Positions 1 through 64,000 of a DNA stretch of 64,000 nt are shown one piece after another (the stretch's first letter is position 1; each line of letters begins with the position of its first letter). Made by a program: the position numbers and the translations under genes. The notes below the pieces were generated by a model. It made no database searches and was not told where the DNA came from. It saw only the letters and a program-made list of their open reading frames with translations. The stretch spans positions 1,426,001-1,490,000 of the forward strand of contig NZ_UGNX01000001.1 of assembly GCF_900452415.1 (NCBI RefSeq), read 5' to 3'. Origin of the DNA: Legionella cincinnatiensis (lineage in GTDB: Bacteria > Pseudomonadota > Gammaproteobacteria > Legionellales > Legionellaceae).

Positions 1-1
1 T

Positions 2-1165
<1,164 letters not shown>

Positions 1166-1167
1166 TC

Positions 1168-2745
1168 ATGAAAGATTTAAAACAGCATCCTTTGTTAATC
1201 CTTGACTTCGGTTCCCAATACACACAACTGATTGCACGACGTGTTCGTGAATTAGGTGTTTATTGTGAAATTCACCCTTTCAATATTGAGCAAGGAAAAT
1301 TTATTGCTCTGAATCCATGTGGTGTAATTTTATCTGGGGGGCCTGCAACAGTAACCTATGATATGAATCCGCGTGCGCCTGAATGGTTATTTACCACCGG
1401 AATACCTATTTTAGGAGTTTGCTATGGAATGCAAACAATGGCAGTTCAATTGGGAGGGGAAGTTCAATCTTCTTCGCTTAGAGAGTTTGGTTATGCAGAA
1501 TTAAAATTACATGGCCACAGTCAGTTATTTTCACAAATTGAAGATCGTATCAATTCTGAGGGTTGTGCTTTATTAGATGTCTGGATGAGTCATGGTGATA
1601 AAGTAACGCAATTACCTCCAGGTTTTAAGATTGTTTGCGAAACACGCAATGCTCCTATTGCTGGAATGGCGGATGAAAGTCGACAAATGTATGGAGTACA
1701 ATTTCACCCAGAAGTAACACATACCTTGCAAGGATTGCGTATTTTGCATCGTTTTGTGGTGGATATTTGTAAGGCTTCGACCAATTGGACTTCTGAGCTT
1801 ATTATTGATGAAGCGATTAGTGAGATAAAGGCTCAAGTAGGAGCAGAGAAAGTCTTACTGGGATTATCTGGAGGTGTAGATTCTTCAGTTGTTGCTGCTT
1901 TATTACACAAAGCAATTGGAAAGCAATTGATTTGTGTTTTCGTGGATACAGGCTTATTGCGTATTCATGAGGCAGATGAGGTTATGAATATGTTTGGCAA
2001 GAACATGGGAGTACAAGTTATTGCCGTGAAAGCCGAAGATAAATTTTTAAATGCATTAAAAGGTGTCACTTGTCCTGAAGAAAAACGCAAAATTATCGGC
2101 CGCACCTTTATTGAAGTATTTGATGAAGAAGCTCACAAGATTCCTGGTGTTTCATGGCTTGCCCAAGGCACCATCTATCCTGATGTTATAGAGTCTGCAG
2201 CAACAAATACAAATGGAGCTTCAATGGTTATTAAATCCCACCATAATGTGGGTGGGTTACCTGAAACGTTAAATTTGAAATTATTAGAGCCTATACGTGA
2301 ATTATTTAAAGATGAGGTTCGCAATATAGGTCTTGAGCTAGGTTTACCTCATGATATGATTTATCGTCATCCATTTCCTGGTCCTGGTTTAGGAGTGCGA
2401 ATTTTAGCTGAAGTGAAAAAGGAATATGCTGATATTTTACGCAAAGCAGATGCGATTTTCATCGATGAATTGAGAAAGGCTGATCTTTATTATAAGGTGA
2501 GTCAAGCATTTGCAGTATTTTTACCCGTTAAAAGTGTGGGTGTGATGGGGGATGGTCGTAAATATGATTATGTCATTTGTCTTCGTGCTGTAGAAACAAT
2601 TGATTTTATGACCGCACATTGGGCACAGTTACCTTGGGATTTTCTTGGTCAAGTTTCCAATCGTATTATAAATGAGGTAGATGGCGTATCACGTGTCACT
2701 TATGATATCTCGGGTAAACCACCAGCTACAATTGAATGGGAATGA
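1168..2745 (+). CDS. guaA: GMP synthase (glutamine-hydrolysing)
   Basis: This enzyme converts XMP, ATP and glutamine to GMP and is the step after guaB. The protein is 525 residues, the normal length. The N-terminal class I glutamine amidotransferase domain has the nucleophile in GVCYGMQ (C85) and its His/Glu partners in QFHPEVTHT. The ATP pyrophosphatase domain carries the PP-loop [11 protein letters not shown], followed by the C-terminal dimerisation domain with [12 protein letters not shown]. The ATG lies two bases after the guaB stop, which indicates translational coupling in a guaBA operon. Nothing appears damaged. Confidence 0.98.
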
Positions 2746-2793
2746 TATATATACTGCGCACAATCATAATTTGCGTTTTTTAAGTTATTCAAA

Positions 2794-3243
2794 ATGAATG
2801 ATCAATACTGGATGTGTAAAGCTTATGAACAGGCAATTCTTGCTCAAACTGAGGGAGAAATTCCTGTAGGCGCGGTATTAGTGAGTAAAGAGAATGAGTT
2901 ATTAGGAATAGGACGAAACCTCATCCAACAGAGTCATGATCCATCAAGCCATGCAGAAATTCATGCCATCAGAAAGGCATCGCAGCGCTTACAAAATCAC
3001 CGCTTATTGGATACAACTCTATATGTTACTCTGGAACCTTGTGCTATGTGTGCAGGACTTATGGTTCATGCACGCATTAGACGATTGGTTTTTGCGACAC
3101 GTGATTTTAAAGCAGGAGCAGCAGGCTCTGTTTATAATTTATTACAAGGTTATCCGCTAAATCATAAAGTTCAAGTCGATGAAGGAATCATGCAAACTCA
3201 ATGTGCTTCTTTATTAACTGAGTTTTTTAAAACCTGTCGCTAA
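2794..3243 (+). CDS. tadA: tRNA-specific adenosine deaminase (A34 to inosine)
   Basis: TadA deaminates the wobble adenosine of tRNA-Arg(ACG) to inosine. The 149-residue protein has the complete zinc deaminase signature: H53-A-E55 in SSHAEIHAI and the PCxxC ligands in EPCAMCAG (C83, C86). The EIPVGAV segment near residue 22 is typical of TadA and argues against a free-nucleoside or cytosine deaminase. It starts 48 bases after guaA on the same strand and may be part of the same transcript. The gene is intact. Confidence 0.93.
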   Translation: MNDQYWMCKAYEQAILAQTEGEIPVGAVLVSKENELLGIGRNLIQQSHDPSSHAEIHAIRKASQRLQNHRLLDTTLYVTLEPCAMCAGLMVHARIRRLVFATRDFKAGAAGSVYNLLQGYPLNHKVQVDEGIMQTQCASLLTEFFKTCR

Positions 3244-3356
3244 ATTTACTTATTGTTTCGATCTGAAAAAATATACTCCAGTAAATGGTTTTATACGTGT
3301 TGATTCGTTTGATGCAGTGTTAACAGAACTCTATCATGATATGGCTTGAGCGTTTT

Positions 3357-5987
3357 TTAATAGGTGTTGGAAAGCTCTTCAATAAGTTTTTCCCGTAGTA
3401 TTTCTTTTTCCTCAGGAATTAATGCTTGATTTTTTTGATTTGTAATATAAAACGTATCTTCAGCACGTTCTCCAGCAGTTACAATTTTAGCATTATGTAA
3501 ATGAATTTTGAGTGTTGAAAATACCCTACCAATTGTTGCTAGAAGTCCTGGTCGGTCGCTTGTGACTAAAAACAAACGAGTTTGGTTATTTACAATTTCA
3601 TCGTAGTAATGAATTTGAGTTTTAACATTAAAATGCGCTAAAACACGAGACAGTCTTCTTTTCACTACTACAGGCAATTGATCACTTTGAGCTAAATGAA
3701 TACATAAGGCTTCTTTGATGTCGATGGAGCGTTGGGTATCAAAAAATGCCTGATTTTGTTCGTCTAAGATAATATAGGTGTCTAAATCGTATTGATTATC
3801 ACAGGTTAGAATCATTGCTTCCTGAATGGTTACATTGTGATTATTTAAGACTGTTGTTGCAATGGCAAATCGATCATCGCAGTGGGGCATATAGATAAAT
3901 ACTTCAGTTCCACCCTGACTATGATGAGGCATGATCATAACTAAAGGAAAATGAGTACAAGCCAAGATTGCTTTGGTGTGGCGTGCAATTATTTCAGAAG
4001 ATTCATGCAAAAAATATTTATCTTTAAACTGAGCCCATAAATGTTCCACTGTTTTAGAGGCTACACCTTCAGCAATTAATGCGGATAAGGCATTTTGTTT
4101 TCGCACCCTAATGAGCATGGACTCATCCATTAATTCTTGCTCTTTATGGAGCATATGTTTTGCTGCATGATATAACTCTTTAAGCAGAGAGTCTTTCCAT
4201 GAGTTCCATAAAGTAGGATTAGTACCGCAAATGTCTGCAACCGTAAGTAAATATAAATAATCTAAATAGTAGGGCTGAGGTAATAGTTGACAAAAGTTTT
4301 TTATTGTAGTTGGATCGTAAATATCTTGTCGTTGCGCAGTTTGTGACATGATTAAATGATTGCGTACAAGCCAGACAAGTAAATCACAATCTTCTTTTTT
4401 AAGATGATGATTTTTTGCAAAATGAAATACTTCAACAGCGCCCAACTCCGAATGATCACCTCCTCTACCTTTTGCAATATCATGAAATAATGCACTTATA
4501 TATAAAAGCTCAGGTTTATTTAAAGTAGGCATTATTTGAGCACACAGAGGGAATTGTTTTGCATACTTTTCTTGTTTAAAGCGGGAGAGATTACGAATTA
4601 CAAACAAAGTATGTTGATCAACTGTATAAACATGAAAAAGATCATATTGCATTTGTCCAGTAACCATAGCAAAACACTCAAGATAATGAGCTAAAACACC
4701 ATAACGATTCATTCTATGCAGCGCTTTATAAGGATCATTTTCTGTTTTAAGGATGCTCATAAAAAGGTCTGTTGTTTCTTGGGAGGTTTTAAAGCGTTTA
4801 TTCATAAGATAGAGCGATTCTCTAATTAATCGAATTGTATTTGCTCTAACTCCTTCAATATCAGTTCTTTTTGCAATCCAAAGAAATAATTTTAAAAGGG
4901 CTTGAGGATGTTGGCTGAAGATGCGGGAATTTCGTACTTCAATATAATTATTGGAAAGTTGGAATTCATTATCCAAATGAAACAGTTGTTGCTTAGGGGC
5001 GTGCACAATGGTTTCATCAAACCATTGTAATAACATTTCATTAAGTTCTCTATTACGCTTAATGATCTTAAAGTAATCTTTCATGAATTGTTCTATGGCT
5101 AATGAATGCGGTTTATCCTTATAACCAAAAAACTGGGCTAATTTAATTTGGTAATCAAAAGATAAACGTTCTTCTGCTTTTTCAGCCAATACATGCAAGG
5201 CAAAACGTACGCGCCAAAGAAAATGTTGGCAATACATTAAGTTTTCATATTCTTTATCAGTAATAAATCCGTAGCTTATGCCATCTGCTAATTTTTTAAT
5301 ATTAAAATGACGTTTACCTATACTCAGTAAAATTTGTAGATCGCGTAATCCTCCTGGGCCATATTTAACATTGGGTTCTAAGTTGTATGCTGTTTCACCA
5401 TATTTAGCATCACGTTTTTCTTGTTCTTGACGTTTTGCTAAAAAATAATCATGACTGGTCCACATATGTAAAGGATGAGTTTGATAAATTAATTCCTCCA
5501 TCAATGCACCGCGGCCATATAATAAAAACATGTCCATAAGACTAGAGATGACGGTAATATCTTGTCCGGCTAATTCTGCGCAATCAGAAACACTCGTAAT
5601 TTGATGACTTAGATTTAACCCTACGTCCCAGCAATCTTGGATGAAGTTTTGCGCATATTGCAATTGTGATTTTGAAACTTTATCAGTATGTATTAAAAGT
5701 AAATCAATATCGGAATAAAGGAGCAACTCTCGGCGCCCGTAACCACCTAAGGCTAGAAGACAAAAAACATCATGATCCAGTTTGTTTTTAATGAAAAGGG
5801 TGATCACCAGCTCATCAATAAAGGCAACCAATTTGCGAATGATTGTAGTAACATTGGTTTTATAATCAAACTCTTTCCTAAGTTTTTCTTTAAATTCTTT
5901 AACCGTATTTTTAAGCTGATGTAAATTTACTGACATTCCTGATAAAAAGGGATGGGCAGCATTGGAATGTTTATTTTCGTTCTTCAT
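3357..5987 (-). CDS. glnD: Bifunctional PII uridylyltransferase / uridylyl-removing enzyme
   Basis: GlnD senses glutamine and adds or removes UMP on PII proteins, which links nitrogen status to glutamine synthetase control. The 876 residues show the family's four-part layout. A nucleotidyltransferase core has GGYGRRELLLYSDIDLLL. A linker precedes an HD hydrolase domain with LFHDIAKGRGGDHSELG. Two C-terminal ACT domains follow, the last with LVTSDRPGLLATIGRVF. Its start overlaps the end of map by 17 bases, so the two are translationally coupled. It converges on tadA. Length and motifs indicate a functional gene. Confidence 0.96.
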   Translation of the reverse strand: MKNENKHSNAAHPFLSGMSVNLHQLKNTVKEFKEKLRKEFDYKTNVTTIIRKLVAFIDELVITLFIKNKLDHDVFCLLALGGYGRRELLLYSDIDLLLIHTDKVSKSQLQYAQNFIQDCWDVGLNLSHQITSVSDCAELAGQDITVISSLMDMFLLYGRGALMEELIYQTHPLHMWTSHDYFLAKRQEQEKRDAKYGETAYNLEPNVKYGPGGLRDLQILLSIGKRHFNIKKLADGISYGFITDKEYENLMYCQHFLWRVRFALHVLAEKAEERLSFDYQIKLAQFFGYKDKPHSLAIEQFMKDYFKIIKRNRELNEMLLQWFDETIVHAPKQQLFHLDNEFQLSNNYIEVRNSRIFSQHPQALLKLFLWIAKRTDIEGVRANTIRLIRESLYLMNKRFKTSQETTDLFMSILKTENDPYKALHRMNRYGVLAHYLECFAMVTGQMQYDLFHVYTVDQHTLFVIRNLSRFKQEKYAKQFPLCAQIMPTLNKPELLYISALFHDIAKGRGGDHSELGAVEVFHFAKNHHLKKEDCDLLVWLVRNHLIMSQTAQRQDIYDPTTIKNFCQLLPQPYYLDYLYLLTVADICGTNPTLWNSWKDSLLKELYHAAKHMLHKEQELMDESMLIRVRKQNALSALIAEGVASKTVEHLWAQFKDKYFLHESSEIIARHTKAILACTHFPLVMIMPHHSQGGTEVFIYMPHCDDRFAIATTVLNNHNVTIQEAMILTCDNQYDLDTYIILDEQNQAFFDTQRSIDIKEALCIHLAQSDQLPVVVKRRLSRVLAHFNVKTQIHYYDEIVNNQTRLFLVTSDRPGLLATIGRVFSTLKIHLHNAKIVTAGERAEDTFYITNQKNQALIPEEKEILREKLIEELSNTY

Positions 5988-6738
5988 TGCGCAGAGTTAA
6001 AATTTCTACACCGTTATCTGTGACCAATAAGGTATGTTCCCATTGGGCTGAAAGGCTGTGATCTTTGGTGACTACTGTCCAATGATCAGGTAATAATCGT
6101 GTATGATGTTTTCCAACATTGATCATTGGTTCAATTGTAAAAGTCATGCCTTGCTCTAATCTCATTCCAGTTCCAGGTACTCCATAATGTAATACTTGTG
6201 GATCTTCATGAAAAATGCGACCTATGCCATGGCCGCAATAGTCGCGTACCACGGAGCAACGGTTTTTCTCCGCATACTGTTGAATTGCATGGCCTATATC
6301 TCCTAAATGAATGCCTGGCTTGACCATTTCAATTCCGATAAATAGACAATCATGGGCTACTTGGACTACATGCTTTGCTTTAACTGATGGATTGCCAATA
6401 AAAAACATTTTGCTGGTATCGCCATGATAGTCATTTTTGATAACAGTCACATCAATATTAATGATGTCTCCGTCTTTTAAAACTTTTTTTCCAGGTATCC
6501 CGTGACATACGACATGATTAACTGAAGTGCAAATGGATTTAGGAAAACCATTATAATTTAAAGGAGCAGGAATGGCTTTTTGTGTATTTACAATGTAATC
6601 ATGACATAAGGTATTAAGCTCATCCGTTGTAATACCTTCTTGTACGTGAGGGGTTATCATTTCAAGAACCTCCGCGGCAAGTTTGCCAGCGACACGCATT
6701 TTTTCTATTTCGTCAGGAGTTTTTATTGTAACTGCCAT
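5971..6738 (-). CDS. map: Methionine aminopeptidase type I
   Basis: Map removes the initiator methionine from nascent proteins. The 255-residue protein has all five dinuclear metal ligands of the pita-bread fold: D96 (INIDVTV), D107 (YHGDTSK), H170 (CGHGIG), E203 (FTIEPM) and E234 (WEHTLL), plus the substrate-binding His in VVCHGIPG. It is the upstream gene of a two-gene unit with glnD. The order map-glnD is common in proteobacteria. The gene is intact. Confidence 0.97.
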   Translation of the reverse strand: MAVTIKTPDEIEKMRVAGKLAAEVLEMITPHVQEGITTDELNTLCHDYIVNTQKAIPAPLNYNGFPKSICTSVNHVVCHGIPGKKVLKDGDIINIDVTVIKNDYHGDTSKMFFIGNPSVKAKHVVQVAHDCLFIGIEMVKPGIHLGDIGHAIQQYAEKNRCSVVRDYCGHGIGRIFHEDPQVLHYGVPGTGMRLEQGMTFTIEPMINVGKHHTRLLPDHWTVVTKDHSLSAQWEHTLLVTDNGVEILTLRNEERK

Positions 6739-7013
6739 TATGAATCCAAAAAGTGTTATTTATTAGTGTTCCAAAGTTTATAGAGTGGCTAAATTAAAGA
6801 AAAATTTCTGGCATTATCAATCAAATATCCACAGATGAACAAAAAATACCCCCCAATTGTGACTATGAGATAAATGATGTTTTTTTGGAACGAGATCGAT
6901 TTTATCATAACTGATTTTGTATGTCATCGAATTGCTTTTGCAATCAAAGTTAGCTATCAATCAATTCAGTTTATACTTAATTTAATAAGGCCTATTTATC
7001 TTAAGGAAAGAAA

Positions 7014-7319
7014 ATGAAAATACATGTATCTTCTGTCATTTTTTTAATGTTTTTTTTCTTAAATACATCTGTTTTTGCTGATGAATATAGTGGTTATCAT
7101 AGCGGTAATTATGAACATAATGGCTATCACAATAACGTCTGGTATGGTGGTACTATAGATGTCAATTCATGGGATGATGGAATTTGGTATGATAATAATC
7201 TAAATGATGATACAAATGTAGTAGTAGGGGTGCCTGATGAGGGGTATTATGATCCTTCATGCCAAACAATCGATGATTGCAGTACAGGTACATGCATGTT
7301 AGTAAATACGTGTGAATAA
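7014..7319 (+). CDS. Small exported protein with C-terminal four-cysteine motif, function unknown
   Basis: The protein has 101 residues, and I cannot assign it a function. A Sec signal peptide is clear: MKIHVSSV, a hydrophobic stretch rich in Phe and Leu, then a cleavage site after SVFA. The mature part is acidic and rich in Tyr, Gly and Asn (repeated GYH and NGYH-like units), without obvious globular motifs. The last 20 residues carry four cysteines spaced C-x5-C-x4-C-x5-C (SCQTIDDCSTGTCMLVNTCE). This resembles the DDC..G.C disulphide modules of other exported bacterial proteins. A good ribosome site, AAGGAAAG, precedes the ATG. The next gene begins ten bases later, so the two may be co-transcribed. 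Confidence 0.75.
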   Translation: MKIHVSSVIFLMFFFLNTSVFADEYSGYHSGNYEHNGYHNNVWYGGTIDVNSWDDGIWYDNNLNDDTNVVVGVPDEGYYDPSCQTIDDCSTGTCMLVNTCE

Positions 7320-7328
7320 AGACGGATT

Positions 7329-8375
7329 ATGCATAATAATAAATTTCAATGGGCGGTAATAGGAGCAGGACCTGCTGGAATTGCAGCGGTGGGTAAGTTA
7401 TTGGATCATGGTATCTTACCGGAGCATATTCTTTGGTTAGATCCTCATTTTAAAGTGGGTGATCTGGGTTTTTTTTGGCCGAACGTATCGAGTAATACTA
7501 AGGTAAAGCTCTTTAAAAATTTTTTGTTAGCGGCTAACTCTTTTCATTACAAAGACGCCACTATTGATTTTAAATTAAACCACTTACCAGAAGATGAAAC
7601 ATGTACTTTAGCTTATGTGGTTGAACCGTTGCAGTGGGTTACTGATCATCTCTTAAAAAAAGTCCAGGCCATAAAAACAACAATTCATACTATGTTTTTG
7701 TCTGATCGGTTATGGTCCTTAAGTTCAGAGACAGAAACTTTTTACGCTAAAAATGTGATTTTAGCTACTGGTGCATTGCCTTCCTCGCTTAATTATCCTG
7801 GAGTGAATGTCATTCCTTTTGATATTGCGATTGATAAAGAAAAATTATCTTCGATGTTTCATCGTGATGAAACTTACGGAGTATTTGGTTCGTCTCATTC
7901 TGCAATCATTATCTTAAAACATCTAGTCGATTTAGGTGCAAAAAAAGTTATCAATTTTTATCGTTCACCTTGCTGTTATGCCATTGAAATGGATAATTGG
8001 ATTCTTTTTGATAATACTGGACTTAAAGGTCAAAGTGCGGCATGGGCTCGAGAAAATATTGATGGAATTTTACCCTCAAACCTTGTTCGTTATAATGTTA
8101 GTGAACCTAACATTGCACGTTTTTTACCAGAATGTGATCATGTTATTTATGCAGTAGGTTTTGAGAAGCGTAAAGCTATTGTTATTGGTGATTATGAATA
8201 TTCTCATCATAATCCCTATGTAGGTATTATTGGCCCGGGATTATTTGGTTTGGGTATTGCATATCCTGAAACAAAGGCAGATATCTATGGTAATGTGGAG
8301 TCTCAGGTCGGATTATGGAAGTTTATGGTGTACCTTAATAAGATTATGCCTATTTGGTTTAAATATCCTGCTTGA
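7329..8375 (+). CDS. FAD/NAD(P)-dependent oxidoreductase
   Basis: The protein is 348 residues with an N-terminal dinucleotide-binding fold (VIGAGPAGIAAVGKLL). A second conserved ATG-type element, ILATGALPSS, lies near residue 150. A degenerate second Rossmann segment (YGVFGSSHSAIIILKHL) follows, and the C-terminal IYAVGFEKR closes the FAD site. This arrangement fits the two-domain flavin monooxygenase / pyridine nucleotide oxidoreductase superfamily. No redox-active CxxxxC disulphide is present, which argues against a thioredoxin- or glutathione-reductase type. The substrate cannot be told from sequence. A hairpin lies 24 bases after the stop. Confidence 0.7.
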   Translation: MHNNKFQWAVIGAGPAGIAAVGKLLDHGILPEHILWLDPHFKVGDLGFFWPNVSSNTKVKLFKNFLLAANSFHYKDATIDFKLNHLPEDETCTLAYVVEPLQWVTDHLLKKVQAIKTTIHTMFLSDRLWSLSSETETFYAKNVILATGALPSSLNYPGVNVIPFDIAIDKEKLSSMFHRDETYGVFGSSHSAIIILKHLVDLGAKKVINFYRSPCCYAIEMDNWILFDNTGLKGQSAAWARENIDGILPSNLVRYNVSEPNIARFLPECDHVIYAVGFEKRKAIVIGDYEYSHHNPYVGIIGPGLFGLGIAYPETKADIYGNVESQVGLWKFMVYLNKIMPIWFKYPA

Positions 8376-8398
8376 ATCATATCAATGCATCTGCGCGT

Positions 8399-8422
8399 CA
8401 GTAAGTGGAGGATCACTTACTG
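8399..8422. terminator. 9-bp hairpin after the oxidoreductase gene
   Basis: CAGTAAGTG and CACTTACTG form a perfect 9-bp stem around a 6-base loop, 24 bases after the stop of the oxidoreductase gene. There is no T-run after it, so a factor-independent terminator is possible but weakly supported. It may instead act as an mRNA 3'-end stabiliser. Confidence 0.4.
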
Positions 8423-8527
8423 GCATTGAGGTTGCAAAATTTAACTCTGCCAGCCTTTCCCACTCTACTATCTAATTAATAAAAAAATTTGTAAACTATA
8501 CTCCCTTTTGAGGAGTGAACCATTATA

Positions 8528-10150
8528 TTGAAACGTACTAGTTATTGGTCTAGTGAATTAATCACTTTATTATGCAGCATTTTTTTTACCTTAGCATGTA
8601 ATACCTCCTTTTGGACTGAATTATTACGCGATAAGGAATTAATGAATGCCCATACCTGGTTTGTGATTTTTGGTACAGCAATCGCAATCACTGGATTACA
8701 GTGGTTTTTGCTCTTATTAGTGATTAATCGTTGGACTTTTAAGTGGGTTACCAGTTGCCTTTTTTTGATCACATCTATTGCAGTTTATTTCATGAGCACT
8801 TTTCATGTTTATATTGATTCCACAATGATCACTAATATTGTGAGCACTGATTATCATGAAAGTAGAGAGTTTCTGCAATGGCGAATTCTTCCTTATTTTT
8901 TATTATTGGGTGTCCTTCCTTGTTGGATTATATGGCAAATCGAAATTTATAAAAGAAGCCTGACTTCTTATTGGATTGGGCGATTAGGAACAATTTTTTT
9001 ATCGCTATGTATGGTTTTTGGGGGGGGATGGGCAGTGTTTCATGATCTTGGCCCAGTTCATCGAGAGCGGAAGGAAATTGTTTATTTGATTACTCCATTA
9101 AATTTAATTTCATCTTCTGTAAAAGCATATAGGAAGACTCGCCAAGTTCTGGCGGATAAAACAAAAATCAAAATTGGTGAAGATGCATATCAGCTTCCAC
9201 GCGCAGAAAATAGTAAACCTCGAGTTATAGTACTTGTAATTGGTGAAACGGTTCGAGCACTAAATTGGGGATTGAACGGTTATCACCGGCAGACAACACC
9301 TGAACTTGCAAAACGTCATGTAATTAATTTTAATCAAGTAACGAGTTGTGGCACTACAACCGCAGTTTCTCTACCCTGCATGTTTTCTCCTTATGGAATC
9401 CATGCTTATGACAGTCAAAAAATAAATCAAACAGAGTCTTTATTGCATCTACTCGATCGAGCTAATATTTCAGTATTGTGGCGAGATAACCAATCAGGAT
9501 GTAAAGGAGTATGCGATGGCTTGGTCACTGAAAAATTGGAAATAGATGCTTTATGTAAAAAAGGGCGTTGTTTTGATGAAATTCTTTTGCATCAACTGGA
9601 ACAACGTATTGTCAAAAATAAGGAAGATCAGTTAATCATACTCCATATGCTAGGTAATCATGGCCCCGCATATTACGAGCGATACCCAATGCAGTTTAAA
9701 CGTTGGCAACCTACCTGTGAAACTACGGATTTATCCAGTTGCTCGCAAAAAGCTCTAATCAATACTTACGATAATGCTATTTTGTATACTGATACCATGT
9801 TAGCGAATGCTATTGATCTATTAGAAACGATAAAAACCCATGATACAGGACTGATTTATGTTTCTGATCATGGGGAATCATTGGGAGAACATAAGTTGTT
9901 TCTACATGGACTTCCCTATTTTATGGCTCCGGATGAACAAAAAAAGGTGCCAATGATCTTGTGGATGTCCCAAGGGCTTACAAAGCAATTAGTAGTAAAA
10001 GAGGATTGTCTACGCGATAAACAATCGGATTCTCTATCTCATGATTATCTGTTTTCTACATTGCTGGCTTTTTTTGATGTGAAAACAAAAGAATATGATT
10101 CAACATTTGATTTGACTTATTCGTGTCGAAATTTGAATAAGACCGTATAA
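8528..10150 (+). CDS. eptA: Lipid A phosphoethanolamine transferase (EptA/MCR family)
   Basis: EptA-family enzymes transfer phosphoethanolamine to lipid A in the periplasmic leaflet, lowering surface charge and cationic-peptide binding. The protein is 540 residues, the usual length. The N-terminal ~180 residues contain about five membrane segments. The soluble alkaline-phosphatase-like domain has the zinc ligand E240 in VIGETVRALN, the nucleophile region CGTTTAVSLPCMFS with T278 as the likely phosphorylated Thr, HMLGNHGPAYYERYP, and SDHGESLGEH near the end. The start codon is TTG preceded by GAGGAG. It lies 150 bases downstream of the oxidoreductase gene. Which lipid A phosphate is modified cannot be read from sequence. 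Confidence 0.88.
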   Translation: MKRTSYWSSELITLLCSIFFTLACNTSFWTELLRDKELMNAHTWFVIFGTAIAITGLQWFLLLLVINRWTFKWVTSCLFLITSIAVYFMSTFHVYIDSTMITNIVSTDYHESREFLQWRILPYFLLLGVLPCWIIWQIEIYKRSLTSYWIGRLGTIFLSLCMVFGGGWAVFHDLGPVHRERKEIVYLITPLNLISSSVKAYRKTRQVLADKTKIKIGEDAYQLPRAENSKPRVIVLVIGETVRALNWGLNGYHRQTTPELAKRHVINFNQVTSCGTTTAVSLPCMFSPYGIHAYDSQKINQTESLLHLLDRANISVLWRDNQSGCKGVCDGLVTEKLEIDALCKKGRCFDEILLHQLEQRIVKNKEDQLIILHMLGNHGPAYYERYPMQFKRWQPTCETTDLSSCSQKALINTYDNAILYTDTMLANAIDLLETIKTHDTGLIYVSDHGESLGEHKLFLHGLPYFMAPDEQKKVPMILWMSQGLTKQLVVKEDCLRDKQSDSLSHDYLFSTLLAFFDVKTKEYDSTFDLTYSCRNLNKTV

Positions 10151-10238
10151 TGTTTTAAACGATAAAAAAGTCACTTTATTTTTTACATCGAACTAATGTT
10201 ACATTAGTGTCAGTTATGGATATGGATGTAATTATAAG

Positions 10239-10598
10239 CAGTTCCTATCACGAATCGTTCCGGCTAAGGGGCGCGGTGGTGTAATAAGCCCATTACTGGC
10301 AAACTTATTTCTACACTACGCTTTTGATAAAGAGAGGGAACGGAATTATCCGCAAAACTCATTTGAAAGGTACTTTGATGATATTGTTGCACATTGCCAA
10401 TTGGAAGAAGAGACTTATAAACTCAAGAAGGCATTGAACTGCGGTTACTTGAAATGCAAACTGGAGCTTCATCCTGCTATTGGTCCGATGGGCAATGAAA
10501 ATATAAAAAGCTGGAAGGACACTAAAGGCGTGCTACATATTGGCTGGGACAAGTCGCAAAACGCGACACAAAACTGTTTCCTCATTGGAAACGCTTAA
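10239..10598 (+). pseudogene. Fragment of group II intron reverse transcriptase/maturase
   Basis: Reading in one frame up to a stop at 10596 gives GGVISPLLANLFLHYAFD, FERYFDDIVAHC and CKLELHP, the palm motifs of LtrA-type intron-encoded reverse transcriptases. The catalytic YADD is changed to YFDD, and the preceding GTPQGG has become AKGRGG. Only about 120 residues of a protein that is normally 400-600 remain. The N-terminal fingers, most of the thumb and the maturase domain are gone, and no start codon or ribosome site fits. It is non-functional. Confidence 0.75.
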
Positions 10599-10624
10599 GG
10601 CTTTTCCCTGCGACTGGCCAAGAA

Positions 10625-10660
10625 GAGTCGGATGAGCGGAGACATTCAAGTCCGGTTCTG
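10625..10660 (+). ncRNA. Group II intron domain V-like hairpin
   Basis: AGAGTCGGA (10625-10633) pairs with TCCGGTTCT (10652-10660), with two wobble pairs, around an inner GCGGAGACA loop region carrying a GAGA tetraloop-like turn. This matches the form of group II intron domain V. The catalytic triad normally read as AGC in GAGCCG is AGT here (GAGTCG), which agrees with loss of activity. Confidence 0.6.
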
Positions 10661-10715
10661 TGAGAACTTGAGTGGGAGATCCCCTCGGGCTACTCGACTT
10701 CTTATCCTGTGCTAA

Positions 10716-11210
10716 ACCAAGCGCAATCTCAATCGTTGTAAACAGCGCCTCATGCAGATATTACATGAAAGGCGTCTGCGCTTGTCCGGTAAAAAAACGC
10801 GTATTGGGTCAATTGATAAAGGCTTTCACTTTTTAGGCATCCAATATCTACAGACGCGACCTGTGGATAACACCACAATAACACAGGCTATTGTAACTGT
10901 TTTTAACGTGGAGTAAGTTGATCAAAACCAATCCAAACCTGCGGGGTAGAGACAATTTGGCAACCCGATGAGCAGCCCCTTTTGCAAACACACATTGTTC
11001 CTCATGCAAGAACATTGCGCAAAGCGCGCGTGCAAGTTAAATGGATGGTCAAAGATGGGTTGTCTGCCTGGCGAATTATCAGTTACTTGCAGGGATGGTG
11101 TCTGTAGTGGGTGAGAATAGCAGCACACTGGTTATACCAGGGCTTGCTTTTATGGCTTTTAAACTCATGCTGGGATGAGCATGTGGCGGCGTACGCCGCC
11201 AGGCTTCTTC
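10716..11210 (+). pseudogene. Second, different reverse transcriptase remnant (C-terminal part)
   Basis: Directly after the intron end the sequence encodes RLRLSGKKTRIGSIDKGFHF followed by LGIQYLQTRPVDN in the frame of base 10752, up to a stop at 10914. It then shifts frame and resumes at 10922 as IVPHARTLRKARVQVKW, then MVKDGLSAWRIISYLQGW. An in-frame TAG occurs at 11105, after which the frame continues to about 11210. The KKTRIG..KGFHFLG block is the palm-to-thumb junction of retroelement reverse transcriptases other than the intron type above. The frameshift and the stop make it a pseudogene. The GC content is visibly higher than in neighbouring genes, which points to transfer. Confidence 0.6.
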
Positions 11211-11231
11211 ATAGCCATGCAGTCAACTTGG

Positions 11232-12164
11232 TCACATCGGAACAACTTGGTAGTGATTATCCAAGCCCGCTTGCTCTTCAAGTTGTGATTTGAGATTAAT
11301 AAGATCCAGAGTTCTTACTTCACATAATGTCTTCATGGCATTTAAATCATGCGTGGCGCCCCCGTGCCATCCCCCATCTGCCACCCGGCCGGGTAAATAC
11401 CAGATGCCTTTCCATATAGCAAACGCGGAACCTAACTTGGAATCAACACTAAACCAATCTTCGTCCTTATGAGTAGCCCAATTGTAGAATTGTTTCGATG
11501 ATTCTGGCTGCGAGGTAAACTTAGGTACAGGACAAAATGGCTGATTAGAGCAGTATTCATCAACAACATGCATAGGCAGCAACTTTTGGGCACCACCAAC
11601 ACCTTCTCGCCACTGAGTATTAATAATGGCACTCCAATTCATATTCCCTAGCGCATTGATTAAATCTACTTGTGTTTGCAGCTCTTTAATGAGGGTATTT
11701 TCAAAATCAAAATGCTTTTCAGTGATTGTTTTCCCATTCAGCCTATAAGTGACTCCGTCGGTGTTGACTTTGTTGTATTGAGCAATCAATTTTGCAAATA
11801 CTTTTCTGCTTTCTTTCTTCTGGGGTATGCACGCAATCATTTTTGCCCACATGTGTTTATCCAGAGCCCACAGTGCATATTCAAAGCCACTTATGTTCTC
11901 AAATTCTCGCCCAGAACAATCAGTAACGAAGCCCCTTTTAAAAAGTAAACTCCTGTCCTTCTTTAACATTGCTTTAACTGTATCATGCTTACCCTGCACG
12001 ACATGGTGCAGTAGCTTACGAACATTAATCATGGGTTTAAACAAAGCTAAATGATATTTTGATGCCTGAGCCAAGTTCACTAAATCACGGTTTGATAAAT
12101 TTTTTGCTGTTTCGACTTCGATTTCTGTCGGTAATTCATCAAACATCTCAAATTTGTCTTGCAT
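11232..12164 (-). CDS. F-box-like protein, candidate Dot/Icm effector
   Basis: The protein is 310 residues. Residues 10-46 read ELPTEIEVETAKNLS then NRDLVNLAQASKYHLALF. This follows the F-box pattern LPxE..x6..L..xDL..L..(A/V)xK, the module that recruits host SKP1-cullin ubiquitin ligases. It continues with an ankyrin-like helical stretch (residues 50-115, ..VVQGKHDTVKAMLKKD.. and FEYALWALDKHMWAKMI). The C-terminal half has many Trp and Gly and no recognised domain. The ATG has a GGGGAAAAG ribosome site. It ends about 20 bases from the reverse transcriptase relic. The effector role is inferred from the F-box and the Legionella-like context; no catalytic motif is seen. Confidence 0.6.
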   Translation of the reverse strand: MQDKFEMFDELPTEIEVETAKNLSNRDLVNLAQASKYHLALFKPMINVRKLLHHVVQGKHDTVKAMLKKDRSLLFKRGFVTDCSGREFENISGFEYALWALDKHMWAKMIACIPQKKESRKVFAKLIAQYNKVNTDGVTYRLNGKTITEKHFDFENTLIKELQTQVDLINALGNMNWSAIINTQWREGVGGAQKLLPMHVVDEYCSNQPFCPVPKFTSQPESSKQFYNWATHKDEDWFSVDSKLGSAFAIWKGIWYLPGRVADGGWHGGATHDLNAMKTLCEVRTLDLINLKSQLEEQAGLDNHYQVVPM

Positions 12165-12472
12165 ACTTTTCCCCTATAATTTGAATTTTTATAATGGGAA
12201 ATATTTAATCAATTTAACCTTAATTAATCCAATTAGTTTTATTCGTAAGTCATATTAAAAAAATTCATAACTCATGAATGGGCGAGGTTGAAAAGCATTG
12301 ATAAAGGAGCAGCCTTCTTTTGGGAGGTTGCCTTTCAGTCCATTGTTATCACCTATATTATAGTTGGTAATAAATTTTGATTGATATTAGTTAATACATT
12401 AATACGAGGCCCCCTCAGCCAGAACGGTTTGAAATGTAATAACTCGATCTTTTATCCATAACTGACGTTAAA
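12165..12472. other. Intergenic region between two minus-strand genes
   Basis: This is 308 AT-rich bases upstream of the F-box gene. Promoter sequences for that gene are expected here. I see no additional gene, RNA or clear hairpin. Confidence 0.5.
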
Positions 12473-13711
12473 TTACAAGTCTTTGGACGGTGATGTTGTA
12501 TGAGCTTGATAATGCCAAAATTTGGGTAATAACAAACAGCATGCAGTTACTCCAACAATGCACAATATACCGCCTGAGATCAAGGCTGTCGAAATACCAA
12601 GAGAAGAGGCGATAAAGCCGGCACGTGTATCCCCTAATTTAGGCCCGCTTAAATAACTAATCATTTCAATACCGGCTAACCTGCCTCTGTATTCGGTTGG
12701 AATAGTATTATTCCATAGGGTAGTGCGAAAAATACCGCTTATGGCATCAAATGCACCAGACAGTGCTAAGAAAATAAGGGCTAACCAAAGTGAGTCTGCT
12801 AATCCAAATCCAATAATTGAGGCTCCCCAAAGTAGCGCAGCTATTGCAATTGCTTTACCATCTTGGTTTATTTTTGAAGTCCACCCACTAAAAAATGAAA
12901 TAAATAGTGCACCAATAGCTGGGGCAGAGTAGAGTAGGCCTAGAGTTTTTGCACCACCAAATGATTGTGCCAGAGCAGGAAGCAATGCATTAGGCCAAGC
13001 AAAAATCATAGCAAAAAAATCAACAAAATAACTTCCTATTAATTCTTGTCGATTAAAAGCAAAAGAAATTCCTTGTTTTAAAGAAGATAAAATGGATGGG
13101 TGTTCTTTAATTTCTGGTTTAGGTAAAGTATGCATTCTTGCTAAAGTAATTAATGATAAGAAAAAAGTAAGCAAATCAATAAAATAAGTAACCACAATAC
13201 CATAATGGGCAATTAGTAACCCAGCAATTGCCGGCGCACAAATCATGCAAAAACTAAATTTAAATGTAGCGAGTGCTCCTACTTTTTTATAATCACTTGG
13301 ATTTACGATCTGCTGGATAACACTGTCAAAAGCAGGACGATGTAATCCATTAATGGCTGACATTGCCGCAGAAACAATAAAAATTAGCCATGTAGATGGA
13401 GTTGTATGATAAGAGTTCAACGCCAGTAAGAAACAGCCTCCAGTCAGAAATAGTTCACTGATAATTAATAATCTTCTACGATTATACCGATCAGCAAATA
13501 CTCCTCCAATCAGTGCGGTGATTAATAGAGGCAGTAATTGCACAAGGCTTAATAATCCGACCATAAAGCTCGAATGGCTTATTTGATAAATTTGATAGGG
13601 TAGGGCAACACTACTGATCATAGTGCCAATAAATGAAATGAATTGTCCTGAATAGAGCAATCGAAAGTCACGATTTTTTTTGAGTAGAGAAAAATCTAAG
13701 AACTGACTCAT
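12473..13711 (-). CDS. MFS transporter, EntS/DHA3-like exporter
   Basis: The 412-residue protein has twelve predicted membrane segments. The DHA3-family signature lies between helices 2 and 3 (GVFADRYNRRRLLI), with the N-terminal FRLLYSGQFISFIGTMIS. This subgroup includes the enterobactin exporter EntS and macrolide pumps, and its members export small molecules by proton antiport. The substrate here is unknown. No metabolite genes are directly beside it, although an isonitrile and NRPS island lies about 21 kb away. It is intact. Confidence 0.8.
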   Translation of the reverse strand: MSQFLDFSLLKKNRDFRLLYSGQFISFIGTMISSVALPYQIYQISHSSFMVGLLSLVQLLPLLITALIGGVFADRYNRRRLLIISELFLTGGCFLLALNSYHTTPSTWLIFIVSAAMSAINGLHRPAFDSVIQQIVNPSDYKKVGALATFKFSFCMICAPAIAGLLIAHYGIVVTYFIDLLTFFLSLITLARMHTLPKPEIKEHPSILSSLKQGISFAFNRQELIGSYFVDFFAMIFAWPNALLPALAQSFGGAKTLGLLYSAPAIGALFISFFSGWTSKINQDGKAIAIAALLWGASIIGFGLADSLWLALIFLALSGAFDAISGIFRTTLWNNTIPTEYRGRLAGIEMISYLSGPKLGDTRAGFIASSLGISTALISGGILCIVGVTACCLLLPKFWHYQAHTTSPSKDL

Positions 13712-14174
13712 TTTGAAATATCCAAAATTATGGAAAACTTAGTTTTATTGAAAAACTATTTGTCACGTGTTGCGAGCTGAGAGATGTTACATCTTTTATT
13801 GCCTACATATTATCTTTTATACATGGCTTGATGCTTAATACTAAATTTTATTAGCATTAAGCACCATCGATAACCATGCTAGCTCCAATTCATAATTTTG
13901 GGGAGAGGAGCATAGGATGGATTATAAACAATCCTCAATAGAACAGTAAACATTAATTTGTGCTTTTTATTTATTTCATAGTTAATAATGATTATAAGAG
14001 ATTGAAAATACATTAATATTTGAAATTTTCGTATAACATATCAGAACAATCAATTGGATATAAATTTAACTTAATGTTTAAATTAAGTGAAAATAAGCCA
14101 TGGCAAGCTGATGGTGAAAATTTGCATCTATTGAAGAAATTGGTGCGCGACTAAAACAAATTGGTACGAAAAAA
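13712..14174. other. AT-rich intergenic region with a possible SDR tail
   Basis: This is 463 bases without a complete gene. On the minus strand, 13887-13857 reads GASMVIDGA then stop, which matches the C-terminal end of many short-chain dehydrogenases. No more of such a gene is recognisable upstream of it. Just before 14175 the frame of the next gene is already open (FASIEEIGARLKQIGTKK) back to a TGA, but without any start codon. That gene may therefore have lost its 5' end. Confidence 0.35.
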
Positions 14175-14657
14175 ATGAGTTGTTTAGATACCTTAAAATA
14201 CATAATTCAAGAAATAATTAAAGAAAAAAATAAACTGCATCAAGAGAATACAGTTTATTTAGAGCGAACATGCTGTACTTTATACGAAAAAAAAGTAGTA
14301 ATTGATAGTCTCATTAAAAACCTTGCTTTTGAGATTGCCGTTAGAGATGAGATTTTTACAAAGAGACTCCAGATACCAGAGGTAGGTATACAACCCTACT
14401 CAGAAACAACATGCAAGAATTTGATAAACATAACTGTTGCTATGGATACTTTAAATAAAGCATCCAACTCTGGAATCAAATTTTCTGAGAAAGGACTGGA
14501 AGATATACTTTTTAAATTTGGGAAAAAGGCAGAAAGTTATTTAAGTCATCCATTTATAAAACAATATATTGTTCACGATGGAAAATTTCAATTATTTATG
14601 GGTAGAACTATAAATACAATAAATAAAGTCTTCTTACAGAAATACATCTTCTTATAG
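14175..14657 (+). CDS. Hypothetical helical protein, possibly 5'-truncated
   Basis: The protein is 160 residues and I do not recognise it. It is predicted mostly alpha-helical and Lys/Glu/Ile-rich, with no signal peptide, membrane segment or enzymatic motif. The frame extends 19 codons upstream of the ATG with protein-like composition but no initiation codon, so the gene may be a remnant of a longer one. No good ribosome site is visible at the ATG (a run of A residues). Its low complexity and position among effector candidates are compatible with a secreted effector, but nothing proves it. Confidence 0.45.
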   Translation: MSCLDTLKYIIQEIIKEKNKLHQENTVYLERTCCTLYEKKVVIDSLIKNLAFEIAVRDEIFTKRLQIPEVGIQPYSETTCKNLINITVAMDTLNKASNSGIKFSEKGLEDILFKFGKKAESYLSHPFIKQYIVHDGKFQLFMGRTINTINKVFLQKYIFL

Positions 14658-14745
14658 CATTGTATAGCACCACCCATTAGGTTCGATACATCATTGCAAG
14701 CTCGGTTGGATTAGTCATGTACTTGGTTAACTCATTCAGCTTACT

Positions 14746-16245
14746 TTATTTGCACCTTGTCTCGTATGATTTTTTAATTTTTGAACCTTTTTCTTTTGGC
14801 GGATACACATCTGCCAACGATACAGAAGTACCATGTTCCGAAACAATACGCGCATGGTGCCGCCTTAATTCACGTGGTTCTTCTACACCACAGGAATGGC
14901 AAATGACTCCTACTTCATAAGTGAGGTTTTTTACATAGTGATATACGCGGTTCGCTTTAATTTTAGGATTTAAACCTCTAACAAGCCATTTATTGTGTGT
15001 TGTAATTCCTGTAGGACACGTATTTTTATGGCATTTTAATGCTTGAACACAGCCAAGAGCAAACATAAAGCCACGTGCTGAATTTACAAAATCAGCACCG
15101 ACACAGAGTGCCCATGCAACCATGCCAGGGGTTATTAATTTTCCTGATGCTATAATTTTAATTCGTTCACGTAAATCATATTCAATGAGCTTATCAACAA
15201 GAACAGGAAGACTTTCTGTTAAAGGTAACCCCATATAATCTGCTAAAGTAAGTGGAGTAGCTCCTGTTCCACCCTCAGCACCATCCAGGGTAATAAAGTC
15301 AGGTGCATATTCAACTCCTCTTTTAATAATCTCTTGGCAAAGTTCATCGAGCCATTCATAATTTCCTAAAACAACTTTAAACCCGGTAGGTTTACCCGTT
15401 ATTTCTCTTATGTGATGAATCATGTTCAGCAATTCAAAAGAGTTTGAAATTTCAGGAAAACGGTTAGGGCTTATTGCGTCTTGATGAGGTTTGATTCCGC
15501 GAATTTTAGCAATTTCTTGAGTTACTTTTACTGCGGGTAATAATCCCCCTTTGCCAGGTTTTGCTCCTTGACTTAGTTTAATTTCAAACATTTTAATTTG
15601 AGGGTGCGCTGCGGCTTCTTTCAATTTTTCATCAGATAAATTGCCATGTTCATCACGATAACCATATTTTGCGGTGCCAATTTGAGCTACTAAATCACAA
15701 CCACCATCCAAATGATAAGGCGATAATCCACCTTCACCTGTATTAAGCCAGCAACCTGCTTTTTGAGCACCATGCGATAATGCTAAAATTGCATTTTTCG
15801 AAATGGCTCCATGACTCATTGCGGAAATGTTAATTAATGAGCTTGTTGTGTAAGGAAATTTACAATGTTTTCCTATTGTCACTGATCCTGCTTTTACGAC
15901 ATCCCGTTTAAGTACTGGGAAGGGAGAGTCTACAAAATATATTGTATTAATCGGTTTGCGATCTCGAGTAGTTCCAAATCCTATGGTGGTGTCTGTGTTT
16001 TTGCTTGCTTCATAAACCCATGTACGTTCAGTGCGATTAAAGGGTAACTCCTCTCGATCTCGAGCGTAAAAATACTCTCTTAAGTATACCCCTAATCTTT
16101 CGGCAATATAGCGTATGTAACCAATAATAGGAAAATTTCTTAATATAGTGTGTTTTTTTTGGGATACATTCCATATCGCTACAAGAATGATTAATGAGAT
16201 TAAAATAATGACTAATAATTCTAAAAAGCTGGTGTATCCTTTCAT
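14746..16245 (-). CDS. FMN-binding glutamate synthase-family protein, membrane-anchored
   Basis: The 499-residue protein corresponds to the FMN and [3Fe-4S] synthase domain of glutamate synthase, without the amidotransferase part. A single membrane segment lies at residues 8-26. The barrel includes GEGGLSPYHLDGG, KPGKGGLLPAVKV, LDGAEGGTGATPL and IASGKLITPGMVAWAL. The iron-sulphur cysteines follow the GltB spacing C-x5-C-x4-C (CVQALKCHKNTC). A further CHSC pair lies near the C-terminus. Proteins of this class are often annotated as glutamate synthase-like or YerD-like. Their physiological substrate is not settled, and without a glutaminase domain nearby I would not call it GOGAT. Confidence 0.8.
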   Translation of the reverse strand: MKGYTSFLELLVIILISLIILVAIWNVSQKKHTILRNFPIIGYIRYIAERLGVYLREYFYARDREELPFNRTERTWVYEASKNTDTTIGFGTTRDRKPINTIYFVDSPFPVLKRDVVKAGSVTIGKHCKFPYTTSSLINISAMSHGAISKNAILALSHGAQKAGCWLNTGEGGLSPYHLDGGCDLVAQIGTAKYGYRDEHGNLSDEKLKEAAAHPQIKMFEIKLSQGAKPGKGGLLPAVKVTQEIAKIRGIKPHQDAISPNRFPEISNSFELLNMIHHIREITGKPTGFKVVLGNYEWLDELCQEIIKRGVEYAPDFITLDGAEGGTGATPLTLADYMGLPLTESLPVLVDKLIEYDLRERIKIIASGKLITPGMVAWALCVGADFVNSARGFMFALGCVQALKCHKNTCPTGITTHNKWLVRGLNPKIKANRVYHYVKNLTYEVGVICHSCGVEEPRELRRHHARIVSEHGTSVSLADVYPPKEKGSKIKKSYETRCK

Positions 16246-16871
16246 AAATAAGCATCCAAGCTAGAAACTCACTCAGAATACAATACAAAAGTGTTTGCCA
16301 GCAAGGGTGAAGAGCGGTAGAACTCAGAATTAAGGAAATCAATGTATACCATAATTAGCGCTTATTGATTGGATAATGGCATAAAGATATTGCATATGTC
16401 ATTTTGATCGTATAAATTGCATTTTATGCTAAATAAAAACTAAAGGATTAATGTTGTGTCAACATGTTGCGATCTCATCATACAAGTAGACACCATGGAT
16501 GAAAATGTCACCGTTTACTTCACAAGAATCAATGCCCTATTGCATGTCAAAAAGATCTTAAGATTAGAGATACAACGATACAACCCAATGACTTATATGA
16601 CTGATCAATATCAGCCTTTCACTATTAAAACAACATAAACTTTAATCTTCATTATTTTATCAAGGAGGATAAAAAAATTACTAAAACAGAACAAAATTAA
16701 GGATTAACACTTTGCACTGGACAAAACTTCAAACCCTATATGTTGTGTCTTGTCCATAGCCTTTCTAAGTGATCTAGATACTGTGGTTAGGCCGATATAC
16801 ATCGGGAATTAGTCCAAACACTCAATATTGTCTTGTACGAAGGGATTAACAACTTCCAAAAAGGGGTAAAT
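16246..16871. other. Long intergenic region between divergent genes
   Basis: This is 626 bases. It holds the promoters of the GltB-like gene (minus) and the OTU-like gene (plus). A strong ribosome site, AAGGAGGATA near 16664, is followed by ATT and a seven-codon frame, so it serves no visible gene. A weak 60-codon frame at 16456-16638 has no recognisable sequence and was not called. Confidence 0.4.
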
Positions 16872-18593
16872 ATGTTTCAAGTGGATAATAGTGGTAAAGG
16901 CAATTGCATGTATTATGCGTATAGTATTTCTTTAATGTATTTTCTACGAGCCAAGAATATTCCTGATGTAGCTGAAGATATTTTTAATACATTAAAACTT
17001 GGAGAAGAGGAAAAAGTTCGTTTACGAGTTCTATTATCTAAGAAGTCAGACCAAGAGTTTTCCTCTTCTGAGATTAAAAATATCATTGAACCTATTCTTG
17101 GAAAAGCAACTCGAAATTTAGCGGCAGAATATACAAAAAAGGAATTTAAATTGTCTCCTCAAGATACTCCTTTATTTTCTTCTGCTCATTATGGGTTAGA
17201 GTTTTGTTTTAAATGTTCTATGCGGATTAATAGCTCAGAATTGTCCCATCTTATTGAGCATGAGTTTGATAATCCTGATTATATTGGAGCAGAAATCTAT
17301 AAGGTCAAAGGCATGGACATAGCAATGCATGAGTATTCTTTAGCTCGATTGCCTTATGTTGTTGAAAAATTCAATCGTCAGTGGAGCATTAAAGAACTAG
17401 AATGCATACAACAGAAAAAAGAACTCACTGAACGTGAGATTCAATCTCAAAAAAGAACTCTTTTAGATAATATTCTGAGAAATGAGACAATCGAGTTTTT
17501 TTTAGGAGAAGAAGACAAGCATTTGGATCAATATGCTCATCATCTCCAACAAAACGGTGTATGGGGCACAGAAGAAACGCTTTTCGTCCTCCATCGTGCG
17601 ATTCAAGGAGAACATTTAGTTCGGAATCAAGAGGGGAGAGCTCATATTTTATACGATAGAGAGATTATCTTACATCTGTATCGAAATGATGGAATTTCCT
17701 ACGATCAATCTGGAAGTCCAGAAATGATTGTAAATAATAAAGGTAATGTTCATTGGACTTCGATCATACCTGATTCAATATTTGTATTAAAGTACACTCC
17801 TCAAGAACAAAGACTTTATCAATTACTTGATGACATGCAGATGGAGTATGAAAGTATACCACAAGGCTCAGAAAAACAGGCCAGTATTTCAAGCGATTGG
17901 ATTCATGCTTTAAGAGTTCAAATAGGTGCCATGAAAGATAATCCTAGTCAAGAAGCGAAAGAGAAAGCAATGAGCGATTCGATGCAAATTCTTGGTAAGA
18001 TGATGCCAATATTAGGTAATTATCCCTATTGGAGAGTTTTGCTCGCTCATTTTTTCACTGCCTTGCTCGAATGTATTCCCACCTTGATGGCAGACAAAAA
18101 AATAAGTTCGGGATTGATTCAATGTGAATCATTGCTCACTACACGACCACATCTTACTCCAGTAGCTTCAGAGAAAAAAGAATTATCACCTCCAGATATT
18201 ACCAATACTGAGGAAAGGCCAAGCCAATCTCAAAAAGAAATGGTCAGTAAGTTTTCTCAACATACTCTGTTCAAAAAACCGTCTACAACAATTCAAAGGG
18301 CTTATCCTGAGGAAATTGCCAGATATATTCGAGAAAACAAACAAACAGGACCAAGGGTAGCAAAGGTGTTGAGAAAAATGTATCAAGAAGGACTTCATGG
18401 GAGTGAAGAGTATTCTCCAGAAAAGTGTAGAGAAATAGCCCAACGTTACATTGGTTATGTCAAATATCAAGGACGGCATTTTGTTCTTGAGGATGTGGTT
18501 CATTTTATAAAAGAAATGGATGAAGTGATAAAACAAAAAGAGGAAAATCTTGAGGAGTTTATTGAACATGTTGATGGTATGAAGTTCAACTAA
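16872..18593 (+). CDS. OTU-type deubiquitinase candidate (LotB/LotC-like), probable effector
   Basis: The chosen start is the ATG at 16872, behind AAAAGGGG; an in-frame TTG at 16833 lacks a ribosome site. The protein is 573 residues. Residues 5-12 read DNSGKGNC and continue MYYAYSISLMYFL, an OTU catalytic Asp/Cys loop (D5, C12). WGTEETLFVLHRAI near residue 230 corresponds to the OTU WGG..EL..L element. NVHWTSII supplies the catalytic His (H294). About 280 residues separate Cys and His, filled by a charged helical lobe. From memory, this long insertion is the hallmark of Legionella LOT deubiquitinases rather than eukaryotic OTUs. A C-terminal Glu-rich stretch (KEENLEEFIEH) fits a Dot/Icm translocation signal. 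Activity is inferred. Confidence 0.65.
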   Translation: MFQVDNSGKGNCMYYAYSISLMYFLRAKNIPDVAEDIFNTLKLGEEEKVRLRVLLSKKSDQEFSSSEIKNIIEPILGKATRNLAAEYTKKEFKLSPQDTPLFSSAHYGLEFCFKCSMRINSSELSHLIEHEFDNPDYIGAEIYKVKGMDIAMHEYSLARLPYVVEKFNRQWSIKELECIQQKKELTEREIQSQKRTLLDNILRNETIEFFLGEEDKHLDQYAHHLQQNGVWGTEETLFVLHRAIQGEHLVRNQEGRAHILYDREIILHLYRNDGISYDQSGSPEMIVNNKGNVHWTSIIPDSIFVLKYTPQEQRLYQLLDDMQMEYESIPQGSEKQASISSDWIHALRVQIGAMKDNPSQEAKEKAMSDSMQILGKMMPILGNYPYWRVLLAHFFTALLECIPTLMADKKISSGLIQCESLLTTRPHLTPVASEKKELSPPDITNTEERPSQSQKEMVSKFSQHTLFKKPSTTIQRAYPEEIARYIRENKQTGPRVAKVLRKMYQEGLHGSEEYSPEKCREIAQRYIGYVKYQGRHFVLEDVVHFIKEMDEVIKQKEENLEEFIEHVDGMKFN

Positions 18594-18783
18594 TTCATTA
18601 AATTCTATTGTTAATTGTCAGCACAATTTTTCCATCTCGACATTTTAGATGCATATCATAATTCATCGAGATGGAGCAATTTATAAACTAAATTTGATCT
18701 GACAGATACTTCTTAAAAACCCGGAAGCTGTCAGAGCACGTTTGAACTGCTACTGCATTTAATGCTTGTGTATCTAGAATTCG

Positions 18784-20385
18784 TTAGTTAAGTCTGATTC
18801 GATTGTTTCTCTCCTCTGTTATTTCCAAATCATTTAATTCAACTTCCAGTTGTGCCTTATAGTTTTTAAATTTATCAGTAAGAGTCTCTCGACCAACTAG
18901 CTTTTGTTCTTCAGTGTGAAGTGCATCATGTAAATAACGAGTAAATGAGTTCGCATTAACACCTGAAGTGTTAACTATTTCATGCGTTGCTTTTAATATT
19001 TCGGCCATAGGCCTATCCTGCTCAATCATTTTTATTAATTTGTCTGCTTGTTCTCTTCCATACGAACCATAAGACCAATTAGTGAGTCGCCAGCCTGTAG
19101 CGTTTGCGGTAGACCATTGTAAATATTTTTCTGCAGCGGTTTTTACGTTCTCTATGGTTTTGCCGATCTTTTCCTTTTCGGTAAATAGTTCCCCAATTTT
19201 TAGTCTTTTCTCGTCAATTTTTTCTTGAAGTGCAATTTTATCTTCTTCCTTAACCAAGGTATTTTTTTGATTCTCAAGCTTTTTTAATGCTTCGAGTAGA
19301 TCTTTTTTGCATTCTTTGGCCTCTGTCATCGTTTTAGATTTTACTATTCGTTCAGGCTTAATGGCATTGCAGTCTTGAAGCAAAGCATTCAACGGGTTTG
19401 TAAGTCGATCAAATGTGTTTACCGCTTCAGCATTTTTCAATAAAGTCCCATCTCGCTTGATAAATAACCCTCCAGGATTACTTACTGTTCTCATGTGTTT
19501 ATTGTTAAGAATTGTATAATCTTCCTTAGCTAATGCTTGCATAACCCCTAATGGTAACCCGGGAATTTTTTGTTTAAATGTTTTGTCATCGGTATGAATA
19601 CGACGAGGCTCAGATGGAGGACCCTCAAAATTTTCATTAAGTCTAGCACCAATCATTGTCTTAGGTGGTCTGCTTGGGAAGGTATCTATAGAGATTGTAG
19701 GTTTACCCTTTCTATGTACTTCTATCCACATATGTTCGGGTAGAAGCTGTCCATGGCCTATGTCATTTTTATCTTCTTCTGAACTACCTCCCCCCCCATA
19801 ACCACCGCACAGATAGACAGTGACCTCTTCTTCATCCATAGGCTGACCACATTGTCTGGTAGCGTGATTACCTAGTTCACCCATAATTGCTTTTCTTACA
19901 TCTTTGCTGTCAATGGTAAGAGGAACATCTAAGGACTCCATGGTGCTTGCCAAATTACCCAAATTTTCTAAGGACCAATATTCACCATCATCAAGTCTGC
20001 CATCTGCAGCAAATCTAAAGCAGGCTATAGAGTCAATCGTATTTTTGTGATTCGCAAATTGTTGTTGATGATCTATGATTTGTTCATTCATGGCTTTAAA
20101 AAAAGCATCTTTGTTCATTTTTTGATCTTCAACGGTACTGTTATTTTTCAACCTATTCCAAAACAAGTTCATCATTTTGTTAAGATTTTCTTCATTAGGT
20201 TCACCGAGTTCACCCGTCTTCATTTGTCTATAGTATTCATTGATGGCCGGAGAAAGTGTAGAATACAAAGATTGTGTTCGTACTGTTGCCTGATAATCGT
20301 TAGGTGGGTTCGTCTTATTTACAATTGCAGTTATTATTTCTTTTATTGCCCCTTCAAACTCCCCCCATGTCTTGATGTCAGCCAT
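18784..20385 (-). CDS. Large protein of unknown function with coiled coil, candidate effector
   Basis: The protein is 533 residues and not recognised as a known family. Residues 1-120 are helical. Residues 120-240 form a compact region with CFRFAADGRLDDGEYWSL, a glycine loop CGGYGGGGSS, then EHMWIEVHRKGK and SIDTFPSRPP. The His in HMWIEV (H218) followed by Asp in SIDTF (D234) resembles the His/Asp half of transglutaminase-like cysteine enzymes; C179 and C193 are candidate nucleophiles. Residues 340-430 form a coiled coil (ENQKNTLVKEEDKIALQEKI). The C-terminus is Glu-rich (LNDLEITEERN), like effector secretion signals. The ribosome site GGAG lies eight bases before the ATG. It is transcribed away from the iol operon. 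Confidence 0.55.
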   Translation of the reverse strand: MADIKTWGEFEGAIKEIITAIVNKTNPPNDYQATVRTQSLYSTLSPAINEYYRQMKTGELGEPNEENLNKMMNLFWNRLKNNSTVEDQKMNKDAFFKAMNEQIIDHQQQFANHKNTIDSIACFRFAADGRLDDGEYWSLENLGNLASTMESLDVPLTIDSKDVRKAIMGELGNHATRQCGQPMDEEEVTVYLCGGYGGGGSSEEDKNDIGHGQLLPEHMWIEVHRKGKPTISIDTFPSRPPKTMIGARLNENFEGPPSEPRRIHTDDKTFKQKIPGLPLGVMQALAKEDYTILNNKHMRTVSNPGGLFIKRDGTLLKNAEAVNTFDRLTNPLNALLQDCNAIKPERIVKSKTMTEAKECKKDLLEALKKLENQKNTLVKEEDKIALQEKIDEKRLKIGELFTEKEKIGKTIENVKTAAEKYLQWSTANATGWRLTNWSYGSYGREQADKLIKMIEQDRPMAEILKATHEIVNTSGVNANSFTRYLHDALHTEEQKLVGRETLTDKFKNYKAQLEVELNDLEITEERNNRIRLN

Positions 20386-20886
20386 AATTCATTCTCCATA
20401 TTTAAGCAGTACTTTGTTTAATAATAGCAAAGAAATAGTTTTATTGTGGGTTATCCAATTTATTGATATATAGGATTAATAGGAGCAGCGAACAAATTAA
20501 GACTCTTTTTCGGCCTCTGTTGAACTGAGACATGGTTCAAAACACACGTATTTTAGTGAGCACAGTGCGAGTAAAATCAACTCATTCGATGTTTACTAAA
20601 AGGGCAAGAAATTTGCGGCTCTTTTGTGCCTCCGTAGAAATTAGTGATGCACAAATTTTCAACCTTTGAACATCAAGAATCAGATGCTGAAAAATGGTTT
20701 TAAAACCATAGTAACATCTTTTGGCTATTTTGATTTTACCCTAACAAAGCCGCTGTTTTAATCCTCAAGAGAATGCATATTTTAATGAAAAAATGATTAT
20801 TTTCGGTACCATTATTTGCTGTTTATTCCCTATAGAAGGTGATAACATCATCAACGATTAAGTATGAGCTAAGGAAAGTAGCACTT
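20386..20886. other. Intergenic region upstream of the inositol operon
   Basis: This is 501 bases between the divergent effector-like gene and the iol operon. It should hold both promoters. I see no further gene and no clear operator palindrome. Confidence 0.45.
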
Positions 20887-22302
20887 ATGCATAAGGGAGT
20901 AAATTCATTCATTTTTTTTGTTGCCTCGATTGCTGGGTTTGGAGGTTTTTTATTTGGGTTTGATTCCAGTGTCATCGCAGATGTTAAAGATCAGGTTATG
21001 GCCCAATTGTCTCTTTCAGAGTGGCAATGGTCTCAGGTAGTCAGCATTAGTCTAATTGGATGTATTCTTGGTATTCCGGTAAGTGGCTTTTTTGCGGATA
21101 AGATAAGTCGACGCTGCCTTTTAAAAACAGTCGCTTTAGGCTTTATTATAGGAACAATCTTATGTGCTTTGACCAATTCTTTAATCGTATTATTAGCAGG
21201 ACGCTTTATTATTGGAATTTGTATCGGCATTGCTTCTTATGTAGCTCCATTATTTATTGCAGAAATCGCTCCTCCTAACAAAAGAGGAACATTAATTTTG
21301 ATCAATGGCTTAACGATTACCTTCGGTCAGGCTATAGCGTATTTAATTGGCTACTTTCTTCATGAGTATTCTATAAACAGCTGGAGATTTTTATTCGCAA
21401 TAGGTGGGATTCCTGCATTGGTATTATTTATAGGAATGTATTTTGTGCCTCATTCACCTCGTTGGATAATGAAACAATATGGAGTAGATGAAACAATAAA
21501 AACCTTAAAACGTATTCGTCCTTGCGGTTATAACATTCAACAAGAAATAGAAGAAATTTATAGCCACATAAAGAAAATTCAGCCAAGCTATAGTTTGTTA
21601 CTTAAACCGCCAATTGTTTTCGTTTTAGCAGTCGGAATTATTTTAGGAGTATTTCAGCAACTCTCAGGGATTAACGCCGTAATGTACTATGGACCAGTTA
21701 TCTTTGAATCCGCAGGTTTTTATCCAGTTTCTCAAGCCATTTTGGCAACTTTTTGTATGGGAGTAGTTAATTTTTTATTTACCGTACTGACTTTGTTGTG
21801 TGTCGATAAATTAGGACGACGTTTTTTATTATTAAGTGGTACTTTGATTGCTGCGTTTAGTCTCTTTGTCGTTGCTTTATTATTTAGTTCGGTCGTGCCA
21901 CATCAAAAATTCTGGGTACTGGGTTTCTTATCAGTCTACATCATGGGTTACTGTATTAGTGTAGGATCTTTATTCTGGGTTTTAATCTCTGAAATTTATC
22001 CTTTGCATGTACGTGGTTTAGCAATGAGTATTGCTACAGTAGTGCAGTGGGGGGCAAATTTTTTAGTTTCCATATCTTTTTTGGCTATTTACCAAAATTT
22101 AGGGCAAATGCTTACTTTTGCTTTATTTGGTTCATTATGTTTATGCGCTTTTTTCTTTATTTATTATTTTGTACCGGAAACCGCTGGTGTTTCTTTGGAG
22201 AAAATAGAAAAAAATTTGATGTCAGGTAAAAAAATTAGAGCTATTGGCAAACAATTATCGAATCCAATAAAAATTAAAAATTTTGAATTAATGAGAGATT
22301 AA
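20887..22302 (+). CDS. iolT: MFS sugar-porter family transporter, probable myo-inositol transporter
   Basis: This is a proton-coupled sugar-porter family permease in the inner membrane with twelve predicted helices. Family signatures are FLFGFDSSVIADV in helix 1, GFFADKISRRCLL between helices 2 and 3, PHSPRWIMKQYG after helix 6, QQLSGINAVMYYGP in helix 7, DKLGRRFLLLSG, and the terminal VPETAGVSLEKIE. I chose the ATG at 20887, which has AAGGAAAG upstream, over a GTG at 20839; this gives 471 residues. It is the first gene of the iol operon with one base to iolG, which makes myo-inositol the probable substrate. Confidence 0.82.
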   Translation: MHKGVNSFIFFVASIAGFGGFLFGFDSSVIADVKDQVMAQLSLSEWQWSQVVSISLIGCILGIPVSGFFADKISRRCLLKTVALGFIIGTILCALTNSLIVLLAGRFIIGICIGIASYVAPLFIAEIAPPNKRGTLILINGLTITFGQAIAYLIGYFLHEYSINSWRFLFAIGGIPALVLFIGMYFVPHSPRWIMKQYGVDETIKTLKRIRPCGYNIQQEIEEIYSHIKKIQPSYSLLLKPPIVFVLAVGIILGVFQQLSGINAVMYYGPVIFESAGFYPVSQAILATFCMGVVNFLFTVLTLLCVDKLGRRFLLLSGTLIAAFSLFVVALLFSSVVPHQKFWVLGFLSVYIMGYCISVGSLFWVLISEIYPLHVRGLAMSIATVVQWGANFLVSISFLAIYQNLGQMLTFALFGSLCLCAFFFIYYFVPETAGVSLEKIEKNLMSGKKIRAIGKQLSNPIKIKNFELMRD

Positions 22303-22303
22303 A

Positions 22304-23320
22304 ATGGATTGTATCAATCAACAAAGAAGATGTCGTATTGGTATTATTGGCGCAGGACGTATTGGAAAATTACATGCAGAAAATATTAAATATCATTTAC
22401 CAGAATATGAATTATCCGCTATCGCAGATCCTTATTTAGATAGAGAATGGGCAAATCAACTGTCAATTCAAGGTCAGTATCATCATGCTGAAGAAGTCAT
22501 TTTTCATCGGGATTTAGATGCAGTGCTTATTGCTTCCCCCGCGAATTTACATACAGTGCAAATTAAAGCAGCTAGCGAAGCAGATAAGGCTGTATTTTGC
22601 GAAAAACCGATAGGCTTGAATGAAGGAGAAATTATAGATGCCTTAAAGACAATTGAGGCGAACAATACTTTATTACAGGTTGGTTTTAACCGACGCTTTG
22701 ATCCAAATTTTTCTTATCTGCAAAAACAGGTGCAAGCTGGTGAAATTGGTGCTGTTCATGTCGTTAAAATTACTTCTCGTGATCCTGCTTGCCCTACTCA
22801 GGAATATTGTAAAAACTCAGGCGGTATATTTATGGATATGAGCATTCACGATTTTGATATGGCACGTTTTTTAACGCAATCAGAAGTTGTTGAAGTGTAT
22901 GCCACAGGTGCAGTGCTTATTAACCCTGATTTTGAAGCATTGAATGATGTGGATACCGCAATCATACAAATGCGTTTTGCGAACGGTGCTATGGGAGTTA
23001 TTGATAACAGTCGTCAGGCCGTTTATGGCTATGATCAACGTATAGAAGTATTTGGTAAAGAAGGAATGTTATTAGCTACGAATCAATTAACGCATTCCGT
23101 GTTTTATTATTCAAATACAGGTACCGAACAAGCGAATCCGAAATATTTTTTTCTTGAACGTTATCATCAAGCGTTTATAGCCGAGTTACGTTCGTTTTAT
23201 GATGCCTGGTTGAATAATAAACCCAGCCCTGCTTCTGGAAAAGATGGCTTGCAAGCTTTGCGAATAGCACAAGCAGCAAAGCAATCTTTAGTGACTAAAT
23301 TGCCTGTTTTTTTGAGTTGA
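22304..23320 (+). CDS. iolG: Inositol 2-dehydrogenase
   Basis: IolG oxidises myo-inositol to scyllo-inosose with NAD. The 338-residue protein is of the Gfo/Idh/MocA type. It has the Rossmann motif IGAGRIGKLHAENI, the catalytic lysine in CEKPIG, and the substrate-binding GGIFMDMSIHDFDMAR with the D/H pair of inositol dehydrogenases. It starts one base after the transporter gene, and its stop overlaps the region just upstream of iolCB. The operon context separates it from other Gfo/Idh enzymes. Confidence 0.92.
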   Translation: MDCINQQRRCRIGIIGAGRIGKLHAENIKYHLPEYELSAIADPYLDREWANQLSIQGQYHHAEEVIFHRDLDAVLIASPANLHTVQIKAASEADKAVFCEKPIGLNEGEIIDALKTIEANNTLLQVGFNRRFDPNFSYLQKQVQAGEIGAVHVVKITSRDPACPTQEYCKNSGGIFMDMSIHDFDMARFLTQSEVVEVYATGAVLINPDFEALNDVDTAIIQMRFANGAMGVIDNSRQAVYGYDQRIEVFGKEGMLLATNQLTHSVFYYSNTGTEQANPKYFFLERYHQAFIAELRSFYDAWLNNKPSPASGKDGLQALRIAQAAKQSLVTKLPVFLS

Positions 23321-23328
23321 GGATAGAC

Positions 23329-25212
23329 ATGATTTTCCCACCATTTTATTTTGATGCGGAACGACCAATAGATTTGATTTGTATGGGTCGTGTTGCAGTT
23401 GATCTTTATTCAGAACAAATTGGGACTGCCTTAAGGGATGTAGAAAGGTTTAAAAAATATTTAGGCGGTTGTGCTGGAAATATTGCTGTGGGTGGGGCTC
23501 GCCTTGGCCTTAAATGCATGATGTTTTCTTGCATTGGTAAGGATGAGATGGGATGTTTTCTAAAAAAGGAATTAGAAACTGAAGGGGTAAATATTGATTT
23601 ACTCCAAGAAACTGAACATCATTTAACCGGACTTGTATTATTAGGTATAAAGCCCCCTAAAGAATTTCCCTTAATGTTTTATCGTACTGATTGTGCGGAT
23701 ATGCAAATTAAGACGCATCATATAAAGAGTGAAGTACTTCAGCAAGCAAAAGCCATTTTAGTGACCGGGACGGGCTTATCTACCGCTACTATGTTACAGA
23801 CAACTGAAGAAGTGATCCAACTTGCGAAACACGCTGAAACAGCAGTAATTTTTGATCTGGATTATCGTCCTGTTCTTTGGGGATTAATGCAGGTAGGCGA
23901 TGGGGAGACGAGGTATGCTCATAGCCAAAGAGTAAGTACTACTTATCAACGTATTTTATCATTTTGTGATTTAATCGTAGGTACCGAAGAGGAGATTTGT
24001 ATCGCGGGTGGCTGTGATGAGGTCGTAAAGGCATTAGAGAAAATAAGAGCATTGACTCAGGCACCTGTAGTTGTAAAGCTAGGTGAAAAAGGTTGTGACG
24101 TTTATTTTGCAAATCATAATCAACCCTTAAAGACCAAACCATTTCCGGTTGAAGTGCTTAATGTACTTGGTGCAGGAGATGGTTTTATGGCGGGTCTTTT
24201 ATCGGCTCTTTTGTACGGCAAGTCTTGGGAGGTTGCTACTACTTGTGCTAACGCTAGCGGAGCCTTAGTAGTAACTCGTCATGGCTGTGCTCCGGCTATT
24301 CCCTATAAAGAAGAGTTGGACTATTTCATTCAACATTTTGATGAACAGCCACAGATTTGGAGGAGTAATTATTTGACTCAATTGCACCAAAAAAGAGCTA
24401 AACGAAATTCGCATGGACTTATTAAAAATCCACAAGGTTTTAAGCAAGGATGTAATACGATTGTGACTATGGATTCTTTAGCAATGGAGAGCATGAGTTT
24501 TAGTGCTTTAAAACTGATTGCAGGAGAAAAATATTCATTTAATGAACATTATGAATTCGCTGCTTTATTAATGACTGGGAAGGTAGTATTTCATTATGCC
24601 GAACAAAGTCAACAAGTGGATAGATATGATTATTTTCTTCAGGAGCCTATAGTTTTACATTGCGCTTCAGGTCAAATAGCTTCAGTTGAAGCTCTGACTG
24701 ATTGTGAGATTTTATTGATCGAAACAGAAAATAATGCGTCATTTGCTCCTTTATTATTTGATAAATCCAACCTTCTGGAGTTAGATAATCGGGGAAAAGG
24801 TATTTTAGATGACAGTTCATATCGTATTGTGAGAACGGTATTCGATAAACGTAATAGACCAGAGTCTAATTTAGTTGTTGGAGAAATTATTACTTTTCAG
24901 GGGCGCTGGTCAAGTTATCCCTCTCATTATCATGATCAACCCGAAATTTATCACTATCGTTTCTCAGAGCCACAAGGCTACGCGTTTGGTGAAAATGGGG
25001 AAGAGGTTTTACGTATTGAGCATTATGATACGTATCAAATTGCTCCTGGTCAGACTCATGCTCATTGTACCGCTCCAGGATATACTCTTTATACACTTTG
25101 GTTTATTCGGCATTTAACAGATAATCCTTACAGTACTCCAACTTTTCTAAAAGAGCATGAATGGACAAGAACAGATAAAGCAAATAATAGGGTATGGAAA
25201 AAGAAGGATTAG
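23329..25212 (+). CDS. iolCB: Fused 5-dehydro-2-deoxygluconokinase (IolC) and 5-deoxy-glucuronate isomerase (IolB)
   Basis: This is a single 627-residue protein carrying two steps of inositol breakdown. Residues 1-330 are a PfkB kinase: GGCAGNIAVGGARLGL at the substrate side, and the catalytic base and anion hole in LGAGDGFMAGLLSALL. Residues 375-620 are the IolB cupin, with SHYHDQPEIYHYRF metal ligands and PGQTHAHCTAPGYTLY. The order of chemistry is isomerase (B) then kinase (C). The ATG at 23329 with GAGG upstream was preferred to an overlapping TTG. To my knowledge such an iolCB fusion is described in Legionella pneumophila. The gene is intact. Confidence 0.93.
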   Translation: MIFPPFYFDAERPIDLICMGRVAVDLYSEQIGTALRDVERFKKYLGGCAGNIAVGGARLGLKCMMFSCIGKDEMGCFLKKELETEGVNIDLLQETEHHLTGLVLLGIKPPKEFPLMFYRTDCADMQIKTHHIKSEVLQQAKAILVTGTGLSTATMLQTTEEVIQLAKHAETAVIFDLDYRPVLWGLMQVGDGETRYAHSQRVSTTYQRILSFCDLIVGTEEEICIAGGCDEVVKALEKIRALTQAPVVVKLGEKGCDVYFANHNQPLKTKPFPVEVLNVLGAGDGFMAGLLSALLYGKSWEVATTCANASGALVVTRHGCAPAIPYKEELDYFIQHFDEQPQIWRSNYLTQLHQKRAKRNSHGLIKNPQGFKQGCNTIVTMDSLAMESMSFSALKLIAGEKYSFNEHYEFAALLMTGKVVFHYAEQSQQVDRYDYFLQEPIVLHCASGQIASVEALTDCEILLIETENNASFAPLLFDKSNLLELDNRGKGILDDSSYRIVRTVFDKRNRPESNLVVGEIITFQGRWSSYPSHYHDQPEIYHYRFSEPQGYAFGENGEEVLRIEHYDTYQIAPGQTHAHCTAPGYTLYTLWFIRHLTDNPYSTPTFLKEHEWTRTDKANNRVWKKKD

Positions 25213-25217
25213 CATTG

Positions 25218-27089
25218 ATGAAGATTCGATTAACTATGGCTCAGGCTTTATTGCGATTTTTGGCCAATCAATACGTAGTAATGGATGGCGAAGAACATCG
25301 ATTTATTGCAGGAATATTTGGCATTTTTGGGCATGGTAATGTGACTGGTTTAGGTGAGGCTCTTGAGTATGATAGCTACGGTTTGACTTATTATCAAGGC
25401 CATAATGAACAAGGAATGGCACATGCAGCGACCGCTTATGCAAAACAGAAAAATAGATTAAGCATTTTTGCCTGTACTTCATCTATAGGCCCTGGTGCTA
25501 CCAATATGATTACTGCTGCGGCAACGGCAACCACAAATAGAATCCCTTTATTGCTACTGCCAGGGGATGTATTTAGCTGCAGACAACCGGATCCTGTCTT
25601 ACAACAACTTGAGATATCACATGATTATGCGTTATCGGTTAATGATTGTTTTAAACCAGTGAGTAAATATTGGGATAGAATTGTTCGACCAGAGCAATTA
25701 ATGACTGCGTGCATGAATGCAATGAGGGTGTTAACAGATCCGGTTGAAACAGGTACAGTTACTTTATGTTTACCACAGGATGTACAGTCAGAAGCATATG
25801 ATTACGAAGATTCTTTTTTTGAAAAACGTTTTTGGCACATTGATAGAGAGCCTGTCAGTGAGCGTGCGCTCGATGATACGACTCAACTTATTCTTAAAGC
25901 AAAAAAGCCATTAATCATAGCAGGGGGTGGAGTCCATTATTCTTTTGCTACAGATGTTTTATCGCAATTTGCGCAACACCATAAGATTCCAGTGGCTGAA
26001 ACACAGGCGGGCAAAAGTGCTTTGCCAGCAAGTCATCCTATGAATGTAGGAGGAATAGGGGTTACTGGTTCTGAAGTAGCAAATATTCTTGCCTCTCAAG
26101 CTGATATGATCTTAGTAATAGGCTCTCGTTTACAGGATTTTACTACTGCGTCCAAATGGGGCTTTAAAAATGAAGCATGCCAGATCATTCACCTTAATGT
26201 TTCCCGTTTTGATGCATTAAAAATGAATGGTTTCATGTTGAAAGGGGATGCAAAAACCGGTTTAGAGCAATTAGGAAAAAAATTGGGAAGTTATCAAACT
26301 TCTAAAGACTATCAGCAATTGGTAGGGCATTATCAAAAGGAATGGCAGAAAGAATTAAAACGTATTTGTGCGACATCTCATGCTTCAGAAAGTGGTTTAT
26401 CTCAAATTAAGGTTATTAGTCTGTTCAATGAAATGGTCACTGAAGATGACGTCATTATTTGTGCGGCAGGGAGTTTGCCAGGAGATTTGCATCGATTTTG
26501 GCAATCCAAAACACCGAAAGACTATCATCTGGAATACGCTTATTCCTGTATGGGTTATGAAGTTGCTGCAGGTTTAGGAGTGAGACTCGCTAAAGAAAAT
26601 AATCCAGGTGAAGTGTATGTTTTAGTGGGTGATGGTAGTTTTGTGATGATGCATTCGGAGCTACTGACTAGTATTCAAGAACACAAAAAAATAATTATTA
26701 TTATTTTTGATAATCATGGTTTTCAATGCATTAGAAATTTACAAGAAAGTCAGGGTAGTCAAGGTTTTGGCAATGAATTTCGTTTTCGAGAGGATAAAAC
26801 GAAGCGGTTATCAGGAAATTATTTACCTATAGATTTTTGTAAGTATGCTGAAGGATTAGGAGCCCGCTCGTTTTATGTGAATTCTTACGAACAGTTGAGT
26901 GGTGCAATGGAAGTTGCTAGAAACGAAAAAAAATCTTCAGTGATTGTATTACCGATATTACCTAAAACCATGAGTCATGGATATCAAACTTGGTGGCGTG
27001 TAGCGGTTGCAGAAATATCGAATTCTGAAGAAGTGACTAAAGCACATCAAGCGATGTGCGAGCAATTGAAACAGGTTAGGGAATATTGA
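25218..27089 (+). CDS. iolD: 3D-(3,5/4)-trihydroxycyclohexane-1,2-dione hydrolase
   Basis: IolD is a thiamine-diphosphate enzyme that opens the ring of diketo-inositol to 5-deoxy-glucuronate. The start is the ATG at 25218 (AAGGA upstream, RLTMAQALLRFLANQY at the N-terminus), five bases after iolCB; an upstream ATG at 25194 would overlap iolCB. The 623-residue protein contains the catalytic glutamate region YYQGHNEQGMAHAATAYAK and the TPP/Mg motif GDGSFVMMHSELLTSIQE with DNHGFQCIRNL. The three-domain pyruvate-decarboxylase-like fold is complete. Confidence 0.93.
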   Translation: MKIRLTMAQALLRFLANQYVVMDGEEHRFIAGIFGIFGHGNVTGLGEALEYDSYGLTYYQGHNEQGMAHAATAYAKQKNRLSIFACTSSIGPGATNMITAAATATTNRIPLLLLPGDVFSCRQPDPVLQQLEISHDYALSVNDCFKPVSKYWDRIVRPEQLMTACMNAMRVLTDPVETGTVTLCLPQDVQSEAYDYEDSFFEKRFWHIDREPVSERALDDTTQLILKAKKPLIIAGGGVHYSFATDVLSQFAQHHKIPVAETQAGKSALPASHPMNVGGIGVTGSEVANILASQADMILVIGSRLQDFTTASKWGFKNEACQIIHLNVSRFDALKMNGFMLKGDAKTGLEQLGKKLGSYQTSKDYQQLVGHYQKEWQKELKRICATSHASESGLSQIKVISLFNEMVTEDDVIICAAGSLPGDLHRFWQSKTPKDYHLEYAYSCMGYEVAAGLGVRLAKENNPGEVYVLVGDGSFVMMHSELLTSIQEHKKIIIIIFDNHGFQCIRNLQESQGSQGFGNEFRFREDKTKRLSGNYLPIDFCKYAEGLGARSFYVNSYEQLSGAMEVARNEKKSSVIVLPILPKTMSHGYQTWWRVAVAEISNSEEVTKAHQAMCEQLKQVREY

Positions 27090-27141
27090 AGAAGGATAAT
27101 AATCATGTGCAGCATGGGCATTGGTGTGTGAATAAAAATAA

Positions 27142-27222
27142 AATTGTAGGTTGGGCTTTGCTCAACAATAAAAACTTACGGTTTGAATTTTATAAGTTGG
27201 GCCAAGGCCCAACCTACAAATT
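27142..27222. repeat. Palindromic intergenic repeat inside the iol operon (MITE-like)
   Basis: TTGTAGGTTGGGC (27144-27156) is exactly inverted as GCCCAACCTACAA (27207-27219) with about 50 bases between. Inner short palindromes occur as well (TTGGGCTTTGCTCAA and TTGGGCCAAGGCCCAA). The element fills nearly all of the 199-base gap between iolD and iolE, whereas the other iol genes touch or nearly touch. A 62-codon frame over it is not a credible gene. I believe this repeat type recurs in Legionella intergenic regions, but that needs a search. Confidence 0.7.
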
Positions 27223-27288
27223 TTTCTATGCAAGAATGTCTTCTAAGAATAGTTATCTTACTTTTGATTTTTAATAGAGGAATTATTG

Positions 27289-28173
27289 ATGCACGTCAAA
27301 TTAGGAATAGCACCAATTAATTGGTGTAATGATGATGATCCAGAATTGGGTAAAGAGATTAGTTTCGAGCAATGCATTCGTGAAATGGCGGAGTCGGGTT
27401 ATAGTGGTACAGAACTAGGGAATAAATACCCTCGAGACACGTCTGTTTTAAAAAATGCGCTCAATAATTATGGATTACAATTATCCAGCGCGTGGTTTAG
27501 TACTTTTTTTACAGAGCCAGAACAATATGAAAATACTTTATCGCGGTTTATGGAGCATTTAAGCTTTATGAGAGCCATGGGCGCCTCCTTTATTAATGTC
27601 TGCGAATGTGGACATGCTATTCAAGGAACAGAATTACCCATTTTAAGTCACTATAAACCTAAGTTTACTGAAAAACAGTGGATGAGTCTGATTCAGGGGC
27701 TTCATGCTATTGGACGTATTGCCTATGATTTTAATATGCGTCTTGTTTATCATTACCATGCAGGAACAGGAGTTTTTTATGAGCATGAAATTGATTTTTT
27801 AATGGAGAATACAAGCCCTCAATTAATTTCTTTATTACTGGATACCGGGCATGCTGTATTTGCTGATATTGAGCCAGTTGATTTAATTAATAAATACAGT
27901 GAGCGTATTTTATATGTTCATTTGAAAGACATTCGCATAAATATTCTGGACCAAGTTGATCGAGAACAACTGAGTTTTATGGATGCGGTACGCCACGGGG
28001 TGTTTACCGTACCAGGTGATGGCTCTCTTGAATTTGCATCCATATTTAAAGCCTTACAAAAACATCAATATACTGGATGGATGATTGTTGAGGCAGAACA
28101 AGATCCAGCCAAAGCTTCCCCGCTTGAGTACGCTAAAAAAGCTTATAATTTTTTGCAGCAGTACATTATTTAG
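27289..28173 (+). CDS. iolE: Inosose dehydratase
   Basis: IolE dehydrates scyllo-inosose to the diketo-inositol used by IolD. The 294-residue protein is an AP-endonuclease-like TIM barrel with GIAPINWCNDDDPELG at the N-terminus, typical of IolE, and metal-site residues in LDTGHAVFADIEP, LYVHLKD and IVEAEQDPAK. The ATG at 27289 has AGAGG eight bases upstream. It is the last gene of the operon, separated from iolD by the palindromic repeat. The downstream step enzymes IolJ and IolA are not in the window. Confidence 0.92.
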   Translation: MHVKLGIAPINWCNDDDPELGKEISFEQCIREMAESGYSGTELGNKYPRDTSVLKNALNNYGLQLSSAWFSTFFTEPEQYENTLSRFMEHLSFMRAMGASFINVCECGHAIQGTELPILSHYKPKFTEKQWMSLIQGLHAIGRIAYDFNMRLVYHYHAGTGVFYEHEIDFLMENTSPQLISLLLDTGHAVFADIEPVDLINKYSERILYVHLKDIRINILDQVDREQLSFMDAVRHGVFTVPGDGSLEFASIFKALQKHQYTGWMIVEAEQDPAKASPLEYAKKAYNFLQQYII

Positions 28174-28217
28174 TTAATCTTTAACGTTAATAATGTTTGT
28201 CACTGTATTGCTATACA

Positions 28218-29618
28218 TTAATTCTTGGTCATCGTATAATTTTTGCTTTTTTGGACTTGGGTAAGCACTTCATGTGCCACTCTAATCCCAGATAAATAAG
28301 CCCCATGTACGGTGCTTAGATCCGTTGTGGAAGTTGCTTCTCCAGCAAAATAGAGTTTTCCCGCAACGGGTGTGGCTAATAGTGCAATCATCTTTTTATC
28401 GACATCTTTAGGTAAATAAGAATAACTACCCAGAGTATAGGGATCGCTCGCCCAATGGGTTCTTTTGGTTTTTATCGGTTCAGGAATATGACTTCCATAA
28501 ATCTGTCGTAGATGGTGCATAACCCATGGGGTGAGCGGTCCTTTTTCCATATTGCGCGCTAGCTTACCACTAGTAAATACGATAAGGATTGGTTTTTGAG
28601 TGTATTTGTAAAGATTGAAGATGTTATATGCTTCTTCTTTATTATTGGGTATCATACCAATCCATTCTTTATCTTTATCCCAAAAAACTTTATCAAATAA
28701 TAAATAAAGTTTTTCATAATTACCCATTTTCAATTGAGCAATTGCATCCCGCTTGTCTTTAGGTAAGTCAGGACGAAATAGAATTTTATTGGATTTGAGT
28801 ACTCCTAAGGAGACGGTGATGACGACTCGTTCGGCCTGATAGGTATCATTTTGGGTTATAATTGTAACCCCATCTGCATCATAATCAATTTCTCGGACAA
28901 TTTGATTCAAATATAAGGGAATATGCTGCGAAAATTGTTGAAAAATCTGGAAATAACCTTCTGGAATAATGGCATTTTTACCCGTCGCAATTGATTTTTC
29001 AGAAACAAAATAGGAGTTAAGAGATAATTGTGGCAAATTATCTGCAAATTCGTAAGTATAAATATTGTCTAACGCATAATATAACAAGGAGCTTTGTTTC
29101 AAGGTTAATTTTTTTTGTTTCGCAAATTCAGTGAAATTTTGCTCAAAGGTGATTAACTTGTTACGAGTTTGGCAGTACTGTAAGAACTCATAAGTTAAAC
29201 TCGAAAATAGGTGTAAGTCGTATTCTGATACAGGTTTTCCCTTGCTATCATACAAAGCAAAATCTTTGAGCATGGCTATTAGATTAGAGTTATCATAGCT
29301 TGTAGGCGCAATGGATAGTTTGCCTAGCAAAGGGATTAATGGGTTGTGATCAATGCCATGAATCCAAGAAGCGCCTAATTCAATGGCGAATCCCCAGCTA
29401 TAGTTCGTATCTACTCTGCCGCCGATACGATTTTTTGCTTCAAGAATCAGTACATCTTGTTGTGCCTCATGTAATTGTTTGGCTGCAGTGAGGCCTGACA
29501 CTCCAGCACCAATAATGATGGTATCGTAGCGATGGGCTGCCCAAGAGATTTTAAAAAGGAATAATAAAAAAATAGAATAGATAAATCGTTTTGTAACCCG
29601 AAAAAGACTCTTACTCAT
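28218..29618 (-). CDS. FAD-dependent amine oxidase with N-terminal membrane/signal segment
   Basis: The 466-residue protein resembles flavin polyamine/monoamine oxidases. Residues 10-27 are hydrophobic (signal peptide or anchor), ending in WAAHR. The ADP-binding motif IIGAGVSGLTAAKQL, LEAKNRIGGRVDT and ELGASWIHG follow. The C-terminal FAD site is LYFAGEATSTTDLSTVHGAY. The residues expected in polyamine oxidases are present, but the amine substrate is not predictable. There is no twin-arginine signal, which is odd for an exported flavoprotein, so it may be membrane-anchored. It converges on iolE with a 44-base gap and is not part of that operon. Confidence 0.8.
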   Translation of the reverse strand: MSKSLFRVTKRFIYSIFLLFLFKISWAAHRYDTIIIGAGVSGLTAAKQLHEAQQDVLILEAKNRIGGRVDTNYSWGFAIELGASWIHGIDHNPLIPLLGKLSIAPTSYDNSNLIAMLKDFALYDSKGKPVSEYDLHLFSSLTYEFLQYCQTRNKLITFEQNFTEFAKQKKLTLKQSSLLYYALDNIYTYEFADNLPQLSLNSYFVSEKSIATGKNAIIPEGYFQIFQQFSQHIPLYLNQIVREIDYDADGVTIITQNDTYQAERVVITVSLGVLKSNKILFRPDLPKDKRDAIAQLKMGNYEKLYLLFDKVFWDKDKEWIGMIPNNKEEAYNIFNLYKYTQKPILIVFTSGKLARNMEKGPLTPWVMHHLRQIYGSHIPEPIKTKRTHWASDPYTLGSYSYLPKDVDKKMIALLATPVAGKLYFAGEATSTTDLSTVHGAYLSGIRVAHEVLTQVQKSKNYTMTKN

Positions 29619-29863
29619 TACCTAGTTAAACCTATTTCTTTATAAAAATTTTGCTCAATCAAATAAGCACCAAAAATTGCTCATAGTAATATCATTTGCC
29701 TGCTTTATTCAATATGCTTTTAATATAAAAAGGGCTGTTTGTTGAAGTTTTGATGTTTTTCTCTCAACTAAGTACAACAAATTGCCTATCTTTGGCCAAA
29801 TACATTTAATGTTGCAATAAAATTGTAGAACAGCGTTTTGTTTTGTAGATGCTAAATGTAAAC

Positions 29864-30766
29864 TCAATAAGAGGGTTTTGAGTTCACTTTGAAGTGGGGT
29901 TCAGGTAAACCCTTAAAAGGAGTTTTCATTGCAAATAGATTCCCAGAGAAGGGACTTTGTTGTAATTGTTCCTCACTAAGCCCCATGCGCGCTGAGGTAA
30001 TATAAAGTGTTGAAAGATTACGATCGCCAAAAGCAACACTAGTTGGTCTAGGAATAGGTAACTCGATAGAGTTCACTTTCCTCCCTTGTGGATCATAACG
30101 ATTAATGCCCCACCCATCCCACATGGCAACCCATAAAAAACCATGGGCATCAACAGTCATGCCGTCGGGTAATCCTTCGGAATCGGGAATGCTGATAAAT
30201 GATTTTTTATTTGCAATTGCCCCAGAGGATAAATCAAAATCATAACGATATATTGTGTGGGTTAATGAATCAGAAAAATATAAATATTTATTGTCGGGGC
30301 TAAAGCCTATACCATTTGACAAGATAAAGCCTTTGTCCATAGGTTTAAATACTAAATCAGCGGATAATTGAAAAAGCACTCCTATAGGAGATTGCCAATC
30401 TTTTGCTGCAGTACCTGACCAAAAACGTCCTTCACGATCACATTTACCATCATTAAAAATTACCGCTTGATTGGCATACGGATTACCCAGATCCTCTAAG
30501 GAGCCTGTTATAAGATTTGCAAAAGCGTATCCTTTTTCAGTAGTAATCAGTAAACTGGTTGAAGAATATAGAGCAATACTCGTTACAATTTGGTCTAAGA
30601 CAGTAACTTTATCGGTGGCTGTCCGTGGGTTAAAACAATGTATCGCAGGCTGTAAACAATCTAACCAATATAGTACCTCTTCAAGTTTTGACCATATAGG
30701 GCTTTCCCCTAAAATAGCTTGGGAATTGAAGATAACTGTTGGATTAAATGCATTCATAATAATCAT
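29864..30766 (-). CDS. SMP-30/gluconolactonase-family lactonase
   Basis: The 300-residue six-bladed beta-propeller hydrolyses sugar lactones with a divalent metal. Family signatures are the N-terminal LGESPIWSKLEEVLYWLD, with the metal-binding Glu, then NDGKCDREGRFWSGT and PDGMTVDAHGFLWVAMWDG. The divergent neighbour is a TIM-barrel amidohydrolase related to sugar-acid lactonases, so the pair may handle one sugar-lactone substrate. The start is uncertain: ATG codons at 30766 and 30757 are both possible, and neither has a clear ribosome site. A 17-base palindrome overlaps both. Confidence 0.8.
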   Translation of the reverse strand: MIIMNAFNPTVIFNSQAILGESPIWSKLEEVLYWLDCLQPAIHCFNPRTATDKVTVLDQIVTSIALYSSTSLLITTEKGYAFANLITGSLEDLGNPYANQAVIFNDGKCDREGRFWSGTAAKDWQSPIGVLFQLSADLVFKPMDKGFILSNGIGFSPDNKYLYFSDSLTHTIYRYDFDLSSGAIANKKSFISIPDSEGLPDGMTVDAHGFLWVAMWDGWGINRYDPQGRKVNSIELPIPRPTSVAFGDRNLSTLYITSARMGLSEEQLQQSPFSGNLFAMKTPFKGLPEPHFKVNSKPSY

Positions 30767-30772
30767 TATTAT
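30756..30772. promoter_or_regulatory. 17-bp AT palindrome in the divergent promoter, possible operator
   Basis: ATAATAAT-C-ATTATTAT is a perfect 8-1-8 palindrome in the 44-base gap between two divergent genes and over the start codon of the lactonase gene. The inner 7-1-7 differs from the Fur-type half-site TGATAAT at one position per half. It could bind a regulator of both genes. AT-rich DNA makes a chance origin quite possible. Confidence 0.3.
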
Positions 30773-30810
30773 TCATAATATAATAATATAATAGAACAGG
30801 GAGAGTATGA

Positions 30811-31719
30811 ATGGTGTTAAAAATTGTAGATTCTCATTTCCATTTTTACGATAAGAAAATAAATCATCATCCTTTTTTAGCAAATTACGATGAGAATCTT
30901 GCATTATTATGGGGAAAAGATTATCAGCAAAAACTACCAGAATCCTATCTTCCTACAGATTATTTTAGGGATATGAACGAATTTCAAATCGATGGTTTAG
31001 TAATGGCTGAATTGGTTTCAACTGACCCACTCAAAGAAATGCAATTTGCTCAGGATCTTGCTAATCAGAATCCACAGCTATCAGCAGTAATTGCTAATAT
31101 TAGTCTACGTGATGAAAATCTTTCACAGCTTCTGGATGAGTATCTTAAAATCCCTTTGATACGTTCCGTTCGTGATCATTTGCTTTGGGATCCCAATAAT
31201 TCTAATCGATGTTATACAGATAAGGCGGGGGTTCTTCTAGAGCCTATTATAAAAGAGTCTTTTGCAATTCTTAAAAACTATCCTTTTAATTTTGAATTTG
31301 AAGTTTATGCACACGAAATACCCTCAGTACTTCATTATGCAGAACAATTTCCTACAATTAAATTCGCGTTACATTGCCTGGGTTGGCCATTAGATCAAAC
31401 TCAAACTGGTTTTTCAAAATGGAAAAAAGACATGCGAAGCTTAAGTCAATGTCAGAATGTCTCTGTGAAAATTACTGCTATTGAGTGTATTTTTGGTCTT
31501 GAATGGTCTTTCACTCAAATTGCTCCTTGGATAAAAACAACAATCGATATTTTTAGCCCGACGCGATGTATGTTTGGCAGTCATTTACCTATTACTAAAT
31601 GTTCAAAAGGAGCCAAGGCTCTTTATGAGTCATATCAAACCATTGTTAAAGATTTCTCACTCCAGGAACAACAATCTCTTTTCGCAAATACTGCAAAGAA
31701 TTTTTATAATATTTCTTAA
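30811..31719 (+). CDS. Amidohydrolase-family TIM-barrel hydrolase (sugar-lactonase-like)
   Basis: The 302-residue protein of the amidohydrolase-2 type has the first metal-binding pair in VDSHFHFYD (HxH) and PFNFEFEVYAHEIP. A conserved FALHCLGWP and the late MFGSHLPITK segment follow. Close families include L-fuconolactonase and related predicted lactonases. It is divergent to the SMP-30 lactonase, which supports a sugar-lactone role. The GGGAG ribosome site lies before the ATG. It is intact, but the exact substrate is unknown. Confidence 0.72.
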   Translation: MVLKIVDSHFHFYDKKINHHPFLANYDENLALLWGKDYQQKLPESYLPTDYFRDMNEFQIDGLVMAELVSTDPLKEMQFAQDLANQNPQLSAVIANISLRDENLSQLLDEYLKIPLIRSVRDHLLWDPNNSNRCYTDKAGVLLEPIIKESFAILKNYPFNFEFEVYAHEIPSVLHYAEQFPTIKFALHCLGWPLDQTQTGFSKWKKDMRSLSQCQNVSVKITAIECIFGLEWSFTQIAPWIKTTIDIFSPTRCMFGSHLPITKCSKGAKALYESYQTIVKDFSLQEQQSLFANTAKNFYNIS

Positions 31720-32145
31720 GTGAAACATCGTATTATCTGTATGTTTGGCTGTAAAACAACTAGTGATCAAATTAAAAATTGGATTTGAATAGGATGATTT
31801 CTTCTATTGCCGATTACCATGAGTGAGGCTGCACAATGCAAATTACCTCATTTTTTATTCGATTATAGCTGCAAGAGAGTAAGCAGATGTTGAGCATCTG
31901 CTTGATGTAATTAAAGACTTAAGGAACTTGTAGTTGTTCTCGCGCACAATGTTCAAATAGAGATAGATTTCTGCTTCGCGAAAATGATAAAACTCTTAAG
32001 TCAATGGCAGTGGGGGGTAGCTCATCTGCAGTTATTGATCCATCTCATCTTTGTGCTTTATTGTGAAAAAATACATCTAACCTTAGATGATATATTGTAA
32101 TCGCGTTAACATAAATCTCACATTAGTTAAGGAGATATTTAAAGA
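31720..32145. other. Intergenic region with a 9-bp hairpin
   Basis: This is 426 bases after the amidohydrolase gene. AAGCAGATG (31881-31889) and CATCTGCTT (31895-31903) form a perfect stem with a 5-base loop, and no T-run follows. Short frames in the region have stops and match nothing I recognise. Confidence 0.4.
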
Positions 32146-32967
32146 TTAACAACACTGAAGAGTCTTTGTCATAGACCGTTCATTAAACTCCTTTATCAAG
32201 AAATCGATTTTTTCTCCTAACTGACTTTTCCCCATTATTGTTTCACTGGCTTTATAAAATGTTTGCGAAAAATAAGAATACATCGAGCTTGTGCTTGGTT
32301 GCGATTTACGTCGTTGGATATCATTTTCATCTGTTTGCATTTTTTGCAGTAACATTTTTGTAAGTTCTTTGTATTCACTATCTTCTTCATTATTTTCAAA
32401 ACGTGAATATAGACTCGTGGCATTTTGGACATATTTAAGAATCAATTGTATCTTTGTATCGAAGATGTCTCTACCGGTTTTATTAGTAGCAAGTTCGAAT
32501 TCTTTTTCAAGAATGTATTCATATAATACAAAAGAAAATTGATAAATCCAGGGTACACTTCTATTATTGTTAAACGATGAATTATCCTTAATGTTTTTGA
32601 TGATTTCAGGGCTTTTTTGATATAGATCGCTTAAAGCATTAATAAAGTTTTTCAAACTGGATGTAAAAAATGATTCATAAAGATCGGATGTAAATGCTGT
32701 ACCGTGTTTGCTATTATAATCAATAACAGTAGTATTAACGTGTTCTAATGTAGTAGTAATTTCATTTAAAAGTTGTTGAAAATACTGATTATAATCCTCA
32801 TCGAATTCCTTTGATTTAATTGTTTTAATGAGACATCGAGCGAACTCATTTCTTTCGATTAATAATTCAGCTTCCTTACCTTTATAAGTTTTTTCATCTG
32901 CCTGTAATTTGTAGGCATCATATATTTTTTCACAATAACGGATTGCAATCTCTCTAAACATGCCCAT
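32146..32967 (-). CDS. Hypothetical helical protein ending in a di-cysteine, candidate effector
   Basis: The protein is 273 residues and not recognised. It is almost entirely alpha-helical with charged, coiled-coil-like segments and no membrane helix. The ATG follows a strong AAAGGGAGG ribosome site. The last residues are MTKTLQCC: a terminal Cys-Cys is the geranylgeranylation signal of some Rab GTPases, and Legionella effectors are known to use host prenylation through CaaX tails. Here it is only suggestive. A Glu/Lys-rich stretch precedes it (IKEFNERS), as in translocation signals. Nothing in the neighbourhood hints at a function. Confidence 0.5.
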   Translation of the reverse strand: MGMFREIAIRYCEKIYDAYKLQADEKTYKGKEAELLIERNEFARCLIKTIKSKEFDEDYNQYFQQLLNEITTTLEHVNTTVIDYNSKHGTAFTSDLYESFFTSSLKNFINALSDLYQKSPEIIKNIKDNSSFNNNRSVPWIYQFSFVLYEYILEKEFELATNKTGRDIFDTKIQLILKYVQNATSLYSRFENNEEDSEYKELTKMLLQKMQTDENDIQRRKSQPSTSSMYSYFSQTFYKASETIMGKSQLGEKIDFLIKEFNERSMTKTLQCC

Positions 32968-33475
32968 TGTACCTCCCTTTAGTTCTCTAGGCTTAGTGTC
33001 TTCTTATGCAATATGGAAATAAATCATTTTTTAAGAACAATGTCTTCTTTTTTCCTATTGTGATGCACAATATTGTAATTATGAAAACATATAACTTCCA
33101 GATTGTTCGTTATGTTAACTCACTGTAAGCTTTAGGAAAAGTAACTTTAGGCTATTTTAGATTTTATATAGTGATTAAAGATATAAAAATGAATATCTAG
33201 GCCTAAGGTGAGTAGTAGATTTTTAATTAGTATTCAAGTTGGGGTATAGTGTAGTAAAGCCCATACTGTCAATATTGTGTTATTTTTTTCCAAATCTTAT
33301 TTCGTCGACTCAATGATAGGGCAGGCAATGATAAAAATTGCTCGTGAGGGATACGAAAAACCAATTTTAAGAAATAAAGATTATACCTGTTGAGCTTATC
33401 AAAATAGAAAAGAGATTTGTTTCTTTAAGTTATAAAGGCTATGCTCATTAAGAACGGTGATTCTTGAGTAATAAT
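32968..33475. other. AT-rich intergenic region
   Basis: This is about 500 bases between divergent genes and holds both promoters. A 26-codon frame at 33313-33393 (MIGQAMIKIAREGYEKPIL and a short tail) has no ribosome site or recognised similarity and was not called. Confidence 0.4.
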
Positions 33476-34045
33476 ATGGATTATCATCCACCTTCACAAT
33501 TGGTTCCTTTGATACAGGAACTTAGGCAATTAAATATTTTAGAACACGAAGATCATTATAATATTGAAAAGGTTTCACTTATTTTAAAAAATTGGGTGAA
33601 AAGAACAGATTGGCTTGAAGATTATTTTTATCTCGTTGATACAACAAAAGGATTTACTTCTTGGTTGATTTTTGAGGAATCAGATCATTCGTTAGCGATT
33701 AACTTAGTTGCTTGGGAACCTGGGCGAGAAATTATCCCGCATGATCACAAAACCTGGAGTGTAGTAGGCTGTGTCGTGGGTGTAGAACAAAACTATCTGT
33801 GGAACCGTGTTGATGACGGTACTAAAGAGGGCTATGCAGAGATTAAGAAAGAAAATAAAGCCATTACCTGTTTTCCCGGGGATATTATTGCTTTTAATTC
33901 CAATGATATTCATAGTGTTGTTAATGTTTCTGACTCTGTGGCGATTTCATTACATATATATGGTAGAAATTTAAATTATACCAATCGGCTTCAGTATAAT
34001 CCCCTTACTAAAACCGCTGAGCCTTTTATTATTAATTTTAGTTAG
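33476..34045 (+). CDS. Cysteine dioxygenase-like cupin
   Basis: The 189-residue protein of the cysteine-dioxygenase cupin superfamily would use a mononuclear iron and O2, typically on a thiol substrate. The metal-binding triad is visible as H89 and H91 in IIPHDHKTWSVVG and H146 in FNSNDIHSVVN. LHIYGRNLNYTNR matches the end of the CDO core. I chose the ATG at 33476; a TTG at 33464 is an alternative. No partner genes are adjacent. The substrate (cysteine, mercaptopropionate or other) cannot be read from sequence. Confidence 0.72.
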   Translation: MDYHPPSQLVPLIQELRQLNILEHEDHYNIEKVSLILKNWVKRTDWLEDYFYLVDTTKGFTSWLIFEESDHSLAINLVAWEPGREIIPHDHKTWSVVGCVVGVEQNYLWNRVDDGTKEGYAEIKKENKAITCFPGDIIAFNSNDIHSVVNVSDSVAISLHIYGRNLNYTNRLQYNPLTKTAEPFIINFS

Positions 34046-34110
34046 ACAAGCGAGTCCTCTAATCCGATTTTTCTCCAGATTTTTAAGGTCTAAGAGGATA
34101 AGAGAATGAG

Positions 34111-34560
34111 CTATGGATGCAGGTGGGTAATAATGCGATCTAAGTGGTTCGAAAAATGCTGAATTTCTTTTGAACTCAATGTATCTAATCCTCCTCGAAT
34201 TAAACCACTTTCTCTTAGAGATTCATTTAAATGACGCATACTGAGCGTTTGTTTTATATTATCGGTAGAATAAAGCGTGCCACGTGGGTTAAGGGCAGAC
34301 GCTTGTTTTGTAATAATATGATCTGCCAAAATAATGTCAGCAGTAATTACCAGATCTTGGCTTTGGACATGAGCGAGAATGTATTTATCTGCCCCATCAA
34401 ATCCTGAGTCAACTTTAACTCTTTTAATAAAGGGGGAAGGTGGAATGGTTGCTAAGTGGTTTGCGACAATAATTACCAAAATGTGGCGTTTCATGGCTGC
34501 ACGAAATAAAATTTGCTTAATTACCTTTGGACAGGCATCACCATCAATCCAAATTTTCAT
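34111..34560 (-). CDS. YaiI/YqxD family protein (DUF188)
   Basis: The 149-residue protein matches the YaiI family throughout, with the N-terminal IWIDGDACPKVIKQILF and DLVITADIILADHI in the middle, and GTLYSTDNI. The family has a PIN-like fold and no established function. The length is typical. It converges on the CDO-like gene. Confidence 0.85.
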   Translation of the reverse strand: MKIWIDGDACPKVIKQILFRAAMKRHILVIIVANHLATIPPSPFIKRVKVDSGFDGADKYILAHVQSQDLVITADIILADHIITKQASALNPRGTLYSTDNIKQTLSMRHLNESLRESGLIRGGLDTLSSKEIQHFSNHLDRIITHLHP

Positions 34561-34714
34561 TAATTGTCATTCACCTAAGTTAGTTAACAAAATAGTTTTT
34601 CATTCATTATAGTAACAAATAATTTATGATTTAATTTTAAACATTGAGTATATTGATACTTTAACTTAAATAATTTAAATAGAGCAAGGGAAGAATAAGT
34701 AATAAGATGTTTTT

Positions 34715-34741
34715 GGGTTGGTCATTTAACAAGACCAACCC
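34715..34741. terminator. 9-bp hairpin just after the first isocyanide synthase gene
   Basis: GGGTTGGTC and GACCAACCC form a perfect stem with a 9-base loop, ten bases past the stop of the minus-strand gene at 34751. No T-run follows on the minus strand; a T-run precedes it on the plus strand. It could be an unusual terminator or an RNA stability element. Confidence 0.4.
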
Positions 34742-34750
34742 GAAATTTGA

Positions 34751-35794
34751 TTAAAAAAGATCTAGTTTACTTGAGGGTATGGGCTCTTTGGGCGTTTCTG
34801 CAGACATTTTTTTATTATGTATTGATTTAAAAAAAGACTGTAATGTACATGCATGGCGATAGATGCTTTCTGATTCAAAGTGGCTTGGTTTTCCTTCCTT
34901 ATCCACTTGTAAACGATAACCCTTTTCGCGAGCCTCTTGTGCTTTCATAAAGGAGACTACACATTTCTTCGTTGTTTCACTGATCTCATAAACTGCTGCA
35001 TTATGCCAAGGAGTACCACCGGGAGCATGATCTTCATTAAACCATATACCAATTTTGTCAGTAGCTATTGTTTTAGGATGACATGACAATCGCAGTGCTT
35101 CAGGCTCAATTACTGATAAATATTTGCTAAGTGCATTACTCATACGCGCAACACCACGAGAAATGATTTCAGCCTCTTTTTTAACTTTTGATTTGGACTT
35201 TTCTGGATAGCCCATACTTAGTTCAGTTGTAAAAAATTGAATTTGGCCTCGATATAAATTAAGGCTATTTATATCATCATCATTCTTAGGTTTTGAAACC
35301 CTTTGTCTGAAGCTGGTTTCAGTTTCTGCATATTTGTTTAAATCAACAGTACCTGCTAAGTTAATAATTTTAATGTTTTTTAAATCATTTTTTTCTATCA
35401 TTTCATTTAATTTTGCGAGATAGATTTCACGTTTTTCTTTGGTATGAATATCAGGAAATACCTCTGCAAATGCAAATCCGTCTGTATAGATTACAATTTC
35501 GGCTCCAGGGCCATAAACAGCCTCTATTTTCTTACAGACATTATTTAGGTGTTGTAAGGAGACTAATTCGGCCATATCAGGCGTGTCCCCTAGGGTTTTT
35601 CCTCGTACTGGCGCTTTTTCTGGGAAGGCTGGTGCCACAAGTCGTATTTTTTTTCCTTCCAGTACCATATTATCTACTTTATTGATGATTGCATCTGAAA
35701 ATTCGGTGACTGTATGACTTTCTTTTTCATTGTCAGGAATTTTTCGATGTTCAGATAATATATTCAAAATCTTACTTGTCAGGGGGTGAGGCAT
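34751..35794 (-). CDS. Isocyanide synthase family protein (PvcA/DIT1), first copy
   Basis: The 347-residue protein matches the PvcA/IsnA/DIT1 family. These enzymes convert an amino-acid amine, typically of Trp or Tyr, into an isonitrile using ribulose-5-phosphate carbon. The family block reads RLVAPAFPEKAPVRGK, then TPDMAELVSLQHLNNVC and GAEIVIYTDGFAFAEVF. The C-terminal half has LRLSCHPKT and PWHNAAVYEI, the other conserved anchors. It is divergent from the NRPS gene with about 650 bases between, so it may belong to that pathway. A second copy of the family lies at 51.7 kb, equal in length but clearly different in sequence. No pvcB gene follows this copy. The amino-acid substrate is not predictable here. 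Confidence 0.8.
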   Translation of the reverse strand: MPHPLTSKILNILSEHRKIPDNEKESHTVTEFSDAIINKVDNMVLEGKKIRLVAPAFPEKAPVRGKTLGDTPDMAELVSLQHLNNVCKKIEAVYGPGAEIVIYTDGFAFAEVFPDIHTKEKREIYLAKLNEMIEKNDLKNIKIINLAGTVDLNKYAETETSFRQRVSKPKNDDDINSLNLYRGQIQFFTTELSMGYPEKSKSKVKKEAEIISRGVARMSNALSKYLSVIEPEALRLSCHPKTIATDKIGIWFNEDHAPGGTPWHNAAVYEISETTKKCVVSFMKAQEAREKGYRLQVDKEGKPSHFESESIYRHACTLQSFFKSIHNKKMSAETPKEPIPSSKLDLF

Positions 35795-36450
35795 AATGAT
35801 ACTCCAATATTTGTAATCTTTATCTATTTAATCTTTTGACTTTTGGTTAATTAAAAATCCTTTTTATATAAAAACAACACATAAAGATTAAATAGTGATC
35901 CAATATGATATATTCTAAACATTAAGGAAACATTAAATTCGATTGAATATAATTCATTTGGCATTATTATTTTTCTCTTTGGATTTAATCATTTCATTTT
36001 GATTGTAAATTGAAGGAAGGGATTACAAAGAAAAATTGAATAATCTTAAATGGATTATGTTGCTTGTTTCGACTATAGGTTACAGAGCTTTGACCTTACA
36101 CAACGGTAGAGTTTTCTTTAACTGATGTAGCTGTGTCCAGTATCCATGTCGTACATAAGATCTATTGTTTATTGTTCTCACGCCATAAAATGGATAATGG
36201 TATTTTCATATCATATACTTTTAATATTATTCAGCTCAGTTTTCTTAACTATTAAAAGTAGTTTTAATGAATTGATTTAGTCTTAGTACTTTAGATTAAT
36301 GGTTAAAGCATTTGGATTAGGTAGTGTTGTTACTCTTTTAGATGTCTTGTGAGCACCAGCTACTATAGCGATGTTTTAAGAATGGAGCTGGTATTTACCT
36401 AAATGGCAAGGTTGTGTATTACCCAAATGATAAGGACAAGGTATATCAAA
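35795..36450. other. Long divergent promoter region between isocyanide synthase and NRPS
   Basis: This is about 650 AT-rich bases. No further gene, RNA or strong palindrome was found. It should contain the promoters of both biosynthetic genes. Confidence 0.4.
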
Positions 36451-39400
36451 ATGGATAATAAAAATACAATGCCCAGTAGGTTTGAGGCATATACAGCTCA
36501 GTTTCCCCATCATATTGCCGCAATTCATGGCCAAAAAATTCTCACTTACGCTCAATTAAATCAACAAGCGAATCAACTTGCACATTATTTACGAAGCATG
36601 GGACTTAATGCGGATACACCTGTTGCTGTGTGTTTCGAGCGTTCTTTTGATTTTTTAATCTCCATAATAGCTATTTTAAAAGCTGGGGGTGCTTACTTGC
36701 CTATTGATGCTTCACAACCTGAAGAGCGTCTTTTGTTTCTTTTAAATGATAGTCAAGCCCCGATTTTAATTACTCAAGCTGCCTCTGCTCATAAATTTTC
36801 ACAATATCAGAGGAAGATAGTTTTCTTAGATAAAAGTCACGCATTGCTCGAGCAGCAACCTGACAATAATCCATCAACGTTTATCTCTGAACAGCAACTT
36901 GCTTATATTATTTACACATCAGGTTCTACAGGTGCACCTAAAGGCGTGCTCATCGAACACCGTTCCATTATAAATTATTGTCAATGGCTTGGAGAATATA
37001 CTCAAAGTCAAGTGCAACAACGAGTGGATTTTTCTGCTAGCCCTATTTTTGATATGGCAGTTTCTGTTTCTTTAGCACCACTTATGTTAGGTTTAACCAT
37101 TGTTATTTGTGATGCAGAAATAAAAAAAGATCCTAAAGCTTATTTAACCAATTTAGCAAGGTCACAAATTAATGTGATTAAGCTAACTCCAAGTTATTTT
37201 AAACTCTTAGTTCAAGAAACCAAAAACAATTTTATTGCCTTACCCCACCTAAAGTCGATTATTTTAGGCGGTGAACATCTTGCTGCTGCTGAATGTAAAG
37301 CCTGGCTTAGCTTGTATCCTGAACATATATTATATAATGAATATGGACCGACAGAAGCAACTGTTGCGGTTTCAGTATATAAAGTGCAACGCGATAATTT
37401 TACTGATTTTGATACTTATGTACCTATCGGTACGGTGGGACCGCAGATTTCCTATCATATTCTTGATAAATACCATCAACCAGTAGCTGATGGTGAAAAA
37501 GGTGAACTGGCTATTGGTGGAGTTTGCCTTGCACGGGGTTATTTAAATCGTCCGGATTTAACTCAAAAGCAATTTATTCAGCATTCTTTCAACCAGGAAC
37601 CAGAAGCTCGTTTTTATAAAACGGGGGATTTATGCCGAAAACGCACTGATGGTGTGATTGAATATTTTGGGCGTATAGATGATCAAGTCAAAATACGAGG
37701 TTTTCGTGTGGAACCAAGAGAGGTAGAAAACTGTCTAGCAGCCCATTCTTTAATTAAGTCAGTTGCAGTGGTGACGCAAGAAAATGAACAAAAAGAACAA
37801 CAACTAGTAGCTTATTATGTTTTAGACAATAAAAATACCGAACTAACTGCCGCACAAGTACGTCAATTTTTAGAAAAACAAATTCCTGATTATATGATTC
37901 CTTCAGCTTTTATAAGGGTGGATTTTTTACCCTTAACTGCAAATGGAAAGTTAGATAAATCAGCTTTATCTGTACCTAAAATGCATATAACTCATGATTA
38001 TATTGAACCTGTAACCGCTTTAGAAAAACAGCTTGCTCGTATTTGGTCGGAAGAATTAGGGGTGAAATTAGTCGGTTTAAAAGATAATTTTTTTGAGCTT
38101 GGCGGACATTCTCTTTCTGCTGCACGTCTGGTGTCTAAGATAAATCATACCCTAAAAAGAAATATTACACTTTATGATTTTTATAAAACTACGTGTATTG
38201 CTGATTTAATCCCAGTGCTTCAACGCACAAAAAGAATTAGAAAAATTATTGTGAATGAAAAGACACTAGAAACAACACCATTAAGTGATTTCCAATTTGT
38301 GCTGTGGATGGCTGATACTTTTGAGCCTAAAGCCAAAAGATTAAATATTATTGCTAGAAAGCGCGTGCAAGGCCATTTTGATAAAGAAGCGTTAGATTTT
38401 GCTTTTCAAGCCGTTTTAAAAAAGCATGAGGTGCTTATTTATCGTGTTTTTAAGTTACAACCTAAACAAAAAGCAAGTAAAAATTTATCCATTAAACTGA
38501 TTACAAAAGATCTTAGTACTTTATCCGCTGCAAAAGTGGAACAAAATCTCGAGCAATCAATGCAAGAACTGGAGAATTTTAAACGTTGGTCTAAAAATGT
38601 TCCTTTGATTGTAGCTCGTCTTTTTTACTTAAATAAACATGAATCAGAGTTGCAAGTTTGTATGCCTCATTTAATTTCTGATAATGCATCGGTGGATATT
38701 TTATTTAGTGACTTATCTAAATTCTACCTTCAGAAACTGAAATTTAATGAAAGAGAACAACTTACTACTTACAGGACAAGTGAGCTATTACAAGCAATAG
38801 AAGTTGATATGCATTTTAAAAAATATATTCTTACTGAACAGCAATTACTTGAAAATTTTTTAGAGAAGGATGTTCAGTTTTGGGAAAAATATTTGCAAAA
38901 TGCTTCTTTCTTCGCTTTTCCTAAAAAGTATGTCGTCAGTGACATGAAAAAAGAGAAACTTGCTTATTCAACCTACATGCCAATACCCACTGAAGCCTTG
39001 AGTAAGTTAAAACACTTTTGTGAGCAGCATCATATTAGTATGAATAATGGCTTATGCACTGTACTAGCATTGGCCTTACGTAATTGTTGTAGCAATTCTA
39101 GAAATGATAAACCGTTCATGGTAATGAACATTATTAAATCAACACGAGATAATCCCGCTTATGATAATTCTATTGGCTGTTTCTTAAGAGTTGAGCCTGT
39201 TAAAATTGCTTTAGACAATAATGGGACTCTAGAAAGTTTATCGCAGCAAATTCAGCAATCAATCATTGAAACCAGTAACCATCAACATTGTTCCAATCTT
39301 ATAAAATTGAGTGCAGTGAGCACCTTAAATACAAAAAAGAAAAAAATCCAAAGCTCTTTAATCAAGTTAGTAACGCCAGTGTTTACCAAAATTCTGCAAA

Positions 39401-39756
39401 CACCGCTTATTTATCGCAAGATATTGCAACGTTGTATCAGTCGTTTAATGTTGTTTAAACGCAATCATTATTTTGTTATCAATCTGAATGTCAGAAATAA
39501 TTTTCTAGCTCATGATGAAAACCAAACTCAGTTATTTGGTTTTAAAAGTCAGGGTGCCGATCTGCCGCAGAGAGACTTATTGGCCATCGATTATATTTTT
39601 GAAGCATGTTTTTTATATGATGAAGATCAAAAAATCTATTATTTGGTAATTTCAGCAAATTTAACACCAGAGTTCAAAAAGAAAATAGCGCAAGAATTTG
39701 TGCAGATAATGGGGGATACATCATTAACTCTATCATTAGCAGTACAAAGCAATTAA
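36451..39756 (+). CDS. Single-module nonribosomal peptide synthetase, A-T-C order
   Basis: The chosen ATG at 36451 has AAGG upstream; an in-frame ATG at 36403 lacks a site. The protein is 1101 residues. The adenylation domain (about 10-510) has YTSGSTGAPKG, NEYGPTEAT, YKTGDL, GRIDDQVKIRGFR and NGKLDK. The carrier domain has FFELGGHSLSA, with S554 as the phosphopantetheine site. A condensation domain (610-1095) has PHLISDN in place of HHxxxDG; the catalytic second His is kept. Aligning to the GrsA pocket by eye gives D-M-S-K-I-G-E-V-A-K, close to the published Asn code D-L-T-K-L-G-E-V-G-K. There is no thioesterase or reductase. The neighbours are a PvcA-like enzyme (divergent) and a TauD/SyrP-like dioxygenase (convergent). 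The product is unknown. Confidence 0.88.
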   Translation: MDNKNTMPSRFEAYTAQFPHHIAAIHGQKILTYAQLNQQANQLAHYLRSMGLNADTPVAVCFERSFDFLISIIAILKAGGAYLPIDASQPEERLLFLLNDSQAPILITQAASAHKFSQYQRKIVFLDKSHALLEQQPDNNPSTFISEQQLAYIIYTSGSTGAPKGVLIEHRSIINYCQWLGEYTQSQVQQRVDFSASPIFDMAVSVSLAPLMLGLTIVICDAEIKKDPKAYLTNLARSQINVIKLTPSYFKLLVQETKNNFIALPHLKSIILGGEHLAAAECKAWLSLYPEHILYNEYGPTEATVAVSVYKVQRDNFTDFDTYVPIGTVGPQISYHILDKYHQPVADGEKGELAIGGVCLARGYLNRPDLTQKQFIQHSFNQEPEARFYKTGDLCRKRTDGVIEYFGRIDDQVKIRGFRVEPREVENCLAAHSLIKSVAVVTQENEQKEQQLVAYYVLDNKNTELTAAQVRQFLEKQIPDYMIPSAFIRVDFLPLTANGKLDKSALSVPKMHITHDYIEPVTALEKQLARIWSEELGVKLVGLKDNFFELGGHSLSAARLVSKINHTLKRNITLYDFYKTTCIADLIPVLQRTKRIRKIIVNEKTLETTPLSDFQFVLWMADTFEPKAKRLNIIARKRVQGHFDKEALDFAFQAVLKKHEVLIYRVFKLQPKQKASKNLSIKLITKDLSTLSAAKVEQNLEQSMQELENFKRWSKNVPLIVARLFYLNKHESELQVCMPHLISDNASVDILFSDLSKFYLQKLKFNEREQLTTYRTSELLQAIEVDMHFKKYILTEQQLLENFLEKDVQFWEKYLQNASFFAFPKKYVVSDMKKEKLAYSTYMPIPTEALSKLKHFCEQHHISMNNGLCTVLALALRNCCSNSRNDKPFMVMNIIKSTRDNPAYDNSIGCFLRVEPVKIALDNNGTLESLSQQIQQSIIETSNHQHCSNLIKLSAVSTLNTKKKKIQSSLIKLVTPVFTKILQTPLIYRKILQRCISRLMLFKRNHYFVINLNVRNNFLAHDENQTQLFGFKSQGADLPQRDLLAIDYIFEACFLYDEDQKIYYLVISANLTPEFKKKIAQEFVQIMGDTSLTLSLAVQSN

Positions 39757-39843
39757 TGGGGTAGGGCCAAGAGCGACGCATAAAGAGATCTAACTCCTCT
39801 TTTTCCTATTTTAAAAGTCAAATGATCAAAATATGCGCCAATA

Positions 39844-41097
39844 TTAATTCGTCGGTTTGGTAGTCATTGAGGCACCTAAAGTTTCTGTCATTCGTTCAGT
39901 AGCGACTAAAGTACCTGGTGCTGAAGAATAATAATTCATATCCAAAGGATTACAAATCATTGCTCGAATCAATCGAGAACCTAATCCTGGCATTCCGGCA
40001 TGCATTACTTTTTTATTATCAATGAGCAATACATCTCCTTTTTTCCAGATACATGAAGAATAATACTGACGCATTGTTTGTGCAAGAGCAGTCACCTCTT
40101 GATGATTAAAACAGCTTCCTACCTTTTTTTTATTGGATGACCTAAGCTTATTTTTTCTTGCTGCTTTAAAATTATAAAATTTGGTGCGCAAAATTTTATA
40201 AGAATTCTTTGGTGAATGAAAAAAAGAAATAAAAAGAATAGCCAGAAATTCTATCGAATTAAAAATAGGGGTGGGTAGTTTCCAAAAGAAACGATGCCAA
40301 AGCCATTTCTTACCTTTATAATCATTCATAAAACACTTTCTTAATTCATAATTCAAACTTGCAAGTTCAAACAGATTAATTTGCAATGCTTTTTCTTGAG
40401 TCAAGGGATGTTCTAAAACGCTTGGTTTATACATTACGGCAAACGACTCATTTCCTTCTCCTTCAATAGGAAGAGCAAACCGTTCGCATTGTTTTTTGAC
40501 TTCATCTTCGGTGATCTGATACCTTTCTGCGATCTCTTTAATTGACCATTGGCATACAAAAAACGAATTCTTTTCTAATTTTTCTTTTAATTCTTTAGGT
40601 AAATGAGTGTAAATTTTTTGTGTATTGATTAAACCGGTTTCTCCGCCTAATGCTGAAGGTTGAAAACAGCAAAAACATAAATAACTGGGGACATCAGCAG
40701 AATAATAATTTTCAGTATGAAATCCTCCAAGATATAATGTCCCCCCGGTTTTATAAATAGAGTTGGTATGTAAAACATATTGAAGATCACCAACATGGAC
40801 GCGACCATTTTCAGACATAAATGCTTCACTAATACCACGAAACTCAGAAATACTTAAAATAATATTTTCAAATTGTTCATCAGTTTCAATATTAAATCCT
40901 CTTAAAAGCACGGCGCCATATTGAGCCATATCCTGAATAATTTGACTGGAATAAGATTGTAGAAATTGCTGCAAAAATTCGAGATCAACTGCTTTGTCTG
41001 CCTCGATAACCAACGGCATTTGTTGTTCTTCAGATAAAATAAGTCGCTCATCTTTACGAAGAAAACGCGTGATAACACCTTGATATTCCTTGTGCAT
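39844..41097 (-). CDS. TauD/SyrP-like Fe(II)/2-oxoglutarate dioxygenase
   Basis: The 417-residue protein belongs to the TauD/clavaminate-synthase superfamily. The metal ligands are H127 and E129 in GFHTENYYS and the distal His in VMHAGMPG, with the 2-oxoglutarate-binding Arg in GSRLIRAMI. AVLLRGF near residue 62 is a typical TauD block. About 80 extra basic and hydrophobic residues (FFWKLPTPIF..) are inserted before the distal His. Relatives such as SyrP and AsnO beta-hydroxylate Asp or Asn for NRPS products. Because the NRPS next door is predicted to load Asn, beta-hydroxylation of Asn is a reasonable guess. It converges on the NRPS gene with an 87-base gap. Confidence 0.75.
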   Translation of the reverse strand: MHKEYQGVITRFLRKDERLILSEEQQMPLVIEADKAVDLEFLQQFLQSYSSQIIQDMAQYGAVLLRGFNIETDEQFENIILSISEFRGISEAFMSENGRVHVGDLQYVLHTNSIYKTGGTLYLGGFHTENYYSADVPSYLCFCCFQPSALGGETGLINTQKIYTHLPKELKEKLEKNSFFVCQWSIKEIAERYQITEDEVKKQCERFALPIEGEGNESFAVMYKPSVLEHPLTQEKALQINLFELASLNYELRKCFMNDYKGKKWLWHRFFWKLPTPIFNSIEFLAILFISFFHSPKNSYKILRTKFYNFKAARKNKLRSSNKKKVGSCFNHQEVTALAQTMRQYYSSCIWKKGDVLLIDNKKVMHAGMPGLGSRLIRAMICNPLDMNYYSSAPGTLVATERMTETLGASMTTKPTN

Positions 41098-41164
41098 GCC
41101 TAAGCTTCTCTAACGAATTAAGATATGAAAACTATAGCATAAAGAGCAGACTTATTTGAGCGTT

Positions 41165-42985
41165 TTACAGAGTACCCGCTTTAACTTTTGCTGGTGGAAC
41201 TACAATAGCAAAAGGTTCAATAGAGCTACCATCAATGGTTTTGCTTAGCAACTTAACTTGTATTAAAACCTCAGTAGTGTGGCTGTCTTCGGAACATTTG
41301 ATGTCATACAATTCGCGTTTACAATTTGCAACCTGATGCACTGTATCTACGGAGCTGCTGTCTTTATCAATCACTTTTTGATTTTTTAGATCGAAAACAG
41401 TTAATTCTAAGTGACTGAGTTTCCACTCGTATCCATCAGGAGTATATCCTACTCGTCGCTCATGTACTAAAGTAACTTTTTCTCCTTTTTTAAGTACAGT
41501 ACGGTACTCCCACACCGGGTTTTCTACAGTGAGTTCATTTTCTACAATATTGTTTCTTTGTTGAAACGCCTTTTCCATATTGAGATAACCCCAGCCGTAA
41601 GTTCTATTCCAGGCTGAGCCCATGATTTTAGAGTGTTTGGAGTCAGCACTTCCTGCATCAGTCCAAGTATCGGCACTATTGATAAGTAATGCCTTAATTG
41701 CCATAGGATCCTGAATTCCTGCATCTTGTAACAATAGGGCAGCAGCACCTACATGTGGCGCCGCAGAGCTAGTTCCCCCCATGAGACGATAACCATCTTT
41801 ATAATTCATCGTATTGGAATAAATAAAACCATAAACTTTCGGATCAGGAGCACAAGTCATTGTATCATGACCAGGGGCAGTTAAATCAGGTTTCCGCCTA
41901 CCAAAAGGGGTAGGGCCTCGACTACTTGTATTTCTAATGTGGTGTTTTTTTCTGTCGGCAGTTTTAACCACGGCATCATTTTCTAGGACAAGTGTATTCA
42001 TATTCGCTATAGTCAACCCATTATAGTTGTCACCAGGAACAGTTAGTGTCGACGCATAAGGTAATTGGTGTGTTGCTTCTATATATCCAGCATTTCCGGC
42101 TGATTTTACCCAGAGGATTTTTTTTGTATTTACGACATAGTCAATGACTTTTGCAAGCCCACTCCACTCAGGACAAGAAGGGCAATTTAAATCCAATTTG
42201 CCGTTTCCCATGCTGTAATTAATGAGGGTAGGTTTCACTTCAGAACGGTTTAACATCCAATCTAATGTTTCCATCGTGAGTAAAATACTGGCTGGATCTG
42301 CTGTTTCTTCTCCTGCTAATCCAGAAATAATAGTCGATGCTCCATAAGCTATACCTTTGTATTTTTCATGGCTACTCGCATAAATACAAGCTACACCTGT
42401 GGCATGGGGTTCTTTTACACCGTTAATATGATTGGAATATCCTGAGCCTACATCTTGGCGGACAATTAACCTTTTGTTGGATAAAGCAGGATGTAAGGGA
42501 TCTACTCCTGTATCGATAATACCAATAATTCCTTTTTGTCCTGTATAGCCATGAGCCCACCAATTATCTACATTAGGATAAAAAGAAGAGGGTGCTAGTT
42601 TTAAAGCTTGTGTTGTAATATCTAATTCAGTTTCGGCTGCTTTATGTGAAGAGATTTGCGCGGCGGCATCAAAATTAGCAATTTGCTCGACCAAATTACT
42701 ATCCCTGGGAAGTTGTATTGCCACAGCAGGCATGAAACCTAAATCTTGTACTCGTACTCCCTGAATTTTTTTAATTTTCTCAATAAAAGATTCTTTTTCT
42801 GAAGGATTATGGAAAAAAACGAGGAGTGATAAAGGAGTGTGATTTACTTCTAATCTTTTCGAGTGTTTTACAGTATTGAGAACATCAATATCAATGATTG
42901 CTTTTGCAAAAAGAATAGGGTTTACGGCTAATAAAAAGATTGCTCCATAAAATCTTCTAGGTATGTACCGCATCCAGAGTCTCAT
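41165..42985 (-). CDS. Secreted subtilisin-like serine protease (S8)
   Basis: The 606-residue protein has an N-terminal signal segment (FYGAIFLLAVNPILFAKA). The catalytic triad is complete: D158 in IIDTGVDPLHP, H194 in PHATGVACIYAS and S406 in GGTSSAAPHVGAA, with the oxyanion Asn in SAGNAG. Residues 30-110 look like an inhibitor-type propeptide. A C-terminal beta-rich domain of about 160 residues, with cysteines (CKRELYDIKC), follows the protease domain. It is probably exported by Sec. It is unlikely to be part of the NRPS pathway unless it processes a product or a competitor. Confidence 0.85.
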   Translation of the reverse strand: MRLWMRYIPRRFYGAIFLLAVNPILFAKAIIDIDVLNTVKHSKRLEVNHTPLSLLVFFHNPSEKESFIEKIKKIQGVRVQDLGFMPAVAIQLPRDSNLVEQIANFDAAAQISSHKAAETELDITTQALKLAPSSFYPNVDNWWAHGYTGQKGIIGIIDTGVDPLHPALSNKRLIVRQDVGSGYSNHINGVKEPHATGVACIYASSHEKYKGIAYGASTIISGLAGEETADPASILLTMETLDWMLNRSEVKPTLINYSMGNGKLDLNCPSCPEWSGLAKVIDYVVNTKKILWVKSAGNAGYIEATHQLPYASTLTVPGDNYNGLTIANMNTLVLENDAVVKTADRKKHHIRNTSSRGPTPFGRRKPDLTAPGHDTMTCAPDPKVYGFIYSNTMNYKDGYRLMGGTSSAAPHVGAAALLLQDAGIQDPMAIKALLINSADTWTDAGSADSKHSKIMGSAWNRTYGWGYLNMEKAFQQRNNIVENELTVENPVWEYRTVLKKGEKVTLVHERRVGYTPDGYEWKLSHLELTVFDLKNQKVIDKDSSSVDTVHQVANCKRELYDIKCSEDSHTTEVLIQVKLLSKTIDGSSIEPFAIVVPPAKVKAGTL

Positions 42986-43188
42986 TTTGAATTCTCACTT
43001 GTGAATTTCTTATTGATTTAGATGTAAATAATCCATATTAAATTAAGTACTTGCAAGTGAAAAGCTATTCGTTGCATTTTAAACTTTATAAATCGAGATC
43101 CCGCGAACAAGTAGAGGACGTCGGAATAAGGATAGATGGCAGTAGGGCCTAGGACATGCCAAGGCACCTAGGTGGTGGAGATCAATTG

Positions 43189-44031
43189 TTAACGCATTCT
43201 ATTGAGAAATTGTTGATTATCTTTGGTGTCAATCGGGGCTGACATATGGTTATCTATTGCTGTTTTAGCTTTAGTTAAACTTGCGGTTATATCCCCTTTT
43301 TTATTTGGATCATAAGCTATTTTTTCAAGATATTGGTTTAATTCTTCACTCACATCGCTGGCAGGTTTTTTTTGTAATTTTGAGGCCAAAATTTCTAAAC
43401 TGTCTGCTGCACGTAGATGAAGTGAAAAGAAACCAGCAATCTTGCTTCCAAAGTGTATTGAACGAGAATTGCTACGTATTTCAGCGGCTATTTTATTAAA
43501 AATATGAGAAAGTTCCATATTATCTACTTGATGAATTAAGCCTGCAAAAAATTGCTCTGATTTTTCCAGGTAATTTTTATGGGTCGCGTGGATAGTGGGA
43601 ATTCCTTTTGTCTGTGCCGCTTCTATTTCTGTATGATCATCATCGATAAACACTTTTATCTTATTTCCGCTCATTTTTTGGATATATAAAATGAAACTTG
43701 CTTTATCAAGGAAGTTTGTTTCACCATACCTAGTAAATAATAAACGAGTATCATTCTCTTCAAATGCGAAATTGTCTAATGGCAAAACAGAAGACTCTAG
43801 ACCATAACTTTGTAATTGAAGTTGTCTTAATTTATTTAACTCTCCGCGTGAACTGACGATCACAACATGATATTTTTCTTGTAGTTGTTTCAGTGCCTCT
43901 ACAGCTCCAATGAACATAGGAGAAATTTGATAAAGAGTATTGTTTTCGTCTGTTACTGATTCAAAATCCTCTGCATTTTCTCTATTGACTAATGTATCAT
44001 CCCAATCAATAAAAACTAGTTCTTTGGTCAT
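43189..44031 (-). CDS. HAD-superfamily-like protein with long helical tail
   Basis: The 280-residue protein has a HAD phosphatase core in residues 1-150. Motif I is D9-W-D11-D-T (FIDWDDTLV), motif II is VVIVSSRG, and motif IV is VFIDDDHTEIEAA. These would give a phosphohydrolase active site. The remaining 130 residues are helical, without recognised domain. The ribosome site CAGGAG lies before the ATG. It sits among effector candidates, and Legionella has several HAD-type effectors, so secretion is possible. The substrate is unknown. Confidence 0.65.
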   Translation of the reverse strand: MTKELVFIDWDDTLVNRENAEDFESVTDENNTLYQISPMFIGAVEALKQLQEKYHVVIVSSRGELNKLRQLQLQSYGLESSVLPLDNFAFEENDTRLLFTRYGETNFLDKASFILYIQKMSGNKIKVFIDDDHTEIEAAQTKGIPTIHATHKNYLEKSEQFFAGLIHQVDNMELSHIFNKIAAEIRSNSRSIHFGSKIAGFFSLHLRAADSLEILASKLQKKPASDVSEELNQYLEKIAYDPNKKGDITASLTKAKTAIDNHMSAPIDTKDNQQFLNRMR

Positions 44032-44277
44032 CGTTAACTCCTGATTAAGTTAAATAATTTAATCCAATAATCATTAAAAGATCATAAAGGTTGATTTTTT
44101 TTCAATTATACGCAAGTCTAATGAGATAAATAACTGTCATGTTTTAACAGTGGAATAGATAGATTTTTTTCAAATTCCTTGCGCGGGAGAGGGGGCAGAT
44201 CGCAATAATTTGAAAAATCTGGGCGCCGATTCGGTCTGGAAAAACTATAATAAAACTTTAGGAACGTTGCCTAGTAT

Positions 44278-44967
44278 TTATAGGGCTAGGGAGCGAGTCA
44301 TTTCCACATTTTCTAAATTATCCTGAAGTGCAGCTAACTTTAAATTTAACTTATCAGTTTGTGCAATAGTGACATGAAATGGAATTTCCTTTTTCTGACT
44401 ATTCCAAATTTTAAATCCTTCACCAAATACACATGAAAGTTTATTAGAAAACATCTCCTGGATTTCTTTATTGGGTAAAAGATTTACAATAGTATCTCTA
44501 CAACTACCCACAACTGGCGCAAAAGCTAAGTTAGCTTCAGTGTTTATTTTATTGAATTCTTTACTTGTTGAGACGATTTGGAAAGGGCATCCATTGATTT
44601 CAAAGGATACTTTCTGGCCATCTAATTCTTCATAAGCGGTATCAATCTTTTGTTGATCAAGATCGTTATCCGTATTTCTTCCTATTCTAAAATCGCCAAA
44701 ATAAGCAAGAGAAAGATGGCATACATCGGTCATACCTGCGGCTAATTTATAGGTTTCAAACAAATCATTCACTTCTTCATTATTAACTTGAATTGAGGGA
44801 AAATTAGGTTTTAGTGTATTGAAAACACTCGCTAAAGTTGAAATGGGACTCCCATTAATATCAGTAATTTCAAGTGCTAAGAAATAATCATTGGGTAGTT
44901 GCTTTTTCACAAATCTATCTGTTCGTCCAGGTGTTTGGATCATCTTAATTGTTCCAGTAATTTTCAT
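44278..44967 (-). CDS. 2H-phosphoesterase-like protein
   Basis: The protein is 229 residues. Two histidine motifs of the H-x-[ST]-hydrophobic type lie at H84 (CHLSLAYF) and H198 (FHVTIAQ), 114 residues apart. This is the diagnostic pair of the 2H phosphoesterase / LigT superfamily, which cleaves cyclic phosphates or 2',5'-linked oligonucleotides. There is a beta-rich core around both. Nothing else recognisable is present, and relation to a known subfamily is not apparent. A ribosome site AGGA precedes the ATG. It is flanked by a HAD-like gene and a protein kinase, with no operon partner. The call depends on the paired motifs only. Confidence 0.5.
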   Translation of the reverse strand: MKITGTIKMIQTPGRTDRFVKKQLPNDYFLALEITDINGSPISTLASVFNTLKPNFPSIQVNNEEVNDLFETYKLAAGMTDVCHLSLAYFGDFRIGRNTDNDLDQQKIDTAYEELDGQKVSFEINGCPFQIVSTSKEFNKINTEANLAFAPVVGSCRDTIVNLLPNKEIQEMFSNKLSCVFGEGFKIWNSQKKEIPFHVTIAQTDKLNLKLAALQDNLENVEMTRSLAL

Positions 44968-45164
44968 AGATTAAGTCCTATAGTTTAAAAGTGATAAAGG
45001 CAGAAATAAGCACCCGGCGTGATTATAAGCAAAAAGAATAAGTGCCATAACTGTTGGATTTTAACAGTTACTTTTTTAAATCAAAATGATTAAAATTTGA
45101 CTTATTTTCTCAACTTAGAAGAGATAGCAAATACCATTAGTAACTATTTTGGAGTAATTTAAAC

Positions 45165-46553
45165 ATGCTTGATAGTAATATAAAAGAAATAATCAATGAA
45201 TTACAAGAACAGGAGATACTTCCTCATACTGGAAGAATTATAGGTGGTTCCCGAAATCAATTTGATAAAAAAGGACAGGCAAAACAAGGGCATCTTTTTT
45301 CCGTTATTGAAAACAAACCAATAGGAAAAGGTGGGTTCGCTTCTGTTTATCCTATTACTCTGTATCGACAAGATGAAACTGGAATAGTTAAAAAATCTAC
45401 TCATCATAAGGACTTTGTAACCAAGGAATTTAATTTAGAGAAACTTAAAAGAAATTATAGTGAATTAAATATAGAAAATTTAATTGAAAAAGAATTTGAT
45501 TTTTGTCGAAAAGCAGGACACTTAAGCATAAAACCACCTGTCTATGATAATAATAAATGTTATCTTACGATGAAACGAATGCCAGGGAAGAATTTAGAGA
45601 GTATCTTTTATAAATTAATGGATAATCCTAATTATCTTACTGATAATCAACGAATTAAGATAACCTATGCTTTATTATTGGCTTTGAAAAACCAGGTAAT
45701 TGATAAAGGGATTATTCATCGAGATATAAAGCCTGAGAATATTCATGTTAAAATAGCTGAACCTATTGAAGTGAATATTTTTGATTATGGACTTGCAAAA
45801 AAAGCAGGCGAAGAAGATGAGCTATTTCCTGGAAGCGAACTTTGGGCAGCACCTGAAATATTTACTGGCTTACAGCATGATAATAAAGCTGATATTTTTT
45901 CAATGGGAAGAGTAATTGCCTTCTTATGGGGTGAAAGTACTGACAACTATTTAAGTGTTAATCCTTTTAACAAAAGCAGGTATGCAGCAAAAAACCTTAA
46001 TTTGCCTGAAAATGCTAAATGGGTAGAACCCTTTTTAAGGCGCATGTTAGCGGAAAAGCAAGAGGATAGAACAGATATTGATTCCGCAATAAATCAATTT
46101 AAGCAACTGGTGTCTATTAACGCACCGATGCTTAAATTACCTCAATGCCCAATAGAGAATCACTCAAATGTGAATAATCTTCGCTTTTTTCAAAATCCAA
46201 TTGAAAACGCAAAAATTTCTCATCTGAAACAATTAAATATTCAACAGAATATCAAAAGAGATTTTCAGGAGTTATTAGAGTATCTTCCTTGTCAATATTC
46301 TCATTATCGCAGTAATACAATTTTTAAAAAAACAATCGGTCGCTTTACAACTCTACAAAAAATGATGAATGAATTAAAACAAATAATGAATGACAATGAA
46401 TCACAAGACATACCTCAAGCATTATACAGGTTCTTGAGTCATCATCAGAATAAGCCTTTACATAGAAGCGAAGCTAATATTATGAGAAAAATAAATGACT
46501 TCTTAGAGGATATAAACTATCAAAATTTAACCAACTCAGGCTGTAAATTATAA
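45165..46553 (+). CDS. Eukaryotic-type Ser/Thr protein kinase, candidate effector
   Basis: The 462-residue protein has kinase subdomains in order: the glycine loop GKGGFASVYPI (54-64), a candidate ATP lysine at K87, HRDIKPEN (185-192) with catalytic D187, then a DYG triplet (207-209) where most kinases have DFG, APE at 229-231, and DIFSMGRV. The C-terminal 150 residues are helical without domain. Legionella effectors LegK1-LegK4 are kinases of this kind, and this looks like a further member. The GGAG ribosome site lies before the ATG. It is presumably active: all catalytic residues are present. Confidence 0.8.
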   Translation: MLDSNIKEIINELQEQEILPHTGRIIGGSRNQFDKKGQAKQGHLFSVIENKPIGKGGFASVYPITLYRQDETGIVKKSTHHKDFVTKEFNLEKLKRNYSELNIENLIEKEFDFCRKAGHLSIKPPVYDNNKCYLTMKRMPGKNLESIFYKLMDNPNYLTDNQRIKITYALLLALKNQVIDKGIIHRDIKPENIHVKIAEPIEVNIFDYGLAKKAGEEDELFPGSELWAAPEIFTGLQHDNKADIFSMGRVIAFLWGESTDNYLSVNPFNKSRYAAKNLNLPENAKWVEPFLRRMLAEKQEDRTDIDSAINQFKQLVSINAPMLKLPQCPIENHSNVNNLRFFQNPIENAKISHLKQLNIQQNIKRDFQELLEYLPCQYSHYRSNTIFKKTIGRFTTLQKMMNELKQIMNDNESQDIPQALYRFLSHHQNKPLHRSEANIMRKINDFLEDINYQNLTNSGCKL

Positions 46554-46569
46554 TATATTCATTGTTGCT

Positions 46570-46606
46570 CTGGGATTGTTAGGAGCGCATTGCTAACAAA
46601 TCCCAG
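46570..46606. terminator. Inverted repeat at the convergent ends of the kinase and LuxR genes
   Basis: CTGGGATTGTTAG (46570-46582) pairs with CTAACAAATCCCAG (46593-46606), apart from a one-base bulge, around a 10-base loop. It lies 16 bases after the kinase stop and includes the last codons of the opposing LuxR gene. This is a plausible two-sided terminator, though a T-run is lacking. Confidence 0.4.
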
Positions 46607-47262
46607 ATAAGTGTAAGATTTTTCAAGCCTTTTTCAAAAGATTTAGTGTATATATCTTCTTTATTGTAACAACCCCATTTGCTTTTTATATTATTAAGAT
46701 GAAAAATAACCGTTCTTTCAGTAATATGAAGCAATGGAGCAATAAGCTTGATGGTTTTTCCTTGTAAAAAATAATACAAAACTTCCATCTCTCTTTGCGA
46801 CAAATTAATCGTTGTTTTTAACCAATCATCAACATCAATATTGATTTTAAGATTAGGTGCTAAAAAGGTATTTTTCGAATTGATGTTACTAATCAGTTCA
46901 TGGAAATTCATAAATTTCGTAAAACCAATGACTCCATGCGTTTTTCCATCCTCATCTTTAAGCGGTAATTTGTGAGATAAGGCAAAGATTTTTTCGCCAT
47001 TTTTAGCAAGACAATCGTCCAATTGAAAATAAATAATTTCTTCCATGGCGCAGTAATCATGACTATTATAAAAATCAGCATATTTTCCAAAAGGAAGTGC
47101 TTTATCGGGCATGCCAAGAATATCTTTTTCTTGTAATTGCAATTGCTTGAGCCCATTATTATTCATATACTGGTAATGACAATTTTTATCTTTGATGTAT
47201 ACGGTACTATGGGAATATTCAAAAATTGTTTTTGTATAGGTTAAGAGTTTTTCAGGGATCAT
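46579..47262 (-). CDS. PAS-LuxR type transcriptional regulator
   Basis: The 227-residue protein has an N-terminal PAS-like sensor (residues 10-120, with YIKDKNCHYQYMNNNGL and the GVIGFTKF end). The C-terminal LuxR helix-turn-helix reads LSQREMEVLYYFLQGKT and HITERTVIFHLNNIKSKWG. There is no receiver domain. It could respond to a small molecule bound by the PAS domain. It lies downstream of the pvc-type operon in the same orientation, separated by about 290 bases, so it is probably transcribed on its own. The regulated genes are unknown. Confidence 0.78.
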   Translation of the reverse strand: MIPEKLLTYTKTIFEYSHSTVYIKDKNCHYQYMNNNGLKQLQLQEKDILGMPDKALPFGKYADFYNSHDYCAMEEIIYFQLDDCLAKNGEKIFALSHKLPLKDEDGKTHGVIGFTKFMNFHELISNINSKNTFLAPNLKINIDVDDWLKTTINLSQREMEVLYYFLQGKTIKLIAPLLHITERTVIFHLNNIKSKWGCYNKEDIYTKSFEKGLKNLTLIWDLLAMRS

Positions 47263-47359
47263 AAAAGCTACGGTTATACCAACTCACAACGATTTAAAAT
47301 TATACCATTGGTGTAATTTTAAATCAATTTGATTTTTTTGGATCGATATGATTACCAGA

Positions 47360-47491
47360 TTAAAACCAGGTATCTGTCAGTGGAGCATGCTTGCCTCTTG
47401 GTGCAAGGATTTGAATGGGGGTTGCGCCAGCAGCCTTTCGGTGCATGAGGCGTGAATGCTTACAAAACCAGTCTTGACATTTATTAGACAA
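47360..47491 (-). CDS. Possible small GC-rich 43-codon gene
   Basis: A minus-strand frame begins at a TTG (47491) and ends at 47360. It reads MSNKCQDWFCKHSRLMHR, then KAAGATPIQILAPRGKH and a short Trp-containing tail. The base composition is clearly richer in GC than the surroundings, and it looks protein-like rather than random. AGGA lies about 14 bases before the TTG, which is far. It might be a small gene, or the tail of a lost one. I know no function. Confidence 0.3.
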   Translation of the reverse strand: MSNKCQDWFCKHSRLMHRKAAGATPIQILAPRGKHAPLTDTWF

Positions 47492-47551
47492 AAATTAAGT
47501 CTTTTCCTGAAATTAACTTCTTATCTATCAGAATAATTCATGAAACTTTCT

Positions 47552-48034
47552 TTAATAGGGTTCACCATTTTTACGAGAAAATTGCCAGTGCCCATTAGAA
47601 TCAAAAATTGCGACTAAATCGTCAGTAGGATAACTTACCTTATCACCTTCAGTTCGATCGCCAATTTCAAGGTAAATAACATCGCTTGATGTGCGATTTA
47701 TTAATTTATGTGCTACACCATCAGGAGTAAATCCAGCACACATTCCTGGTTGTAATGGAAGTTCATCAACATCAGTCACTAATGATGGTTGTCCTTCCAA
47801 AATAAAAATAAATTCTTCTTGTACTGAATGCCGATGGAGTAATGCAGATTGTGCACCTGGAGCAAGTCGAGTTAAATTTACACCAAATTTTTTTATTCCA
47901 AATAGATCACCTAATGGATGTTTTTCTCGCCCAGCCATCATGGAAGCAAATGGTTCTGGATAAACAGAAGGTTTCTTACGTGCTGGTGTATTTTCCGCCA
48001 CAACAGCAATTGGACATTTGTTATTTTTATTCAC
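47552..48034 (-). CDS. Cupin-domain protein at the end of the pvc-type operon
   Basis: The 160-residue single-domain cupin has metal-binding residues in LLHRHSVQEEFIFILEG (H, H, E) and the last His in DGVAHKLIN. The start is a GTG with AAGGA upstream. It lies 96 bases downstream of the ATP-grasp ligase gene on the same strand, which makes it a likely fifth gene of the pvcA operon. Cupins of this sort act as isomerases, oxygenases or tailoring enzymes. The reaction here is unknown. Confidence 0.7.
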   Translation of the reverse strand: MNKNNKCPIAVVAENTPARKKPSVYPEPFASMMAGREKHPLGDLFGIKKFGVNLTRLAPGAQSALLHRHSVQEEFIFILEGQPSLVTDVDELPLQPGMCAGFTPDGVAHKLINRTSSDVIYLEIGDRTEGDKVSYPTDDLVAIFDSNGHWQFSRKNGEPY

Positions 48035-48130
48035 ATATTTCCTTATAAAAACGTACTAGAAATAATGCTAGGTTAGCATAAACAGATTGCTAAGTATTAT
48101 TGTTGAATTCCATCAATCCTTTTTTATAAT

Positions 48131-49363
48131 TTATATTTTATGAATAACTAATTTCGATTCCATGTTTCGAATTTTTTCGTAATCTAATAAAATTGATTCG
48201 CGGTCACCAGCTAGTCCAATAATGCCAATACTCGTGAGATAATCTACAGTCTGGGGTACCAGATCCCCATTTTTAAACCAAATATGTTCACTGAGAAAGG
48301 TCGGTAATTTAGAAATTTCAGCAAGAGCTTCAGCATTTGATATTATTCCTTGCGCGAACGCTTTCAAAAAAACGGGGATAACCGATTTTTTGAATACATA
48401 TTGTTTAGTGAGTACATCACCATCAATATAGATTTCAACTAATTTATCAGCTTGACTACTACCGGTCGCTGCTCGTGCAAACCTCACAACTGGACCGCCG
48501 CACATTCGAGCACCTGTTTCTATAAGGCGCGGTCCTTGCTTCGTAAGCATAATTTCAGTGTGCGTAGCACCCCAACGAATTCCCAAAGCATCCAGCGCCT
48601 TTTGGGTATAAGCAAATAACTCCCCATACACTTTTTCACTATAGGGCACAAATTCAACATAGTCGTAAACCGTGTTACGATTATTAAATGAGGTTTTATT
48701 ATATTTAATTAAATGCGCTAAATAGTGTTTTCCATGAGCACTTACAGTTCCGATGGCAAATTCTGTACCAATAGCTTGTTCTTGCACGACAACGGTTTCG
48801 CTAATCGCTCCAGTAATTTGAGATGGTTCGGTCATAACTCGATTGAAGGCCATTTTCCAATCTCCTTTTGCTGGAATGTGAAAAACCTTATCACTACCGG
48901 CAGACATTGGCGGTTTAATTACAAGCGGAGCATCAACTAATCCGTTTTCCTTAATCCAGGTATCCACTTCATGTTCCGATGACGTATTGAGCGTTTTAAG
49001 AACAGGAACGCCAGCTTCTTTCAAAGCATTTTGCATAAGGGCTTTGTGTAATCGATTAAGCGATTTTTTGGGGTCATTGGCGAATTGAGGCGTTAAAATC
49101 TCAGTCAGGTGTTCTGCCACAGAAATCCCTAATTCGTCACCAGGAATAATCGCAATAGGATTGTACTTTCTAATAACCTCGACCAGGTTTGGATGGTTAG
49201 GAATAATTTCGATAAAATCTGAAGTTTGAACTTTTAATCCAAATCCAATTTCTTCTAAGGATTTAAAAGTGACTGCAATGGCCGGTATTCCTCGAGCTTT
49301 AAAAGCAGGAGCTAAATCTATTCCTGATGACAATGGATTAACAATGACCACGGGTCTATTCAC
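48131..49363 (-). CDS. ATP-grasp ligase, amino-acid ligase-like
   Basis: The 410-residue protein of the carbamoyl-phosphate-synthase-like ATP-grasp group is related to L-amino-acid ligases. The lid and ATP motifs are PLVIKPPMSAGSDKVF (lysine loop), VVVQEQAIGTEFAIG and RLIETGARMCGGPVVRFAR (Mg-binding Glu). Such ligases join amino acids or other carboxylates to amines through acyl-phosphates. The GTG start has AAGGAGG and overlaps the monooxygenase stop by eight bases, so the two are translationally coupled in the pvc operon. In this pathway it could amidate or peptidyl-ligate the isonitrile product. Confidence 0.75.
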   Translation of the reverse strand: MNRPVVIVNPLSSGIDLAPAFKARGIPAIAVTFKSLEEIGFGLKVQTSDFIEIIPNHPNLVEVIRKYNPIAIIPGDELGISVAEHLTEILTPQFANDPKKSLNRLHKALMQNALKEAGVPVLKTLNTSSEHEVDTWIKENGLVDAPLVIKPPMSAGSDKVFHIPAKGDWKMAFNRVMTEPSQITGAISETVVVQEQAIGTEFAIGTVSAHGKHYLAHLIKYNKTSFNNRNTVYDYVEFVPYSEKVYGELFAYTQKALDALGIRWGATHTEIMLTKQGPRLIETGARMCGGPVVRFARAATGSSQADKLVEIYIDGDVLTKQYVFKKSVIPVFLKAFAQGIISNAEALAEISKLPTFLSEHIWFKNGDLVPQTVDYLTSIGIIGLAGDRESILLDYEKIRNMESKLVIHKI

Positions 49364-50849
49364 GTACTGCCTCCTTATTTGAATTTTTCATTAACATGAT
49401 TGGAGTTTTGTCAAAACTCCAATCAAATAGAGATTCAACTTTATCTAACGGCGTGGACGATTCAATATAGGAATCCGGCCTGACCAAAATTGCATGGTTT
49501 CTATATTGAGTGTTCTGGGTCCAATAGTTTGCCTGCTGTTCATATGAATAAATTTGAATAACTTTTATAAATTCAGGTACGTTTAGCTCAACTGCACCAT
49601 CATTAAAAATTAAGAGGGTAAATTTGGTATAATCTAAAAGAGAATAAAGTCGGGTTTTAACGATTCCATTAAAAATTTCAAAGTCAAAAAGGCGAGAGCC
49701 ATTGCGCTCTTGATGACCATAACAAATGCCCATCCCAGTGATATTACCCGCACGTTTTTGTACAATCTTTACATAATCCTGGGCGTGGGTCCCGTTCTGC
49801 GAATACTTAGTTGAACGCACAAGTTCCCCGGAAGTTTCAATCACACTTTGAGCAACCGGTTTACGCTCGTTTTCATAGCTTTGCAAAAGTTGTGGAGAAG
49901 CCCCAAAATTGATAACCATATTTAACTTCCATATGAGATTAAATGCATCTGCAAGACCTGTATTAAGACCTTGTCCTCCGTTTACTGAATGAATATGACA
50001 TGCATCGCCAGCAAGAAAAATGCGATCTTGCACGCAAAATTTCTCGGCTAAAGATTCTTTGACTGAAAATTGTGAAAACCACACGATTTCTTTAAAACGG
50101 AGGGTATGAGGCTGCATCGCATGATTAATTTTGTCAATTGCCTCTTCTAGGGTAAAGTCCTTAGTGTCCATTCTTACGTAAAATCTATCAATTTCTCCCT
50201 CTCTGGGAATCCATGCCACATCTGAGGTTTCTGCTTGAAAAACGATGATTTCAGGAACTTTTAGAAAATCTGTGTCTATGATGCCATCGATTACAGCCCA
50301 TATAATTTGGGGGCGTATGATTTCAAAAGGTATTTTAAAATGATTGCGAACGAAAGAACGAGATCCATCGGTACCAATCACATAACGTGATTGAATACTT
50401 TCTTTATTGGAAAGCGTTGTGAGGCATCCCTCTTTATTGAGCTCAATGTTCTCAGCTGCAGTGGAACGTTTTACCGATGTTCCAATCTCTTTAAGCTTCC
50501 TATCTAACAGCTTTTCTACATAGGACTGTCCAAGCATAAGGAAATGTTTATGGAAGCAGCCTTGAAGTTCATCCCACCAAGAGGATTGACGTGAAATAAA
50601 TTTACCATCCGCCCACACAGCACTGGTATTGCATGTCTTTCCCAAGGGATAGAGCTCATCAAATAAATCAACTAATTCAAGAAGTTGTAACGTACGTGCA
50701 TTAAGAGCATCGGCTCTTCCAACTTCTAAGGGACCATCAGACTTATCGACAATAACAGTTTGCATTCCACAAAGTTGTCCTAAGTAAGCACACATGAGTC
50801 CTACCGGACCTGCTCCAACTATTACAATATCTGCTACTTGTATGTTCAT
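49356..50849 (-). CDS. FAD-dependent aromatic hydroxylase (PHBH family)
   Basis: The 497-residue class A flavin monooxygenase has the FAD-binding VIVGAGPVGLMCAYLG at the N-terminus, the DG motif YVIGTDGSRSFVRN and the GD motif FLAGDACHIHSVNGGQGLN. A C-terminal thioredoxin-like segment is consistent with MhpA-type phenol hydroxylases. It would hydroxylate an aromatic ring, probably that of a tyrosine-derived isonitrile. Its ATG overlaps the pvcB stop by four bases. Classical Pseudomonas pvc clusters use other flavin enzymes (PvcC and PvcD), so this is a variant pathway. Confidence 0.82.
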   Translation of the reverse strand: MNIQVADIVIVGAGPVGLMCAYLGQLCGMQTVIVDKSDGPLEVGRADALNARTLQLLELVDLFDELYPLGKTCNTSAVWADGKFISRQSSWWDELQGCFHKHFLMLGQSYVEKLLDRKLKEIGTSVKRSTAAENIELNKEGCLTTLSNKESIQSRYVIGTDGSRSFVRNHFKIPFEIIRPQIIWAVIDGIIDTDFLKVPEIIVFQAETSDVAWIPREGEIDRFYVRMDTKDFTLEEAIDKINHAMQPHTLRFKEIVWFSQFSVKESLAEKFCVQDRIFLAGDACHIHSVNGGQGLNTGLADAFNLIWKLNMVINFGASPQLLQSYENERKPVAQSVIETSGELVRSTKYSQNGTHAQDYVKIVQKRAGNITGMGICYGHQERNGSRLFDFEIFNGIVKTRLYSLLDYTKFTLLIFNDGAVELNVPEFIKVIQIYSYEQQANYWTQNTQYRNHAILVRPDSYIESSTPLDKVESLFDWSFDKTPIMLMKNSNKEAVRE

Positions 50850-51682
50850 TCGTAAGATTCCAAACCGGGGTTATCAAAAGGAGGGTTACTCAAAACATGA
50901 ACTCGTTGAATATGACGAGGAGACTTAGAGGTGAAGCCTTCTCTACCATGTAAGAGTGAAAAATTATCTGCAATGACTACATCTCCAGTTTGCCATTCAT
51001 GGGCATAAAAATTACCAGGAGAATAAAGCGCTTTTTCTAGACTTTTATGAAAGATATCTAATTCTTCATGACTAGCGCCCGTAAATTCAAGATCTGGCGG
51101 GTTTACGAAATGGCCTTTATCTTGAGAGGGGGGCTCATTGTAGCGAATGACAGGAAAATCTTTTTGAGGGTGCTTCGTAATGATTGGTGATATTGTTTTG
51201 CTATTATAAAATTTCATTTTTCTTTGATAGGTACCAGTTACTTTATGCCAAAGTTCTTTTATTTCAGAAGGTGTATGTTTTAAAACTAAAATGGTATTTG
51301 AAAAAGTTGTTTTTCCTCCTTGGCCAGGCAAAGGTGCTTTGACACAATGAAAAATCTGATACTCAGGGACTTGAGGGCGATACATGCCATCCCAATGCAA
51401 TGGCATGTAACTATGATCAAAAATGTGATCTTCGGGGGCATCTTGCTCAATTAATTCAAGTACCTTTCCAAATGGCCAGACACTCACTTCTCCCCAGAGT
51501 TCGCAATAGTTAGAAAAATCTTCTGCATTCTGAAATGTCTCAAACCCTCTCAATACAACGAGTTGATTCTTCCCAAATAAATGCCGTAAACTCTCTATAT
51601 CGAGATCTCCCACATTCTTTTTTTTGCTCAGAGGTTCTAAGAGCACACCAAATGGTTCAAGATCAGTAATTTTATAATTCAT
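50846..51682 (-). CDS. pvcB: PvcB-type Fe(II)/2-oxoglutarate oxygenase
   Basis: The 278-residue TauD-family enzyme acts after PvcA, typically oxidising the carboxylated isonitrile to a vinyl isonitrile. The metal ligands are H and D in PLHWDGMYRPQVP and the distal His in FSLLHGREGFTS; the 2-oxoglutarate Arg is in SPRHIQRVHVL. LVVLRGFETF near residue 36 is the TauD block. It is 25 bases downstream of pvcA with an AAAGGA site, and overlaps the next gene by ATGA. The pairing with pvcA supports this function over a TauD sulphonate role. Confidence 0.85.
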   Translation of the reverse strand: MNYKITDLEPFGVLLEPLSKKKNVGDLDIESLRHLFGKNQLVVLRGFETFQNAEDFSNYCELWGEVSVWPFGKVLELIEQDAPEDHIFDHSYMPLHWDGMYRPQVPEYQIFHCVKAPLPGQGGKTTFSNTILVLKHTPSEIKELWHKVTGTYQRKMKFYNSKTISPIITKHPQKDFPVIRYNEPPSQDKGHFVNPPDLEFTGASHEELDIFHKSLEKALYSPGNFYAHEWQTGDVVIADNFSLLHGREGFTSKSPRHIQRVHVLSNPPFDNPGLESYE

Positions 51683-51707
51683 ACCATATCCTTTCTATCG
51701 ATAAGCA

Positions 51708-52751
51708 TTAATCTGTGATTAGTTTATAATGGCTTGGACGTCCATCAGTGGCATAAATTAATTGAGCACCTAAAGCTTCGGCTTCTGAGCGTTTTAGCAA
51801 GATATAACCTTTCTTGCTTTCAATGACAACGCCATGCCATGGAGTCATCCAACTTTCATTTCCAATTAAACGGATCCCTAATTTTTTTGCACCGCAAGTT
51901 TGAGGGTGAATAGACAGTCGAACAGCGTTAGGAAAATGCTCTGCAATTAACTGACTCCAGGCATTACTTCTTCTTATAACCTCATATGCTTTAGAACGAG
52001 ATTCTTTTTGGATCGCAGTACGACTTTTAGTTTGGCCTCGATACTTGGAGTCTTCAAATAAAAAGCGTGTGATACCACAATACATGCGATTTGATTCTTG
52101 TTCATCCGGGCTTGCTGTGGGTTTTGCGCCATTACGAATCTTATACTTAAGAAAATCTAATGATTGTGCATAACCTTTCATGAGTTCGTCACGCATTTGG
52201 ATAAAGTTAAGTCCCCTATAAAAGTCATCAAGATTAAACGTTGATAAGTCTGGAAGGGACATTTCCTGTATCAGTTTATCTAATTCAACCTGGTAATCGG
52301 TCACATTACTTTCCTTCATCCCAACTACATCACTAAATACTCTTCCATCGGAACACAGAAAGATTTTAATTCCAGGTGGATAAAATCTTTTAATTTTTTG
52401 ACAAAGATTTCCAAGAAAATGGAGCGCAAGTCTTTCTGCATGATCAGGAAAGTGACTAAGTACTTTTTCGGGATTTGGAGACTTTCCAGGGAAAGCTGGC
52501 AATACAAAAGTCACTGGTTCACTTTTTTTTACTGCTGAGAGTATCTTTGGTAAATGAGGCGAAGAACACTTTGGGCAATTTACATCGTTACATGCATCGA
52601 TAGACTTTGGAACACGCCGAAAAATCATGAACTCAGCCAATATTTTTTTAGCCATTTCCATAGCATAGGCGCTATTTAATGATTTTCTAAGCTCAAAATT
52701 GTTAATTGAATGATTCTGAATTGTACTTAAATTAAATGTTGTATTTTTCAT
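51708..52751 (-). CDS. pvcA: Isocyanide synthase (PvcA), second copy
   Basis: The 347-residue protein has the full PvcA/IsnA block: FVLPAFPGKSPNPEKVL, FPDHAERLALHFLGNLC and GIKIFLCSDGRVFSDVV. The second half has RLSIHPQTCGAKKLGIRL and TPWHGVVIE, conserved in the family. PvcA makes an isonitrile from L-tyrosine or L-tryptophan. It is the first gene of a minus-strand operon (pvcA, pvcB, FAD monooxygenase, ATP-grasp, cupin), with CAGGAGAG before the ATG. A LysR gene diverges from its promoter. It is clearly more like classical PvcA than the first copy at 34.7 kb. Confidence 0.88.
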   Translation of the reverse strand: MKNTTFNLSTIQNHSINNFELRKSLNSAYAMEMAKKILAEFMIFRRVPKSIDACNDVNCPKCSSPHLPKILSAVKKSEPVTFVLPAFPGKSPNPEKVLSHFPDHAERLALHFLGNLCQKIKRFYPPGIKIFLCSDGRVFSDVVGMKESNVTDYQVELDKLIQEMSLPDLSTFNLDDFYRGLNFIQMRDELMKGYAQSLDFLKYKIRNGAKPTASPDEQESNRMYCGITRFLFEDSKYRGQTKSRTAIQKESRSKAYEVIRRSNAWSQLIAEHFPNAVRLSIHPQTCGAKKLGIRLIGNESWMTPWHGVVIESKKGYILLKRSEAEALGAQLIYATDGRPSHYKLITD

Positions 52752-52833
52752 TTTTTCTCTCCTGAATTTAGATTACTTACTTTCAAGAGATAAATAAAAT
52801 GACTTATTTTAATTGTTGTGATAAAATTTTTTT

Positions 52834-53670
52834 ATGCCTTTATTATTAGATGACATAAAATATTTTATAATTGTCAGTGAAACCCTTAACATTACAAGGG
52901 CCTCTGAAATTATAGGGATATCTCAGCCTGCGCTCAGTTATGCTGTAAAAAGATTAGAAAGTAAACTGGGTGGGCAGCTTCTAATTCGACTTAAAACGGG
53001 TATCCAACTCACGAAACTTGGAGAGGAGTTTAAGCGACGTTCCTATCGTCTATTGTATGAGTGGGAGCAGGCTCAAAACCTGGCTAATTCTGAATCAGGG
53101 CTTATTCAAGCAAACTATACCATTGCTGTTCATCCATCAGTTGCTCTTCATACGCTCGAATACTTTATGCCAAAACTCCAAGTTAATTTTCCAAAACTTG
53201 GGTTTAATTTTATTCATGGCCTTTCAAGAGAGATGACTGAAAAGATTATTAGTTGGGAGGCCGATTTTGGAATCGTTGTAAACCCTATAAAACATCCTGA
53301 TCTCGTTATTAACAAGTTAAATAAGGATGAAGTCACCGTCTTTTATGCGCAGAATGCTCAAGATAAACTGATTTATGATCAAAATCTCGCTCAATCACAA
53401 TATATACTTAAAAAATTGGGTAAAAAATTAATTTTTAATGGCATACTTAACTCTGCTAATCTTGAGGTTGTTGCTAAATTAACATCATTAGGTCTTGGCT
53501 ACGGTCTTTTGCCTTCAAGAGTTGCATCTCAATATGCTCATCTTAAAAAATTAAAAGATGCTCCCGTATTTCATGATGAGATTTGTTTAGTTTATAGGCC
53601 TGAAAAACATAAAAATCCCGTGAGTAAAAAAATAATTCAAATTATCAGATCATCCTTCAATATTGGGTAA
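52834..53670 (+). CDS. LysR-family regulator, probable regulator of the pvc operon
   Basis: The 278-residue protein has an N-terminal winged helix-turn-helix (FIIVSETLNITRASEIIG, then QPALSYAVKRLESKLGG) and a substrate-binding domain of two lobes. It is divergent from pvcA with 82 bases between. LysR regulators commonly control their divergent neighbour and respond to a pathway metabolite. No Shine-Dalgarno sequence is evident. The ligand is unknown. Confidence 0.85.
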   Translation: MPLLLDDIKYFIIVSETLNITRASEIIGISQPALSYAVKRLESKLGGQLLIRLKTGIQLTKLGEEFKRRSYRLLYEWEQAQNLANSESGLIQANYTIAVHPSVALHTLEYFMPKLQVNFPKLGFNFIHGLSREMTEKIISWEADFGIVVNPIKHPDLVINKLNKDEVTVFYAQNAQDKLIYDQNLAQSQYILKKLGKKLIFNGILNSANLEVVAKLTSLGLGYGLLPSRVASQYAHLKKLKDAPVFHDEICLVYRPEKHKNPVSKKIIQIIRSSFNIG

Positions 53671-53932
53671 AAAATAATGGGTACACAAGAGTAGTGCGGC
53701 ATGCTTCTCAAAGTCCTTGCAAAGAGAGCTTAAACTTGTGCATTAAAATGGGTGCATTTAAAAAAAATTAGGGCCTTACTTAAGGTATTTTAAATACTAT
53801 CCTGGAATGCTTCGGGAAAAATATTCATTCTGGAGTAGGTTTAGAATCCGCTGCTTTCTAAAACATTTTTTGTTACGTTTTTTGAGAAAGAGCAGGAAAC
53901 ACAAGGGCGTATTAATTAAAGCGAGTTACTTT

Positions 53933-55165
53933 ATGACAATAGAAAAAACAGTTCTGGATCCTAAGATACTTCATAAGATTACTCATTTGTTACACACAAA
54001 ATTTGCTACAGAAGTTAAGGTATGTTCCACTCAGTTTTTAAGTGAACCTGAACGTAGAAATTGTGTAGTAAGACTGGTTTTATCAAGCAAAGCGAAAACA
54101 GTGCCTGCAAGTATTATTTTGAAGCAATCTTTACGAGAAGAAATTGATGTTGATGATAAAGAAGCATATGCGCGATTTGCTCGAGACTGGGCGGGTCTTG
54201 AGTTTGCAAGTCAAATCAAACAAACGAGTCATAATGTACCAAAATTTTATGGGGGCGATAAAGAGAACAGATTTATTCTTATTGAAGACTTGGGAATACC
54301 GCATATTAGTTTAGTTGATTCACTTACTGCGGCAAATCAGGGAGCAGCTACTGCAGCATTGACTCGTTTTATGAAAGCTTTGGGTAGTTTTCATGCAGCA
54401 AGTTTTGGCAATACCGAGCTTTATGAACGTCTTTTAATATCTATTAATCAAAATGCTCAATCAATTGATGACGAACGGGATTTTATGTTTGCTGATTTGT
54501 TACCAAAACTGGAGATAGCAAATAAAAAGTTAAGTTTAATTTTAACCGATGAATGCATTGATGAAGCCAAGTCTGTCATTGAATATGTGCTAAAACCAGG
54601 ACCCTTTACTGTTCTGACCCATGGTGATATTTGCCCTGATAATGTATTTGACCATACAGAAACTAAAGATCTGCAGCTTATTGATTTTGAATGGTGCGTA
54701 GTACGTAATGCGTTGCTAGATGGAACGTATTTACGTATGAGTATGCCTACTTGTTGGTGTGCGAAAGCAATCCCTGCTGATATTATTGAGCATTTAGAGC
54801 TCATTTATAGAGAAGAGCTGAAACAAAATATTCCGGCAGCAACAGATGATACGGAGTATGAGAAAGCCTATACCTATGCGTGTGGTTTTTGGATTTTACA
54901 ACAAACAATACCTTTTATTGATTCAATTTGGGAAAAAGACAGAATCGGACCGTCTGGCCCTGTACCTAAAGATTCTTTATGGAAGGCAGAAAACAATTGG
55001 GTGAGACCAAGGGTTTTTTCAAGGTTGCAAGCATTTATTGATAAAACAACGTCCCATCAACAATTACCACATTTACGAAAGATGGCGGTAGCACTATTAA
55101 ATGAGTTAAAACAACGTTGGCCCGAAACCCCATTTCTCGAATATTATCCCGCATTTTTGTCATGA
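53933..55165 (+). CDS. APH/choline-kinase-like phosphotransferase
   Basis: I chose the start MTIEKTVLDPKILHK at 53933. An upstream ATG at 53807 would add 42 basic residues with little similarity, though it stays in frame and is possible. The 410-residue protein has the phosphotransferase catalytic loop THGDICPDNVFDH and the metal site LQLIDFEWCVV. ILIEDLG is in the hinge. Members of this superfamily phosphorylate aminoglycosides, choline, or sterols/small alcohols. The target here is unknown. A strong hairpin lies ten bases after the stop. Confidence 0.7.
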   Translation: MTIEKTVLDPKILHKITHLLHTKFATEVKVCSTQFLSEPERRNCVVRLVLSSKAKTVPASIILKQSLREEIDVDDKEAYARFARDWAGLEFASQIKQTSHNVPKFYGGDKENRFILIEDLGIPHISLVDSLTAANQGAATAALTRFMKALGSFHAASFGNTELYERLLISINQNAQSIDDERDFMFADLLPKLEIANKKLSLILTDECIDEAKSVIEYVLKPGPFTVLTHGDICPDNVFDHTETKDLQLIDFEWCVVRNALLDGTYLRMSMPTCWCAKAIPADIIEHLELIYREELKQNIPAATDDTEYEKAYTYACGFWILQQTIPFIDSIWEKDRIGPSGPVPKDSLWKAENNWVRPRVFSRLQAFIDKTTSHQQLPHLRKMAVALLNELKQRWPETPFLEYYPAFLS

Positions 55166-55174
55166 TGAGATGAA

Positions 55175-55195
55175 CCCTCCGCGAAAAACGGAGGG
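55175..55195. terminator. GC-rich hairpin after the APH-like gene
   Basis: CCCTCCG and CGGAGGG form a 7-bp GC-rich stem with a 7-base A-rich loop, ten bases after the stop. A T-run (about 55213-55221) comes only some 20 bases later. It is a likely terminator. Confidence 0.55.
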
Positions 55196-55444
55196 GCTAG
55201 TCTAGATCTTATGTGTTTTTTTCTTACAACTAGGAATATGAAATTCCAATTAAGGAAATAATCTGTCTACAGTCCAAGACTCTACTCAAGATTCGGAGAC
55301 TGGATCAAAAAAAACTACACCAAGCACGAGTGCGGTAGGCACTGCCTCAAAAGCAGGCCTACCAGTGACCAAGTAATTTACACGCAGAATAATAGATGCT
55401 TTATAAAAAGCAGCATTAAACTATAAGGAGCAGATGCGTGAGTT

Positions 55445-56818
55445 CTATTTATGTTTTGGTAGAGCCACAAATAATGAGCCTGCGTGATTTAACCCATTTG
55501 CTTCTATACCCGCTTGATTTCCCTCACCTTTATAAACATCTACATGAGCCCCTACAATAGCACCACCTGCGTCTTGGGCCAAACACCAGGAAGTAGATTT
55601 TTTGGACTGATAAATAAAACTCATTCCAATAGGAATGACTCGGTGATCGGTTGCGCATGAGGCATGAGGTGTTAGAGGAATATTTTCTGAACCATAAGGC
55701 CCACCATTTTCTTTGGCAAAAAATACATAGCTTTGATCACGATTTCTCAAATTCTGGGCTTTATCAGGGCTAAGAGTATTTAGATATTGGCGAATTAATT
55801 TTTCTGATGCCCCGCTTTGTTTGATTTTTTTAGAGAGATTGCAGCGTAACTTTGTTTCATCATGACATTTAGGATCTTTAGCACAACGTTCAATGGTATC
55901 CAGGTTGCCACCACAAGTTGGATCTTGTGCGCATTGAACTATTCGTCCAAGCATGGTGCGTGGTCTGCCGTTAGCCCCATCGTAATTAATCTGAAATAAT
56001 TTACCATCAAGAATTAATGAACCCGAGCCTTGAAGCATTAAAAAAGCTGGATCATTGGGGTCTTTAACATAACCAATAATATACTTTGGATTTAAAGCTC
56101 CATGATTAATTTCTTCTCTATCTGGTACTAAGGAGTAGGTGTTATTGGCATTTTTCAGGCAAAATCCACGCACCATTTTGGTAAGTGGATCCACGCCGCA
56201 AAGAGGAATTTGCAAATGGAATTTTTTGCTTTCCGATGTTACTTGTACAACTCCGGGATTACTATAAATAGGATATAAAAATGCTCCATCCTGTTTGGTG
56301 CGAGCTTCAATAGGGGCGGGGGCATAATAAGCAGTAAATTGAAACTCTCCCTTTTTAAATCCCGCATGATTTTCAGGCCAGCCATCACTTTTATACCAAT
56401 CAAATTCGGTTTTAATGGTTGCCAAAAATTTTTGAAAATCGCCATGGGCTGCTTTTGCAAGAGCGAGCATTTTTGTGTTGGTATTAAGACACCATTCTTG
56501 GCGCTTGAGTTTTTGGCCAGCAATCGTAACTGTCTGAAATCCACCATAGTTTTTATTGCAGTTTTCAAGCTGATTATTTAATGCTTTAATCACTTCATCC
56601 ATGTTTCCTACAGGATTATCTAACGGTAACTCGGATGCTGAAATTTTATGAAATTTAAAGCGCAATACACCAGGTTCTTTAGCAGCCATTTTCTGTCTTG
56701 TGGTAAAGTCTGCAAGCCTTCTAATATCCAAACAGCGTTGAATTGGATCATTGGGAAGAGCTGCTTGAGTAATGACGCTAAACGTCATTAATGCAATTAT
56801 TAAAATGGATCGAAACAT
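55445..56818 (-). CDS. mltA: Membrane-bound lytic murein transglycosylase A
   Basis: MltA cleaves peptidoglycan glycan strands to 1,6-anhydro products in the periplasm. The 457-residue protein has a signal peptide (MFRSILIIALMTFSVITQAA). The MltA domain has FQFTAYYAPAPIEARTKQ, and the C-terminal 3D domain has CLAQDAGGAIVGAHVDVY with the catalytic Asp residues. There are extra cysteines in CAQDPTCGG.. and CAKDPKCHD. No lipobox cysteine follows the signal, so it may be soluble rather than a lipoprotein. GAGGATA precedes the ATG. Confidence 0.85.
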   Translation of the reverse strand: MFRSILIIALMTFSVITQAALPNDPIQRCLDIRRLADFTTRQKMAAKEPGVLRFKFHKISASELPLDNPVGNMDEVIKALNNQLENCNKNYGGFQTVTIAGQKLKRQEWCLNTNTKMLALAKAAHGDFQKFLATIKTEFDWYKSDGWPENHAGFKKGEFQFTAYYAPAPIEARTKQDGAFLYPIYSNPGVVQVTSESKKFHLQIPLCGVDPLTKMVRGFCLKNANNTYSLVPDREEINHGALNPKYIIGYVKDPNDPAFLMLQGSGSLILDGKLFQINYDGANGRPRTMLGRIVQCAQDPTCGGNLDTIERCAKDPKCHDETKLRCNLSKKIKQSGASEKLIRQYLNTLSPDKAQNLRNRDQSYVFFAKENGGPYGSENIPLTPHASCATDHRVIPIGMSFIYQSKKSTSWCLAQDAGGAIVGAHVDVYKGEGNQAGIEANGLNHAGSLFVALPKHK

Positions 56819-57052
56819 AGGTATCCTCTAGCCTTGCTATGGTTGCGCTTTAGCCTAACCATTGATTTGAATTTATAAATAAGGATTATATAGACTATTG
56901 ACCAGTCATCAAAGAGGATAAATTAGGAGAGTAATAGCCCTCAATATTTATCGAACCGCTACATACTCCAAAATCATGCATTACGAACTCATTTAATGAA
57001 GGCTATACTTGTTTATGAAATCCAGAATTGAAAAAATGAATAGCAACAGATT

Positions 57053-58021
57053 ATGAGAAAATTTCATTTAGTAGAAGATAAATCGCCAACGCATGCTAAT
57101 TTGGCTCGCTTTTTGAAAGCAGAGGGATGGAAGTCAAGTAAGTTTTCGGCACTGGCGTCAGTGAATGAAGATTGGCTTCAGTTTTCACCGTTGATTAGTA
57201 AGACATTGGAGTATAAACATCTTCTGGCATCCTTCTTACAAGAAAATCATCTCGAATATTTGATGCCGGAAACTTTTTTTATCGATGATCAAATTTGGCC
57301 TTTTGTATTGGCTGATATTGGCAACTCACAAGCTGCTAATTTGCCTTGGATATTGAAACCTTCTATGTTGAATAATGGACAACATATTCATCTATTTCAT
57401 GACCTAAATGATGTTGAAACACATTTTCTTTCCCATCATCGCATGGGGGGGCCTCAAGTTTTACAGCGTTATATTGTTAAACCACAACTTATTCAGGGAC
57501 CTACATTTGGGCATAAATTTTCTATTCGAGAATTGCTCGTGGTATCGACGCATGTAGGCTCAGCACTTTTTCCTAGTGGCTATTTAAATATTGCCTTAAA
57601 ACCTTATCAAGAAGATAATTTCAACCTACTAGAAGCCCATCTCACCAATGAACATCTTAATGATGAGCGACTTAATGTTGTCCAACGCTTAAGCGATGAT
57701 ATGGCAATTTTTCAACCCTATAAGCAGGGTATTATTTCTATTTGCCAACTTGTAGTGAAGGCCTTAAAAAAGCAATTTGCCACTATTTGGCAAGATAGCC
57801 AGCCTCGAATTGCTTGTTTTGGTTTTGATTTTATGGTTGAAGCCGAGGGGAATAAGCTTTGGTTATTAGAAGTGAATCATGGGCCATGTTTTCCTGTTGA
57901 TGACTCACATCCTTTATTTAATGTTTTATATCGTCCTTTTTGGCAGCAATTAATCAAACGGTTTATTGACAGAAAACCATCCACTTTTATTGCATTGGAT
58001 GAGGACAATTGGAAGCGTTAG
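57053..58021 (+). CDS. Tubulin-tyrosine-ligase-like ATP-grasp protein
   Basis: The 322-residue protein of the TTL-like ATP-grasp group has PWILKPSMLNNGQHIHLF (lysine and Gly loop), QRYIVKPQLI, GHKFSIRELLVV and LWLLEVNHGPCFPVDD with the Mg-binding Glu/Asn. In eukaryotes such ligases add tyrosine, glutamate or glycine to proteins. In bacteria they are rarer, and substrates are mostly unknown. It might be a secreted modifier of a host protein or a cell-internal ligase. It is monocistronic by context. Confidence 0.65.
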   Translation: MRKFHLVEDKSPTHANLARFLKAEGWKSSKFSALASVNEDWLQFSPLISKTLEYKHLLASFLQENHLEYLMPETFFIDDQIWPFVLADIGNSQAANLPWILKPSMLNNGQHIHLFHDLNDVETHFLSHHRMGGPQVLQRYIVKPQLIQGPTFGHKFSIRELLVVSTHVGSALFPSGYLNIALKPYQEDNFNLLEAHLTNEHLNDERLNVVQRLSDDMAIFQPYKQGIISICQLVVKALKKQFATIWQDSQPRIACFGFDFMVEAEGNKLWLLEVNHGPCFPVDDSHPLFNVLYRPFWQQLIKRFIDRKPSTFIALDEDNWKR

Positions 58022-58032
58022 GTAAATCGATT

Positions 58033-58402
58033 TTAATTTTCATACCCCATGTTAAATTTTTTAACATAATTCAACATGCCTTTTGCAAGAATATTAGAAA
58101 TATCTATTTGGTTAGTGGAATGTATTATGGTATTACAGGTAATTATTTGCTTTGCGCCCGCGTTTATGAGCATATTTTCCGTTTGAGTATTAAAAAGAGC
58201 ATGTACACCAATACATATTGAATTTTTAAAGCCAGAGATTATTACTTGTTTTATTTCTGACTTTTGAATGAATGCAAATATAAGATTCCTTATCAGGAAA
58301 GGTTCGTATCTCTGCTTTACCCATTTCAATAGCGAGCTTATTGCTTAACTTTTTTGTAAGCCCTGAGTTTCCTGGTAATGAAAAAAGAATATGCTTATCC
58401 AT
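58033..58402 (-). pseudogene. Ribose-phosphate pyrophosphokinase remnant with internal deletion
   Basis: From an ATG at 58402 the minus strand reads HILFSLPGNSGLTKKLS and KAEIRTFPDKESYICIHS, the N-terminus of PRPP synthetases. Near 58250 the frame changes, and the rest reads VIISGFKNSICIGVHALF, INAGAKQIITCNTIIHS, the C-terminal part of the same family. About 200 central codons, including the PRPP loop, are missing. It is therefore a deletion pseudogene. It follows the thymidine phosphorylase remnant by 15 bases. Confidence 0.7.
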
Positions 58403-58417
58403 ATGCTTGCTCTTAGG

Positions 58418-58970
58418 CTATGTTTTTTCCGGTGTGATTTTAATAATGTTGGGTATAGATAAAGCATAAGTACAGGCATAGTCCAAAGTTCCTTTAGATT
58501 CAGCATGCACGCGATACAACAATTGTCCTTTTTCTATTTGAGTATTTAATTTTGCATAAAACTCAATACCCGCAGCAGGTTCATAAGGAGCTCCTGCTAA
58601 TTTTGCTATTTTCGCTAGATTTCTATTATCAATTGCGGTAATAAGCCCATTTTTTGTCGCAGTAACATCATGTGTAAATGATGCAGTAGAGGGAACTCTA
58701 AAACCACCTTGAGCTTCGCAAATTGCTAAGAATTTTTTTAGTGCAGTTCCACTTTCCAATAATTTTATTGCTAACTCTGTAGCTTGCTGAGGGGGTATTT
58801 TTTTTCCCAACTCAAGTTTTATTTAACTGAACGATAACTCGGGCCTGGGTTTCAAATCCTTCCGAAATACAAATAAAACAATCTGAACGTATAAAAAGAA
58901 TAAATTCCTGCTTTGTATCAATACCTAATTTAACTAATTTTAATTTATTGGATCTCTTTTGTTTGTTCAT
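58418..58970 (-). pseudogene. Thymidine phosphorylase remnant with internal deletion
   Basis: The ATG at 58970 overlaps the stop of the upstream metallo-hydrolase gene (ATGA). The first 50 codons (KLKLVKLGIDTKQEFILFIR, FETQARVIVQ) match the N-terminus of thymidine/AMP phosphorylases. After a frameshift and deletion the last 130 codons (GKKIPPQQATELAIKLL, THDVTATKNGLITAIDN, LAGAPYEPAAGIEF) match the C-terminal domain. The intervening catalytic part, about 300 codons, is gone. It lies in the same operon as the MBL RNase and PRPP synthetase remnant. Confidence 0.7.
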
Positions 58971-60325
58971 CTTAATTTTTCTTGATCTAAATAGTTAGGA
59001 ATCACGCAGTTCCAATGAAGTTTTTGTTCTATTTTTATTTTAAGAGATTCGGAAGACTCTTTTTCACCATGAGTGATAAAAACTTTTCTGGGCGCATTTT
59101 TTAAACGTGCTAACCAAGAGAGTATTTCAGCATAATCTGCATGTGCAGAAATATTTTCCATTTGAATCACCTCAGATCGAATTGGAACCATTTGCCCAAA
59201 CATTTTTATTTCTTTTTCACCGCGAAGCATTCTATCACCACGAGTTCCTCCTGCCTGAAAACCACTAAATAGGATTGTATTTTTAGGATTTGGGGCAAAA
59301 TTTCGTATATGATGTACAACTCGACCTCCTGTGGCCATTCCACTTGCAGAGATTAGAATCATGGGCATTTTTTGGTGGCTCAATGCAATAGACTCTTCTG
59401 TAGTACGCACGTATTGGGCAACACCACAGAGTTCCATACATTGCTGAGCAGTTAATCGATTTTCATTTGCATGATGAGAAAATATTTCTGTTGCATTCGT
59501 AGCCATTGGACTGTCTACAATAACCGGAATATCTGCGATTATTTTTTTTGATTTTAATTGTTGAATGTAATACAACAAAGATTGGGTGCGGCCGACTGTA
59601 AAAGCAGGGATTAAAACAATACCACTACGTTTTACTGTACGGTTAATTACTTCTCCAAGTTGTTTCTCAGGATCCACTTTATCATGTAAACGGTTACCAT
59701 AGGTTGACTCAACAACTAAATAATTGGACTCTATCGGCGCCTGAGGTGGATTCATAATAGGATCCTGGGTTCGGCCAAGATCACCTGAAAAAAGTAGTGA
59801 TACATTATGATGACAAATCCGGATAAAAGAAGCTCCAAGAATATGACCAGCATAATGGAAGCTTGCATAAAAATCCTTATGCATTTTAAATGGCTTGTTT
59901 AAATCTGTAGGATGAAAGTAGTTCAGTGAGAGTTCTGCATCCTCTTGAGTATAAAGAGGAAGGGCTGGATGATGCTTTGAATAGCTTTTTTTATTTGCAT
60001 AAAGGGCTTCCTCTTCCTGAAGATGGCCGCTATCGGGCAATAAAATTTTACACAAATCATAGGTTCCTTCGGTACAAATTATTTTTCCACGAAACCCATT
60101 TTTTACCAGTAATGGAATGTATCCACTATGATCAATATGAGCATGGGTAAGCAAAACATAATTAATATCTTGGGGTTTAACAGGTATTGAAGCCCAATTT
60201 CGTAAACGAAGTTCTTTATAACCTTGAAAAAGACCACAGTCGACAAGAATTTTCATATTTTCAGTTTGTACTAAATATTTTGAACCCGTAACTGTTTGAG
60301 TCGCGCCTAAGAACTGTACTTCCAT
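58967..60325 (-). CDS. Metallo-beta-lactamase/beta-CASP RNase-like protein
   Basis: The start MEVQFLGATQTVTGSKYL at 60325, behind AAGGATG, was preferred to an ATG at 60394. The 452-residue protein has the HxHxDH zinc motif LLTHAHIDHSGYIP. The beta-CASP segment has SGDLGRTQDPI and VVESTYGNRLH, the late ISASGMATGGRVVHH, and KVFITHGE. Members act as endo- or exonucleases on RNA. It is the first gene of an operon with the thymidine phosphorylase and PRPP synthetase remnants, so the metabolic partner genes have been lost while it stays intact. Confidence 0.85.
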   Translation of the reverse strand: MEVQFLGATQTVTGSKYLVQTENMKILVDCGLFQGYKELRLRNWASIPVKPQDINYVLLTHAHIDHSGYIPLLVKNGFRGKIICTEGTYDLCKILLPDSGHLQEEEALYANKKSYSKHHPALPLYTQEDAELSLNYFHPTDLNKPFKMHKDFYASFHYAGHILGASFIRICHHNVSLLFSGDLGRTQDPIMNPPQAPIESNYLVVESTYGNRLHDKVDPEKQLGEVINRTVKRSGIVLIPAFTVGRTQSLLYYIQQLKSKKIIADIPVIVDSPMATNATEIFSHHANENRLTAQQCMELCGVAQYVRTTEESIALSHQKMPMILISASGMATGGRVVHHIRNFAPNPKNTILFSGFQAGGTRGDRMLRGEKEIKMFGQMVPIRSEVIQMENISAHADYAEILSWLARLKNAPRKVFITHGEKESSESLKIKIEQKLHWNCVIPNYLDQEKLR

Positions 60326-60471
60326 GAATTCATCCTTTGCTTTATTGATACTCTTTATTATAGCGAGCGTTGGCCTACTATTGAAGAATATCAATCGCTC
60401 ATCAGCTTTTTGTCTCTGGCAGTGTGCATGTATTGATGACTACACTTTGAGTAGTAATGGCTGCACTCACA

Positions 60472-62526
60472 TTAATAGCGCCATATACCATCCCAGTGAA
60501 CAGGTGATGAATGAGCTAACATTCGACAGCGCTCAATATATATTGAAGCTAATTGATCGCCTGGATAAGCAGGGGTAATTGCCAGAAAAGCCTCTATGCT
60601 TTTTTTCCATAAGCCTTTTTGATAGAGAGAAAATGCTTTTATAAATTCTTGTTTATGTTGCTCAAGATTTTCAATATCCTGATTAGTGATTAATTCATAA
60701 ATGGCAATGCTTTCTTGTTTACCACGAACGGTAACTTCATCTAAAAAGCGAAAATGAAATTTCTCTGATACTTGATTGAATGTCGCATGACTAACAATAA
60801 TTTGTGTATTATAATTCTTACTTATTGATTCCAAGCGACTTGCTAAATTCACTGTATCGCCTAAGGCTGTGTAATTGAGTCTGTCTTCGGAACCTACATT
60901 ACCAACAATAGCCTCTCCAGTATGAATACCAATTCTAATGTTAAATTCAGGAAACCCCTCATTTTTATGCCTTTTATTGAGACTTTCAAGGCGTTTCTGC
61001 ATCGATTTGGCAGTTTCACAAGCATGAAAGGCATGTTCTACATCTTTTGAAGGGGCATTCCAGATGGCCATAATTGCATCACCGATGTATTTATCCAGTG
61101 TTCCTTCGTGTTGAATCACAGCCTCTGTCATTGACTGGAAATAATTAGATAAATAAGTCATGAGTTTTTGAGGAGATGTTGATTCTGAAATGGTTGTAAA
61201 GTTCTTGATGTCTGAAAATAAAATAGTAATTGTTTGATTTTGGCCACCAACCTTAGCTATTTTTCCCGTATGTACTAATTTTTTAACTAAAGAATGAGGA
61301 ACATAACGCTGAAAGGAAGTTAGACTCGAACGGAGGGTAGATAATGCTTTATCCAAATAGCTGATTTCTTTAATCATAGTTTTTAGGGGTGATTTGGCTT
61401 TCAGATGAAACATAGTGATTTTTTTTGATTCTTCGGCTAATTGAATGATGGGATTTGATATTTTTTGCGAGACGATACGAACTAAGATTGCTCCAATAAA
61501 TAAAACTAAAATAGTTAACAAGACGTAGCCCTTACTTAAATTTTTTAGAGGCTTTATCACATCATTTTCAGGAGTAATAATTAAAATATGCCAAGGCTCT
61601 ATTCCTAATTTATTTAATATGGGTTGGTACGAGAAAAAGTATCTTTGTTGTTTATACACATAGGATTGTATTTTTAAATGAAAATGATCGTCGAGTATCT
61701 TTGATGGAATGTTCAGTTTTTTTAGTAAATCAGAATCTAACTTTTTTCCTACAATATTTTCTGGAATCTTGGGATCACGAAAAGCGATGACATTTGACTC
61801 ATTGTTAATAACAAAAATCATTGTATTTTTCGTTAGTTCCAGTTCTTTTATAAATTTTTGGAGGTGATTGATGGTCAAAGCAATTGCTGTAACACCTTTT
61901 AGATTATTATTTTTATCATATATAGGAGCAGCAACAGCAACACCAGGTCTTCTACCAAACAAATAAAATTTATATGTGTTGGTCCATATCGGTTTTTTAT
62001 TGCGTACAACCTCTTGGTACCAAGGACGGGTTCTTGGATCATAGGGAATAGTCATCGTTTCTTTTTTAATTATTTTTCCTTGTTTATCTAACTTATAACG
62101 CATGTTGATAAAAGGAGGTTTAGAGTTCACTGTGTGGACTAATTGTAATCCTTTTTTTTCTTCTCTATTTATATTAAAGAAATCGCCATTTGCTGCTCCA
62201 TAGTGAATCATAAATATGTCTGGATTATCTTGGATTGTTTCGAAAAGAAATTGCTCAAATAAGTTCTGGTTATTAGAATTGATAATATCATTACTAATCG
62301 CGCTTCTCATTTCCATTAGATTATGGTTTAGGGTATCTAAATAAGCTTGAAATCGTTCATTAACGAACAAAGATGTTTTTGTAATTAAATCTTTTGCACT
62401 ATTATTAAGGACCTTATTGAAAGCGAGATAATTAATACCAATGATAGTAAAACCTATCAGACTTAATAAAAACACAAATAGGGCCATAATACTAATGCGT
62501 ATGCTAATTTTAAAATTACGAGCCAT
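60472..62526 (-). CDS. Membrane Cache-domain adenylate/guanylate cyclase (class III)
   Basis: The 684-residue protein has a transmembrane segment near residue 20 and a periplasmic double-Cache sensor (residues 45-330, with YDPRTRPWYQEVVRNKKPIW). A second transmembrane segment (VLLTILVLFIGAILVRIV) and a HAMP-like linker follow. The class III cyclase domain (about 430-600) has LFSDIKNFTTISES with the metal Asp, GDAIMAIWNAP and NYTALGDTVNLASRLES. The short C-terminal tail is helical. It would make cAMP in response to an external ligand. It is monocistronic. Confidence 0.85.
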   Translation of the reverse strand: MARNFKISIRISIMALFVFLLSLIGFTIIGINYLAFNKVLNNSAKDLITKTSLFVNERFQAYLDTLNHNLMEMRSAISNDIINSNNQNLFEQFLFETIQDNPDIFMIHYGAANGDFFNINREEKKGLQLVHTVNSKPPFINMRYKLDKQGKIIKKETMTIPYDPRTRPWYQEVVRNKKPIWTNTYKFYLFGRRPGVAVAAPIYDKNNNLKGVTAIALTINHLQKFIKELELTKNTMIFVINNESNVIAFRDPKIPENIVGKKLDSDLLKKLNIPSKILDDHFHLKIQSYVYKQQRYFFSYQPILNKLGIEPWHILIITPENDVIKPLKNLSKGYVLLTILVLFIGAILVRIVSQKISNPIIQLAEESKKITMFHLKAKSPLKTMIKEISYLDKALSTLRSSLTSFQRYVPHSLVKKLVHTGKIAKVGGQNQTITILFSDIKNFTTISESTSPQKLMTYLSNYFQSMTEAVIQHEGTLDKYIGDAIMAIWNAPSKDVEHAFHACETAKSMQKRLESLNKRHKNEGFPEFNIRIGIHTGEAIVGNVGSEDRLNYTALGDTVNLASRLESISKNYNTQIIVSHATFNQVSEKFHFRFLDEVTVRGKQESIAIYELITNQDIENLEQHKQEFIKAFSLYQKGLWKKSIEAFLAITPAYPGDQLASIYIERCRMLAHSSPVHWDGIWRY

Positions 62527-62856
62527 AATTTTATCAACGTGTAGTTAAGAGGTTTGAAAAAAATTTGTTAATTGTTTATTTAATTTTATAGCAGAAATAT
62601 TCAGCAACTATAGAAATATCAATATAAAAAAGCGTAATAGATAAAATAAATAATAGAGTTTTTATTAATTTTCAATTTTAACAGTTAACGATAGAAAAAT
62701 CTTATTGGATTTTAGAGAACCTGCCCTATAATTACACTCATGTTAACGAAGCTTATGGATTAAGATAAAAACTGCTTTTGTCTATTTATTAAATATTATG
62801 AAAATTTCTTTTTTTAGCACCCAAAAATATGAACGACCTATTTTCGAGCAAGTAAA
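62527..62856. other. AT-rich divergent promoter region
   Basis: This is 330 bases between the cyclase and LOG genes. I found no further gene or RNA. Confidence 0.4.
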
Positions 62857-63513
62857 TTGAATAATTCAGAAATAATTGTTTCCCCAACAATTGGCGTTTA
62901 CCTAGGCTCAAGTATGGGCAATAATCCATCTTTTAAAGATGCTGTTGTCTCTTTAGGAAAAGGAATTGCCAAACACGGATATGCGGTGGTGTACGGGGGA
63001 GGAGGAACTGGTTTAATGGGGCTTCTTGCTAAAACGGTTAAATCTCATGGTGGAACAGTTATTGGGATAACTACGGAATACCTTGCTAAAATAGAGCCAC
63101 CAAGCGAGTTTTTAGATGAATTGCATCTAGTAAGCTCCATGTATGAACGAAAACGTTTGATTCATGAAAAATCATCCCAGTTGCTAGCGATGCCTGGAGG
63201 GATTGGTACATTCGATGAGCTATTCGAAACTTGGTGCGCTATCAAAATAGGAGTTATTAAAAAACCGTTTGGACTGGTTAATATAGACGGATATTTTAAT
63301 CCAATGCTCCAATTTGTTGCTTCATGTGTTAATTATGACTTGTTAGGCGAACAAGATATTAAAATTCCAACCGTCTATGATGAGATTTCATCCTATTTAA
63401 AATATTTAGAAGAAGAGCAACGGCGTAATTTTTTTGACGTTTATTCCAATTTAAATCTCAGTAATACTCAAAATAAGGATAAACATCCAATTGAAATCTA
63501 TGACATAAGCTAA
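62857..63513 (+). CDS. LOG-family nucleoside 5'-monophosphate phosphoribohydrolase
   Basis: The 218-residue Rossmann-fold protein has the LOG signature MPGGIGTFDELFE and the nucleotide loop GGGGTGLMGLLA, with the N-terminal VYLGSSMGNNPSF. The family hydrolyses nucleoside 5'-monophosphates (cytokinin ribotides or AMP-like) to base and ribose-5-phosphate. The start is a TTG at 62857, because no in-frame ATG fits upstream. It is intact. Confidence 0.82.
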   Translation: MNNSEIIVSPTIGVYLGSSMGNNPSFKDAVVSLGKGIAKHGYAVVYGGGGTGLMGLLAKTVKSHGGTVIGITTEYLAKIEPPSEFLDELHLVSSMYERKRLIHEKSSQLLAMPGGIGTFDELFETWCAIKIGVIKKPFGLVNIDGYFNPMLQFVASCVNYDLLGEQDIKIPTVYDEISSYLKYLEEEQRRNFFDVYSNLNLSNTQNKDKHPIEIYDIS

Positions 63514-63643
63514 ATTTTTTCGTTACGGTGCAAGTTGTGAAGTACTAGTCATTCTGCTAAGGAACCATGTTTAGGTCTCGCATCCTAGCAGGTTAATAGT
63601 TCAGTTAAGTATAATGAACAATAAATCAAAATGGATCTTAACT

Positions 63644-64000
63644 ATGGCAATTTTTATAAAAAAAGTCTCTTCTGATGAGGATATTAAAAAATGTTTGGAG
63701 ATTCGCTTTAAGGTGTTTGTTGCCGGCCAGCATGTTCCTCTACACGAGGAGGTGGATGGAAAAGATGCCGAGAGTGATCACTACCTTTTATGGTACAATA
63801 AGCATCCATCTGGGACAACCCGAGTGAGGTATGTAGAGGATTTTGCAAAAATCGAGCGGGTAGCTATATTGGACGAGCATCAAGGAAAAGGGTTAGGGTT
63901 TGCAATTATGCGGTTTATTTTATCTGATCTTCAGAAACATACATTGATAAAAAAAATTAAATTAAGTTCGCAAACTCATGCTATCCCATTTTATGAAAAA
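63644..64000 (+). CDS. GNAT-family N-acetyltransferase, 3' end outside the window
   Basis: The frame is open from ATG 63644 to the last base, 119 codons. It reads KKCLEIRFKVFVAGQHVP at the N-terminus, then TTRVRYVEDFAKIERVAIL and the acetyl-CoA loop QGKGLGFAIMRFIL. The R/Q-x-x-G-x-G/A motif and order of strands are those of GNAT enzymes. The closest known group appears to be the ElaA/YjcF-like predicted acyltransferases. The substrate is unknown. Confidence 0.8.
   Translation, partial: MAIFIKKVSSDEDIKKCLEIRFKVFVAGQHVPLHEEVDGKDAESDHYLLWYNKHPSGTTRVRYVEDFAKIERVAILDEHQGKGLGFAIMRFILSDLQKHTLIKKIKLSSQTHAIPFYEK

What the first reader, a model, noticed from the sequence alone, without database searches (positions are those of the whole stretch)
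46579..53670. Variant isocyanide operon: pvcA-pvcB-aromatic hydroxylase-ATP-grasp-cupin
Five minus-strand genes with 4-25 base overlaps or gaps (the cupin after 96 bases) follow a divergent LysR gene. PvcA and PvcB are recognised by family motifs. The next genes are a PHBH-type hydroxylase and an ATP-grasp ligase, not the PvcC/PvcD pair of Pseudomonas. The inferred product is a hydroxylated aromatic isonitrile that is ligated or amidated. This combination may not be described for any known isonitrile.
Basis: partly seen in the sequence, partly recalled or inferred. Interest (0 to 1): 0.8.

Follow-up and report, generated by a model that had tools for sequence, protein, structure and literature searches.

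The report
Legionella isonitrile operon, mostly already known
The genes are real and form a conserved Legionella operon that probably makes a tyrosine-derived isonitrile and, beside it, fatty-acyl histidines; a closely related pathway has been reported in Legionella pneumophila, but the same operon also sits, unexpectedly, in some bacteria of another phylum.

Summary
In detail: divergent LysR, then pvcA-pvcB-FAD hydroxylase-ATP-grasp, tightly packed. The novelty claim mostly does not. The core stands in 16 of 45 genus genomes, and Legionella pvcAB is in print. A review says that a PF13535 ATP-grasp of L. pneumophila makes acyl-histidines, citing Torring 2017; I recall its abstract as placing them in the isocyanide cluster, but could not open it. 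The cupin is not core (3 of 16 loci). PvcB carries R102/N182, a published mark of decarboxylating, vinyl-isonitrile enzymes, so the carboxylate to be amidated is probably lost. New here: Legionellaceae show two alternative clusters, 23 genomes with hydroxylase and 23 with P450; the ligase tracks the hydroxylase type, 21 of 23 against 0 of 23, unlinked in two. Four Obscuribacterales genomes (phylum Melainabacteria) hold the same cassette, one copy beside an EF-G gene of their own order: a cross-phylum transfer, direction open.

The parts
51708..52751 (-). PvcA/IsnA-type isonitrile synthase, 347 aa
   Evidence: Pfam DIT1_PvcA E 2e-76; phmmer to P. aeruginosa PvcA 3e59, 251 bits over residues 34-344; below the cut-off of the Tyr equivalog NF045653 (277 of 600 bits)
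50846..51682 (-). PvcB/IsnB-type Fe/2OG desaturase, 278 aa; H96-x-D98...H245; R102 and N182 as in vinyl-isonitrile (decarboxylating) enzymes
   Evidence: TauD E 4e-49; PvcB 3eat 290 bits, PIsnB 7tcl 261 bits with alignments; selectivity positions K107/N188 of PIsnB from PMC9467999; R102 in 25 of 25 rows, N182 in 23 of 25, the other two G
49356..50849 (-). FAD-dependent aromatic hydroxylase (class A monooxygenase, label recalled), 497 aa
   Evidence: NF005531 967 bits, cut-off 530; FAD_binding_3 E 1e-62, weak ring-hydroxylase C-terminal domain below its cut-off; GAGPVG at 12, DG at 161, GDACH at 281
48131..49363 (-). ATP-grasp carboxylate-amine ligase, 410 aa, GTG start
   Evidence: NF005543 553 bits, cut-off 302; dapdiamide A synthase DdaF 148 bits, cut-off 840; PDB 30vh L-amino acid ligase 136 bits; K106, K149, E200, E269, E281, R285 invariant in 21 of 21 sequences, window and 20 relatives (numbering of alignment A1, one less than the protein)
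52834..53670 (+). divergent LysR-type regulator, 278 aa
   Evidence: HTH_1 E 1e-16, LysR_substrate E 7e-15; at the same place in the other 15 genus loci with the core
52752..52833 (.). lysR-pvcA intergenic region, with a block (TTATCAC...ATTTTA.TTAT, read towards pvcA) largely kept across species: possible operator and promoter
   Evidence: MAFFT alignment of 17 intergenic stretches, block not identical in every one; function inferred
47552..48034 (-). single-domain cupin; probably a lineage-specific neighbour, not a core gene
   Evidence: Cupin_2 E 3e-13; in 3 of 16 genus loci
46579..47262 (-). PAS-LuxR type regulator downstream; neighbour kept in the longbeachae group
   Evidence: GerE and PAS_4; genes 91-92% identical in L045, L049, L053

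Best explanation
This is the longbeachae-group version of a conserved Legionellaceae operon, LysR | pvcA-pvcB-hydroxylase-(MFS)-ATP-grasp. PvcA turns an aromatic amino acid, most likely L-tyrosine, into its isonitrile; PvcB desaturates it with loss of CO2 to a vinyl isonitrile; the flavin hydroxylase probably hydroxylates the phenol ring; the ATP-grasp enzyme activates a separate carboxylic acid, by precedent in L. pneumophila a fatty acid, and couples it to histidine, so that the operon yields two kinds of product, an aromatic isonitrile and N-acyl-histidines. LysR controls it; in L. pneumophila pvcAB is reported to be iron-regulated and raised in biofilm. Shown here: gene content, families, synteny, PvcB selectivity residues, co-occurrence of ligase and hydroxylase type. 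Inferred: substrates, the hydroxylation site, control by LysR, and that the window's ligase does what a ligase of L. pneumophila is reported to do.
For: Families. Core in 16 of 45 genus genomes. PvcB signature R102/N182. Review: PF13535 ATP-grasp makes acyl-histidine in L. pneumophila, citing Torring 2017. pvcAB of L. pneumophila iron-regulated and biofilm-induced (PMC11705809, PMC5835138); PvcA/PvcB named among proteins specific to the human-pathogenic Legionella (PMC4256840). Ligase ortholog in 21 of 23 hydroxylase-type genomes against 0 of 23 P450-type, and not adjacent to the cluster in G486 and G496.
Against: Torring 2017 could not be read, so gene content and product of the L. pneumophila cluster rest on a recalled abstract and one review sentence. 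No genome here was shown to be L. pneumophila; G033 is only close kin (enolase similar, not identical, to 6nb2, which I recall as that of L. pneumophila). The published selectivity rule is a correlation: single changes at the two positions did not switch the product. PvcA falls below the tyrosine equivalog cut-off, so tyrosine rather than tryptophan is unproved. Two hydroxylase-type genomes (G025, G451) lack an intact ligase ortholog. The co-occurrence test takes no account of kinship, and its 499-bit line was set after the scores were seen. No structure could be predicted.
Confidence: 0.62

Rival explanations
1. One reading: the hydroxylated aromatic isonitrile itself is the ligase substrate, amidated on its carboxylate or joined through a side group, giving one conjugated product.
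For: The ligase follows the hydroxylase directly, overlapping it by 8 bases; it tracks this cluster type even when not adjacent; in one species the two reading frames are one 900-aa frame (L046). Its nearest characterised kin are amino-acid ligases.
Against: PvcB residues forecast loss of the carboxylate. The 900-aa frame is bridged by a GGTCCGGGACGGACC-like repeat, so it looks accidental. G486 holds the ligase about 1 Mb from the cluster, G496 on another contig. A review assigns acyl-histidine to an L. pneumophila ATP-grasp.
Confidence: 0.17
2. A paerucumarin-like pathway: isocyanoacrylate, ring hydroxylation and lactone closure to an isocyano-coumarin used in metal handling.
For: PvcA and PvcB homology and a hydroxylase; iron regulation of pvcAB in L. 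pneumophila.
Against: Position 102 is R in 25 of 25 rows and 182 is N in 23 of 25 (G in two), where PvcB-type enzymes have L and C. The third and fourth genes encode an FAD_binding_3 hydroxylase and an ATP-grasp; that PvcC and PvcD belong to other families is recalled, not tested by a search with them.
Confidence: 0.07
3. The operon is decaying or unproductive in this lineage: exporter and, in the window, a response-regulator gene lost, with only residual activity.
For: No MFS gene between hydroxylase and ligase in 12 of 16 genus loci; the PAS-receiver gene that follows the ligase in L045, L049, L053 is not in the window's 96-base gap; PvcA split over two frames in G015 (L055), ligase remnant in G451 (L084).
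Against: All four core frames are intact in the window and 89-96% identical in L. longbeachae and L. santicrucis. Whether the MFS gene was lost or gained was not tested.
Confidence: 0.06

Closest known systems
Isocyanide cluster of Legionella pneumophila (pvcA-pvcB, lpp0236-lpp0237; acyl-histidines, Torring et al. 2017)
   Same: Same genus; PvcA/PvcB; a PF13535 ATP-grasp making acyl-histidine (review). G033, kin of L. pneumophila by its enolase, has the full core at 76-84% identity.
   Different: The full gene list of the L. pneumophila cluster was not seen. The window's operon lacks the MFS gene that G033 has and carries a cupin downstream.
Legionella isnAB cluster with HTH protein and cytochrome P450 (PMC5126622)
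   Same: Divergent LysR, pvcA, pvcB.
   Different: A P450 in place of hydroxylase and ATP-grasp; PvcB only 31-35% identical to the window's, with A at position 182 in all 25 P450-type loci read, two of them from outside the family. That paper says the P450 is always associated in Legionella; it stands beside pvcB in 23 of the 46 Legionellaceae pvcA-pvcB clusters read here.
Pseudomonas aeruginosa pvcABCD (paerucumarin), with ptxR
   Same: PvcA, PvcB, LysR-type regulator nearby.
   Different: Different third and fourth genes; PvcB selectivity residues of the other class.
Rhabduscin isnA-isnB-glycosyltransferase clusters of Xenorhabdus/Photorhabdus
   Same: PvcB residues of PIsnB class.
   Different: No glycosyltransferase among the nine proteins of 45165-55165 that were scanned; that rhabduscin clusters have one is recalled.
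Dapdiamide synthase DdaF and BacD-like L-amino acid ligases
   Same: ATP-grasp ligases; DdaF model 148 bits, 30vh 136 bits.
   Different: Far below the DdaF cut-off of 840 bits; own model NF005543.

Membership tests
PvcA/IsnA isonitrile synthases (PF05141) | DIT1_PvcA domain over most of its length | tested here: met
   257 bits, profile 3-268 of 273
PvcA/IsnA isonitrile synthases (PF05141) | tyrosine-specific equivalog NF045653 over its cut-off | tested here: not met
   277 bits against a cut-off of 600; substrate left open
PIsnB-type vinyl-isonitrile desaturases | Fe ligands HxD...H | tested here: met
   H96, D98, H245 in 25 of 25 rows
PIsnB-type vinyl-isonitrile desaturases | K/R at 107 and N/H at 188 (PIsnB numbering; PMC9467999) | tested here: met
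   R102 and N182 in the window; R in 25 of 25, N in 23 of 25 rows, G in two
PIsnB-type vinyl-isonitrile desaturases | decarboxylating desaturation of the isonitrile acid | not testable with these tools
   needs an enzyme assay
pvcABCD paerucumarin operon | L and C at the two PvcB positions | tested here: not met
   R and N
pvcABCD paerucumarin operon | PvcC and PvcD downstream of pvcB | tested here: not met
   FAD_binding_3 hydroxylase and ATP-grasp instead; families of PvcC/PvcD recalled
Legionella LysR-pvcA-pvcB-P450 cluster (PMC5126622) | P450 after pvcB | tested here: not met
   no P450 among the scanned window proteins; P450 present in 23 other Legionellaceae loci
L. pneumophila isocyanide/acyl-histidine cluster | same gene content | tested here: inconclusive
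   core met in 16 genus genomes, but no genome was shown to be L. pneumophila and the paper was not held
L. pneumophila isocyanide/acyl-histidine cluster | makes tyrosine isocyanide and N-acyl-histidines | not testable with these tools
   review sentence and recalled abstract only
PRK07206-type ATP-grasp (NF005543) | over the curated cut-off | tested here: met
   553 bits, cut-off 302

The most novel reading that the evidence does not exclude
The four enzymes form one co-selected, mobile cassette that has crossed between Legionellaceae and Obscuribacterales, and in both phyla it makes a joint product not yet seen, in which the ligase acts on the isonitrile branch (or couples its product to histidine), giving a host- or metal-directed metabolite used by bacteria that share amoebae or biofilms.
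Probability: 0.15. Interest if true: 0.6.

Novelty: new member of a known kind. Interest (0 to 1): 0.36.

Why it matters
It shows that the 'odd' operon is one of two alternative isonitrile clusters that divide the PvcA-bearing Legionellaceae evenly, stands against a printed statement that the Legionella clusters always carry a P450, ties the ATP-grasp to one type only, and brings in a second, unrelated phylum with the same cassette. Enzymes from that second source, which is not on the control lists, offer a way to find out what hydroxylase and ligase do.

Tried and rejected
Considered and set aside: that the cupin belongs to the pathway (3 of 16 loci). That the FAD/ATP-grasp fusion of L. steigerwaltii is a Rosetta-stone proof of coupling (junction bears a palindromic repeat). 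That G033 is L. pneumophila: its enolase is close to 6nb2 but not identical, so it is used only as close kin. That the Obscuribacterales copies are mis-binned Legionella contigs: rejected for G539, whose EF-G, about 2 kb from the cluster on a 574-kb contig, is 74-81% identical to that of nine other genomes of the order and 60-61% to four Legionellaceae, these being the 13 genomes compared; for the other copies it was not tested gene by gene. That the transfer ran from Legionella: the tree nests the four Obscuribacterales rows in Legionellaceae, but a test holding the Legionellaceae rows together is not rejected (p-AU 0.54), so direction is left open. Rows dropped: G015 and G025 are not in the 25-row counts nor in the trees; of the P450 type, the tree holds 7 (5 of the 23 Legionellaceae and 2 from outside), the test three.

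Led nowhere: the combination of isocyanide synthase, ATP-grasp and biosynthetic gene cluster gave 0 papers; lpg0174 gave 0; of lpg0175-lpg0177 only lpg0176 gave a hit, a plasmid name that looks like a slip for lpg0716. Searches with Obscuribacter(ales), Melainabacteria or Vampirovibrionia and isonitrile words showed no paper holding both kinds of word in the lists seen (15 of 428; 10 of 10). Structure prediction of the ligase was tried seven times and the machine was busy each time, so fold searches were not run.
Full report
What is there. The window is part of a Legionella chromosome (G000, contig C1 1426001-1490000). The first 8 kb of its second contig match Legionella plasmids, best 98.6% to one of L. 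longbeachae, and the operon proteins are 89-96% identical to those of L. longbeachae NCTC11477 and L. santicrucis (genome handles tied to names by equal contig lengths).

The hydroxylase and the ligase. The hydroxylase fits NCBIfam NF005531 with 967 bits (cut-off 530) and has the GxGxxG, DG and GD motifs that I recall as those of class A flavin monooxygenases. The ligase fits NF005543 with 553 bits (cut-off 302), with the dapdiamide synthase model next at 148 bits and an L-amino acid ligase, 30vh, as nearest solved chain. Lysines, glutamates and an arginine such as ATP-grasp enzymes use (recalled) are invariant in 21 of 21 aligned sequences.

Conservation in the genus. NF005543 is over its cut-off in 18 of 45 genus genomes; 16 of these, at 518-568 bits, are the operon type. 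All 16 have LysR, pvcA, pvcB, hydroxylase and ligase together (window, fifteen; in G015 PvcA lies in two frames). An MFS gene stands between hydroxylase and ligase in 4 of the 16, the cupin near by in 3 of 16. The lysR-pvcA gap holds a largely conserved block in 17 stretches compared.

Two cluster types. PF05141 at E 1e-40 or better is found in 47 of 143 Legionellaceae genomes. By neighbours, 23 are of the hydroxylase type (window; L044-L058; L083-L088; G025 by L082 and L144), 23 have LysR-pvcA-pvcB-P450 (L127, L130-L143, L145-L152) and one, G483, has only the distant PvcA2 form. No genome showed a second full-strength PvcA locus (second matches in G000, G009, G010, G020, G021 are the PvcA2 form, 144-151 bits). 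The ligase ortholog (499 bits or more, a line set after seeing the scores) is in 21 of 23 hydroxylase-type and 0 of 23 P450-type genomes (counted; Fisher p 7e-11, not corrected for kinship). The two without are G025 and G451, the latter with a short remnant in an 80%-complete genome. In G486 the ligase stands about 1 Mb away, in G496 on another contig, in G491 about 1.6 kb beyond lysR: adjacency is not needed for the association.

What PvcB says. PMC9467999 (passages) reports that vinyl-isonitrile enzymes have K/R at 107 and N/H at 188 of PIsnB, isocyanoacrylate enzymes L and C. The window has R102 and N182 at these places (alignment). In 25 rows of this type, window, 20 Legionellaceae and 4 Obscuribacterales, R is found in 25 and N in 23, with G in two; since all 23 rows have N, the two G rows are Obscuribacterales. 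The 25 P450-type loci fit neither class: A at 182, and H, Y or K at 102. The paper also notes that single changes at these places did not switch the product.

What is in print. PMC4256840 (passage) names PvcA/PvcB lpp0236-lpp0237 among proteins specific to human-pathogenic Legionella; PMC11705809 and PMC5835138 (passages) report iron regulation and biofilm induction in L. pneumophila; PMC5126622 (passages) describes isnAB with an HTH protein and a P450 'always' associated, which fits only half of the clusters read here. PMC11631085 (passage) says that a PF13535 ATP-grasp forms acyl-histidine in L. pneumophila, citing Torring et al. 2017. That paper was not held (title seen); that its abstract ties acyl-histidines and a known tyrosine isocyanide to one isocyanide cluster is recalled.

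Another phylum. Two contigs labelled Candidatus Obscuribacterales came up with the ligase (L009, L011). NCBI puts that order in Candidatus Melainabacteria. The hydroxylase is found at E 1e-120 or better in 6 of 53 genomes of the order, and in 1 of 369 genomes drawn from the window's own class, the window's own. Four of the six have pvcA-pvcB-hydroxylase-ligase, two of these with the MFS gene, at 67-78% identity to the window; G537 shows a lone hydroxylase on a short contig, and in G509 it is split over contigs. The copy in G539 lies about 2 kb from an EF-G gene, itself after what read by eye as ribosomal proteins S12 and S7, on a 574-kb contig; this EF-G is 74-81% identical to nine others of the order and 60-61% to four Legionellaceae, so that copy is truly there. 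In G539, G545 and G533 a LysR-like gene lies near, but matches the window's only over a short stretch. In the PvcA+PvcB tree the four rows form one clade inside the Legionellaceae rows, but Legionellaceae as one clade is not rejected (p-AU 0.54).

Verdict. Observation confirmed; novelty claim mostly not. The operon is a member of a known Legionella pathway type with a probable two-product output; the open points are the hydroxylase's site, the ligase's substrates in this lineage, and the cross-phylum spread.

Noticed in passing
window 34751-41097: A second PvcA homologue (34751-35794, -, 148 bits) beside a one-module NRPS (A-T-C, 36403-39756, +) and a TauD-type oxygenase (39844-41097, -); kept in L. 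longbeachae (L155) and L. santicrucis (L156), while G009 (L153) and G483 (L154) have the PvcA form without NRPS or TauD in the stretch read. A possible second isonitrile cluster 16 kb away.
   Followed up: partly
L003:1105-2664: A third, long (519 aa) protein of the same genome with a partial DIT1_PvcA domain (72 bits).
   Followed up: no
L163, L166, L167, L168: The same isonitrile cassette in four Obscuribacterales genomes, one copy beside an EF-G gene of that order.
   Followed up: partly
L046 (G040, L. steigerwaltii): Hydroxylase and ligase read as one 900-aa frame, bridged by a GGTCCGGGACGGACC-like repeat.
   Followed up: partly
L086:5470-7383 (G486): PvcA and PvcB read as one 637-aa frame.
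   Followed up: no
L059, L061, L094: A distant ligase paralogue (31-33% identity to the window's) sits in a cluster shared by three genomes with a DAHP-synthase-like protein, a cupin-like protein, two short-chain dehydrogenases, a DMT-like exporter, a chorismate-mutase-like protein and an aminotransferase, perhaps a bacilysin-like pathway (names by eye, apart from the ligase).
   Followed up: no
window 45165-46553: Protein kinase resembling the Dot/Icm effector kinase LegK1 model, below its cut-off (192 of 550 bits).
   Followed up: no
L090 (G033 contig C2): Plasmid stretch whose relatives in L. fallonii, L. hackeliae, L. longbeachae and L. sainthelensi are annotated with YcaO, TfuA, ThiF/MoeB and ATP-grasp or glutathione-synthetase proteins.
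   Followed up: no
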